Below are positions 1 to 43,880 of a DNA stretch of 43,880 nucleotides, in pieces. The position numbers were made by a program, and so were the translations under genes. This stretch comes from Iphinoe sp. HA4291-MV1 (GTDB lineage Bacteria; Cyanobacteriota; Cyanobacteriia; Cyanobacteriales; Nostocaceae), in assembly GCA_019359415.1 (NCBI GenBank), contig JAHHHH010000064.1:1-43880 (forward strand). The letters are read 5' to 3'. The notes under the pieces were generated by a model. That model did no database searches, was not told the DNA's origin, and was given only the letters and a program-made list of their open reading frames with translations. Position 1 is the first letter of the stretch, and every line of letters begins with the position of its first letter.

Positions 1-96
1 GAAAATTGGTATGAACTCCAAAGAAATTTATCTCTTCAAGTGGCTCGTGATTTTATTTTAGAACACCTAACACAGAAGTTGAACTTAACTGCATAG
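1..96 (+). pseudogene. C-terminal end of an unidentified protein, probably the transposase of an insertion sequence
   Basis: Frame 1 is open from the window edge and encodes about 31 residues ending in KLNLTA before a TAG stop. The stop lies 12 bases before an 18-bp sequence that recurs in inverted orientation at the far end of the window, where it also abuts a truncated gene. That placement suggests the C-terminus of a transposase next to its terminal repeat. The peptide is too short to assign to a transposase family, so the identity rests on context only. The gene continues outside the window. Confidence 0.35.
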
Positions 97-108
97 TATC
101 AATGTTCT

Positions 109-126
109 GTCAATGCGTAAGTTCTA
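109..126 (+). repeat. Terminal inverted repeat of an insertion sequence (left copy)
   Basis: The sequence GTCAATGCGTAAGTTCTA is present here, and its exact reverse complement is at 43757-43774. Immediately to the right, the group II intron protein resumes mid-coding (codons for Arg-Gly-Met-Asn), so the mobile-element boundary falls at about 126/127. The other end of this copy is outside the window. No target duplication can be checked. Confidence 0.6.
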
Positions 127-132
127 AGAGGG

Positions 133-783
133 ATGAATATCAGTCAAAAGAAGACCAAAGTAACCGCAACGACAGATGGATTCGACTTTCTAGGTTGGCA
201 TTTTAAAGTGCAAAGCAACGGAAAATTTGTATGCGTTCCTTCAATGAACAACTACAAAGCATTCCGTAAGAAAGTAAAAACCATTGTCAACTGTTCTAGT
301 TATGGTTCTAAGGAAAAAGCTAAAAAGCTGACTCCTATAGTTAGAGGATGGAGAAATTACCATCGTTACTGCAAAATAGTGGGGAACCATTCGTTATACC
401 ACATTCAATACAGAACGTTTAAGGTATTCAACAGAGAAGAAAAGAATGATAGATACTCTAGTAAGAAATTACTAGATAAAGCATTCCCAGCAGTTCCTCA
501 CTCCGAAAATAATTTTATCAACGTCAAAGGGGGAAAATCACCTTTCGATGGAGATATCAGTTACTGGAGTGAACGAAACAGCAAGCTCTACGATGGACCC
601 ACCTCTAAAGCCCTAAAACGGCAAAACCATTCATGCGGAATATGTGGAATGAAGATGATTCCGGGTGAGACAGTCCATCTACATCACGTAGACGGAAATC
701 ACCAGAATTGGAAAGCCAAGAACTGCATAGCAGTCCATCAGTCATGCCATCAAAATCACCACATGAGCAAGGAGAAATCCTAG
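133..783 (+). pseudogene. ltrA: Group II intron-encoded protein, C-terminal fragment (domain X maturase plus HNH endonuclease)
   Basis: The fragment begins near the last reverse-transcriptase block with GFDFLGWHF, a hallmark of cyanobacterial group II intron proteins. Maturase domain X follows (IVRGWRNYHRY at about residues 69-79). The C-terminus is an HNH endonuclease with CGICG near residue 169, the LHHVDGN core near 184 and a final CHQNHH. Full proteins of this family are roughly 500-600 residues, so at least half, including the YADD catalytic site, is gone. The in-frame ATG at 133 is probably just an internal methionine (RGMN context) of the original protein. It is flanked by the IS end on the left and intron domain V on the right. 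It could still make an isolated maturase/HNH protein, but reverse transcription is impossible. Confidence 0.85.
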
Positions 784-791
784 AACATCGG

Positions 792-872
792 GAGCCGTAT
801 GCGGTGAAAGCCGCACGTACGGATCTAACAGAGAGGTGCGCTGGATAATACCAGCCATCGACTCTACCTAAC
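792..872 (+). ncRNA. Group II intron domains V and VI
   Basis: Positions 792-825 match the 34-nt domain V consensus: GAGCCGTAT, then a GCGG/CCGC stem closed by a TGAAAG loop, then ACGTACGGATC. The following stem (GAGAGGTGCGCTGG with its partner CCAGCC...CTCTACC) is domain VI and should carry the branch-point adenosine near its 3' side. The intron 3' end is placed at about 872 (CTAAC), which leaves the downstream frame open. Domain V is the most conserved ribozyme element, so this call is firm although the rest of the ribozyme is absent. Confidence 0.85.
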
Positions 873-1388
873 ATTGGGTCTATTGGGCTGGCTGATAGCG
901 CCAATATTCGAGATTGCCTCAACTTGATAGTGTTGGGAAGGGTAGTACAAGACAAAAATGGCAAGAAACAGGGGAACTTTGGGGCGATCGCCAATGCGCT
1001 CCGAAATCCCAGTATCGTAAACGCGGACGACCGAGAAGACTTGCAACTGAAACTTGCCGAATATAAGGAAGTATCAATGGATACCGGGCAACCGATTGTG
1101 TTTTCGACAATGGGTTATCCATATCTGATGGGTATCCTGCCGAATTACTCCGAGTACGAATTCTATCGACTGCCCAAGCAGATCATCGTTGATTTTGCTG
1201 CCAAATTAGATTATAGGCAAGCATCAGACAAGGATTGGTATGAAGAGATTAGGGTATGGGCTTTGCAGCTAGGCAAGAAACCAAGCGACCTCGAATTAAG
1301 ACAAAAGTGGCACGAACTAACAAGTTACCAACTAAACGACCACGGCGTTCAAATGTTGCGAGAATTCCTAGACAGAAAGGCGAGCTAG
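873..1388 (+). pseudogene. 3' exon of an intron-interrupted gene of unknown function
   Basis: The frame is open from the predicted intron 3' splice site (IGSIGLADSANIRDC) through the TAG at 1386-1388, about 171 residues. A TTG at 924 could start a 154-residue protein, but continuity to the splice site suggests the N-terminal exon was lost with the intron's 5' half. The sequence is charged and soluble, with no signal peptide, membrane segment or nucleotide-binding motif that I can see. I do not recognise the family. The gene downstream overlaps it in another frame, as is common in phage early regions. Confidence 0.5.
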
Positions 1389-1711
1389 ATTGGTCGGCGA
1401 GATACGGCGATATTGACGAGTACAAGAAACATGTCGCGATCGCACATCGAAAAGTTCACGGAAAATGTGTGGTGTGCATGAAGCGAAAGTCTCAAGAAGT
1501 ACACCACGCATTCTATCGGAAGGAACCAGATGTGGCGGGATGGAATACATTCCCGTGCTGCCTCCGTTGTCATGAGGATGTTTGTCATTCCTCGACAAAC
1601 TGGCGTAAATCCCGAAGTAATCCAGTATGGGGGAATCGAAATACCGACGAATTCACGAAACGATTACGATTTGGCTACAAACTACTATACGGAGGAATAA
1701 ATCATGATTGA
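1256..1711 (+). CDS. HNH-type nuclease-like protein
   Basis: The C-terminal half carries a compact metal-finger HNH signature: CVVC at about residues 72-75, an EVHHAFY core about 10 residues later, then CLRCHEDVCH. Two CxxC-type pairs around a His-His core is typical of small phage HNH endonucleases. The first 45 residues are very basic and overlap the preceding gene. A GTG at 1307 (VARTNK) is an equally good start, and I cannot decide between it and the ATG at 1256 because neither has a clear ribosome-binding site. The gene overlaps the next one by 8 bases. Likely roles are DNA nicking in packaging or homing; which one is unknown. Confidence 0.6.
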   Translation: MGFAARQETKRPRIKTKVARTNKLPTKRPRRSNVARIPRQKGELDWSARYGDIDEYKKHVAIAHRKVHGKCVVCMKRKSQEVHHAFYRKEPDVAGWNTFPCCLRCHEDVCHSSTNWRKSRSNPVWGNRNTDEFTKRLRFGYKLLYGGINHD

Positions 1712-1895
1712 TTTTCTGGAATCAGCAGCAGAACGTGAGTTGCATGAGTATTTCAAATATTGGGACGGCTATTACGAGGGGACGTGGATACCCAAGAACC
1801 TATATGCTAAACGTTGCTATGATCGATACGAACGGTTTAGCGCGGTTGCTCGCTGTTTGAAGCACATTTCTCGGAGGGTTGACGACGATGTTTGA
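1704..1895 (+). CDS. Small hypothetical protein, phage-type context
   Basis: A 63-residue acidic and aromatic-rich protein (EYFKYWDGYYEGTW). Its ATG overlaps the end of the HNH gene and is preceded by GGAGG at 1691-1695, a good ribosome-binding site. There are no cysteines forming a finger and no membrane segment. The close overlaps with neighbours on both sides indicate a co-translated phage early operon. Function unknown. Confidence 0.55.
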   Translation: MIDFLESAAERELHEYFKYWDGYYEGTWIPKNLYAKRCYDRYERFSAVARCLKHISRRVDDDV

Positions 1896-2166
1896 CTACG
1901 AGAAAGAAGAACTACTCCGACTTATGTCCGAAGAAATGCTCGAAGCCGTCCGTGACCTCTACTTCCAACAAGGGATGGCACAGATGCAGATTCGGCAGGA
2001 GATGATTTACCAGCAGCAACTCAACCAGCTTTGGGAAACTAACCCAGCGCTAGCAGCTTATGTGGAGCAAACCCGTGCTAGGGCAGAACAACGTAGGGCG
2101 CAGGGGTTTCAAGATGCGATGGGCGGGTACGACAAGCAAACGGGGAAACAAAATGATTGGGTCTAA
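1888..2166 (+). CDS. Small hypothetical protein, helical and Gln-rich
   Basis: About 92 residues, beginning MFDYEKEELL. A TTG at 1879 is also in frame, but the Shine-Dalgarno GGAGGG at 1873-1878 sits 9 bases before the ATG at 1888 and directly against the TTG, so the ATG is preferred. The middle is a long predicted helix with many Gln and Glu (MAQMQIRQEMIYQQQ), suggesting a coiled coil or oligomerising protein. It overlaps the previous gene by 8 bases. It is the last gene before a large hairpin. I do not recognise the family. Confidence 0.55.
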   Translation: MFDYEKEELLRLMSEEMLEAVRDLYFQQGMAQMQIRQEMIYQQQLNQLWETNPALAAYVEQTRARAEQRRAQGFQDAMGGYDKQTGKQNDWV

Positions 2167-2172
2167 CACGTA

Positions 2173-2251
2173 CCAGAGACAGCCAGCCTTTCTGGGTTGG
2201 CTAGTACTCACCACGATTAATCGAAGTGTTTCTAAGGCTGGCTGTCTCTGG
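2173..2251 (+). repeat. Perfect 18-bp inverted repeat with 43-nt loop
   Basis: CCAGAGACAGCCAGCCTT at 2173-2190 is matched exactly by its reverse complement at 2234-2251. The loop holds a small palindrome CGATTAATCG at 2214-2223. The right arm runs directly into GGAGGGG, a strong ribosome-binding sequence followed by ATGAAATAA at 2260-2268. There is no T-run after the right arm, so it is not a simple terminator. A structured leader, a phage RNA or a DNA-level site are all possible. Confidence 0.7.
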
Positions 2252-2308
2252 AGGGGACAATGAAATAACGAAGAACAGGACTTTTTCCATTAATCGCACC
2301 TGCGTTGC

Positions 2309-2350
2309 AAAGCCGCCGATCTGTGATGTACAGATCGGCGGCTTTTTTTT
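2309..2350 (+). terminator. Strong rho-independent terminator
   Basis: A perfect 16-bp stem (2309-2324 with 2330-2345; GC-rich core GCCGCCGATCTGT) closes on a 5-nt loop and is followed by an uninterrupted T-run to 2350. It ends transcription of the small-gene block upstream and insulates the tail genes that start at 2418. Confidence 0.9.
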
Positions 2351-2417
2351 GTTTCGACTATTCTCAAAAGCCCATCAGCAGCAGTATCTTAAGGATGGTA
2401 CATTTGCATTACTCGCC

Positions 2418-2753
2418 ATGTCCTACGCCCAACGCAATCCCTACCCGCTCCAGTGTTTTCAAGGTGAAGACCGCAGCTTCATCGTGCAATTGAAGAAGAA
2501 GGACGGCACGGCATACGATTTGTCGGGGGCTGAGGTGAAATCGGAGATTCGCAAGGCGTGGGGTGCAGTTCTAGCGGACTTGAACGCGACGGTAATTGAT
2601 GCGATCGCGGGTAAGGTGCGACTAACGATAACTGCGGGTGACAGCGTGGAATACGGGCGGCATTATTACGACATCCGAATCTACACTACATCGGGAGTGG
2701 ATTATTTAGATCCCAGTAGTTTTACAATAATGGCAACAATAACAAAACCCTGA
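2418..2753 (+). CDS. Phage baseplate upper / tail-associated protein, BppU N-terminal-like
   Basis: A 111-residue protein starting MSYAQRNPYP. An in-frame start exists at 2226, but it would place the terminator hairpin inside the coding sequence, so the ATG at 2418 is chosen. The layout 'ligand-exposed loop, D-L-S-G-A-E-V, K-S-E-I-R, then G-K-V-R-L-T-I' with a closing Y-Y-D-I-R-I strand resembles the Ig-like N-terminal domain of phage BppU-type baseplate proteins and related small cyanophage tail proteins. It is the first gene of a compact plus-strand set. Start and stop are separated from the next gene by 3 bases. The fold call is by pattern only. Confidence 0.55.
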   Translation: MSYAQRNPYPLQCFQGEDRSFIVQLKKKDGTAYDLSGAEVKSEIRKAWGAVLADLNATVIDAIAGKVRLTITAGDSVEYGRHYYDIRIYTTSGVDYLDPSSFTIMATITKP

Positions 2754-2756
2754 GAT

Positions 2757-3197
2757 ATGTCGGATATTATTGCCACAATCAATAGCACCGATGATCCATT
2801 AAATGCTGGAGTGGGGGGAGACTCTTCACTCACTGGCACTATCACAGATCCAAGTGAGAGTGGTGGGGGCGGCGCAGATTTGGAGTGGACGACAGTTACG
2901 AGTAGCGCCACACTAACCCCAAATCGAGCATATGCGGTAAATGCTGCATCATTAATATTGTTGAGTCTGCCGAATGAAGCGCTTTCGGGTCAAAGGCTGG
3001 CGGTGTATAACTTAGGCACTGGTGGGTGGCGGTTGCAGCAGAATTCGGGGCAGCGAATAAAAATCGGTGATAAGATGACGACGACGGGACAGACGGGGCG
3101 TGTGGATGCGATCGCGACGGGGGATTACCTTGAGCTGGTGTTTTTACCCCCGTTATGGGTCTGTACCGACATAATAGGGAATCTAGAGGTGGTTTGA
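2757..3197 (+). CDS. Phage tail-fibre-type protein, short form with GTGGWR domain
   Basis: 146 residues. A disordered Gly/Ser-rich N-terminus (about residues 1-45) leads to a beta-rich domain with the motif LGTGGWRLQQNSGQ near residues 88-101. This domain aligns by eye with the C-terminal domain of the next, longer gene (VGTGGWRIAQNASQQ), so the two share a receptor-type tip module. No catalytic residues are visible. It lies 3 bases after the baseplate-like gene and 1 base before the next ATG, so translation is very probably coupled. Confidence 0.55.
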   Translation: MSDIIATINSTDDPLNAGVGGDSSLTGTITDPSESGGGGADLEWTTVTSSATLTPNRAYAVNAASLILLSLPNEALSGQRLAVYNLGTGGWRLQQNSGQRIKIGDKMTTTGQTGRVDAIATGDYLELVFLPPLWVCTDIIGNLEVV

Positions 3198-3198
3198 A

Positions 3199-4290
3199 AT
3201 GGTTCTCCAAAACTCGTGGAATAATCAGTTGGTAGCGGGGTTGAAAGTTAACCTTGGTTCCGACGCCACCGGGGATATTTATTATCGGGACTCATCGGGA
3301 TTTTTGACGAGGTTAGCTTTGGGGTCACCGGGGCAGGCGTTGGTTGCGACGGGTTCAGCCATTGCTTGGCAAACGGGTATTTCGCCGACAGGCAACGCTG
3401 GACAGGATTTGAGCGGGACATACCCTAACCCAACAATCGCACTCAACGCTGTCACCTTTGCCAAGATGACGAATATTGGCACGGGACTGATATTAGGTCG
3501 AAACACGGCAGGAACAGGAAATATTGAGACTTTAGATGCTCCTACTACGCGATCGCTTTTGGGGTTGGGCACAGCTGCTCTTGCATCCACGGGCTTAGTT
3601 GTCGGCAATGTACCCGTAATCCAAGCAGGCGGGACGCTTGACCCCTCGATCATGCCTGCAAGCACACTCACCACAATTCAGGTCGTTGCCGACCAAGCAG
3701 CGCGGCTTGCTTTATCGAATGTACAAATCGGTGATGCCGCCAAACAAAGTGATAACGGGATTACCTACTTGTTATCGGCGCTTCCCGCATCGACGAATGG
3801 TAACTGGATACCCATTGGTGATACTTCAATTGATGGATCTGAGATTGTTTCAGGAGTAATTTCACCTGCACGGTTAGGCTCAGGGACACCATCCTCATCA
3901 AATTATCTTCGCGGTGACGGGACGTGGACTACTGTGCCCAGCACGGGAATGAGTTGGACGGAAGTTATAGGGACTTCGGCGACGATGACCGCGAACAACG
4001 GGTATATCGCCAACAACGCGGCGCGGGTAACTTTGACTCTCCCAACGACAGCAGCACAAGGTACGTCCATTCGAGTTGTCGGTGTTGGAACGGGAGGATG
4101 GCGCATTGCTCAAAATGCCTCGCAGCAGATTCAATATTTAGGTCTTGCAACTACTTCAGGTATTAGCGGAAGGATAGACGCCGAACTGACTCAGACAAAT
4201 TCCTATCGGGCGTGTATAGAACTTATTTGTACGGTTGCAAATACCACTTGGATTGTGGCGAGCAGTGTTGGGACAGTAGACGTGGTATAA
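3199..4290 (+). CDS. Phage tail fibre protein
   Basis: 363 residues. The N-terminal third has the repetitive Gly/Thr/Asn-rich pattern of tail-fibre shafts, including GNAGQDLSGTYPNPTIA, a motif frequent in tail fibre and adhesin stalks. LRGDGTWTTV near residue 240 is another fibre signature. The C-terminal ~110 residues repeat the tip domain of the preceding small protein. No signal peptide or membrane segment is seen, as expected for a virion protein assembled in the cytoplasm. The gap to the next gene is 2 bases. Role: likely receptor binding at the tail tip. Confidence 0.65.
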   Translation: MVLQNSWNNQLVAGLKVNLGSDATGDIYYRDSSGFLTRLALGSPGQALVATGSAIAWQTGISPTGNAGQDLSGTYPNPTIALNAVTFAKMTNIGTGLILGRNTAGTGNIETLDAPTTRSLLGLGTAALASTGLVVGNVPVIQAGGTLDPSIMPASTLTTIQVVADQAARLALSNVQIGDAAKQSDNGITYLLSALPASTNGNWIPIGDTSIDGSEIVSGVISPARLGSGTPSSSNYLRGDGTWTTVPSTGMSWTEVIGTSATMTANNGYIANNAARVTLTLPTTAAQGTSIRVVGVGTGGWRIAQNASQQIQYLGLATTSGISGRIDAELTQTNSYRACIELICTVANTTWIVASSVGTVDVV

Positions 4291-4292
4291 AA

Positions 4293-4883
4293 ATGACTTT
4301 ACTAACTCCCGATGGTACGGATGGCAACACTTTTAAAGGCGTTTCGCAATCTTTCAACAACCGCATCGTGGCATGGGGAACGTCACCCCCAGCATCTGGG
4401 CAGCGTACCGATAAGATGTTATGGTTCCAACCATCGGCACTTCCACAGCCTTGGGAATGGGACAGCGGTGGTAGTTTGTGGCGAAGCGCTCCACAGATGT
4501 TCAATTTGGCGGCATCCAACACGTTTATCGGAAGCAACACAGCGTTTCGTGTTGACATGCCTGTTAACGATAAAGGTAGCGGATATGTTTGGATTGATGA
4601 AGTTTGGTTAACTTGTTCGCCTCGTAGTGCAGCTTTTTCTAGTTCTAACTATTGGCAGATATTGTTTCGGTGGTACAACACTTCGGGAACTGCGACCACA
4701 CTTATTACGTGGAATACGACGAATTGCACGACAAACAACGCACTATATTCAAATAACAACACCGTTTATAACTATTTAAATAACCCCGCTACATTCAGCT
4801 TAGAAGGAACTAAAGTTGGGTCTCCTACCGGGGTTCCCCTCGTTGGGTGTACTTTCATCATGAAATTCGTTAGTTTCGCCTGA
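4293..4883 (+). CDS. Hypothetical phage tail-tip protein
   Basis: 196 residues from the ATG at 4293, which sits 2 bases after the tail fibre stop. An earlier in-frame start at 4212 lies inside the fibre gene and is unlikely. The protein is rich in Asn, Thr, Ser, Trp and Tyr and poor in Lys, typical of beta-structured phage surface proteins. It has no recognised motif. Its position as the fourth gene of the tail set suggests a fibre tip, chaperone or accessory adhesin. A 71-base gap follows before the next gene. Confidence 0.5.
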   Translation: MTLLTPDGTDGNTFKGVSQSFNNRIVAWGTSPPASGQRTDKMLWFQPSALPQPWEWDSGGSLWRSAPQMFNLAASNTFIGSNTAFRVDMPVNDKGSGYVWIDEVWLTCSPRSAAFSSSNYWQILFRWYNTSGTATTLITWNTTNCTTNNALYSNNNTVYNYLNNPATFSLEGTKVGSPTGVPLVGCTFIMKFVSFA

Positions 4884-4954
4884 TGCCTTGAATGCAAACG
4901 AGCAAGGGGTGATAAGACTGTATATTCATTCTTTGCCAGAGCGTAAGAAAGAAA

Positions 4955-5434
4955 ATGGTAAACTCAAAGGTTCTAACTAAATTACCACAAGCGATAATTG
5001 GTCAGGGTCAGTATGCAATGCTAGCCCGACTCGACGGGGTCGCAGTTTTTGAATTCATCACAATGCCGATAGAGTTACCGTGGGAACGCGCTTTAAATTA
5101 CACGGCATCTGGCGCGGCTGGTGTCATCGTTCCCCGCCAGCAATTCGGCAGTGTGGAGGGGTGGACTTTACAAATCTCGGTTCCCATGTCGGGACGCCAC
5201 GAGAAAAAATCGTTGCTCTCGTACGTCGATTCATTGGCAAAGTTGCAAATTCCCGACGAGGATGCCGTTGCACCCCCGATACTCGCTTTTCGCTGGGGCA
5301 CTCGCTCATTCTCTCCGTGCATCATGACGCGGTTCTCCAAGACCGAGAAGGGGTGGTATCCCAATGGGGATTTGGCAGAATGTACTGTTGGTTTTAGTTT
5401 GTTGGAGGTTCCTGTGAGTCAGGTTGTGGGGTAG
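4955..5434 (+). CDS. Phage baseplate / tail-tube-associated protein (CIS tube/LysM-baseplate-like)
   Basis: 159 residues. The pattern 'F-E-F-I-T-M-P-I-E-L-P-W-E-R-A-L-N-Y' followed about 30 residues later by 'G-W-T-L-Q-I-S-V-P' and a closing 'W-Y-P-N-G-D-L-A-E-C-T-V-G-F-S-L-L-E' strand resembles the small proteins that join the tube to the baseplate in contractile tails and injection systems. There the first segment states the axis-aligned fold and the last strand is conserved. Identification is by family pattern, not by a diagnostic motif. It ends the plus-strand tail set. Downstream DNA to 5882 holds only a degraded frame and repeats. Confidence 0.45.
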   Translation: MVNSKVLTKLPQAIIGQGQYAMLARLDGVAVFEFITMPIELPWERALNYTASGAAGVIVPRQQFGSVEGWTLQISVPMSGRHEKKSLLSYVDSLAKLQIPDEDAVAPPILAFRWGTRSFSPCIMTRFSKTEKGWYPNGDLAECTVGFSLLEVPVSQVVG

Positions 5435-5847
5435 CTGCAAAAACACGTTGCTGGGAATATGTCCCCACCTCAGGAGGTGGTGGACAGGTGGGGACGGAGG
5501 TGGGGACAGCTAGAATTCTTGCCCTAAGCGGACTAGATACTACTGTCCCCACCTGGAACCACCTTTTAGATAAAACTTTCAGCGAAGAAGAAGAAGAAAA
5601 CCATGCGAAAGAATTTTCGCCTACTTGTTCAAATCCTGAAATCTTTAATGGAAGTGGTGGGGACAGGTGGGGACAGCTATCCAATGAAACAACCGGAAAC
5701 GTGGATGATCCAAGGGTTTGCGAGGTGTCCCCACCACCACTTATTTTTGACCCAGAAAAAATTCAAGCCAATGCTGACTGGGCAAAGCTCAGTATCGCTC
5801 GTCGGTCAATTCGTCATTCCCCACCTTATATCCCGACACCAAGCTGA
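5431..5847 (+). pseudogene. Remnant of a low-complexity protein C-terminus (possibly a phage/plasmid replication protein)
   Basis: An open frame runs from about 5431 to 5847 without a convincing start (a GTG at 5488 is possible). It encodes a disordered, acidic stretch with recurring GGDRWGQ / VGTEVGT / VSPPP elements. I associate such elements with the C-terminal linkers of cyanobacterial primase-helicase-like replication proteins (DUF3854/DUF3987 type). That link is from memory and cannot be tested here. The repeats at DNA level are TGTCCCCACCT and its complement. No catalytic domain is present. It is probably debris rather than a gene. Confidence 0.3.
5461..5740. repeat. Cluster of GGTGGGGACA direct and inverted repeats
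   Basis: The decamer-like motif GGTGGGGAC(A) occurs several times on the plus strand (about 5490, 5503, 5655, 5665) and as GTCCCCACC on the same strand (about 5462, 5543, 5728). Two of the plus-strand copies are tandem. Copies in both orientations within 280 bp could fold into alternative hairpins. They may simply reflect a low-complexity Gly/Val/Thr/Pro coding linker. Confidence 0.5.
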
Positions 5848-5882
5848 GTACAGCTATGGTGCGGGGCGAGGGCGCGAAGAAG

Positions 5883-6779
5883 CTAACTTGGCAGTCTCCA
5901 CGCTGTACAAACTGACCCTTCCCGAACCCTCACGCTTGTTCCATTAGTCACGTAAGCTTTAATTGTCGCCGTATCCCCTGCGTTTAATTGCACAGGTGCG
6001 GCGTTCGAGCTATTTAGGGAGATATCCCCAAATGCTGACATTGCTTGCATAAGCGGAGTGTCAATCTCAACGTTGCCGACAAAAAGCGAAAGCTTCACTG
6101 CAAGTTCTGGGTTGGAAGCCGTTGCTGTCGTATCTACACGAACCTGCGCATGAAAGACATATTTTCCGGTAGTGGGAGCGGTATAGATTCCCCCAGTATT
6201 CCAGTTTGTCCCGTCGGATATGGATTGCCAAAAGAGGGTGTAGTACGTGTCGCGACTTGGTAAACCTTGAAGCGTGGTTTTTCTCGCTGTTCCTGTAAGT
6301 AGCCATGCGCGAGAATTCGCGTAGTCGATGGTCGAATATCCATCCAAACTTGGGAATGCTGGGCGAACCTCGAATATCGGGTAATTTTGAATTTCGGTAA
6401 TAGTGGTGGCGGACGATGTGATTCGCGCAATCTCAAGTCCGATAGTGGGGCGAGTCGTCGTCAGTTGCACCGCGCCAGTGTCTGATATCCACAAATAAGT
6501 GGTAGCCGACGCTCCAACGGTGACAGTTCCTGACGAAATTGCCACGACAATCCCCGAAGGGAGTTTTACGCTTCCCGATGCGTATTGCGCGGTCAATCCT
6601 GTAAGTTGGGTGACGCGAAAAGCTTGGGAGATTTGTGATTTGAGGGAATTGATTTGTTCGGATGCGATCGCAAGCTGTTGCTCTAAATTCGATAGTTTGT
6701 TACGAACAGCGTTAACCCACTCCGCTGCTAGTCTGTCGGAGTCAGAAGCCGTTTGCGTCAAGTCTACGATATCTGTCAA
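5883..6779 (-). CDS. Phage tail fibre / adhesin with C1q-like tip
   Basis: 298 residues. Residues about 15-55 form a heptad-rich coiled coil (LEQQLAIASEQINSLKSQI), which would trimerise the fibre. A repetitive beta shaft follows. The last ~130 residues have the jelly-roll pattern seen in C1q/TNF-like phage tips (GIYTAPTTGKYVFHAQV, GDTATIKAYV). The start ATG overlaps the stop of the upstream 505-residue gene by 4 bases, indicating translational coupling. This pair runs opposite to the plus-strand tail set, suggesting a second fibre cassette. Role: probably host recognition. Confidence 0.6.
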   Translation of the reverse strand: MTDIVDLTQTASDSDRLAAEWVNAVRNKLSNLEQQLAIASEQINSLKSQISQAFRVTQLTGLTAQYASGSVKLPSGIVVAISSGTVTVGASATTYLWISDTGAVQLTTTRPTIGLEIARITSSATTITEIQNYPIFEVRPAFPSLDGYSTIDYANSRAWLLTGTARKTTLQGLPSRDTYYTLFWQSISDGTNWNTGGIYTAPTTGKYVFHAQVRVDTTATASNPELAVKLSLFVGNVEIDTPLMQAMSAFGDISLNSSNAAPVQLNAGDTATIKAYVTNGTSVRVREGSVCTAWRLPS

Positions 6780-8293
6780 TCTGCAACCCTCCAGATGAAC
6801 AAATAGTTTTGCGCCACACTCCCCATTATTGCGCTAGGAGTATCACCGTCTGGATTATACGCCGACGCTCCATTGGTGTATGAGATAGCGGCTCTTACAG
6901 ATATTTGATTGCCCTGGCTCAATCCGTTTTGGTACGACAACCCAAATGCTTGATAGTCGAGGTGGACAGAATAAGTTGATCGCAAATCAGCACGCAACAA
7001 ACCTTCAAGTTCTCCTGCGCTTTGACTATACAAGAAAGCCCGAACTGCCATCTTCGTCGGCTCATAGGCATTGTTTGCCCTTGTTCGGACCCACAAGCAT
7101 ACACCGAAAATGTAATTCCCCGCCGCCGGAACCGTAAAGACTCCATTGCTCATATACGACGCACCGAGTAAGGTCGAATCCCACACAACCGTTACTGTTC
7201 CCGATGACGACCCCGTATTACAGACTGTCTGATTTGCACTCCGACGAGTGCAAACGAGTGGTTTTGCAAATCGCCCAGCAGCTGCTGACGCCGCGATCGC
7301 ATCCTCCACATATTTCGCCGTCGGCACTTCCGTCGGCAAGTCGGCAGTCGGCACCGGGTAAGAGAGCTGCCCACGTTTAACGTTTCCCGTAAAAACCGGG
7401 TTGTTTCTCGGAGCACCATCGGCAATCTTCAGGTACTGCGATAAGTCAATGTTTCCGACGGATGCGATCGCATCTTTCACATCCCCTCGTGCCGCAGCCT
7501 CACTGCTCGAAGCCCAGCTTGTAGGATTCCAACCGACTATCTGAGCACCAGTTCCACCAGCTGCGCCTTTGGCTGCCATCATGAACCAGTTAGCGTCATC
7601 GCCCGTCAGTGGTGGCGTCTGCCCTTGTAGAGATGATGCGTTTTTCCAGAGATAAGAGTTGCCATTGAAAGAAGCAATTTCTCCGAAAACATAGAATTTG
7701 CTAGCGTTGTACGCACCCGTCGGAACGAGCTTAGTCGAAATTCTGTCTTTGTACGTCTGCACCGTCGTGAGGAGTTCGGCGAGGCGATAGAGGGAGATAT
7801 CTAAATAAGGTTGGGCGGCGTTAATGGCTACCAGGTTCGCAAAGTCTACGGGTGTCGCCGAATCTGGAACGATGGCATGAATCGTATCGCCAATCTGCAC
7901 ATTTTGAGTACTCGCTACTCTGTCAAGTCTGCGTGACAATGTGTCATTTACGCTACCAGTATACCATTGGTTATCAAAGCCGCTACCCGATGTCCATTGA
8001 TGATACGGTCCAGTGTACTGTGTTCCGTCCAAAAGAAAGAACGTCACCACCGAGTTTGACTGAAACAAAAACCAACTGTAAGTAATTCCTTCTGTCGTTA
8101 TTCCTGGTGTCCCCGATAAATTTTGTGATTGAGGTAGAGTGATTGAAAACTGCCCTGCAGTAATTGACGCTTCGTATGGCAAACTGACCAACGTTTTTGG
8201 CGTGGTTGATGAATCATAGAAAATATGGTCGGGGACAGCCCGAACCAATCCGGTGATTGATGAATTCAGTTTGCCTGTTACAGTCGTTGCCAC
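6776..8293 (-). CDS. Large phage tail fibre protein with C1q-like tip
   Basis: 505 residues. The N-terminal ~120 residues are a beta-rich attachment-type domain. The middle has a carbohydrate-module-like stretch (GAYNASKFYVFGEIASFNG) and a short collagen-like AAKGAAGGTGAQ. The segment TADLPTEVPTAKYVEDAI is common at the shaft-to-tip transition of tail fibres. The C-terminal ~150 residues again look like a C1q/TNF jelly roll (GVFTVPAAGNYIFGVCLW). The ATG overlap with the 298-residue gene makes these a co-translated pair. Two homologous tips in one operon suggest a branched or hetero-fibre, or simple duplication. Confidence 0.65.
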   Translation of the reverse strand: MATTVTGKLNSSITGLVRAVPDHIFYDSSTTPKTLVSLPYEASITAGQFSITLPQSQNLSGTPGITTEGITYSWFLFQSNSVVTFFLLDGTQYTGPYHQWTSGSGFDNQWYTGSVNDTLSRRLDRVASTQNVQIGDTIHAIVPDSATPVDFANLVAINAAQPYLDISLYRLAELLTTVQTYKDRISTKLVPTGAYNASKFYVFGEIASFNGNSYLWKNASSLQGQTPPLTGDDANWFMMAAKGAAGGTGAQIVGWNPTSWASSSEAAARGDVKDAIASVGNIDLSQYLKIADGAPRNNPVFTGNVKRGQLSYPVPTADLPTEVPTAKYVEDAIAASAAAGRFAKPLVCTRRSANQTVCNTGSSSGTVTVVWDSTLLGASYMSNGVFTVPAAGNYIFGVCLWVRTRANNAYEPTKMAVRAFLYSQSAGELEGLLRADLRSTYSVHLDYQAFGLSYQNGLSQGNQISVRAAISYTNGASAYNPDGDTPSAIMGSVAQNYLFIWRVAD

Positions 8294-8324
8294 AGCGGAA
8301 ACTTCGTAAACCAGTACAAAAATA

Positions 8325-8591
8325 TTATCTCAAAATGCTTAACCACGTTACGCCAAATATCCCCAACGCCACCCATAGAACGCTGACGACAATCAGTAGC
8401 ACCATCGGTCGCCATCGATATTCCCGCAATTCACGCTGGTAAGTGCTGTAGTGCTTGGAGATTGCATGAATTGCTTTTCGCTTAGCTTGCTCTACCGAGT
8501 CGCACTGTATTTTCAAATCTTTCGACGAGCCAGTACCGATGACGACTTGGATGTCGGGATATTTCGCGGTGAGTTCCACCAACAATCCATT
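8325..8591 (-). CDS. Small single-span membrane protein, start uncertain
   Basis: About 86 residues reading from a TTG at 8585. No ATG is available because an in-frame stop lies at 8592-8594, so the 5' end may have been lost. Residues 1-60 are soluble and basic. The C-terminus is one strong membrane helix (MVLLIVVSVLWVALGIFGVTW) followed by LSILR. It lies 31 bases upstream of the large tail-fibre gene on the same strand. A holin or anti-receptor role is conceivable, but one C-terminal span is not diagnostic. Confidence 0.4.
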   Translation of the reverse strand, partial: NGLLVELTAKYPDIQVVIGTGSSKDLKIQCDSVEQAKRKAIHAISKHYSTYQRELREYRWRPMVLLIVVSVLWVALGIFGVTWLSILR

Positions 8592-8809
8592 TCATAAATT
8601 GCACTAACCGTGCTCATACATGTCGGGCTTGACACTCCCACGGCTAAAAGCCAATGGGCTTTCTGCTTTCAGCACTGTAAATGTAAAGCAGCTTGTTGCT
8701 AGATATCGCTCATAGACGAACTTTTTAATCAGGTCGATACAGATAAAATCAAGCAACAAGGTTTGATGGAGAATTAATATATAATGACTGCGCTACTCCA
8801 CACAAAGCG
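8592..8809. other. Intergenic region with an IS200/IS605-end-like hairpin
   Basis: Between the membrane-protein gene and the helicase. At about 8630-8662 the text CTTGACACTCCCACGGC, with a short AGCC-AATG-GGCT stem, resembles the end structure of cyanobacterial IS200/IS605-type elements. A CTGCTTT...AAAGCAG inverted repeat follows. No transposase frame is attached, so this is at most a scar. No clear promoter for the helicase can be picked out. Confidence 0.35.
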
Positions 8810-11047
8810 ATGTCCAGCGCCTACCTCTCAAGCCAGCAACAAGAAAATGCCACTCCCAGACACGAACAAATTACGGGAGTGGTGGAACGTCTTACGTATC
8901 ACTCAGAGGAGTCGGGTTACACAGTGGCACGGCTGCAACGCCCTGGCGCATCAGAATTAACTACAATTGTTGGTAGCTTTGCAGGTGTTCAACCTGGACA
9001 GACATTGCAATTAACAGGCTTTTGGCGCGAACATCCGCAATATGGACTGCAATTTCAAGCAGTCAATTATAAAGAAACCAAACCTGCCACAATCACGGGA
9101 ATTGAGAAGTATTTAGGTAGCGGTCTGATTAAAGGAGTGGGTCCGGTCACGGCGAAACGGATTGTTGCCCATTTTGGGGTGGAAACCCTCAATATTATTG
9201 AAAACCAAATTAACCGCTTGCAGGAAGTTAACGGCATCGCCAAAAAGCGCATTGCCATGATACAAAAAGCTTGGAATGAGCAAAAAGCCATCAAGGAAGT
9301 GATGGTGTTTCTGCAGAGTCACGGTGTTTCTACTACTTATGCAGTCAAAATCTACAAGCAATACGGGGATTTAGCGATAAACAAAGTTAATGAAAATCCC
9401 TACCAGTTAGCAACTGATATCTATGGTATTGGCTTTATGACCGCAGATAAGATTGCGCGTAACTTGGGAATTCCCGCAGATTCCGAGTTTCGCTACCGTG
9501 CGGGAATGACTCATGTGTTAAGTGAAGCCGCCGAGGATGGACATTGCTATTTGCCGCAACCAGAGTTAATAGAATGTGTTGCAAGTCTCCTCAAAACTGA
9601 ATCGCACCAGCCACAACTGAATTTCATTGCCCAAATCATCCAAAAAATGACACTCGCCGATGAGCTTGTGCGCGAATGTGGTGCAGATAAAATCTTATGC
9701 TGTTACAAACCTACCTTCTTTTACACGGAACAAAACTTAGCTCAATTGGTATGCGATCGCCTGACTTTCCCGATTAATCCTGATATCCCCCGTGTCCGTA
9801 CTTGGTTAGAGCGCTTTAGCGTCAGCCGCAAAGTCTCACTATCAACCGAACAACAACAAGCGGTTGAAACAGCAGCTTACTCCAAAGTCATGGTGATTAC
9901 AGGTGGTCCTGGGGTTGGGAAAACCTTTTGCACCCGTACTATTGTTGAATTGTGGAAGGCAATGGGTAAATCTATTGCCCTAGCTGCACCAACTGGACGC
10001 GCTGCCCAAAGATTAGGCGAAATGACTGGCTTGGAAGCTAAAACTATCCACCGACTTTTGGAATTTGACCCGAAGACGAGGAGTTTTAAACGCGACAAAA
10101 ACAACCCCCTGCCTTCTACAGCAATCATTGTGGACGAAGCCAGTATGCTCGATTTATTTCTCGCGTACTCGTTAGTTCAAGCTGTGGGAGAAAATGCCCA
10201 ACTATTGTTAGTTGGCGATATCGACCAATTACCATCAGTGGGTGCGGGTAACGTGCTTGCCGATTTGATTAATTCGGGTAAAGTGCCTGTGGTGCGACTC
10301 ACCCAAGTATTTCGCCAAGCTGCGACGAGTTCGATTATCACTGCTGCTCACCAAATTAATCGCGGACAATATCCGAATATCGAATCAATTTCAGATACTC
10401 CTCAATCTGATTGCCTCTGGCATGGTGGAGGATTTCAACCCGAACATGGGGTACAGGCAATTAGCGAATTGATTGCTGATTTGATTCCTAAACTTGGTTT
10501 TCATCCAGCCACCGATGTACAAGTGCTTTGCCCAATGGCGAGGGGATTGGTTGGTACGCGCAATCTCAATAATGTACTGCAACAACTCATTAATCCTCCC
10601 AGCCCCCAAAAAATTGAAATTACCAGAGGTGGAACAATCTTTAGAGTGGGTGACAGAGTCATTCAACTAACCAACGATTATCAACGGGAAGTTTTCAACG
10701 GTGATGTAGGTTTTATTACCACAATCGATACTGAAGAACAAGAGATCGTTGTACAGTACCAAGAGCGCGATATTACTTACGATTATGCAGATCTCAATGA
10801 AGTTGCTTTAGCTTGGAGTGTTAGTATACATAAGTCGCAAGGGTCAGAATACCCAGTAGTGATTTTGCCTTTGTATACTCAGCACTATATGATGCTGACT
10901 CGAAATTTACTTTATACTGGGTTGACTCGTGCTAAGAAGCTAGCGATTATCATTGGTTCCAAAAAAGCAATACAGATGTGTGTGCGTTCCACTAAGTCGC
11001 AGGAACGCTACACCCACTTGCAGCAAAGGTTGGTTCAAGCAGCGTGA
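8810..11047 (+). CDS. recD2: RecD2-type ATP-dependent DNA helicase (SF1B)
   Basis: 745 residues, normal for the RecD2 family. It is a 5'-3' single-strand DNA translocase and helicase acting in repair without RecBC. The N-terminal region begins with an OB-like segment (ITGVVERLTYHSEESGYTVA) and helix-hairpin-helix repeats (IKGVGPVTAKRI, VNGIAKKRI, IYGIGFMTADKI). The helicase core has Walker A GGPGVGKT at about 365-372, Walker B IIVDEASML, motif III LLLVGDIDQLPSVG, motif V/VI VSIHKSQGSEYPVVILPL and YTGLTRAKK. All look intact. An ATG at 8784 is out of frame, so 8810 is the start. It is flanked by transposon debris on both sides and is probably an independent host or plasmid gene. Confidence 0.9.
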   Translation: MSSAYLSSQQQENATPRHEQITGVVERLTYHSEESGYTVARLQRPGASELTTIVGSFAGVQPGQTLQLTGFWREHPQYGLQFQAVNYKETKPATITGIEKYLGSGLIKGVGPVTAKRIVAHFGVETLNIIENQINRLQEVNGIAKKRIAMIQKAWNEQKAIKEVMVFLQSHGVSTTYAVKIYKQYGDLAINKVNENPYQLATDIYGIGFMTADKIARNLGIPADSEFRYRAGMTHVLSEAAEDGHCYLPQPELIECVASLLKTESHQPQLNFIAQIIQKMTLADELVRECGADKILCCYKPTFFYTEQNLAQLVCDRLTFPINPDIPRVRTWLERFSVSRKVSLSTEQQQAVETAAYSKVMVITGGPGVGKTFCTRTIVELWKAMGKSIALAAPTGRAAQRLGEMTGLEAKTIHRLLEFDPKTRSFKRDKNNPLPSTAIIVDEASMLDLFLAYSLVQAVGENAQLLLVGDIDQLPSVGAGNVLADLINSGKVPVVRLTQVFRQAATSSIITAAHQINRGQYPNIESISDTPQSDCLWHGGGFQPEHGVQAISELIADLIPKLGFHPATDVQVLCPMARGLVGTRNLNNVLQQLINPPSPQKIEITRGGTIFRVGDRVIQLTNDYQREVFNGDVGFITTIDTEEQEIVVQYQERDITYDYADLNEVALAWSVSIHKSQGSEYPVVILPLYTQHYMMLTRNLLYTGLTRAKKLAIIIGSKKAIQMCVRSTKSQERYTHLQQRLVQAA

Positions 11048-11104
11048 ATTCTATTTAAACCTTCTCAAGGTGATGGAGTCGGATTTTAACCAAATCGCGG
11101 AAGT

Positions 11105-11153
11105 CCCCACCCGGACTTCGTCCCGCTTCGCTAACAACGTCAGTAGGGTGGGG
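11105..11153. repeat. Hairpin CCCCACCC / GGGTGGGG with interspersed-repeat loop
   Basis: An 8-bp perfect stem (11105-11112 with 11146-11153) encloses 33 bases containing GACTTCGTCCCGCTTCGC, a kind of short interspersed repeat also seen inside genes elsewhere in this window. Similar stems cap IS200/IS605 ends in cyanobacteria. It lies 58 bases after the helicase stop and could also attenuate transcription, but there is no T-run. Confidence 0.4.
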
Positions 11154-11426
11154 CATTCGTGATAGGTTAAGATAACATTGCTTTTGTCAATTAGAAATTA
11201 TCCTGAAAAGGAAGTCACAAATAAGGTATCCAACTAAGCTTTGTACTGATGTTTCAGCACAAAGATGAATAATGAGTACAAAGATTAGGCGATCGCTAAC
11301 CCAAAAACGATGTTTTCTATCACGGTTTTTTACATAATTTTCCTTCTATATGTATATTGACAAATCCATCATGACCTTAACCTGTCACCAATGAGGGTGG
11401 GGATGGACAGCGGGAGATGACGATTG

Positions 11427-11469
11427 CATCTTCTTCCTTAGCAGCCTACGGCTACTAAGGAAGAAGATG
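11427..11469. repeat. 15-bp hairpin beside an IS200 transposase remnant
   Basis: CATCTTCTTCCTTAG (11427-11441) pairs perfectly with 11455-11469. The stem continues, after one mismatch, with AGCC/GGCT around a TAC loop. Hairpins at element ends are the recognition sites of single-strand IS200/IS605 transposases. This one lies directly 3' of the TnpA remnant on the minus strand. Confidence 0.5.
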
Positions 11470-11483
11470 TATGAGGAATCTCC

Positions 11484-11640
11484 AGTTCATTCGTTAGGCA
11501 TTTCTTGAGATTGAATATATTGTTTGATTCTTTCAATTGGTGCACCGCCAGTTGAGGCAACATAATAAGAACCAGACCATAAGACAATACGGTTCAGTTA
11601 AGGCTCAAAGTCAGGTAAAGTAAGGATTATTCCGAAATAT
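11484..11640 (-). pseudogene. tnpA: IS200/IS605 TnpA (Y1 transposase) C-terminal remnant
   Basis: On the minus strand about 35 codons read RIVLWSGSYYVASTGGAP followed by IERIKQYIQSQ and a stop near 11487. This is the recognisable C-terminal strand and helix of IS200-type TnpA proteins. Reading upstream, the frame meets an in-frame TAA after FEP. The HUH metal site and catalytic tyrosine are absent. It was too short and broken to appear as an ORF. It marks an old single-strand transposon insertion. Confidence 0.65.
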
Positions 11641-11645
11641 GGAAA

Positions 11646-11864
11646 TTCAGTAGACCGAAAACTTTTGTCAGTCAACGCAAGAATGAGGGTTTGGGGCGAT
11701 GTTTTGGGCACAGGGTCGAGCGATCGCTTACCTTAGCAGGAGAACTCATCTACAACCCTATTGCTCAAAACGCAGATGATACGGGCATTCTGGCGGATTG
11801 TATACAATCCGCCAGAATGCCCCAATGGTAAGCCTTCTAGAAATCTTTTCGGTCTACTGAAATT
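11646..11864. mobile_element. MITE-like 219-bp element bounded by 16-bp inverted repeats
   Basis: TTCAGTAGACCGAAAA at 11646-11661 recurs in inverted orientation (TTTTCGGTCTACTGAA) at 11846-11861. The similarity extends a few more imperfect bases outward. The segment has no coding capacity of its own, contains HIP1 at about 11721 and a perfect 40-bp palindrome, and ends 8 bases before the IS4 transposase start. It could be a MITE or the terminal part of the adjacent IS. A target-site duplication is not evident. Confidence 0.45.
11783..11822. repeat. Perfect 40-bp palindrome without spacer
   Basis: The left half starts GGGCATTCTGGCGG and ends TTGTA at 11802. The right half, 11803-11822, is its exact reverse complement, giving 20-bp arms and no loop. 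Bases just outside do not pair. Such a structure can extrude as a cruciform or act as a dimeric-protein or resolvase site. It can also form an RNA hairpin when transcribed. Confidence 0.85.
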
Positions 11865-11871
11865 AACTATA

Positions 11872-12720
11872 GTGCATCTCAAGAATTTTTCACTGTTGTC
11901 TCCAAGTATACACAGTAGCGATTTACTGAAGGTGATTGAGACAGCGATACCTGCGACGGCAATTGAGGAGGCGATCGCCACTACACAGGTTGATGAGGAA
12001 CGAAAGCGGTCGTTACCAGCGCAATTGGTTGTAAGTCTTGTAATAGCTATGAGTTTATGGTCGAGAGATTCGATGCGCGATGTGCTGAAAAATCTCATAG
12101 ATGGTCTATCGGAGACATGGGTTAAGGTTGGTAAATATTGGCGAGTGCCGTGTAAATCAGCCATCACACAAGCCAGGCAGCGATTGGGAGCAAGAGTGAT
12201 GAGCCAATTGTTTCATCAGTTGGTACGACCAATGGCAACTGATGAAACATTGGGGGCATTTCTAAATGGACTACGAATTGTAGTCATTGATGGTACCTGT
12301 TTTGATGTTCCAGACAGCGATGAAAATGCAAGAGTTTTTGGTCGTCCTAGTAGTCGTCCTAAGACACAAGCAGCATTTCCAAAAGTACGATAGGTAATTT
12401 TGGTTGAGGCTGGGACACACTTAATCTTCGATGCATTGATGTGTCCATATCGTATCGGAGAACGAGTACGGGCACTAAGATTATTACGCTCGGTAACATC
12501 AGGGATGCTGTTGATGTGGGACAGAGGCTTACATTCCTATGCAATGGTCAACGCCACTGTTACTAAAGCGTGCGATTATTTGGGAAGGATACCCGCTAAC
12601 GTTAAATTCCTTACAGAAAAACCGTTGGCAGACGGCTCATATTTATCGTGGATCTACCCATCGCTTAAGCTACGAAAAAAGCGATTTTTTATCAGTCTAC
12701 CCGGTCACGGTTCTGGACGA
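11872..12720 (+). pseudogene. IS4-family transposase, interrupted by a stop codon and 3' truncated
   Basis: From a GTG at 11872 (VHLKNFSLLSPS) the frame shows the IS4 N-terminal domain (LLKVIETAIPATAIEEAI, then LPAQLVVSLVIAMSLW). The DDE core begins with VVIDGTCFDVPDS. The frame stops at TAG 12391-12393 and resumes in the same frame with VILVEAGTHLIFDALM and LLMWDRGLHSY, the second catalytic Asp region. A single base change (for example TTG to TAG) would explain the stop. The homologous region fades after YPSLKLRKK, at about 12680, where the convergent peptidase gene begins (12723), so the third catalytic acidic residue and the right end are lost. An earlier in-frame ATG at 11761 precedes the family homology. 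Confidence 0.8.
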
Positions 12721-12722
12721 TT

Positions 12723-15047
12723 TTATTTCTTAGATGTCCCGAAAGTGAATGATTTGCTGACTAGAGTCGAATCACTAACCCCAAATGGCATTGGCATCAT
12801 GTCCTTTGGTCTTGTCTTAAAAAATATGCCTGGTATTCCAGGAAGTCCATCTGATTGATCCACAGTTCTAATCTTTAAAGGTTGCGATGGCTTTACTTCC
12901 AAAGTAAGCTCTATACCTTCTTTGGGAAAGGCAAAATAATTTAATACCCACAGCTTTCCTGGTTCAATGTGGGCGGGTATATCGTTTTTGTCAATTCGCT
13001 TCCCATTGACCACAGCCGCTAGAACTTCTGTATTTGAGTCTACGTATATACTCATAATACGCGCTTGCCGAGGTGATGTAATTTGGACGCGCACGATTCT
13101 AACACCATGACGCACTTGGTCACTGAGTGGCTCTATATTTGGTGCAGCCAGTGTTGCCACGGGAGCCTGACTGTTGAGAAATTTCTTCGGCACCAGAGGT
13201 AAATATTCAGCTAAGATACCTTTTTCTGTATTCGCAGACAGGAACTGTGATGTCCACTCGTCAGGCTTTTCATCGATACTGGCCCAGATTGCCTTGCCAG
13301 TGTCGGCATTTAAACCATAAAAAATACTGTTCGGCTTGGGATGGTTTGCGTCAAAACCTGATGTCAAGCTAGCGAGCACAATAAAACTTAAACTTACCAG
13401 TATCGAAGCAGTGGGCAACAACCATTTGTTTTTGTTTGGAATCGACATCAGGCAAAGGTGGGGAATTAGCAATCCAAGTAGTAGCACCACCAGAACCATT
13501 ACCACTCCAGACAACTTTAGGGAAAGTGCGACGAATACCAAGTAAATTGTGGGAGCAAGCAGGATGATGCCTGGAATAGCGCAAGCAGTTAGCACTACCA
13601 AGTGTTTCACCCGGCCAGAATCCCGATCTCTGGAAGCGAATATAAACCCCAATCCTACAAGACTAAACAGTAGCGGCCATGTAAATAGATAACTGGCACC
13701 CGGCAAATACACGCTAGTCAGCACCATTAATATGAACCACCAAAGCAATGCGCCAACTGTTAAGTTTTGTACACTTATCTTTTTGCGGAACCAAACATAA
13801 AGACCTGAGGTAATGGCAATGGTGAGGGCTACAAAGCTTATCATGTAAAATTGGCTGTTATAAGTATCGCCCTGAGGAAACGCTCTATACCCGGTGTGCA
13901 AGGTGCATATCATCCACCACGTAAGTGTCACAATTAGCGAAGCACTGACAATACTTAATAAGAAAGCAAGGAAGCCTAAAACAATACCAGAGAACGTCAA
14001 CTGTTTTCTTCTAAAACCGAGTACCACCACCCCAACAAATAATAAAACTACAAAAACTGTCAAAGGTGCGATCCATACATTGGGGTAGTGAAAAAGAGCT
14101 AAGCCTAAGATGTCAAAGTAGACTGCATCACTTTCTTTCGTATCTTTTAAATCTAAGTTGCCAAAATGACGTGTCAAAGCCAAGGCATAGTCGCCGTGGT
14201 GCTGGAGGCTGCGCTCATCAATATTTTCCAGATTATCAGAAAAAGTGTGATAATGAATGAGACCATTCAAATAAGCAAAATTAAATCCGGAAAGTCCCGC
14301 CTGTTTGAACATCGTTAAATCGGTATCATTGGGCAAAAGCTTATAAATGCTATAAGTGAGTGAATTGGCAACTGGATGGGTGGCGGCTTTAGCAAACTCC
14401 TTTATCAGCCATCCATTATCACTGCTGGTTTCAAACATTACTGAAGCCCCGCTATTTCCACGGGCTTCAAAATTCAGCACAAGTCCAACATCTTTAGCCC
14501 AAGGATGTTCATCCACAAAAGCTTTTGCTCCTAAAAGCCCTGGTTCTTCACCATCAGTGATGAGAAAAATAACATCATTTCTTAACGGTGAATCGGCTCT
14601 TAAAGCTCTAATAGTTTCTAGCATTCCCACGACTGCCGCACCATCATCACTGGCACCAGGACCGTTTGGCACTGAGTCGTAGTGAGCAGCAACTAAAATA
14701 GCCTTAGTGTTATTTGTTCCTTGTAGTCTGGCAACAATATTATGTACGGTTCCGGCTACAAATGGAGTACCCCATCTAGGGTTAACAACCGTTGTTTTCT
14801 GAACTTCTGGGCTAAGTCCCTGAGCGGTCAGTTCTTTTAAGATGTAATCCCGCACTTTTGCGTGTTCAGGTGAACCTATTGGGTGAGGTTTTTGGGCGAT
14901 CGCCTCAAGATGATTCATCGCACGACCAGAAGAAAACTCCATAAGAGGTGCGCTTATGGGTGCTGCGGCGGGAGGGTTTAGCTGGTAAATCCCGATGAAT
15001 GCAAAAAATAGGATGAACAAAAAGGTAACTATTTTTATCTTTTTCAT
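12723..15047 (-). CDS. Multi-span membrane M28-family zinc aminopeptidase
   Basis: 774 residues. One N-terminal membrane segment is followed by an extracytoplasmic M28 peptidase domain with the metal and catalytic set in order: AAHYDS (His122), GASDDGAA (Asp134), DGEEPG (Glu167 as base, Glu168 as ligand), NFEARG (Glu194) and HYHTFSD (His267). About eight or nine membrane helices then span residues 315-560, and a beta-rich C-terminal domain closes the protein. This resembles the ERMP1/vacuolar membrane protease architecture. All core residues are present, so it should be active on peptides outside the membrane. It starts 145 bases after the MbtH gene on the same strand, so read-through from the NRPS operon is possible. 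The C-terminus abuts the IS4 remnant; whether the end is original is unclear. Confidence 0.85.
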   Translation of the reverse strand: MKKIKIVTFLFILFFAFIGIYQLNPPAAAPISAPLMEFSSGRAMNHLEAIAQKPHPIGSPEHAKVRDYILKELTAQGLSPEVQKTTVVNPRWGTPFVAGTVHNIVARLQGTNNTKAILVAAHYDSVPNGPGASDDGAAVVGMLETIRALRADSPLRNDVIFLITDGEEPGLLGAKAFVDEHPWAKDVGLVLNFEARGNSGASVMFETSSDNGWLIKEFAKAATHPVANSLTYSIYKLLPNDTDLTMFKQAGLSGFNFAYLNGLIHYHTFSDNLENIDERSLQHHGDYALALTRHFGNLDLKDTKESDAVYFDILGLALFHYPNVWIAPLTVFVVLLFVGVVVLGFRRKQLTFSGIVLGFLAFLLSIVSASLIVTLTWWMICTLHTGYRAFPQGDTYNSQFYMISFVALTIAITSGLYVWFRKKISVQNLTVGALLWWFILMVLTSVYLPGASYLFTWPLLFSLVGLGFIFASRDRDSGRVKHLVVLTACAIPGIILLAPTIYLVFVALSLKLSGVVMVLVVLLLGLLIPHLCLMSIPNKNKWLLPTASILVSLSFIVLASLTSGFDANHPKPNSIFYGLNADTGKAIWASIDEKPDEWTSQFLSANTEKGILAEYLPLVPKKFLNSQAPVATLAAPNIEPLSDQVRHGVRIVRVQITSPRQARIMSIYVDSNTEVLAAVVNGKRIDKNDIPAHIEPGKLWVLNYFAFPKEGIELTLEVKPSQPLKIRTVDQSDGLPGIPGIFFKTRPKDMMPMPFGVSDSTLVSKSFTFGTSKK

Positions 15048-15142
15048 GCTCAGCTACCCTGGTTTTGATATAATATTTTAGCCAAAAGTAGGGTGGTTTG
15101 ATTTTGTTAGTTTTGATTAACACAATAGCAGGACGTTGCTCC

Positions 15143-15173
15143 CTCTGCGTTGCTAGCCTTAAGCAGCGCAGAG
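15143..15173 (-). terminator. Imperfect hairpin after the MbtH gene, possible weak terminator
   Basis: CTCTGCGTTGCT (15143-15154) pairs with AGCAGCGCAGAG (15162-15173) with one mismatch. It lies 20 bases past the MbtH stop codon in the direction of transcription. No T-run follows, so termination would be inefficient and the peptidase gene downstream may be partly co-transcribed. Confidence 0.35.
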
Positions 15174-15192
15174 TGGAACGATGCTAGGTGTT

Positions 15193-15408
15193 TTACGCTG
15201 ACTCCTCCATCTTCTTCCTGAGGCTGAGCGGTTTCATGTCAGTCCACACTTCCTTTATGTAGGCTAGGCATTCTGTCTTGGACCCTGTTTTACCTGCATC
15301 GCTCCAGCCGAGCGCGTTTTCTCGGTCAGTGGGCCAAATGGAATACTGCTCTTCGTGATTCACTACAACTTTGTAAATTGTGGTGTCTTCTTTGTCATAT
15401 GTATTCAT
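15193..15408 (-). CDS. mbtH: MbtH-like protein, adenylation-domain chaperone
   Basis: 71 residues, the usual MbtH size. The family signature is clear: a central NHEEQYSIWP followed by ALGWSDAGKTG and a C-terminal YIKEVWTDMKPLSLR, including the conserved Ser and Trp residues that grip the A-domain surface. MbtH proteins bind NRPS adenylation domains and are often needed for their solubility and activity, so this one probably serves one or more of the four A domains encoded upstream. A strong ribosome-binding site AAGGAG lies 6-7 bases before the ATG. It is the last NRPS-linked gene of the operon, 67 bases after the transporter. Confidence 0.95.
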   Translation of the reverse strand: MNTYDKEDTTIYKVVVNHEEQYSIWPTDRENALGWSDAGKTGSKTECLAYIKEVWTDMKPLSLRKKMEESA

Positions 15409-15475
15409 TTTTGTCTCCTTTTAATTGATTTGACTGTTTGTGTTAAGTAATTAATCAACTCAGCACCTTGCAATT

Positions 15476-16798
15476 TCAGACTTCATCTGTGGTTGGAACT
15501 GAGTCGGCTAATGCATCCGGCAGTTCATCTTCCACCAGCCGCAGAGGCGGATACATATAGCCCGCAACTGTTGCCAACACGGTGAGCACTCCCATAACGA
15601 CAAATAACAAAGCAATACCGTGTCCTGGCCCCACACCGAGCAATCGTCCAATACTTCCAGCTAGTGGTCCGTCGATAGCAAGCAGAGGCTCGAAGAAATG
15701 GTCAGCTAATGGTCCTGCAACTAAGTAGGCAAGTGGCAGGGAACTCCAGACTATCATTCGTCGCACAGCAAAAACCCGTCCTTGTACATCGGGTGCGACT
15801 TTGGTTTGCCAAATGACTTGACTAGAACCGTTGATAATCGGTACGGTGAAGAAGTAGAGGAAGCCAGTAAAAAAGAAGACCGGGACAGAGGGCCGTAGAC
15901 CAGCAAGTAAAATACACAGCCCACCTAACAGTGAGAAGCTCAACACGGCGTAAATAGGGCGTTTTACACCGCCCCAGATGCTCATGACCAGACTGCCAAC
16001 CAGCATACCGCTACCAGCAAAAGACAGTAAGGTACCAAGCATGGCAACAGAAGTGAAAGCCAGCACCAATGGTGTAACCAACACGCTGACAACTCCCGTC
16101 AGGAAATTGCTGCCAGCGAAGAAAATCAACAATCCAAACAGCCCTGGTTGTGCGGTTATGTAGATCCAGCCGTAGATTGCCTCGCGCCACAGCGAGCCTG
16201 TCCCCTCTTTACCCTCAAGGGTGATCTTGGCTTCAGGAAACCGTACAAACAACAAGGTAACGAGGGAGAAAACAAAAGTGGCAACGTCAATAAAGATTAC
16301 GCCCTGAAGCTGAATCGTAACGACCAGTCCCCCCGCCAGCACTGGTGAGAGAAGCTCCGCTGCCGCCTCTGCTGCTTGTACCATGCCACTGGCGCGACCG
16401 AGGTGTTTTTTGGGAACAAGCTGCGTGGTAGCGGCAGCATAAGCTGGCCACTGGAAGGCTTTGAAGGCAGAGCTGGTTGCGATCACCAGGTAGATGTGCC
16501 AGACTTCCAGCCTGCCAGCCAAGAGTAGGAGTGCTATCACCAATGTGCTGATGCCTGCTCCGGAGTCGCTAAGGAGCATCGCCCAACGTCGGTTCCAACG
16601 GTCAACAAGCGCGCCAGCCAGTGGTGATATCAGAATATGGGGCAGCGTAGTGAACAGTGAAATCAGCGTAAACTGCGTTACCGATCCAGTGCGCTGGTAC
16701 ACCCATATACCCAGCGCGAAGCTGGTGAGTCCGGAGCCGATGAGCGAGATTAGTTGCCCAAACCAGATAAGAATAAAAACCTGTACTTTACTAGTCAT
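15476..16798 (-). CDS. MFS exporter, probable lipopeptide efflux
   Basis: 440 residues with about twelve membrane helices and the typical internal repeat. The N-terminal half has the loop 2-3 signature GALVDRWNRRWAMLLSD. The protein resembles the MFS_3 / EntS group that exports siderophores and peptide products in cyanobacteria. It begins 15 bases after the stop of the reductase-ending synthetase, so it is co-transcribed and its cargo is probably the product of this pathway. The acidic, hydrophilic C-terminal tail (EDELPDALADS) is unremarkable. No ABC exporter is present in the window. Confidence 0.85.
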   Translation of the reverse strand: MTSKVQVFILIWFGQLISLIGSGLTSFALGIWVYQRTGSVTQFTLISLFTTLPHILISPLAGALVDRWNRRWAMLLSDSGAGISTLVIALLLLAGRLEVWHIYLVIATSSAFKAFQWPAYAAATTQLVPKKHLGRASGMVQAAEAAAELLSPVLAGGLVVTIQLQGVIFIDVATFVFSLVTLLFVRFPEAKITLEGKEGTGSLWREAIYGWIYITAQPGLFGLLIFFAGSNFLTGVVSVLVTPLVLAFTSVAMLGTLLSFAGSGMLVGSLVMSIWGGVKRPIYAVLSFSLLGGLCILLAGLRPSVPVFFFTGFLYFFTVPIINGSSQVIWQTKVAPDVQGRVFAVRRMIVWSSLPLAYLVAGPLADHFFEPLLAIDGPLAGSIGRLLGVGPGHGIALLFVVMGVLTVLATVAGYMYPPLRLVEDELPDALADSVPTTDEV

Positions 16799-16813
16799 GG
16801 TGTTTTTGTTATC

Positions 16814-19800
16814 TTATAGCTCGCTAACTGGATGCTCCGTATCCAAGAAACCAATACGAGTGAAATAGGAGAAGTAGGTGTCAAGCAATTGATCATTGAT
16901 TGGTGGACAAACGATGGAAGTACCTGCAAGTCCATCTAACGTGTTCTGGCAGTCAAACTGTACACTGCTAAATTCATCAGATATCAGCTCCTTGAATGTC
17001 TTTTCAGAAAACAGAGGAAGAAGTGAATAAGCTGCATTTTCCGAGGAGTGATCGGCGATGCTAATCAATTCTGCTCGCCACTTATCAGGCAAAATCTGCT
17101 TGAGCGGGTAGCTACGGGCGCGTATCCAATCAACAAGCTTGCTCATATGGATGGGGTGGGGATTGAATAAGTGAAAAGCCTTACCTATCGATTCTGGCTG
17201 CAGCGATAGATGAACAATTGCTTTGCTTACATAATCTACAGGGGTCATGCCCCACCTAACATCTAAGTCTGGGGCACTTCCCACCTGAATACAAGCTTTA
17301 ATCATTCTCCACAAAAAGTCATCTGTTTGACAAGCACCTGTTTGGCTATCTCCTGATATTCTTTCTGGTCTATAGATGCAGACAGGAAGACCACGGGAAC
17401 GTGCAGTCATCACTAGTTTTTCAGCAACCCACTTGCTTGCCGTATACCCAAATCTGGAACCTTTGTAACTGTATTCGAGATTGTCCTGCTCTTGGATTAT
17501 AGTGCCTGCGGGATGGCTAACAAACTGGAAAACAGAGATAGTGGAAATGTGATGTACAGGCTTCACCTTGGTTTGACATGCCAATTTAAGAACCTCTTGG
17601 GTTCCTAAAACATTGGCCGCTTTGAGTACAGAGTACGGATAGATATGATTTGTAGACGCACCATTGTGATAAATTACATCAATTTCGCTTGCCATCATTT
17701 GAAATTGCTTTGCTGAAAGACCTAAGAGTGGCTGAGATAAATCTCCTACAACTGGGATGATTCTGGAACTCAAATCTTCTTGCCAGAGTGAATATAATTC
17801 TAGATTTCTTTGAATCTTCTTCTTAGCTTCCTCAGCATTGAGTGAACGTACCAAACAATAAATGTGCGCCTGAGTTTGCTCAAGGAGTTCATGGAGTAAA
17901 AAAGCTCCCAGAAAGCCTGTGGCTCCAGTCAAGAAGATAGAAGATGCGGTTATATGCTCAACAGCTACAGCTTCTGGATAAATTGTGGGTTCCAAGATAG
18001 TTTCAGCATTGATGTCAGCGATTTCAATAATGTCAGTTACAGCGCCAGTGTCCGTGCGACCAAGAACTTCGATAGCTTGGGCAATACCAGCTACAGTAGG
18101 TGTCTCAAAAAAACATTGTAGAGGTAAATCTACTTGAAAGACCTCGCGCAGTTGGAAAACAATCTGGGTAACCAACAAGGAGTGTCCACCTAAATCAAAG
18201 AAGTTGTCATGCACCCCCACTTTGTCAATGCGGAACGCTTCAGCCCAGATTCGCGCCACCGTTTCTTCAGTGTGGTTGCGAGGAGCCACAAAAGTTTTCT
18301 CTAGCTCAGGTCTAGCCTGAGTAGGAGCTGGAAGTGCGCGGCGGTCTATCTTGCCGCTGGCCGTCAGCGGCAGGGCATCTAACGTCACAAAGGCAGAGGG
18401 AACCATGTACTCAGGTAATTTCTCCTTGAGGAAACTACGCAGTTCTTCGACTGTGAGCGGCTGCTCCTGATTTGGCACAACATATGCCACTAGGCGTTTG
18501 TCACCAAGGTCATCCTCCCGTGCTACAACTACAGTTTCTCGCACTCTGGGATCTTGTGCCAGCACTGTCTCGATTTCACCTAGTTCGATACGGAAACCAC
18601 GGATTTTCACTTGCTGGTCAATGCGACCTAAAAACTCAAGCTTTCCATTGGGTAAGTAGCGAGCTAAATCTCCAGTCTTGTAAAGGCGTGAACCTGGCTC
18701 ATTGCTGAAGGGGTTTGGAATGAACTTCAAAGCGGTTAGATTGGGTTGGTTGAGGTAGCCTAGGGCTAGCCCGACTCCGCCAATGTGCAGCTCGCCCGGT
18801 ACGCCAATAGGTACTGGTTGCAGATGCGGATCTAGTAGATAGATTTGCGTGTTGGCGATCGGGTGACCGATATAAATCAAGTCGTCCTCAAACGTAACTT
18901 CATAAACAGCCGACCAAATAGTAGTTTCGGTAGGACCGTACATATTCCACAGTGAAGCTCCTCTTTCTAATAACTGACGAGCTAGCTTCTGAGGTAGAGC
19001 TTCTCCACCGCAGAGGATTTTCAGCCTTTGACTGCCATGCCACTCAGCATTCAAAAGTAACTGCCAAGTCGCAGGAGTTCCTTGCATAACAGTAGCACCA
19101 GATTTAACTAAATAATCTGATAGTTGTAAACCGTCCGACGCAATTTCACGACTTACTAGTACTAAACAACCTCCTAGACTAATGGGTAAGAATATTTCTA
19201 GAACTGCAATATCAAAAGACACACTGGTAGTACCAAGAAAAATATCTTGATTAGTTAATCCTAGATGTTCACACATAGACATGAGGAAGTTAACTACTGA
19301 CCGATTGAGAACTTGTACCCCTTTAGGTTGACCTGTAGATCCTGAAGTATAAATGACGTAAGCCAAGTTCTCTGCCGTAGTACTGTCACTGGGAAAATTC
19401 GACTCAGAGCAAGTGGCGATTTTACTCCAATCAGTATCTAAATAGACTACCTGAGTATTATGTTTCGGGATTTGCAAGTATTGTTGAGTCAACATCACCG
19501 AAACTTGGGCATCGCCGAGTATATAAGCAAGTCGCTCTGGAGGATAATTCGGATCGAGAGGGATATAAGCTCCACCAGCTTTCAGAATTCCTAACAGCCC
19601 AACGACCATTTCCAATGAACGTTCCACACAAATACCTACCAGTGTCTCTGCTCCCACCCCCAGTGTCTTTAGGTAGTGTGCTAGTTGATTGGCACGAGCA
19701 TTCAATTCTCTATAGGTAAGTTGTTGGTTCTCAAACACCACCGCCACTGCTTCTGGTGTGCGCTCTACCTGCTCCTCAAATAGCTGATAGATACATTTAT

Positions 19801-22800
19801 CTTGAGGATACTGGGTTTGGGTATCATTCCACTCCACCAAAAGTTGATGCTTTTCCTCAGCAGAAAGCAGATTCTGCAATTCATAGCATTCATCTGGATC
19901 GTTGGCCATTTGTGTGAAAATTCTGAGGTAATATCCCGCAATGGCTTCTAGCTGCTCATCACAGAAATCGCTAGTTTGAACGTCTAGGTAAAGCGTCAGT
20001 TCTGACGTGAAAGAATCTAAAACAAAGTAAGCACTCAATGGGAAAAATGTCTGGTCTGATTTGTTACGAAAATCTAAAAGCTCTATTTCACTAAACCCTT
20101 CAAGGCTTTGATAAATGTGGAAATTGATAAAGTTAAATATCGTCTCGAACCAAAGCTGACGACCATTGTGTCGGTGCAATTCGGCAAGAGGATATCGTCG
20201 GTGGGGCAATAAATCACATTCTGCCTCGAAAGTGGCTTTTACCAAATCTAGCCAGGTGCCACCTCCAAACTTTAGGCGTAAGGGCAAAAAGTTCAGGAAA
20301 AGACCGAGAACTCGATCGCCATCTTCTGCTTCTGGGCGACCATTCACTAACAAACCTGTAACTACATCTGATTGACCGCTAAGTAAACCAATAACTCTAA
20401 GATGTCCAGCTAGCAGGACGCTCTTGAGGGGAACACTAGTACGGCTGGCTAAGTTTTTTAATCCCTCTAATACCTCTGTGGCAATGGGAACAGGAACCCG
20501 AAAAGGAAGAGTCTTGGGCTTTTGAGTATTTTGAGTACTCCTAGCAGGCCAGTGTGCTAACACCGTAGGATTACAGTCCATCAGCTTTTGAGTCCAGAAC
20601 TGCTTGCTTTGATCAGATTTGAGAGCCATACGCTCCAGCGCGACAAAATCTCTATAAGAAGTTTTAGGTGATGCTTCAACAATAGGAGTTTGCCCACGCA
20701 AAAAAGCAATGTAGTGGTGGGCTAGTTCAGTTAGCATTGAGGCTGAACTCCAGCCATCAAGAAAAAGATAGCTAAAGGTGAGCTGAAAAGTTTCTTCGCT
20801 AAGGCAGTGAACGTAGAAGCGTACAAAAGGATGACTTCCCCAGTCGAACTTTCGTCTTTTTTCTGTTTCTAACCAAGCATTCAGTAAATTTTCTTGTTCA
20901 GTGAAATCAAGATGTCGCAGATCGTCTACTTGTAAGGGAATGATAGATGTCCGATGCACTAACTGTAACGGTTCGCTGAAATTAGCTAGATCGAATGAAG
21001 TACGGAGTATGGCATGGCGATTCACAAGTAGTTGCAAAGCCTGCCGGAAACTTTCAGGCTCAAAGCGACCTCGCAAGCGAACGCTCTGAATATAAACTTC
21101 TTCGTAGTTTGAACCAGAACCGGACTGCAAACGAATGTTCTGATTATGAACTTCGTAGTTTGAACCAGATTCAAGGTGAAAAATCACTCCCGCTTGGAGC
21201 ATGGAAAGAGGGTAGGCATCTTCCACATCATCGGGCAGTTTCTTTCGATCCTCATTAAAGATCAGGCCAAATAGTTCTGTCTTCAATCTAGATAAAAGTT
21301 CAGGCTTCACTACTATGAGGTTTTGAGCTAACTCATGAATTGTTTGATATTGAAACAGTTGTTGGAGGGAGAATTCTAAACCCATTTTCTGAGCTTGAGC
21401 TTGAACCTGAATACCGCGAATGGAGTCTCCCCCGATATCAAAGAAGTTGTCATAAATACCTACTTGCCTGATACTTAGCACATTAACCCAAATATTGGCT
21501 AGCATTTCTTCTATAGGTGTTCGGGGAGCTACAAAACTAGCTGTCAATTGTTGCGCTACTTCAGGTGCTTTTAAGGCGCGGCGATCTAGTTTTCCATTGG
21601 GGGTCAAAGGGAGCGCATCTAAGTACACGAAAGCAGCTGGCACCATATATTCTGGTAACTTCTGTTTCAAGAATTGTCGCAAGTCGCTAATACTGGGGTT
21701 GTGCTCGGCATCGCTGACGAGATAGGCTACTAAGCGTTTATCATCTGGTGTATCTTCTCTCTTGATTACCGTCACCTGCTGCACGTGAGGGTATTGGCTC
21801 AATACTGCTTCAATCTCACCCAACTCAATCCGAAAACCGCGAATTTTGACTTGGTTGTCAATCCGACCGATATACTCAATATTGCCATCGCTTAAGTAGC
21901 GAGCTAAGTCCCCTGTTTTGTATAGTCGTGATTGTGGGTCATCACTAAAGGGATTAGGGATGAATTTCTCTGCTGTAAGTTGGGGACGGTTGAGATAGCC
22001 TCTGGCTAAACCAGCGCCGCCAATGTGTAACTCTCCAGGCACACCAATTGGTGTTGGTTGTTTTTTGGAGTCAAGGATATAGATTTGAGTGTTGCTTAGG
22101 GGGTGACCGATGGGAACAGTTGAAGATTGTCGAGTATCAGGCACTCCTTCGACTTGGTAAGTAAGAACTCCTACCGTAGTTTCAGTCGGTCCGTAGTGAT
22201 TGATAATCTGAGATTCTGGAGCTAGTTGTTGAATTTGTTTGATTAACTCCCAACTAGTTGATTCTCCACCAAGAACTAAACGCTGAGGTGTCAAAATTTG
22301 CGAGCCAGCCTCTGATGTTAACAACGCTCTTAGATGGGAGGGAACAATCTTAAGACAATCGATTGAATTGGAGTGGAAGTAATCGGCCAGACCTTTGGCA
22401 TTAGTGATTCGCTCCGAAGAGATTATATGCAGACATCCGCCACTACACAAGGAAGGGAAGATAACAGTATGACCCAAGTCTGCTGCTATGGTAGAAACTA
22501 TCGCATAATTGGCATCAGCAGGAAGATTAAGTACGGTTTGAATGCTGTTGAGATAGTTAAACAATTGCCGATGTTCGATCGCTACACCTTTAGGCAACCC
22601 AGTAGAACCAGAAGTGTAAATGACATAAGCTAGATTTTCTGGTTTTACCTGAGTGTTGGGATTGTCGTTGGCTTCGTGAGCTATTTTCTCCCAATCAGTG
22701 TCGAGGTGGATAACATTAACTTGACAATTAGTCAGATTTTTTTGTAGCTTCTGTTGAGTCAATAATACTGAAACTTGGGCATCTTGCAGCATATAGACTA

Positions 22801-24451
22801 AACGCTCTGATAAATCATTGGGATCTAGGGGTAGATAAGCTCCACCAGCTTTGAGTACTGCCAATAGACCTATCACCATATCCAGAGAGCGTTCTACATA
22901 GATACCTACCAGTGTCTCTGCTCCTACTCCTAAGGTTTTGAGATAGTGCGCCAATTGATTAGCACGATTGTTCAATTCCCTGTAAATCAGTTGCTGGTTC
23001 TCAAACACTACTGCCACTGCTTCTGGAGTACGTTCTACTTGCTCTTCAAACAACTGGTGAATGCACTTTTCTTGGGGATAGTCGATTTTCGGATCATTGA
23101 ATTCAATCAGCAATCGTTGTCGTTCGCGATCGCTACACATTTCTAAATCGGCGATCGCTTCATCTGGATGATTGATCGCGCTTTCGAGTAAAGTCAGGTA
23201 TTGTTCTGAAAGGATTTGGATGTTTTTGAGGGGAAATAAGTTGGAATCATAATGAAACTCAAGCAACAAGCGATCGTCTCTACAAACCCCAGAAAGTTTT
23301 ACTCTAAAGCGATCAATACAAGTGTATTGGTTGTAGACAGAAAATATGATGTCATCAACAACACAATTTGTAGACTGTTCTTGAAAATCAAAACAAAAAG
23401 GAAAAAAGGGTGGCTCTGTCCCATTTCCATTCTTAGCGGCAACTTCCTCCCAGCTAAAATATTCTTGCCATTTGTTACCGTAGCTTAAAGTTTCCTCAAC
23501 TTTTTTGAGTAGTTCTCGAAAGCGAAGATTTTCTTCAAGATAGGAATGGATGGGTAGATACTTAGTCAATAATCCTAAGACATCTTCTAATTCTGGATAT
23601 TTACGTCCATCGCTGGCAGTGCCGACAACAATATCTGACTGTTCGGTGAAACGCCAGAGTTGAATTTGCCAGCAAGCTAGTAAGAAAACAGAAATCGAAG
23701 TGTCATACTTGCTCGCAAGCATTTCTAACTTTGTTACTGTATCGGAATTAATTTCTAGTGTTAGAGATTGAGGTTCAAATCGTACTTTGGCAGATGAGTG
23801 ATTTTCTAAAGGGATTTTCCAACTTAAAGCAGAAAAAACATCTCGCTGCCAATACTTTCTTCCTATTTCTGTGTCCTCTGATTCCAATAATTCATTTAGC
23901 CATGCAGATATATCCGCGTACTGCATCGATTCATCAGAAAGTTCTCTACCATGCAAGTATGCTCCATAAGAATGACAGATTTCTTTGACCAAATTATGAA
24001 GTGTTAATAGATCGGCGCAAACGGCAGGTAAGCTGATAAATAAGATCTGCTCACATGATGACAGCTTGCTTAAGACTGTATATAAAAGAGGTTCTTTTCC
24101 AAAATCGAAAGTTTGCCATCTTCTATCTTGAAAAAGTGCGTCGATCTCAATCTTTTGTTCTTGGGAAGTCAAACTGCTTAGATCGCGTTCTTCAAACATT
24201 AGCATACTGTTTTCAGTTACGAACTGAAGCGGAATTGACATTTCAGGCAAGCAATTGAAAACGGTACGAAGAATTTCTTGTCTCTTAATGATGTTTTCTA
24301 AGACAGCTTTTAAAATTTCTGGAGCAAAATTTTCCTGAATACGTATAGCAATTTGAGAATAATAAGCCTGAGAGCGATCGCTTTGCTGTAAAACCCAGAG
24401 ATGCTTCTGCTGAGGTGAAATACGAAACCCATTGCCAATTGTACTTTGCAT
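16814..24451 (-). CDS. NRPS, two modules with terminal reductase: C*-A(Asp)-PCP-C-A(Gly)-PCP-R
   Basis: About 2545 residues from the ATG at 24451, which has AAGGA 9 bases upstream; the TTG at 24511 lacks a good site. Rough order: C-like domain 5-435, A1 455-965, PCP1 985-1055 (GGDSIRG), C2 1085-1510, A2 1530-2030, PCP2 2050-2120 (GGHSLLV), reductase 2165-2520. The C-like domain has LPAVCAD where HHxxxDG should be. C2 has SYLFLDG. The A1 pocket reads DLTKVGHVGK, one conservative change from the Asp code DLTKVGHIGK. A2 reads DILQLGMIWK, matching the cyanobacterial Gly code except Leu to Met. The reductase shows TGATGFLG for NADPH and YTASK as catalytic Tyr/Lys, so release should give an aldehyde or alcohol. 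Specificities are inferred from motif alignment by eye. Confidence 0.9.
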   Translation of the reverse strand: MQSTIGNGFRISPQQKHLWVLQQSDRSQAYYSQIAIRIQENFAPEILKAVLENIIKRQEILRTVFNCLPEMSIPLQFVTENSMLMFEERDLSSLTSQEQKIEIDALFQDRRWQTFDFGKEPLLYTVLSKLSSCEQILFISLPAVCADLLTLHNLVKEICHSYGAYLHGRELSDESMQYADISAWLNELLESEDTEIGRKYWQRDVFSALSWKIPLENHSSAKVRFEPQSLTLEINSDTVTKLEMLASKYDTSISVFLLACWQIQLWRFTEQSDIVVGTASDGRKYPELEDVLGLLTKYLPIHSYLEENLRFRELLKKVEETLSYGNKWQEYFSWEEVAAKNGNGTEPPFFPFCFDFQEQSTNCVVDDIIFSVYNQYTCIDRFRVKLSGVCRDDRLLLEFHYDSNLFPLKNIQILSEQYLTLLESAINHPDEAIADLEMCSDRERQRLLIEFNDPKIDYPQEKCIHQLFEEQVERTPEAVAVVFENQQLIYRELNNRANQLAHYLKTLGVGAETLVGIYVERSLDMVIGLLAVLKAGGAYLPLDPNDLSERLVYMLQDAQVSVLLTQQKLQKNLTNCQVNVIHLDTDWEKIAHEANDNPNTQVKPENLAYVIYTSGSTGLPKGVAIEHRQLFNYLNSIQTVLNLPADANYAIVSTIAADLGHTVIFPSLCSGGCLHIISSERITNAKGLADYFHSNSIDCLKIVPSHLRALLTSEAGSQILTPQRLVLGGESTSWELIKQIQQLAPESQIINHYGPTETTVGVLTYQVEGVPDTRQSSTVPIGHPLSNTQIYILDSKKQPTPIGVPGELHIGGAGLARGYLNRPQLTAEKFIPNPFSDDPQSRLYKTGDLARYLSDGNIEYIGRIDNQVKIRGFRIELGEIEAVLSQYPHVQQVTVIKREDTPDDKRLVAYLVSDAEHNPSISDLRQFLKQKLPEYMVPAAFVYLDALPLTPNGKLDRRALKAPEVAQQLTASFVAPRTPIEEMLANIWVNVLSIRQVGIYDNFFDIGGDSIRGIQVQAQAQKMGLEFSLQQLFQYQTIHELAQNLIVVKPELLSRLKTELFGLIFNEDRKKLPDDVEDAYPLSMLQAGVIFHLESGSNYEVHNQNIRLQSGSGSNYEEVYIQSVRLRGRFEPESFRQALQLLVNRHAILRTSFDLANFSEPLQLVHRTSIIPLQVDDLRHLDFTEQENLLNAWLETEKRRKFDWGSHPFVRFYVHCLSEETFQLTFSYLFLDGWSSASMLTELAHHYIAFLRGQTPIVEASPKTSYRDFVALERMALKSDQSKQFWTQKLMDCNPTVLAHWPARSTQNTQKPKTLPFRVPVPIATEVLEGLKNLASRTSVPLKSVLLAGHLRVIGLLSGQSDVVTGLLVNGRPEAEDGDRVLGLFLNFLPLRLKFGGGTWLDLVKATFEAECDLLPHRRYPLAELHRHNGRQLWFETIFNFINFHIYQSLEGFSEIELLDFRNKSDQTFFPLSAYFVLDSFTSELTLYLDVQTSDFCDEQLEAIAGYYLRIFTQMANDPDECYELQNLLSAEEKHQLLVEWNDTQTQYPQDKCIYQLFEEQVERTPEAVAVVFENQQLTYRELNARANQLAHYLKTLGVGAETLVGICVERSLEMVVGLLGILKAGGAYIPLDPNYPPERLAYILGDAQVSVMLTQQYLQIPKHNTQVVYLDTDWSKIATCSESNFPSDSTTAENLAYVIYTSGSTGQPKGVQVLNRSVVNFLMSMCEHLGLTNQDIFLGTTSVSFDIAVLEIFLPISLGGCLVLVSREIASDGLQLSDYLVKSGATVMQGTPATWQLLLNAEWHGSQRLKILCGGEALPQKLARQLLERGASLWNMYGPTETTIWSAVYEVTFEDDLIYIGHPIANTQIYLLDPHLQPVPIGVPGELHIGGVGLALGYLNQPNLTALKFIPNPFSNEPGSRLYKTGDLARYLPNGKLEFLGRIDQQVKIRGFRIELGEIETVLAQDPRVRETVVVAREDDLGDKRLVAYVVPNQEQPLTVEELRSFLKEKLPEYMVPSAFVTLDALPLTASGKIDRRALPAPTQARPELEKTFVAPRNHTEETVARIWAEAFRIDKVGVHDNFFDLGGHSLLVTQIVFQLREVFQVDLPLQCFFETPTVAGIAQAIEVLGRTDTGAVTDIIEIADINAETILEPTIYPEAVAVEHITASSIFLTGATGFLGAFLLHELLEQTQAHIYCLVRSLNAEEAKKKIQRNLELYSLWQEDLSSRIIPVVGDLSQPLLGLSAKQFQMMASEIDVIYHNGASTNHIYPYSVLKAANVLGTQEVLKLACQTKVKPVHHISTISVFQFVSHPAGTIIQEQDNLEYSYKGSRFGYTASKWVAEKLVMTARSRGLPVCIYRPERISGDSQTGACQTDDFLWRMIKACIQVGSAPDLDVRWGMTPVDYVSKAIVHLSLQPESIGKAFHLFNPHPIHMSKLVDWIRARSYPLKQILPDKWRAELISIADHSSENAAYSLLPLFSEKTFKELISDEFSSVQFDCQNTLDGLAGTSIVCPPINDQLLDTYFSYFTRIGFLDTEHPVSEL
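21078..21169 (-). repeat. Tandem in-frame duplication at the start of the second C domain
   Basis: A 19-bp identical stretch recurs at an offset of exactly 51 bp (21100-21118 and 21151-21169). Flanking bases are about 80% alike, with one extra codon in one unit. In protein it doubles a GSNYE...RLQ segment just before the usual 'R-L-R-G' strand of the C domain, adding 17 residues without a frameshift. Confidence 0.75.
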
Positions 24452-24643
24452 ATATCTACGTCCTTTTTCTCCTAAAAATGTTTCCAATTTAACAAACTTC
24501 GGCGGGTTCAAGTCCCCGGCTACAAGAGAAGCCGCAAGTATGTGTTTGCTCTTGTCTTTATAAGAGTTACAAAACTGTACTTTCTCTCTTCGTAGCGGTA
24601 GCGAGTCCGCGAGCGTCCTTCCGACTTCCGACTTCCGACTTCT
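24452..24643. other. Intergenic spacer with TTCCGAC heptamer repeats
   Basis: The only sizeable gap inside the NRPS operon separates the oxygenase stop from the synthetase start. It carries three tandem TTCCGAC units at about 24619-24641 and a GTAGCGGTAGCGAGTCCGCG stretch, both typical of cyanobacterial short tandemly repeated repetitive sequences. No terminator is seen. An extra promoter here cannot be excluded. Confidence 0.55.
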
Positions 24644-25675
24644 TTAACAAGTTTCAGACATACCTACCAAAACCTTTCTGCTGCCGATAAAAGGCATACG
24701 TCCATGAGCAGCTAACATATTGTCCAGCAACAAAATATCTCCTTTCTGCCAGGGAAAAATCACACTTTCCTGTTGATAGACCTGATTAATTTTTTCGATT
24801 ACTGAGGGTTCAATAGGAGAACCATCGCCGTAATAAGAATTGCGTGGAATAGCATTTTCTGTCAGCGAAGAGAGTAATGATTCCTGTATCTCCGTTTCCA
24901 AACTGGAAATGTGAAACAAATGAGCTTGGTTGAACCAAACCATTTCACCTGTATAAGAATGTTTGGCAACAGTCTGGCAAACTTGACGGGTTGTTAGGCG
25001 ATCCTTTATCCATTCAAATTCAATGCCCAATTTACGGCAAAAACTTTCTAATTCTGATTTATTTGTGGTTTGAAAAACATCTTGCCAGGACAAATCTAAA
25101 TCGCCGTAGTTGCGAACATACATCACCTTCTTTTGCATAAACTTTTCTTTGATGGCAGAATCGAGTCTGGCAAAAACTCTTCGACTGTCAGCAATCGGTG
25201 TTTCTCCACCTTCTTCGGCAGGCTGGACGCAGAAAAAACAAATTTTCATCGGCCAAACGGAAGAATAAGAGTTTTCATTATGGAGAGGGATTGATTGGTT
25301 GGAAGGATATTCAGTTGAGGTATAGATTTTACCGTTTATCTGAGTGCGTGGAGTTGAACGATAATTATACTCTACTAATTCTCCTCTAGAAATTGCCTGA
25401 ATGAATTCCTGGAATTCTTGCACTCCATTGATATTAAAATTCCGAAAAAGTATACCTCCATAATTTAGTAAATGAGCTTCAATCAAATCCCGATTTTTTT
25501 CAGACCATGCGACTAAACTTACTCCATCTATAATGGGTGAAATAACTAAAGGAAGAAAGTTGTCAGAGTAAAGAAACTTTTCTTCGATTAATTTTTCTCG
25601 ATCTCGATCAATTGGCTTTCGCTGAGCCTTACGTAACTTATTGATCCTGTTTTCTTCGGTTTCTGGGATTTTCAT
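24644..25675 (-). CDS. Fe(II)/2-oxoglutarate oxygenase, SyrP-like aspartyl beta-hydroxylase candidate
   Basis: 343 residues of the TauD/clavaminate-synthase fold. The metal triad is visible: His132 and Glu134 in LHNENSY and His324 in AAHGRMPF, with Arg333 as likely 2-oxoglutarate anchor. HxE rather than HxD is usual for amino-acid beta-hydroxylases that act on carrier-bound substrates. The ATG overlaps the stop of the stand-alone C gene (ATGA), and the next gene starts with an Asp-specific module, so hydroxylation of Asp on its PCP is the natural reading. SyrP and related enzymes do this in syringomycin and several siderophores. The substrate is inferred from context; asparagine in the previous module is the main alternative. 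Confidence 0.85.
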   Translation of the reverse strand: MKIPETEENRINKLRKAQRKPIDRDREKLIEEKFLYSDNFLPLVISPIIDGVSLVAWSEKNRDLIEAHLLNYGGILFRNFNINGVQEFQEFIQAISRGELVEYNYRSTPRTQINGKIYTSTEYPSNQSIPLHNENSYSSVWPMKICFFCVQPAEEGGETPIADSRRVFARLDSAIKEKFMQKKVMYVRNYGDLDLSWQDVFQTTNKSELESFCRKLGIEFEWIKDRLTTRQVCQTVAKHSYTGEMVWFNQAHLFHISSLETEIQESLLSSLTENAIPRNSYYGDGSPIEPSVIEKINQVYQQESVIFPWQKGDILLLDNMLAAHGRMPFIGSRKVLVGMSETC

Positions 25676-27237
25676 AATTTGTTCTGAAGTTCAGTTGAAT
25701 TTTTCAAGCTACGTCTGTGGAATTTGTTTAGTTTCTGAATGGCAACGTCTTGGAGTTCTTTTTCTTTTACCAATTGTCTTTGTCTGTCTGCCTCATGAAG
25801 TATTTCTTTGATGGTGTTCAATCTGATTTTAGGAGCTACTACGATTTGATTCAAAAGTGTCTGGAAATGTCCTAAAAATCGTGCGATAGTAGCAGATTCA
25901 AACAGGTCTGTATTGTATTGCAACGAGCCAAATAATCCCGTTTTTGCCTCCTCCATATGTAAGAGAAGATCGAATTTTGCCGTTTCGCTATCGACCTCTA
26001 TCAGATTTATATTTAGCTCCGAAAGCTCTATATCTGATATCGGGGTATTTTGGAGAACGAATTTTATCTGAAACAGAGGGGTTCGACTCGGATCTCGCTC
26101 TGATTTCATCGCTCCCACCAGCATTTCAAATGGCAGATCTTGGTGAGTATAAGCCTCTAGTGCCACCTCACGAATTCGTCCTAATAATTCTTGAAAGGTA
26201 GGATTGCCAGTGAGATCGGCTCGCAAGACTAGCTGGTTAGCAAAGAAACCGATTAATTTCTCAATCTCAGCCCGATTGCGGTTAGCTACATCAGTACCTA
26301 CAACTATATCTTCCTGCCCAGTGTAGTAATACAGTAAACTTGTAAATGTTGCAAATAGCGTCACGAACAAAGTGACTCCCTCTTGACGACTTAGCGTTTT
26401 AAGTTCCTCAGTCAAAGTCTTTGATAGTTGCAGAGATTGACTCGATCCTCGAAACGTCTGCACTGCTGAACGAGGGCGGTCGCTGGGTAACTCTAACACA
26501 GCTGGTGCGCCAGCCAGTTGTTTTTGCCAGTAGCTAAGTTGATTTTGTAGTTCTTCTCCCTGCAACCACTGACGTTGCCACACTGCAAAGTCTACATACT
26601 GAATCGGTAATTCCGGCAGAGGCGAGGGCTTGTCTTGCACAAATGCACAGTAGAGAGCGGCTATCTCTTGGATGAACACTCCCTTCGACCAACCATCAGA
26701 GATAATATGATGCATCGTCAGTAACAAGACATGTTCGCTATCTGATAATGCCAGTAGTGTACCTCTGAGTAAGTGGTCTGTTGCCAGATCAAAAGGCTTG
26801 GCTGCTTCTGCGGCGGCTAAGCGTTGAATTTCGCTTTCTCGCTCACTTGCTGGCAGAGTTTGTAAGTCAATTGTGGTCATTTGCCAATCACAAGCTGGAT
26901 GAATGATTTGTATTGCTTCCCCATCTTGTTTGATAAAGTTAGTGCGTAAGGCTTCATGGCGACGAATAATTTCACTTATGCTTTGTTCGAGAGTTGTCGG
27001 CTGTAACTTTCCTTCTATTCTGATGGCGGCGGGGATGTTGTAGGCAGTACTATCTGGCTCTAATTGGTCGAGAAACCACAATCGTTGTTGAGCAAAGGAA
27101 AGAGGAAAAGTGTTAGTCTCTCGTGTGACGGGGGTAATTTGGATTGGCGAAACTTTCTGTTGTTTGTGCAGTCGCCGCATTAAAAGTTCGCGTTTTTCTA
27201 GTGAAAGATTGGCGATGCGTTGTGAAAGGTCAGTCAT
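25672..27237 (-). CDS. Stand-alone NRPS condensation domain protein
   Basis: 521 residues with a single C domain of LCL-like type. The first motif is PLSFAQQRLWFLDQL and the catalytic HHIISDG is at about 176-182, so it should form peptide bonds. There is no A or PCP domain. The N-terminal ~40 residues look like a docking helix (LSQRIANLSLEKRELLMRRL), and a matching helical region ends the upstream synthetase. The C-terminal ~60 residues are basic and helical. It lies between a C-A-PCP protein and the oxygenase, and the next synthetase begins with a C-like domain lacking its active site. This protein therefore probably supplies the missing condensation activity for the Asp module. The gap to the upstream gene is 23 bases, with an AGGA ribosome-binding site. 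Confidence 0.9.
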   Translation of the reverse strand: MTDLSQRIANLSLEKRELLMRRLHKQQKVSPIQITPVTRETNTFPLSFAQQRLWFLDQLEPDSTAYNIPAAIRIEGKLQPTTLEQSISEIIRRHEALRTNFIKQDGEAIQIIHPACDWQMTTIDLQTLPASERESEIQRLAAAEAAKPFDLATDHLLRGTLLALSDSEHVLLLTMHHIISDGWSKGVFIQEIAALYCAFVQDKPSPLPELPIQYVDFAVWQRQWLQGEELQNQLSYWQKQLAGAPAVLELPSDRPRSAVQTFRGSSQSLQLSKTLTEELKTLSRQEGVTLFVTLFATFTSLLYYYTGQEDIVVGTDVANRNRAEIEKLIGFFANQLVLRADLTGNPTFQELLGRIREVALEAYTHQDLPFEMLVGAMKSERDPSRTPLFQIKFVLQNTPISDIELSELNINLIEVDSETAKFDLLLHMEEAKTGLFGSLQYNTDLFESATIARFLGHFQTLLNQIVVAPKIRLNTIKEILHEADRQRQLVKEKELQDVAIQKLNKFHRRSLKNSTELQNKL

Positions 27238-27260
27238 GAGAATTTTCCTGTCTTCAGTAA

Positions 27261-30200
27261 CTACTTTTCTGTGGAGAGAATTTTTTGCACTTCGTCGTTG
27301 GATAGTTGCTCTAGTTCTGCCAACATATCAAGAAGCTTCTGGTTATCTACTTGCTCAACTTGTTTGTCTACAATTTGTACAGCCAAGTCTGCGATCATGG
27401 GTGCTTCAAACAAACTGCGTAGGGATAGTTCTACTTGGAAGGTTTTCTGTACCCGAGAAATTAACTGCGTAGCGAGCAGAGAATGTCCCCCCAACTCGAA
27501 AAAGTTGTCATCAATACTTACTTGCTTGACCTCTAGAATTTCAGCCCAAATCTGTGCCAGCATCTCCTCTACAGAGTTGCGGGGTGCAACAAAAGTTCTT
27601 GCCCACTCTGGTCTAGTGTTGTCGGGTATAGGAAGTTGGTGACGATTAATTTTGCCATTGGGTGTCAGTGGCAATGTTTCCAGGAATACAAAGGCAGAGG
27701 GCACCATATAATCTGGTAGCCGTTCTTTGAGGAAACTACGCAATTCGCTGACCGTGGGTGCCTGCTCCTGGTTCGGGACGACATAGGTCACCAGGCGCTT
27801 GTCGCCGGGTACGTCCTCCCGAGCCATAACCACAGTCGCTCGCACAGCCGGGTGTTGAGCCAGCACTGCCTCGATCTCTCCCAGCTCAATGCGGAAACCC
27901 CGAATTTTCACTTGATGGTCGATGCGTCCTATGTATTCAATATTGCCATCTGCTAAGTAGCGTACTGAATCTCCAGTTTTGTAGAGGCGCGAATACAGCT
28001 CAGTGCTAAAGGGATTGGGGATGAATTTTTCTTGTGTCAACTCTGGACGGTTGAGGTAGCCTCTTGCTAACCCAACACCAGCAATATGTAACTCTCCTGG
28101 TACACCCACAGGTACTGGTTGTAAGTACGAGTCTAGGATGTAGATTTGCGTGTTGGCTATTGGTCGCCCAATCAAAATCCCTTGTGCTAGTGAAGTCTCA
28201 TTTTTCACTTCGTAGAAGGAGCAGCCAACAACTGTTTCGGTTGGACCGTATTCATTGATTAGTCGGGTGTTTGGGGCGTTTTGTCTCCAGAAGTGGAGGG
28301 TTTTGCCAAAAAGGGGTTCACCACCAATGACTAATGCTTTGGTTTGTGCTGCGGCTTCTTGAGAGGGGAGTAGTTGGTTGAGTAATTCCAGATGGGCTGG
28401 TGTGAGCTTGACTAAGCTAAACCGGCGCAATTGCAAAACGACACAGAGGGCTTCAATTTCTTGCTGTTCTGGGAGGAGAATGACTTGTTTTCCGACTATT
28501 AATGGCGAGAAGAGGCTGGTAATGGTGGCATCAAAGGCAAAGGAAGACTGCACGGGTGCGCCATCGCCATCGGCGACAGCATAAGCCTGGGTACACCAAC
28601 TGAGATAATTGACGACCCCTTGGTGCAGAATCATTGTCCCTTTAGGTCTACCTGTAGAACCGGAGGTATAAATCACATAAGCCAAGTTAGTTGCTTGCAC
28701 ATCAGTGATTGGATTATTTTGAGGAGACTGAGAAATAAGCAGCCAGTCAGTATCCAAGCAGACAAGCTGCGCTTGATGCTGTGGAAGCCTGTCAACCAAT
28801 CGCTGTTGAGTCAGCAGCACCGAAACTTGAGCATCTTCGAGCATAAAGCTCAACCGACCGGTGGGATACTCCGGGTCAAGCGGCACATAAGCCCCACCCG
28901 CCTTGAGAATTCCCAGCAGTCCCACCACCATATCCAATGAGCGTTCCACACAAATGCCCACCAGCACATCTGCTCCCACACCCAAAGACTTGAGGTAGTG
29001 CGCCAACTGGTTAGCACGACTATTCAACTGGTGGTAAGTAAGTTGTTGATTTTCAAACACGACTGCTACAGCATTTGGAGTGCGCTGAACTTGCTCCTCA
29101 AACAACTGATGGATACATTTATCTAGTGGATAATCCACCTGCGTATCATTCCACTCAACGAGTAACTGCCGTTGCTCAACCTCTGTCAGCAAAGGCAATT
29201 GGGAAATTTGTTGCTGTGGATTGGCAACAATACCTTCTAGCAAGGTCTGAAAATGCCCCGCCATCCGCCGGATGGTGCTGGCATCAAACAAGTCTGTGTT
29301 GTACTCCAACCAACCTTTAATTCCGTTCGCTGTCTCCTCCAGGTCGAGTGTCAAATCAAACTTCGCCGTCCCATTGTCAACCTCTAGCGGACTCAATTTC
29401 AGACCAGAAAATTCCAGGGAGGGCATGGGAGCGTTTTGAAGGGCAAACATTACCTGAAACAGGGGCGTGTGGCTCAGATCCCGCTCTACTTGCAGGGTTT
29501 CTACCAGCTTCTCGAAGGGTAGATCCTGGTGGTTATAAGCTTCCAGAACCACCTTGCGCACCCGACCAAGCAGTTCTCTAAAGGTGGGGTTGCCTCCCAA
29601 GTTAGTACGCAGTACAAGCGAATTGATGAAAAACCCGATCAAATCCTCTGTTTCTACTTGATTGCGATTGGCAACAGGAGATCCTACAAGAATGTCTTGT
29701 TGCCCTGTATAGCGGTAAAGCAGTATTTTGAAAGCTGTCAGCACAGTCATGAACAAAGTTGTTCCTTCTTGCTGACTCAGGTCTGCGATCGCTTCCAATA
29801 AGGACTTTGACAACTGCAATGCTTGCCTTGCCCCATGAAAGGTCTGAACCGCCGGTCGTGGTCGGTCAGTGGGCAATTGTAGTATGGGGAGACTACCACC
29901 AAGTTGCTGCTTCCAGTAGCTCAGTTGTGTTTCTATGACTTCCCCTTGCAGCCACTGCCGTTGCCAAACAGCATAGTCTGCGTACTGAATGGGGAGTTGA
30001 GGCAGAAGTGTCGGTCTACTGTTGGCGAAGGCATCGTAAAGTGTTGCCAACTCCCGCACCAACACGCCAAGGGACCAACCATCGGAGACAATATGATGCA
30101 TTGTCAGCAAGAGTGTATGCTCTTGTTCCGCTAGGCGTAGGAGTTTGGCACGCAACAGTGGACCTCGTTTCAAATCGAAAGGCTGTTGGGCTTCCTGTGC

Positions 30201-30632
30201 AGCTAGCTGTAAGGTTTGGGCTTCCCGGTTGCTTTTAGGCAACTGTTGCAAATCTACTATCGGCAGCACGAAAGAAGGGGCAGAGTGAATCACCTGAACT
30301 GGTTGCTCATCCACAGTCATAAATGTGGTTCGCAAGACTTCATGACGCTGCACGATTTTGTTGAGACTCTGTTCTAATGTTGCTGCGTTCAGGCGTCCTT
30401 CTATGTGTATTGCAACCGGGATGTTGTAAGCTGAGCTTCTAGGTTGTAGCTGGTCGAGAAACCACAACTGCTGCTGGGCAAAGGAAAGAGGTACTTCGTC
30501 TAAGTTTTTTATCTTAGAAATTTTTGATGTCTCGTCTAGTTCAACACCTTCCTCTGCAAGTAGGTACGCCAGAAGTTCACGCTGTTGTGCGGAAAGCCCA
30601 GTTTTGTTTGTTGAGTCTTTAATATCTTTCAT
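27261..30632 (-). CDS. NRPS single module C-A-PCP, Asn-like specificity
   Basis: 1123 residues. An N-terminal docking-like helix (1-40) leads to a C domain about 45-480 with intact HHIVSDG at 179-185, an A domain about 500-1000 and a PCP around 1025-1095 (GGHSLLA). A short helical C-terminal tail (LLDMLAELEQLSNDEVQ) is probably the docking element for the next protein. The A-domain pocket reads DATKVGEVGK, close to the Asn signature DLTKxGEVGK with Leu to Ala at the second site, so Asn or a related polar residue is likely. The ATG overlaps the stop of the FAAL synthetase (ATGA), giving coupled translation. No epimerase or methyltransferase domain is inserted. Confidence 0.9.
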   Translation of the reverse strand: MKDIKDSTNKTGLSAQQRELLAYLLAEEGVELDETSKISKIKNLDEVPLSFAQQQLWFLDQLQPRSSAYNIPVAIHIEGRLNAATLEQSLNKIVQRHEVLRTTFMTVDEQPVQVIHSAPSFVLPIVDLQQLPKSNREAQTLQLAAQEAQQPFDLKRGPLLRAKLLRLAEQEHTLLLTMHHIVSDGWSLGVLVRELATLYDAFANSRPTLLPQLPIQYADYAVWQRQWLQGEVIETQLSYWKQQLGGSLPILQLPTDRPRPAVQTFHGARQALQLSKSLLEAIADLSQQEGTTLFMTVLTAFKILLYRYTGQQDILVGSPVANRNQVETEDLIGFFINSLVLRTNLGGNPTFRELLGRVRKVVLEAYNHQDLPFEKLVETLQVERDLSHTPLFQVMFALQNAPMPSLEFSGLKLSPLEVDNGTAKFDLTLDLEETANGIKGWLEYNTDLFDASTIRRMAGHFQTLLEGIVANPQQQISQLPLLTEVEQRQLLVEWNDTQVDYPLDKCIHQLFEEQVQRTPNAVAVVFENQQLTYHQLNSRANQLAHYLKSLGVGADVLVGICVERSLDMVVGLLGILKAGGAYVPLDPEYPTGRLSFMLEDAQVSVLLTQQRLVDRLPQHQAQLVCLDTDWLLISQSPQNNPITDVQATNLAYVIYTSGSTGRPKGTMILHQGVVNYLSWCTQAYAVADGDGAPVQSSFAFDATITSLFSPLIVGKQVILLPEQQEIEALCVVLQLRRFSLVKLTPAHLELLNQLLPSQEAAAQTKALVIGGEPLFGKTLHFWRQNAPNTRLINEYGPTETVVGCSFYEVKNETSLAQGILIGRPIANTQIYILDSYLQPVPVGVPGELHIAGVGLARGYLNRPELTQEKFIPNPFSTELYSRLYKTGDSVRYLADGNIEYIGRIDHQVKIRGFRIELGEIEAVLAQHPAVRATVVMAREDVPGDKRLVTYVVPNQEQAPTVSELRSFLKERLPDYMVPSAFVFLETLPLTPNGKINRHQLPIPDNTRPEWARTFVAPRNSVEEMLAQIWAEILEVKQVSIDDNFFELGGHSLLATQLISRVQKTFQVELSLRSLFEAPMIADLAVQIVDKQVEQVDNQKLLDMLAELEQLSNDEVQKILSTEK

Positions 30633-33600
30633 ATTTCAACTCTTTCCCCTTTCTTCTGCTGAAGCGTTATTTTTACGTCTTGGGTGGACATAGCTGTAAT
30701 TTTCAAAAAAATCACAGCTATCTTTTCCATTTGTCCTGGTTTTGTTTCGCGAGCAATCAAAATTTGTGATAACTTTGCTACGGTTGCAGCCTCAAAAAGA
30801 CTGTGTAAAGGCAGTTCTACCCGGAAAAGGTCTCGTATTCTGGAAATAACTTGAATCGCAAGCAGCGAGTGTCCCCCTAACTCAAAGAAATTATCGTGAA
30901 TGCCAACGCGCTCAAGTTGCAAAATTTCACTCCATATCATGGCTAGGGCTTCTTCTAACCCGGTAGTTGGAGGAACATAAGTTCCGGTTTGTTCAAAGCT
31001 TGCAATGTCCGGTGCTGGGAGGGCACGATAGTCTAATTTGCCATTTGGTGTCCGTGGCATTTGCGGTAGGGTGACAAAAGTACCAGGAATCATGTAGTCG
31101 GGCAAATAGCTAGATAAGTAAGTGCGTAAACTTTTAACGGAGAATTGCTGATGATAGGGGTATTCGCCAACGGATGGCCAAAATTCAATCTGTTGGTGGC
31201 GTTGTTTGGGTACTAGGTAAGCGAGTAAGCGCTTGCAAGAAGCATCATTACTCGTGTCATCCTGTACGACGACAGCTACGTCCTCAACACTTGGGTGACG
31301 GCGCAAGATTACTTCGATTTCACCCAATTCTAGACGAAAGCCCCGCACCTTAACCTGGTCGTCAAGACGACCGAGAAATTCGATGTTACCATCTGGTAAA
31401 TACAGAGCTAAGTCACCAGTTTTGTAAAGGTATGCCCCTCGTTCATCACTAAAGGGATGGGGAATAAATTTCTCTGCAGTCAGATCAGGACGGTTCAAGT
31501 AGCCACGCGCCAAACCGGCACCGCCAACGTACAATTCACCCGGTACACCGACAGGAACAGGTTGTAAATGCTCGTCTAGGATGTAAACTTGCTGGTTGGC
31601 AATTGGGCGACCAATGGAGATAATTGACGAGTGGCGATCGCACACCCAGTACGTGGCATCAATGGATACTTCTGATGGGCCATAACAGTTGTGGAGTTCT
31701 ACACTACTCAGGAGGGCAAAAAAGCGATCGCGAACTTCTAGGGGTAAGGCTTCACCACCGCAGGTGACATAGCGAAGTGAGATACAACCTTCTAAGCCTG
31801 GTTGCTCCAGAACTAGTTGGAGCATGGCAGGAACAAAATCCACAAGCGTTATTTGCTGTTGAGCCATCACCTTGACAAGATAGCTGGGGTCTTGATGACC
31901 ACCGGGTCGTGCCATAACCAAGCGAGATCCAGACAACAACGCCCCAAACATTTCCCAGACCGACACATCGAAACTAAACGAAGTTTTCTGTAGCACGCGG
32001 TCGTTAGAAGTTAATTGATAACGAATGGTACCAGAAACAAGACGATTAACAATCCCTTTGTGGGGAATCATCACGCCTTTCGGTTGCCCAGTGGAGCCGG
32101 AGGTGTAGATTATGTAGGCAAGGTTAACGGGGATAACAGCCCCAGTTGGGTTGTCTGCACTTTCTTGGGCAATGATTTCCCAGTCTGCATCCAGGCAAAT
32201 AACCTTGGCTCTGTGTTTCGGCAAACTGGCGACAAGGTTTTGTTGGGTCAACAGGATTGTCGCCTGAGTGTCCTCTAACATGAAGGCAAGGCGTTCTTTT
32301 GGATACGTTGGGTCGAGGGGCACGTATGCGCCGCCAGCTTTGAGAATACCCAGTACCCCTACCACCATCTCCAAGGAGCGCTCCATGCAAATCCCCACCA
32401 GCACGTCTGGTTCCACACCAAGTGACTGTAGGTGATGCGCTAGTTGATTAGCTCGAATGTTCAGATCGCGGTAGGTTAGTTGTTCGTTTTCAAAGACCAC
32501 CGCAATGGCATCAGGGGTTTGCTCCACCTGAGTTGTAAATAGCTCGTGGATGCATTGCTCAATTTTGGATTTTGGATTTTGGATTTTGGATTGATTCTGG
32601 TTGAACTCCGCAAGCAGTTGATACAGTTCTGCTGGCGGTAACATGGACAATTCTGAGAGTTCCTGGTTTGGATTGGCAACAATACTCTCTAGCAAAGTTT
32701 GGAAATGACTTGCCATCCGGGTGATAGTGGCAGCATCAAATAAGTCAGTGTTGTACTCTAAGGATGCCGCAAGTTCTCCGTCCACTTCCGCCATCATCAG
32801 TGTCAAATCGAACTGAGCTACCCGCTGTTCCAGTGCTACGGACTCCATCTCCAGTTCACCGAGATGCATTCGTGCTCCAGCCACGCCTAAAGCAAAGGAT
32901 GCTAAGCTTTCAAGCTTTTGCAGATGCGCTTTCTCCAATACAAACATGGTTTGGAACAGTGGCGATCGACTCGGATCTCGTACTGGTTGCAGTCGCTCTA
33001 CCAACAATGCAAAGGGGTAGTCTTGATGTTCAAAAGCATTTAGCACGGTCTGTTTCACTTGACCAAGAAATGCCTCAAAATTTGGGTTCCCTGAAAGATC
33101 CGCTCGTAAAACGACCGGATTGACGAAATACCCTACCAGATCTGCCAAATCAGCACGACTCCGCCCCGCAGTTGGCGAGCCTACTAAAATATCTTTTTGA
33201 CCTGTATAGCGGGACAGAAGCACCTGATAGACTGCCAACAAGGTCATATAGAGGGTGGCTCCTTGAGCGCGGCTCAGTGCCTTAAGTTTCTGTGTTAGCT
33301 CCGCATTCAGCTTAAAGGGCACAGTTGCCCCTCGATAGGTTTGAACTGCTGGTCGAGGTCGCTCAGTGTGTAAATTTAATACTGGTAACTCACCTGTTAG
33401 TTGCCGCTGCCAGTATGCCCAAAGCCTATCTCCTTCTGGACTTGCTAGCATTTGTGCTTGCCACCGAGAATGATCGGCGTACTGTAGCGCCAGTGTGGGG
33501 AAAAATACGGGGATGCCATTCTTTTGCGCTTGGTACAGCATTCCCAGTTCCTGTACAAACACTGCTAAAGACCAAAAGTCGCTAACGATGTGGTGTACAG

Positions 33601-36118
33601 CTAGCAGTAGAACTTGTTCCTGTGGCGATCGCTTGAACAAATTCACCCGCATCAGTTGACCTTGCTCTAAATTAAAAGGACGGTACGCTTTTTCTAGCAG
33701 ACGTTCGTTCAAGAACGCCTCGCTCCAAGTTGAAGCATCTTCTGTGTAGAAACAAAGCTGCGCCTGCTTGTTAACCCATTGAATGGGTTTGTTATCAATA
33801 GCAGTGAAAGTAGTCCGTAAAGCAGAATGTCGTTCTACCAGTTTCTCAAAAGCACGCTGCAATGCTGGAATATCTACATCTCCCTTTAGACGGACTGCAT
33901 TGACAATATTGTAAGCTGGGCTTTCTGGTGCTAACTGGTACAAAAACCATAGAGAACGCTGAGCATAAGAGAGAGGTTGTTCAATATCAGCTTCCGTAAC
34001 AGGGATGAGATCTGTCTGTGGGTTGGGTTTAAGTTCGGTCAACTGAGCTAACACCTGAGTGACAAGCTGGGCAATACTATCACCTTCCAAGAAACTTGTC
34101 ATAGGCAAAATTACTCCCAGATCAGTTTCGATACTGTGCTGTAGTTCTATTGCCATCAAGGAGTCTAGACCCAAAGAGCTCAAAGGCTGTTGACAGTTCA
34201 ACTGGGAAGGAGTTATCTTTAACACCCGCGCCACACACTCCTGAAGATAAGACTCCAAGAGCAGCTTTTGGTCTTTTGGTTCTATTACCAGGAGAGCTTC
34301 GCGAGTCAGTTTATCTTTGCTCTCCATGACATAAGTATCTTCTAAAATGCTGCTAGCTACTACATCCAGGCTTCCATTGAGAAAGCCGACGCCGCAGGCA
34401 TGGCGTTGAATCTTGCCACTGGAAGTTTTGGGAATGTTTCCTGGCTTGAGCAGTAAGACACCATAAACTTGCAACTCGTGTTGTTCTGCGACTGCTTGAC
34501 GAATAGCTTTCACGACCTCCTCGACATCTAAATTCCGGAGGTGGCTGCGCTTGACTTCCACAACAACCGCTAGCCGTTCTTCACGGGTGACATTAATGGC
34601 AAATGCCGCACTACAAGTGGGTTGCAGTGCCGGATGGCTTTGTTCCACTGTCAGTTCAATATCTTGGGGGTAATGGTTGCGACCTCGGATAATAATCAAA
34701 TCCTTGAGGCGACCAGTGACAAATAGTTCCCCTGACTGCAAAAATCCTAAATCTCCCGTGCGGAGAAACGGTCCTGACGCTCCTGGCGTCGCTAACGCTT
34801 CGCTAACGCCAGTGTCCTTGAGGTAGCCTCGGAAAGTGCGTTGTGTTTCCTCGCTCCGGTTCCAATAGCCTTGAGTTACACTTGGACCCGATATCCAAAT
34901 TTCACCTACTTCATCGGGGTTGCAGCGGGTCATTGTCTCTGGATGGGCAATCACAACTTGTAGATCCTGCAAGGGTTGACCGCAACCAACCACTGTTTGG
35001 CTGGCGGAATCCTCCTTGCTAGCTGTAACTACTCGATTTTGCTCTAGCGCTTCTTTTTGAACGGTTTGTAGGATTGGCGGGGCGCTTGCATGACCACCAG
35101 AAACAATCAGAGTCGTTTCTGCCATGCCGTAACACGGGTAGAATGCCTCGCGGCGGAAGCCACAAAGTGCAAAAGCTGCTACAAAACGCTCCATAGTTTC
35201 GGCACGGATCGGTTCGGCTCCGTTAAAAGCCACCTGCCAGCTACTGAGGTCGAGAGTCGCTCGCTGATCGTCCGTAATTTTGTTCACGCATAACTCGTAA
35301 GCAAAATTAGGTCCGCCGCTGGTGGTGCCTTTGTAGAGAGAAATTGCCGTTAGCCAGCGCAAAGGCTTTTTTAGGAAATTTTCCGGCGACATAAGTATGA
35401 CCGGAAATCCACCATAAAGGGGCTGTAGTACATTCCCAATCAGTCCCATGTCATGAAATAAGGGCAACCAGCCTACAACTATACTTTCTTCTGTATGCTG
35501 GAATGCCGTCTTAATGATTTTCTCGTTGTGCAGCAAATTACCATGACTTACCATCACCCCTTTCGGTGTCCCTGTAGAACCCGAGGTGTACTGTAGAAAT
35601 GCTAAAGTGTCGCTATTTATTTTTAAAGGCTGCCAAGAGAGTGCAAAGTTGTTAGTAAGATTTTCGGTAGCTATATAATGCAAAGCTGCTAGTTCTGGTT
35701 CTTGTTTTAAGCTGTGTTCAATATTGGTAAGAACAGATGTTGTTGTGAGGGCGAAACTAGCTTGGGCATCTTTCACAATCGCTTGCAGTCTTGTCATGCG
35801 CTGATTGCGGCGCGGTGGATACGCAGGAACAGCAGTAACACCTGCGTACAGACACCCGAAAAAAGCAGCAATGAATTCCAGTCCAGGCGGGTATAAAAGC
35901 AGCGCTCTTTCTCCAGTAGCTTTCATGCTCTGCAGCAGAGCAGCAAGCGATCGCGCTTTTTGGTCTAATTCTTTATAACTTAAGCTAACTTCTTGGGTTT
36001 CTCCATCTACCAAAAAGGTATATGCTACCTGGCTTTGTTGCTGTAGCGCTCTTTTGCGTAACAGGTCAACCAAAGTCGCTTCACCAAGAGTCGAGACTGA
36101 AAACAAATTGTTGTCCAT
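30629..36118 (-). CDS. Lipo-initiating hybrid synthetase FAAL-ACP-C-A-PCP
   Basis: About 1829 residues from the ATG at 36118 (MDNNLFS). The frame is open to 36190, but the extra 24 residues do not look like family sequence. Order: fatty acyl-AMP ligase about 1-580 (YTSGSTGTPKG, GWLPLFHDMGL, then the FAAL-typical RLKDLIIIRGRNHYPQDIE), ACP about 620-690 with GLDSL, C about 710-1145 with HHIVSDF, A about 1165-1695, PCP about 1710-1780 (GGHSLLA). The FAAL loads a fatty acid on the ACP without CoA, and the C domain acylates the first amino acid. The A pocket reads DVWDTGCIDK, which I cannot assign; acidic residues at two sites would suit a basic side chain. An 11-13 residue insertion (GVSEALATPGAS) interrupts a conserved FAAL loop, and a heptamer repeat sits in the C-A linker. 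Confidence 0.9.
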   Translation of the reverse strand: MDNNLFSVSTLGEATLVDLLRKRALQQQSQVAYTFLVDGETQEVSLSYKELDQKARSLAALLQSMKATGERALLLYPPGLEFIAAFFGCLYAGVTAVPAYPPRRNQRMTRLQAIVKDAQASFALTTTSVLTNIEHSLKQEPELAALHYIATENLTNNFALSWQPLKINSDTLAFLQYTSGSTGTPKGVMVSHGNLLHNEKIIKTAFQHTEESIVVGWLPLFHDMGLIGNVLQPLYGGFPVILMSPENFLKKPLRWLTAISLYKGTTSGGPNFAYELCVNKITDDQRATLDLSSWQVAFNGAEPIRAETMERFVAAFALCGFRREAFYPCYGMAETTLIVSGGHASAPPILQTVQKEALEQNRVVTASKEDSASQTVVGCGQPLQDLQVVIAHPETMTRCNPDEVGEIWISGPSVTQGYWNRSEETQRTFRGYLKDTGVSEALATPGASGPFLRTGDLGFLQSGELFVTGRLKDLIIIRGRNHYPQDIELTVEQSHPALQPTCSAAFAINVTREERLAVVVEVKRSHLRNLDVEEVVKAIRQAVAEQHELQVYGVLLLKPGNIPKTSSGKIQRHACGVGFLNGSLDVVASSILEDTYVMESKDKLTREALLVIEPKDQKLLLESYLQECVARVLKITPSQLNCQQPLSSLGLDSLMAIELQHSIETDLGVILPMTSFLEGDSIAQLVTQVLAQLTELKPNPQTDLIPVTEADIEQPLSYAQRSLWFLYQLAPESPAYNIVNAVRLKGDVDIPALQRAFEKLVERHSALRTTFTAIDNKPIQWVNKQAQLCFYTEDASTWSEAFLNERLLEKAYRPFNLEQGQLMRVNLFKRSPQEQVLLLAVHHIVSDFWSLAVFVQELGMLYQAQKNGIPVFFPTLALQYADHSRWQAQMLASPEGDRLWAYWQRQLTGELPVLNLHTERPRPAVQTYRGATVPFKLNAELTQKLKALSRAQGATLYMTLLAVYQVLLSRYTGQKDILVGSPTAGRSRADLADLVGYFVNPVVLRADLSGNPNFEAFLGQVKQTVLNAFEHQDYPFALLVERLQPVRDPSRSPLFQTMFVLEKAHLQKLESLASFALGVAGARMHLGELEMESVALEQRVAQFDLTLMMAEVDGELAASLEYNTDLFDAATITRMASHFQTLLESIVANPNQELSELSMLPPAELYQLLAEFNQNQSKIQNPKSKIEQCIHELFTTQVEQTPDAIAVVFENEQLTYRDLNIRANQLAHHLQSLGVEPDVLVGICMERSLEMVVGVLGILKAGGAYVPLDPTYPKERLAFMLEDTQATILLTQQNLVASLPKHRAKVICLDADWEIIAQESADNPTGAVIPVNLAYIIYTSGSTGQPKGVMIPHKGIVNRLVSGTIRYQLTSNDRVLQKTSFSFDVSVWEMFGALLSGSRLVMARPGGHQDPSYLVKVMAQQQITLVDFVPAMLQLVLEQPGLEGCISLRYVTCGGEALPLEVRDRFFALLSSVELHNCYGPSEVSIDATYWVCDRHSSIISIGRPIANQQVYILDEHLQPVPVGVPGELYVGGAGLARGYLNRPDLTAEKFIPHPFSDERGAYLYKTGDLALYLPDGNIEFLGRLDDQVKVRGFRLELGEIEVILRRHPSVEDVAVVVQDDTSNDASCKRLLAYLVPKQRHQQIEFWPSVGEYPYHQQFSVKSLRTYLSSYLPDYMIPGTFVTLPQMPRTPNGKLDYRALPAPDIASFEQTGTYVPPTTGLEEALAMIWSEILQLERVGIHDNFFELGGHSLLAIQVISRIRDLFRVELPLHSLFEAATVAKLSQILIARETKPGQMEKIAVIFLKITAMSTQDVKITLQQKKGERVEI
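32562..32592. repeat. ATTTTGG heptamer tandem repeat inside the C-A linker
   Basis: Four perfect ATTTTGG units (32562-32589) plus a partial fifth. This heptamer is a known class of cyanobacterial short tandem repeat, usually intergenic. Here it is translated on the minus strand as SKIQNPKSKIE in the flexible linker between the C and A domains, where length changes are tolerated. Confidence 0.8.
34775..34813. repeat. Short interspersed repeat inserted in frame in the FAAL domain
   Basis: A GC-rich palindromic unit (TGGCGTCGCTAACGC ... GCTAACGCCA) occupies these positions and encodes VSEALATPGAS. The FAAL family normally runs straight from a 'G-Y-L-x-D-T-G' segment to 'G-P-F-L-R-T-G-D-L-G'. 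TTCGCTAAC-type units also occur at about 11120 and, in related form, at 42857-42920. Confidence 0.6.
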
Positions 36119-36246
36119 TAGCCCCTCTGGCTTGTTATAAGTAAGCATTAGTAAAGTGAGAATATTTGTACAACAACAAGCCAATGTCAAATGGAGTTAA
36201 ATTTACGTAGTAAAAACATATGTTTGTTTGATTGCATAATATTTAT

Positions 36247-36355
36247 CTCTTGAGTTTCCACTTGATTAACTATCAAAGTCACCTCTGCTTACTTCTCGCT
36301 TAAGAGCGCAAAGTTTTATGCAAACACCGCTAATTCTTTACAAAACTTCATTAAA
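36247..36355 (-). promoter_or_regulatory. Promoter region of the NRPS operon (copy A of a duplicated upstream block)
   Basis: On the minus strand, TTGTAA (36338-36343) and CATAAA (36315-36320) are 17 bp apart, a plausible sigma-70-type promoter, with a predicted start near 36307 and a leader of about 190 nt to the ATG at 36118. The block aligns with 39516-39626 upstream of the adhesin gene: CTAATTCTTTACAAAA and AGTTTTATGCAAA are identical and the rest is about 75-80% similar. Only the -35/-10 spacing and conservation support this; no binding site for a known regulator is obvious. Confidence 0.55.
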
Positions 36356-36362
36356 GGAAAAT

Positions 36363-39300
36363 CTAAGTACGGCATCCATCTGGCTTGTTCCAAGAACTGC
36401 GAGGCGTGGTGGCTGCATCGGCTGTAAAGACTACTTGCCCTTTTTCATTTATTACCCACCCAGTTGCTTCTACTATAGGTTCTGGTGTGGTGATAGTTGG
36501 ATTTGTGGAAATATTTGCTCTAGAGTTTTTCTCTATTTCGGGGTTGAGAGTGACCCAATCTACTTGAATGGCGTCGGGTGTGAGAATGTCTTTGGGGTTG
36601 GGAGGTAAGCCGCCGCGTCCGGTAATGATGAAACTGCTCTGAGCATAGTTTGGGGAGTTGCAACCTTGGGCTAATTTGGTGTCAATTGGTACTGATGGCA
36701 AGTTGACTAAGCCGCTGTTGAGGTCAATATCGGGTGTGTTGATTTGCACGGTACCACTTAATTCTGGACTTGCCCCTTTGGCGGTAATATCACTTTCTGC
36801 GGTGGGTGCAAGCTGGAACTGGATGCCAAAAAGACCTTTGGCATTAATTCTGACATTACCCCCTCTGAAATCCTTCGAATCAGCACGGATATCGCTATTT
36901 TCCTTTGGGACGGCAACTAGGTTGTCAGTATCAATGGTGATGTTACCGCCAGTGATATTGCTTCCTCTGGCTTTTGTTGTGATGCTACTTCCACGGCGCA
37001 AGATTAAATTCCTAGAGCGCAGGTTAATATTACCCTGCCCCGCTGTGGTGTCAGCACTGAAGCTTGCGCCGTTGGAAAGATGGATAGAAGCAGCTTTTGC
37101 TTCAATGCTACCAGCATTCCCTGAGCCTTGACTATTCACAGTGACTTTGGCATTATCCTGAATAGTCAACTGCCCAGTTGTTATCTTGATGCCTCCCCCT
37201 TGACCTGTGGAGTTAGTCTGTGTATTTGCAAATAAGCCACTAGTAGCACCCGTTTCTGTGATGGCGTTGGCAACAAATGGATCGATGGGATTAGGAAATT
37301 TGGCAATGCGGTTGATATAATCTGAGTCGCTGCCAGAGATAGTCACTCGGTTTGTTGCATTGACTATGATATTGCCAGCTTGTCCCTGACCAAAGGTTGT
37401 GGTTACAAGTTGCCCGCCGTTTACCGCTTCAAATAAGCGGGTAGCATTCACCGTGATATTCCCGCCCTGTCCATCCCCTTTGCTACGGGCGCTTAAAACT
37501 GCCCCCTCTGCAATTCGGAATGTTCCAGTATGAACTATAATGTTGCCAGCCTGAAAATTGGTATCAGTACTGGTAAATAATCCACTAGGCAAACCACTAC
37601 TGGGAACACTGCCTGAAATATCGACAACATCGGCATTAATCTGGATACTTCCTGCGTTACCCTGTCCTTGGGTACTGTCTTTGATGATAGCGCCGTCTTT
37701 TAGCACTAAAGAACCAGCCTTAATGTTAAGGTTTCCACCTGAACCTATCCCCCCTGGCAGCACACCTAGGGTGATTCTGGTCGATTCTCCAGCTTGAGCC
37801 GTTTCTCCTCCAATGAGCAAGATTGTACCTTTGACATCCAAATTGATATTTGCTCCCCGTCCTTGTCCGGCTATATCTAAATCCCCTTGAAGTAAAGCAT
37901 TTGAACTCAAAGATAACTGTTCAGCTTTGATGTTGATGCTGCCCCCATCCCCTTGTCCTGACATACGGGCAATCAGCCCAGCGCTATTGCTCGCAGAAAA
38001 GAACCTAGTCGTGATGTTTATATCACCGCCCTTGCCCACACCTCCAAATTCCACACTGCTGAATGCACTACTCTGGTATCCATCGCTATTAAATCCATCA
38101 AAGGAAACCGTATCGCGGGCAATGATATTTACGTTCCCAGCATTGCCACGTCCACCAGGTTGTATATCGGAAGCTTCACTAACGATGGTTTGCAGTTGAG
38201 CGCCATTGGTAAGAAAAAGCGATCCAGTTGTGATGTTGATGCCTCCACTGTTGCCTACTGCTCCACGTTCCACAATATTAAAGATAGATGCTCTATTCAA
38301 GGAGACGGTATCGCGAGCATTGATATTCACGCTACCTGCATTCCCCTGTCCATTAGTGCTGGCATCCAGAAAAGCGTCGTTAGTTAGGAACAGTGATCCA
38401 GTGTTAATGATAATGCCTCCACTGTTGCCTACTGCCCCTGCGGTGATCGAACTGTATGCTGCTGATGCGCCTCCGTTAAAAGAGACGGAATCTTGAGCAG
38501 TAATCTTGACAGTGCCTGCATTTCCCTGTCCAAGGGAGTTATCAGCAATAAAGCTATCCTCTCTAACGTTCACTACCCCAGTTGCATCAAGCTGAATATC
38601 CCCTGCTTGACTTTGGGGCGATCCCAATTCTGACGCAATCCCTGCTCGCAGTTTACTTTGTCCGGAAATATCGATATTCCGAGCATTGATAGTAATATCC
38701 CCTCTACCCCCGGCGCGTACATTCACTTCAGCGCCATTCACCAGAGATACATCGGTTCGTGAGAACTCATCAGGAAAACTCAAACGCAGGTTGCTTCCAT
38801 CAATATTCAGCCCAACTGTACCTGTTCCCGCAACTCCTGCCAACTCGATTCGACCACCTGGCGCTAGGAGTTGTCCACTGTTCATGCTCACATTGCCACC
38901 TGCAAGTGCTAAGGTTCCACCATCCTTCACTTGTAGATGAGATCCTTGTATCTGAATACTCCCAGCATTAATCCCGTATTGCAAGCCAATAGGCACATTG
39001 ATAGTCAGCAGGGGTGTAGACTGAGGATTAGTCGCACTAAACTCAAAGCCATCTGCAAACTTCAAACTACTAGCCGTACTGCCAACAAAAGAACCACCAA
39101 TATCCAATCGCGCATTAGGACCAAATATAATCCCGTTCGGATTAATCAGAAACAAGTTTGCAGCGCCATTTGCTCTGATTAACCCATCAATATTAGAGAT
39201 AGACTTACCCGTCACACGGCTAATAATGTTCTGAATATCAAGAGCATTATTGAAAAAAGCAGTGCCGTTAGTAGGAACAGAAAACTCCCTAAAGCTGTGG

Positions 39301-39479
39301 AACAAATTGCTTCCGGCTTTGGTTCCTCCAGTAATAGTGCTGGTGTTACCCTGTTGTGTGACAGTGGAATTATTAGGCAAAGTGCCATCGGGGGTAATTT
39401 GGGCGTGAGCACTGTTTGCACTAGAAACACTTATTGCAACTCCTAAAAACCACCCCAAACGAGTACTTATCCCAGACAT
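36363..39479 (-). CDS. TpsA-type filamentous haemagglutinin (two-partner secretion)
   Basis: About 1038 residues from the ATG at 39479, which has GGAGGAG about 5-10 bases upstream; the first possible start (39530) lacks one. A signal peptide (LGWFLGVAISVSS, cleavage near AHA-Q) precedes the TPS secretion domain with the hallmark FLINPNGIIFGPNA and an NGTAFFNN segment. The rest is a repetitive beta-helix with many GQGNAGS-type turns. The C-terminal ATGWVINEKGQVVF tail is typical of cyanobacterial family members. It needs an outer-membrane TpsB partner, and none is in this window. It would be secreted or surface-bound and act in adhesion. The stop lies only 7 bases from the duplicated block that drives the NRPS operon. 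Confidence 0.9.
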   Translation of the reverse strand: MSGISTRLGWFLGVAISVSSANSAHAQITPDGTLPNNSTVTQQGNTSTITGGTKAGSNLFHSFREFSVPTNGTAFFNNALDIQNIISRVTGKSISNIDGLIRANGAANLFLINPNGIIFGPNARLDIGGSFVGSTASSLKFADGFEFSATNPQSTPLLTINVPIGLQYGINAGSIQIQGSHLQVKDGGTLALAGGNVSMNSGQLLAPGGRIELAGVAGTGTVGLNIDGSNLRLSFPDEFSRTDVSLVNGAEVNVRAGGRGDITINARNIDISGQSKLRAGIASELGSPQSQAGDIQLDATGVVNVREDSFIADNSLGQGNAGTVKITAQDSVSFNGGASAAYSSITAGAVGNSGGIIINTGSLFLTNDAFLDASTNGQGNAGSVNINARDTVSLNRASIFNIVERGAVGNSGGINITTGSLFLTNGAQLQTIVSEASDIQPGGRGNAGNVNIIARDTVSFDGFNSDGYQSSAFSSVEFGGVGKGGDINITTRFFSASNSAGLIARMSGQGDGGSINIKAEQLSLSSNALLQGDLDIAGQGRGANINLDVKGTILLIGGETAQAGESTRITLGVLPGGIGSGGNLNIKAGSLVLKDGAIIKDSTQGQGNAGSIQINADVVDISGSVPSSGLPSGLFTSTDTNFQAGNIIVHTGTFRIAEGAVLSARSKGDGQGGNITVNATRLFEAVNGGQLVTTTFGQGQAGNIIVNATNRVTISGSDSDYINRIAKFPNPIDPFVANAITETGATSGLFANTQTNSTGQGGGIKITTGQLTIQDNAKVTVNSQGSGNAGSIEAKAASIHLSNGASFSADTTAGQGNINLRSRNLILRRGSSITTKARGSNITGGNITIDTDNLVAVPKENSDIRADSKDFRGGNVRINAKGLFGIQFQLAPTAESDITAKGASPELSGTVQINTPDIDLNSGLVNLPSVPIDTKLAQGCNSPNYAQSSFIITGRGGLPPNPKDILTPDAIQVDWVTLNPEIEKNSRANISTNPTITTPEPIVEATGWVINEKGQVVFTADAATTPRSSWNKPDGCRT

Positions 39480-39515
39480 TCCACTCCTCCACACTTTACA
39501 GCAATTACACTCGAT

Positions 39516-39626
39516 TCTTGAGTAAACCACATAAAAGTGGTACTCAAACTACCTCTGTCTACTTCTCGGCAAGAGACACAAGAGTTTTATGCAAAGCGTG
39601 CTAATTCTTTACAAAAGTTTATAAAA
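39516..39626 (-). promoter_or_regulatory. Promoter region of the tpsA gene (copy B of the duplicated block)
   Basis: Minus-strand TTGTAA (39609-39614) and CATAAA (39586-39591) are separated by 17 bp, identical in spacing to copy A. The predicted start is near 39578, giving about 100 nt of leader to the ATG at 39479. The spacer keeps the GAATTAGC and TTTG parts in both copies. A small inverted repeat (TTGAGTACCAC / GTGGTTTACTCAA) lies between promoter and gene. The promoter begins 14 bases from the terminase stop codon. Confidence 0.55.
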
Positions 39627-39627
39627 G

Positions 39628-40923
39628 TCAATGGTTGCTGGTCAAGCACCAACTAAAGTCTTTTCGGCTTGAGAGCGCAACTTCGAGATAAGCGAACGCG
39701 ATCGCCCACGAGAGAAGGCAGTCATCATGACCCGTAATTGCCTCACGATGAAGTGCCGAGAATTGCCGCATCTCCCGAATCCCTTCCCAGTCGGGTGGAA
39801 ACACTACCTCGCCTTGCTCTAAGCATAGTGCAATTCGGTCAGTCATGATAAGTTTCGATGTTTTGGTCGTCTTGACAAGTTCGATACGCGATCGCGGTCT
39901 GTCGGAAGCCAAGTTCTCAGCGATCACCGTGCCCCCCGAATTCGCTTCAATGGCGACAATGGTAGGTTTGTACTTGTCGATGAGTTCAATGCATTTCTTT
40001 CGGGCTTTGAGATTAGTTTGACCTGACTCGCGATATTCGGCGACCAGAGAGAATGGAAGCTTGGTGATGTCCCACATTTGAGCAACAAAGAAATCCGCAC
40101 CCCCGAAATTTGGATCGATGCCCATGAGATAGTAGTGCGCGGGTTCACGGGCACCGATCCACTTGCCGACGGAGCAAGCCGCGATCGCATCAAGCGAAAA
40201 CAATGAATCACTCTCGCCCGTCGGGATACACAGCAGTTCTTCATCAGCGAAACGTCCATAGTCCCTGAACAATTGCTCACGCCACTGCTCACGAGTCATC
40301 TTTAACCCTTGAGTCAGAACAATTCGCTCAAACAACCCATCAATGAGGGCATCGTCGATTGTGTAGGTATGTAACGAAAAATCTTTCTCCCCAGCGCGGA
40401 TTTCCTCAATGAGCCGATTAAATGGATTGGATGCACCGAAATGAGTGGAGATGATTCGCATCTGTCCACCCCAAGCGAGAATCGCCATACCCGCTTTTAT
40501 CAATTGTTCAAAGTCTTGGTGAAATGCCGCCTCATCAACAACTATCTTCCCTTTCTTTGCCCGGAGGTTACTAGGTCGAGAGGAAAGTGCCGAAACTTTA
40601 AAACCCGATGCAAAACGAACACGAAATACTAAAATGTCCTCCTCATCATCTTTCAGCACGTCTTGCTCGATTTCCGACGCCGCCAGCTGATATCCCCTTG
40701 CCCAGTACGCCACATCTTCTATATATTGCTCCGACATATCTTTGTTGTAACCCACGTAGTATGTGTCGCATCCACGAATTTTGGCTGCATCAAGCGCACT
40801 TGCAGCGGCATCAGCCCAAGATATTCCAATTCGTCGGGATTTCTCGACAACTTTGACCCGTGAGTTATCCGCCACCCATCTCGCTTGGTACGGCAGAAGC
40901 AATGGTGGACTTTTCCTCCACAC
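39628..40923 (-). CDS. terL: Phage terminase large subunit (Mu gp28-like)
   Basis: Packaging motor. The ATPase part has an adenine/Walker A-like VVEKSRRIGIS and Walker B IVVDEAAF. The nuclease part has MGIDPNFGGADF and a late GHDDCLLSWAIA with the final metal-binding Asp pair. The frame is open from an ATG at 41037, but that would overlap the small-subunit gene by 173 bases. A GTG at 40923 is preceded by AAGGAG 8 bases away and keeps the whole ATPase, so it is preferred (about 431 residues). The C-terminal SSRKDFSWCLTSNH is unlike the usual ending. The downstream portal gene expected in a phage is missing, replaced by the tpsA promoter, so the end may be a recombination junction. Confidence 0.85.
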   Translation of the reverse strand: MWRKSPPLLLPYQARWVADNSRVKVVEKSRRIGISWADAAASALDAAKIRGCDTYYVGYNKDMSEQYIEDVAYWARGYQLAASEIEQDVLKDDEEDILVFRVRFASGFKVSALSSRPSNLRAKKGKIVVDEAAFHQDFEQLIKAGMAILAWGGQMRIISTHFGASNPFNRLIEEIRAGEKDFSLHTYTIDDALIDGLFERIVLTQGLKMTREQWREQLFRDYGRFADEELLCIPTGESDSLFSLDAIAACSVGKWIGAREPAHYYLMGIDPNFGGADFFVAQMWDITKLPFSLVAEYRESGQTNLKARKKCIELIDKYKPTIVAIEANSGGTVIAENLASDRPRSRIELVKTTKTSKLIMTDRIALCLEQGEVVFPPDWEGIREMRQFSALHREAITGHDDCLLSWAIAFAYLEVALSSRKDFSWCLTSNH

Positions 40924-41518
40924 CCAGGATTCTCCTTCTAATCTCGTCGGCGGCTTCTTCGGTAAGCCCACTTCGAGACTGTCCTTTATTATCTTGGCTG
41001 CCGACTTCAGCAAGATACCTGTTGAATAAGTCTGCATCTTTCACCACCAGCGTTAACCCATATTCTGATGCAGCTGCTAAGAGTTGCTCAAGTGTGTTAA
41101 GGGGTTTCGGTAGTACTCGCTCAATTGCCCAGTTTGGCGTGGGACGAGTCTCAACATTATCTTCTTCGTAAGCGCTAAAAACATCAGTGTATAAAATGCG
41201 CCCTTTTTTTGAGTCGCCTTTGTATCGAGTCATTGTTTTTTCTGAGATGTGTTTTTTCCAGCGAACCGTTTGCCCGTGTTCTAAAGTTTCGGTGAGTTTT
41301 TGTGCAGCCGCTCGACGTTGGTGAGTGGGTGCATTTGTTCGGAATTCGGCGCGCGATCGCTCAACTTTGTCTCGAAAGTCTGGAAAGTCTGAAAACCATT
41401 TGTAAAAAGTTGCTTTACTAATACCTCCCGCGATCCAACCGCTCTCGTCACCGCCCTCAGTCGCGATCGCATCACAAATTCTTTCGGCTAGTTCTTGACT
41501 GTAGCGTGACTTCGCCAA
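40865..41518 (-). CDS. terS: Phage terminase small subunit-like DNA-binding protein
   Basis: 217 residues. The N-terminal ~60 residues contain a helix-turn-helix of the type in small terminases (IAGGISKATFYKWFSDFPDFRDKVERSRAEF). A basic middle and a helical C-terminus for oligomerisation follow. It is immediately upstream of and overlaps the large subunit, the normal order. The small subunit selects phage DNA and regulates the motor. The gap to the morphogenesis gene upstream is 2 bases, so all belong to one transcript. Confidence 0.75.
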   Translation of the reverse strand: MAKSRYSQELAERICDAIATEGGDESGWIAGGISKATFYKWFSDFPDFRDKVERSRAEFRTNAPTHQRRAAAQKLTETLEHGQTVRWKKHISEKTMTRYKGDSKKGRILYTDVFSAYEEDNVETRPTPNWAIERVLPKPLNTLEQLLAAASEYGLTLVVKDADLFNRYLAEVGSQDNKGQSRSGLTEEAADEIRRRILGVEEKSTIASAVPSEMGGG

Positions 41519-41520
41519 AG

Positions 41521-42084
41521 TTACCCCCGGTTCGCGTAACTCGCTATTTCACTTAACACCGATTCTACGTCCTCAGCCGTCACCTGAGCTATCTCCTGTA
41601 GTGTCGGGGGTTTACCAAATCGCCGCCAAGCTCTCGATATTTCTTGGTCAACTAACTGCAAAAGTTTATCTTGGTCAGATGCTGATAATCCTCTGTCGGA
41701 AGTTGGAAGCATGGGTCGGGCGGGAAGTCGAGACGTTCCATATTGATGATACACTGCAATATCTGAATCAAAGTACTCAGTGTACTGCAACCCAACAAAG
41801 CGCTGCCCATAAGATGATCTCATCTTCCCCGTGAAAGTGAGGATTGACCGACGCCCTACCTTTTTCTCCTTCCAAATGCGATAGTTTTCACTCAAGGGCG
41901 TCTGTTTTGTACCGTACGGATCGACTTCTTTGGCAAACTGTTGTGCTACGCGGCTGCGCCTGTAAGATCCGAAGGATTTGAATACGCGATTTACCAGAGG
42001 GGTTTGAAGTTCCTGAATTATATAGTTAAAATCGGGTTGTTCATTAAATTGGACACTAAACACCACCGTCACCGAAAAACTCAT
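41521..42084 (-). CDS. Phage virion morphogenesis protein (Mu gpG / tail completion-like)
   Basis: 187 residues. The segment around RIWKEKKVGRRSILTFTGKM followed by a YHQYGTSRLPARPML stretch is the signature of the phage virion morphogenesis / tail-completion family (PF05069 type), in which 'H-Q-x-G-x-x-R-x-P-A-R-x-F-L' is conserved. Such proteins cap or finish the tail before head joining. The presence of this family beside a gp28-like terminase indicates a Mu-related transposable or Mu-like morphogenetic module. The ATG lies inside the methyltransferase gene (29-base overlap). Confidence 0.75.
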   Translation of the reverse strand: MSFSVTVVFSVQFNEQPDFNYIIQELQTPLVNRVFKSFGSYRRSRVAQQFAKEVDPYGTKQTPLSENYRIWKEKKVGRRSILTFTGKMRSSYGQRFVGLQYTEYFDSDIAVYHQYGTSRLPARPMLPTSDRGLSASDQDKLLQLVDQEISRAWRRFGKPPTLQEIAQVTAEDVESVLSEIASYANRG

Positions 42085-42817
42085 CTAACCATTTTACCCG
42101 CAACATTGCTACAGCCGCACAGGCTGGTATCACCGTTTTCCCGAAAAGAATACGCGATCGCAGTCTCAACGGCTGACTATAGCGTTCTACTCCAACGCTG
42201 ATGTCGTCCAGTCCGTTGGAAACCCATGCAGCTGCGCCATCGCTTCGGCGCTCAATTTTTGGGAATCGGTATGTAGCCCTAATTGTTTGCAGGTCTCCTC
42301 GAATTTGGTCGTCCCAGCAGGGCGGTTTTTTCCTTGCCCAGAGGAAGTAAGGGTAGGCAATGATAAATACTCGTTCTCTACGTGTCGGTGCTCCAACGTC
42401 CGTCCCTCGTATAGTTTGCCATTCACATACATACCCGACTTGGGAAAGAAACCGAAGTATCGTTCCCATTCCTCGATAGAGCAGCCCTGTCGGGTTTTCG
42501 ACAATGACAAATCGGCTTCTAGCGGCGCGGATGACTCGGAGCATCTCCCACCAGAGTGCTGATTCTGGGTGGTCCAGTCCTGCTCTGGTTCCGACGTTGC
42601 TTGTTCCGCTGCAAGGAAATCCCCCACAAATGAGGGTTCCTGGTTGGTAATTGAAATTCGGTGGTTCATATGTTCTAATATCATCGTGAACTGGTGTTTT
42701 CAAGAAATGTCGGCGCAACATTTTTTGGGCGTCGGCGTTAATTTCTACCAGTTGATGTTCGGTATTACCGAGAATTTGTTTACTGGCAAGGACGAAACCG
42801 CCGATACCAGAAAACAA
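42056..42817 (-). CDS. Phage C5-cytosine DNA methyltransferase
   Basis: 253 residues from a TTG. Motif I FSGIGGF opens the protein. Motif IV GGFPCSG holds the catalytic Cys69. Motif VI is VIVENPTG and motif VIII is QTIRGTDVGAPTRRERV. A motif X-like GKTVIPACA is near the end. The target-recognition region is short. It transfers methyl from SAM to cytosine, protecting phage DNA or altering host methylation. The start is odd: the preceding codons read KVIDL, the normal first strand of the family, and run directly into the TGA that ends the upstream gene in the same frame. There is no standard start that keeps this strand, so a recent nonsense change or an insertion upstream may have damaged it. 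It could therefore be less than fully active. Confidence 0.85.
   Translation of the reverse strand: MFSGIGGFVLASKQILGNTEHQLVEINADAQKMLRRHFLKTPVHDDIRTYEPPNFNYQPGTLICGGFPCSGTSNVGTRAGLDHPESALWWEMLRVIRAARSRFVIVENPTGLLYRGMGTILRFLSQVGYVCEWQTIRGTDVGAPTRRERVFIIAYPYFLWARKKPPCWDDQIRGDLQTIRATYRFPKIERRSDGAAAWVSNGLDDISVGVERYSQPLRLRSRILFGKTVIPACAAVAMLRVKWLDEFFGDGGV
42187..42684 (-). CDS. Possible nested overlapping gene inside the methyltransferase (+1 frame)
   Basis: A 165-residue frame lies wholly inside the methyltransferase gene on the same strand. From about residue 70 it reads EEWERYFGFFPKSGMYVNGK followed by LYE, then a LPTLTSSGQGKNRPAG segment and finally AQLHGFPTDWT. This order, 'F-P-K-S-G-M...N-G-K-L-Y', 'L-P-T-x-T', 'G-F-P-x-x-W-T', is what I associate with the C-terminal part of larger phage cytosine methyltransferases and their partner proteins. 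It is unlikely as a random shadow frame. An ATG exists at 42684 and another at 42669, both without a strong ribosome-binding site. The overlap with an evidently real gene keeps confidence moderate. Confidence 0.45.
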   Translation of the reverse strand: MILEHMNHRISITNQEPSFVGDFLAAEQATSEPEQDWTTQNQHSGGRCSESSAPLEADLSLSKTRQGCSIEEWERYFGFFPKSGMYVNGKLYEGRTLEHRHVENEYLSLPTLTSSGQGKNRPAGTTKFEETCKQLGLHTDSQKLSAEAMAQLHGFPTDWTTSALE

Positions 42818-42829
42818 ATCGATAACCTT

Positions 42830-43756
42830 TCAAGCAACCTTCTGAGGCAGTTCGGTCTTCTCCCTTCGCCCAAGGGGCGACGCCAAGGGCGAACGCGCAG
42901 CGTCTCCGTCAGGAGAAGGGGAGAGGAGAAACTGCCGGTGTAGTTCTTCATACTTCTCGTTCGTACAAAGATTTGCCTCGCTGACGTGCAACTGAGATGT
43001 TCGCAACCCACTACGGACATTTATCCAATCGCCATCTATTGACACCACCGTCCAGGCTATATCAGCTTCGGAAGCGTAAAGGTCTGTGCAATATACCATT
43101 TCACCAACTTTAAACGGGGACTTTTTTGCAGCTTCTGATTCCTCCTCAATAACCGCTTCTGCTGCTGCAAGAGTTCTTTCGGGAATCCAGTCGATGACGG
43201 CATGAACTCCGAGAGACTTCATATACCGAGCAAGTTTAATGGGAAGTTGATTTTTTAATTCAATTTGGTTTTTGGTTACACACCCGTCGATCAGGCGTTG
43301 CAACTCGTCGGGGTTCCTTTGAGTGGCACATTCAATTTGCTGCCACTTACACAGGTCGAGGGCGACGGTGCTCTGAATGCCGTTCAGGAAGTTGATAACC
43401 TTGTCCTCGTCCTTTTCTTTCATCACTTCTACAGGCGCTTCATACACCACCGACAGCTGCCCCCTCACGATGTCAGCAAAGGGAACCCACTCCAAGTCAG
43501 ACTCATCACCAGTACGTTTGATGTAATCATAAAGCAGATCGCCAAATGATTCGATAAATCTCGTTTTGGAAGTCTGTTTTCCTTTGGCGCTTCTTTTTGC
43601 CAAATCACGAGCGCGTTCTAAAATATTGAGATTTGTTCCGGCGATTTCTCGAATAGTTTCCCAAAGCGGAGCGTCTCCCGATTGAGAAGTCGCTCCTTTT
43701 CGGAAGTCGAGGAGTGCGATCGCACTCTTCTCAATCTCGGCATTCTTTCTCTTTAG
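42830..43756 (-). pseudogene. 5'-truncated phage gene of unknown function, C-terminus altered by a repeat
   Basis: The frame is open from the IS border at 43756 down to the TGA at 42830. A TTG at 43603 would give 257 residues, but upstream codons (TIREIAGTNLNILERARDLA) look like genuine continuation, so the true start was probably removed by the IS. Visible parts: a helical N-terminal half, then a beta-barrel-like segment FKVGEMVYCTDLYASEADIAW with 'W-T-V-V-S-I-D-G-D-W-I-N-V-R-S', resembling a small KOW/SH3-like fold. The last ~25 residues (SPSPDGDAARSPLASPLGRR) derive from an interspersed GC-rich repeat. Family not recognised. Confidence 0.5.
42857..42920. repeat. GC-rich interspersed repeat fused to a gene end
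   Basis: The stretch with CCCTTCGCCCAAGGGGCG ... GTCTCCGTCAGGAGAAGGG is palindromic at its ends (CTTCTCCCTTCGCC / GGAGAAGGG) and of a type dispersed in many cyanobacterial genomes. It supplies the C-terminal Pro/Ser/Arg tail of the upstream ORF and lies 40-100 bases before the methyltransferase start. Confidence 0.6.
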
Positions 43757-43880
43757 TAGAACTTACGCATTGACAATCAAGACAAAAAGTGCGTAAGGAG
43801 AATTCAGAAAAAAACTAGCGATCGCTATTTACCAGAGGCGTGAAAAACAGATAATTTACTTGTTTGTGTTTAGGGTTCGG
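43757..43880. mobile_element. Terminal part of an insertion sequence (right copy)
   Basis: Starts with TAGAACTTACGCATTGAC (43757-43774), the exact reverse complement of 109-126. A second GCGTAAG follows at about 43789 and a HIP1 site at about 43819. No transposase frame is visible in the 124 bases available. With the left copy this gives two IS ends in the same element orientation at the two sides of the window, 43.6 kb apart. Whether they are the same element type beyond the 18 bp cannot be seen. Confidence 0.55.

Follow-up and report, generated by a model that had tools for sequence, protein, structure and literature searches.

A cyanobacterial synthetase cluster with a candidate aspartyl beta-hydroxylase, an interface-type domain and a condensation domain lacking both motif histidines

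A synthetase encoded in Iphinoe sp. HA4291-MV1 opens with a condensation (C)-like domain in which LPAVCAD takes the place of the HHxxxDG motif. How could such a protein incorporate its first residue, which enzyme would the C-like domain serve, and is the arrangement new? An earlier note on the window (the whole stretch of DNA analysed, 43,880 nucleotides of contig JAHHHH010000064.1) had proposed a split aspartyl module with its true C domain on a separate polypeptide. The stand-alone C protein, the HxE-type oxygenase and the LPAVCAD domain preceding an A domain with an Asp code were all present as it described, and every feature it listed lies at the stated place, on the minus strand.

Organization of the cluster and proposed pathway

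The following features were annotated:

30629..36190, minus strand: loading subunit; fatty acyl-AMP ligase (FAAL), T, C (HHIVSDF), A (code DVWDTGCID), T
27261..30632, minus strand: C (HHIVSDG), A (code DATKVGEVG), T
25672..27237, minus strand: stand-alone C protein, 521 aa, one Condensation domain, HHIISDG
24644..25675, minus strand: TauD-type Fe(II)/2-oxoglutarate oxygenase (Pfam TauD), 343 aa, predicted trans-acting aspartyl beta-hydroxylase
16814..24451, minus strand: terminal synthetase, 2545 aa from the ATG at 24451
23126..24427, minus strand: interface-type C-like domain of the terminal synthetase
24011..24031, minus strand: LPAVCAD replacing HHxxxDG in the C-like domain
21572..23050, minus strand: A domain, Asp code DLTKVGHVG
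21320..21514, minus strand: T domain, proposed Asp carrier during hydroxylation
19874..21229, minus strand: second C domain, HHxxxDG histidines missing
20753-20773, minus strand: SYLFLDG motif of the second C domain
21100..21169, minus strand: 51-bp in-frame tandem duplication within the second C domain
18332..19780, minus strand: A domain, Gly code DILQLGMIW
18074..18274, minus strand: T domain, Gly module
16844..17959, minus strand: thioester reductase (R) domain (TIGR01746)
15476..16798, minus strand: MFS transporter, possible exporter

The terminal synthetase has the domain order C-like, A, T, C, A, T, R. Its ORF spans 16814-24511, and the true start is probably the ATG at 24451, as judged against a same-genus relative. 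The stop codon of the C protein overlaps the start of the oxygenase gene (ATGA).

A-domain codes were transferred by alignment, with the reference columns set by hand on the window domain, and were calibrated on cyanochelin B, a compound of solved structure; going by gene order, DLTKIGHVG belongs to its two beta-OH-Asp modules and DILQLGLIW to its two Gly modules. The code DATKVGEVG is one that we take to be Asn/Asp-like; no matching substrate could be named for the loading-subunit code DVWDTGCID.

Domain order, motifs, codes, tree position and conserved neighbourhood were read from the sequence; from these we infer docking, the timing of hydroxylation, the identities of the substrates and the product. 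The FAAL-T portion would activate and load a fatty acid, two residues would be added, the first by the DVWDTGCID module and the second Asn/Asp-like, and the separate C protein would then join the chain to Asp. The TauD-type enzyme would use the non-condensing interface domain, the first in the terminal synthetase, as its docking site and hydroxylate the beta carbon of the Asp held on the T domain of that synthetase. We regard this core, a short lipopeptide line in which a separate enzyme hydroxylates Asp at an interface domain, as highly probable. We are less certain of the later steps: the Gly module would extend the chain after Asp, and the R domain would free the product reductively, as an aldehyde or an alcohol (an ethanolamine end, as in cyanochelin B). 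As no epimerase follows the Asp module, L-Asp is expected. The hydroxyl might be 3R, a guess by analogy with the rule of Reitz et al. for self-standing hydroxylases, as quoted in PMC12628792.

The interface-type domain and its hydroxylase

The C-like domain is assigned by Pfam to Condensation, and is thus a member of the C superfamily, without an intact HHxxxDG. In Reitz et al. (PNAS, 2019), the interface domain of siderophore synthetases is reportedly a non-condensing member of this superfamily, proposed to position the beta-hydroxylase and the carrier-bound residue. The likeness of our domain to those was drawn via the relatives found here rather than via that paper's named sequences. The domain matched 40 PDB sequences, none of which is named an interface domain.

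The C-domain phylogeny proposed in the earlier note was run on 87 domains, made up of required rows and a random, similarity-thinned part of 425 domains. In this quick tree, built without bootstrap and with group names given by motif and context, the C-like domain fell among hydroxylase-partner domains, in a set of 27 rows (SH-aLRT 96) of which 26 follow a hydroxylase and one (L080) a hydroxylase fragment. It was placed apart from ordinary, D-specific and epimerisation domains and did not group with starter domains; the candidate assignments as an ordinary starter, L-specific, D-specific or epimerisation domain were rejected on this basis, and the grouping with starter or epimerising domains that the earlier note had named as refuting its reading did not appear. 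The row P0003 grouped with ordinary L-specific C domains.

The Pfam assignment would also suit an ordinary starter, D-specific or epimerisation domain whose motif has decayed. This we consider extremely improbable, given the tree placement and the fact that the motif is common to 92 other domains: at the LPAVCAD position all 93 have P or S and all 93 have D, while A occurs in 80 and the leading L in 77. The domain also adjoins a beta-hydroxylase and precedes an A domain with an Asp code, the context of interface domains (Asp or His A domains). Sequence, tree and neighbourhood together support the identification of the C-like domain as interface type, and the adjoining hydroxylase is likely its partner.

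The oxygenase carries the HxD/E...H iron site plus Arg of the TauD family, as H132, E134, H324 and R333, invariant across 14 aligned sequences, window included. Its partner A domain is predicted to select Asp by its code, calibrated on cyanochelin B, which makes the enzyme a candidate aspartyl beta-hydroxylase with a predicted substrate.

The pairing was examined in 112 scanned loci (window, L009-L023, L054-L149), 107 of which yielded 131 hydroxylase domains; some loci are apparently one genomic place fetched twice (e.g. L071, L099), so these counts are not independent. Where a C-like domain came next, it lacked HH after 31/31 fused and 75/85 stand-alone hydroxylases. Of all 94 stand-alone enzymes, nine preceded an HH C domain, five an A domain directly, one an unreadable motif and four nothing readable. 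An HH C domain lay upstream of 73 of the 77 stand-alone hydroxylases having an upstream domain. TauD was immediately upstream of 93/98 C-A modules with a non-H first motif position versus 7/157 with H, a comparison biased by the choice of most loci around TauD genes; the five non-H modules without TauD immediately upstream include that of the window's second C domain. The reverse test is free of that choice: the interface domain by itself was used to fetch 30 loci, which take in the window and three places of the first sample (L199, L203, L204); a hydroxylase was found just upstream in 26, window included, and in four there was none in the upstream 1.5 kb. The pairing of a hydroxylase with an HH-less domain is systematic and not due to chance, and the sampled cyanobacterial clusters usually place an interface-type domain after a stand-alone hydroxylase.

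The notion that stand-alone hydroxylases work through an interface domain fits most cases and not all, since those followed by an ordinary HH C domain show that standing alone does not always imply it. The nine exceptions come from Pseudomonas, Vibrio, Janthinobacterium, Methylomagnum and Nitrospirota. In the hydroxylase tree, for which 99 of 129 domains were used, five such rows (Pseudomonas L133, Vibrio L021, Janthinobacterium L022, Methylomagnum L023 and Nitrospirae L147) form their own set (SH-aLRT 99), with the window enzyme outside it. We take the proteobacterial type preceding an HH C domain to be TBH_Asp; both neighbourhood and tree rule out that the window oxygenase belongs to it. As regards the types CyanoBH_Asp1 and CyanoBH_Asp2 of PMC12971057, CcsK (L009) of the cyanochelin B cluster and the window enzyme share a large, weakly supported part of the tree.

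Comparison with cyanochelin B and related clusters

PMC12628792 describes for cyanochelin B a self-standing Asp beta-hydroxylase, then an Asp module and a Gly module with a reductive terminus, the Gly of the product being presumed reduced to ethanolamine. Its cluster (Leptolyngbya sp. NIES-3755, AP017310) shares with the window the FAAL at the start, an HH C domain that ends the protein before the hydroxylase (our scan of AP017310), the stand-alone hydroxylase CcsK, 56% identical to the window oxygenase, and an interface-type domain (NLPSLCAD) opening an A(Asp)-T module, followed by a Gly module with R. It differs in that its C domain ends a longer synthetase, whereas that of the window is a separate protein; its Asp module carries an epimerase; it also contains PKS modules and another hydroxylase, which is fused, and an annotated ferric receptor lies next to it. 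In the window, unlike there, a single chain carries both the Asp and the Gly module, and its second C domain lacks the motif histidines. The window cluster closely parallels the known cyanochelin B arrangement, its odd feature being the later C domain without both histidines.

The Asp module's C domain as a separate protein is supported by the 521-aa C-only frame, as the earlier note had it. In a same-genus genome (G007), a longer synthetase ends in a C domain that shares 74% identity with this frame. Upstream C-bearing frames shorter than 620 aa numbered 17 with the window counted; after L088 and L094 (cut by the locus edge) and L109 (an edge-cut A-T-C) were dropped, uncut C-only frames preceding a hydroxylase remained in 13 other sampled loci, a set that includes close kin and perhaps splits from draft assembly. 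One of the 13, L065 (genome G008), also has the stand-alone hydroxylase and interface-A-T followed by C-A-T-R, the latter a separate protein with intact HHIISDG; its codes differ (DLTKIGEVG and DVGEVGSID). With a separate C recurring in this way and the published arrangement of cyanochelin B nearly the same, the suggestion that the split plus reductase ending was an undescribed combination does not hold.

In G007 (contig C232; L054, L055) the C, hydroxylase and interface-A(Asp)-T parts are 74, 82 and 80% identical to those of the window, the ATGA overlap is also present and, by eye, an MFS-like frame lies downstream. There, however, the C domain is fused to the upstream synthetase, a second, fused hydroxylase lies further upstream, and the cluster ends in a thioesterase (Pfam) instead of C-A-T-R, so relatives vary in their terminal modules. 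They share the C / hydroxylase / interface-A-T cassette even though the modules next to it differ; in the window it occurs as three separate pieces, which would be a handy test bed for the role of the interface domain. By description rather than by sequence, the fatuamide cluster is similar: PMC11877528 describes FatQ, which has a C domain at its end, and after it the stand-alone TauD-type FatR, a predicted Asp hydroxylase, although that cluster is a salicylate-primed PKS/NRPS.

The hydroxylase type, the Asp and the Gly-reductase ending, all shared with cyanochelin B, could indicate that the product is a siderophore of that type. We hold this possible but somewhat doubtful: the window has one hydroxylase and one interface-Asp module only, and no match to a TonB receptor (PF00593) was found beside the cluster on the window's contig (C79), which may be truncated and whose ends limit the search, whereas C94 and C112, bearing the genome's other strong hydroxylase matches, each carry one. 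Turnercyclamycin is, according to PMC12971057, a beta-OH-Asp lipopeptide and not a metallophore.

The second C domain of the terminal synthetase

The second C domain reads SYLFLDG, both histidines of HHxxxDG being gone. Transfer to Gly, and hence release by R, may therefore be impaired. The earlier note has neither this loss nor the duplication within the domain. Thirty homologues were compared, namely the best match per genome from the 29 other genomes that yielded a locus (291 genomes of the order searched) and one from the window's own genome: HH was kept in 29 and replaced by HT in one (L163), and none of the 30 shared the loss. The domain has lost 14 of 95 highly conserved positions, versus 0-11 of 82-87 per homologue (leave-one-out). 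The tandem duplication within it retains exact 19-nt copies at 21151-21169 and 21100-21118, the remainder having diverged. Given that more than one codon is changed and that the reading frame stays open, a sequencing error was thought unlikely to explain the missing histidines.

The pathway could be partly dead, with the C of the terminal C-A-T-R module inactive and the line stalling at hydroxy-Asp or releasing nothing. The missing histidines, kept in nearly all homologues, the lost conserved positions, the duplication and the thioesterase ending of G007 at that place all point this way. We nevertheless judge it unlikely: no stop interrupts the frame of 2545 codons; by eye, the domain seems to have kept its remaining conserved motifs, and neither the Gly code nor the R domain looks damaged; the branch of the domain in the C-superfamily tree (0.47) is no longer than those of its four sisters (0.27-0.56); and, according to a review (PMC11546977), activity can survive mutation of the second histidine. 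A literature search with one spelling of the motif and the word "condensation" gave no match.

With an interface domain and a histidine-less C domain, the two modules of the terminal synthetase have no canonical condensation centre. Among the C proteins downstream of the Asn-like module, only the stand-alone one keeps an intact motif, and it could therefore serve in trans at two steps, linking the chain first to Asp and later to Gly; that it does so, or that condensation by the second C domain proceeds without the histidines, seems to us quite improbable. As a natural experiment, this domain bears on whether condensation needs HHxxxDG.

Organization of the cluster and adenylation-domain codes

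The cluster lies in a host genome of 7.36 Mb, and its best matches among named relatives were cyanobacteria. In transcription order, it comprises:

30629-36190, minus strand: FAAL-T-C-A-T subunit, first
27261-30632, minus strand: C-A-T subunit, second
25672-27237, minus strand: stand-alone C protein, third
24644-25675, minus strand: TauD-type oxygenase, fourth
16814-24451, minus strand: terminal synthetase, C-like/A/T/C/A/T/R, fifth
after the terminal synthetase in minus-strand order: MFS transporter

The motifs, the A-domain code and the coordinates given by the earlier note all hold. An ATGA overlap joins the C protein and oxygenase genes. ATG 24451 is probably the real start of the terminal synthetase, in agreement with the start in its relative from G007, a same-genus genome with a related cluster. 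The gap between oxygenase and synthetase genes (24452-24643, 192 bp) contains short iterated repeats of the GTCGGAA type; its G007 counterpart is 36 bp long. Upstream of the cluster (36363-43603) is a TPS-domain protein, followed by genes of phage type (for terminase and for tail morphogenesis) and one for a DNA cytosine methylase; downstream, matches of the group II intron maturase type (133-783) and of the IS4 transposase N-terminal type (11761-12393) were found.

The A-domain codes were read from alignments, with cyanochelin B, a compound of solved structure, as calibration: when assigned by gene order, DLTKIGHVG is the code of both its beta-OH-Asp modules and DILQLGLIW that of both its Gly modules. 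The terminal synthetase codes, DLTKVGHVG and DILQLGMIW, predict Asp and Gly, respectively. The first module of the cluster has the code DVWDTGCID and the second DATKVGEVG, which we take to be Asn/Asp-like. The form DLTK.GH.G was found in 44 of 80 A domains following an interface domain, versus 19 of 199 other A domains. The code DSALIAEVW, presumably His-like, occurs in the interface module of another contig of this genome, C94, and is the same in 14 of the 80 interface modules.

The interface-type domain and its pairing with hydroxylases

The earlier note had read the first domain of the terminal synthetase, with LPAVCAD in place of HHxxxDG, as an interface domain, and sequence comparison supports this reading well: the C-domain phylogeny places it among hydroxylase-partner domains. 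In a quick tree of 87 C-superfamily domains, made without bootstrap and with groups named by motif and context, it fell inside a set of 27 rows (SH-aLRT 96), composed of 26 domains located directly after a hydroxylase and one (L080) located after a hydroxylase fragment. Two rows, L108 and the long-branched L135, were at the base of the set. The E, D-specific/HHAILDG and L-specific groups all lay outside it, and the stand-alone C protein was placed in the L-specific group.

Loci were sampled from plasmids and genomes around relatives of the oxygenase or synthetase, and their domains were annotated with window-built profiles. In these pairing counts, biased by the fact that most loci had been picked around hydroxylases, a C-like domain came next in 85 of 94 stand-alone hydroxylases, and 75 of these 85 domains were without HH; the remaining ten were nine HH C domains (Vibrio, Janthinobacterium, Methylomagnum, four Pseudomonas and two Nitrospirota) and one with an unreadable motif (L131). 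For five of the 94 the next domain was an A domain, and for four nothing readable came next. No full-length C-like domain was recognised between stand-alone hydroxylase and A domain in L103, L105, L111 (Acidobacteriota), L134 and L137. Among fused hydroxylases, 31/37 had a C-like domain next, all 31 without HH. Where a stand-alone hydroxylase had an upstream domain, this was an HH C domain in 73 of 77 cases. TauD was immediately upstream of 93/98 C-A modules with a non-H residue at the first motif position, versus 7/157 with H.

A reverse test, independent of the choice of loci around hydroxylases, used the interface domain as the query against 148 genomes of the order. Matches at E 1e-60 or better were obtained in 35 genomes, and 26 of the 30 interface loci returned, the window among them, had TauD at most 1.5 kb upstream. 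The other four were L195, L211 and L221, with an HH C domain upstream, and L213, with nothing recognised. In L058, L098, L141, L195, L211 and L221, what immediately preceded an interface-type module was a C domain and not a hydroxylase; such modules are perhaps served by a hydroxylase elsewhere.

Relation to known and related clusters

A split Asp module (separate C protein, oxygenase, interface domain) with a reductase ending had been put forward as an undescribed combination. This was not supported, as cyanochelin B has the order C, CcsK, interface-Asp module and Gly reductive end. PMC12628792 describes the self-standing hydroxylase CcsK preceding the Asp module CcsL, as well as a Gly module, encoded by the last gene, with presumed reductive release to ethanolamine; a text search of the main text did not find the word "interface". 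In our scan of AP017310, the protein before CcsK ends in a C domain and CcsL begins with an interface-type domain (NLPSLCAD). In the fatuamide cluster, the C-terminal domain of FatQ is a C domain, followed by the stand-alone TauD-type FatR (PMC11877528). Two cyanobacterial hydroxylase clades have already been named from cyanochelin clusters (PMC12971057), and antiSMASH 8 has an interface-domain profile (PMC12230676). In essence, therefore, the combination claimed had been described before.

The separate C protein is not unique: an uncut C-only frame precedes the hydroxylase in 13 other sampled loci, and one of these, L065, has a C-A-T-R ending as well. A literature search, outside of which Reitz 2019 and Galica 2021 fell, returned no paper on exactly this split form.

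Identities between the G007 cluster and the window were 74% for the C domain, 82% for the hydroxylase and 80% for interface-A-T; the upstream modules were at best only about 54% identical. In G007 the C domain and the upstream synthetase form one fused protein, whereas in the window the C domain is a separate protein, and the G007 Asp module ends in a thioesterase where the window has a different module. Hence, the two share a cassette and differ in the next module, a difference that may have arisen by module exchange.

The presence of one hydroxylase and the lack of a TonB receptor match on the contig, a search limited by the contig ends, speak against a strong siderophore as the predicted product. 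Further hydroxylase/interface clusters (L015, L018, L019) are located on contigs C94 and C112 of the same genome. These contigs, on which the other strong hydroxylase matches in the genome lie, carry a TonB receptor each.

Loss of the HHxxxDG histidines in the Gly module

The window cluster belongs to a known type and its peculiarity is one domain, the second C domain in the terminal synthetase, which is that of the Gly module. This domain fell in the HHAILDG group of the 87-domain tree, yet its motif is SYLFLDG (20753-20773). Both histidines of HHxxxDG, kept in 29 of 30 homologues examined (HT in L163), are lost, and the alignment showed two residues also absent at or beside the motif. According to a review (PMC11546977), activity can be retained when the second histidine is lost. 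Of 95 positions shared by at least 90% of homologues, the domain retains 81 and has lost 14; in a leave-one-out test of the homologues, losses ranged from 0 to 11 of 82-87 positions, the column sets differing slightly between the two counts. Near its N-terminus there is a 51-bp in-frame tandem duplication (21100-21169), of which 19 nt are still exact.
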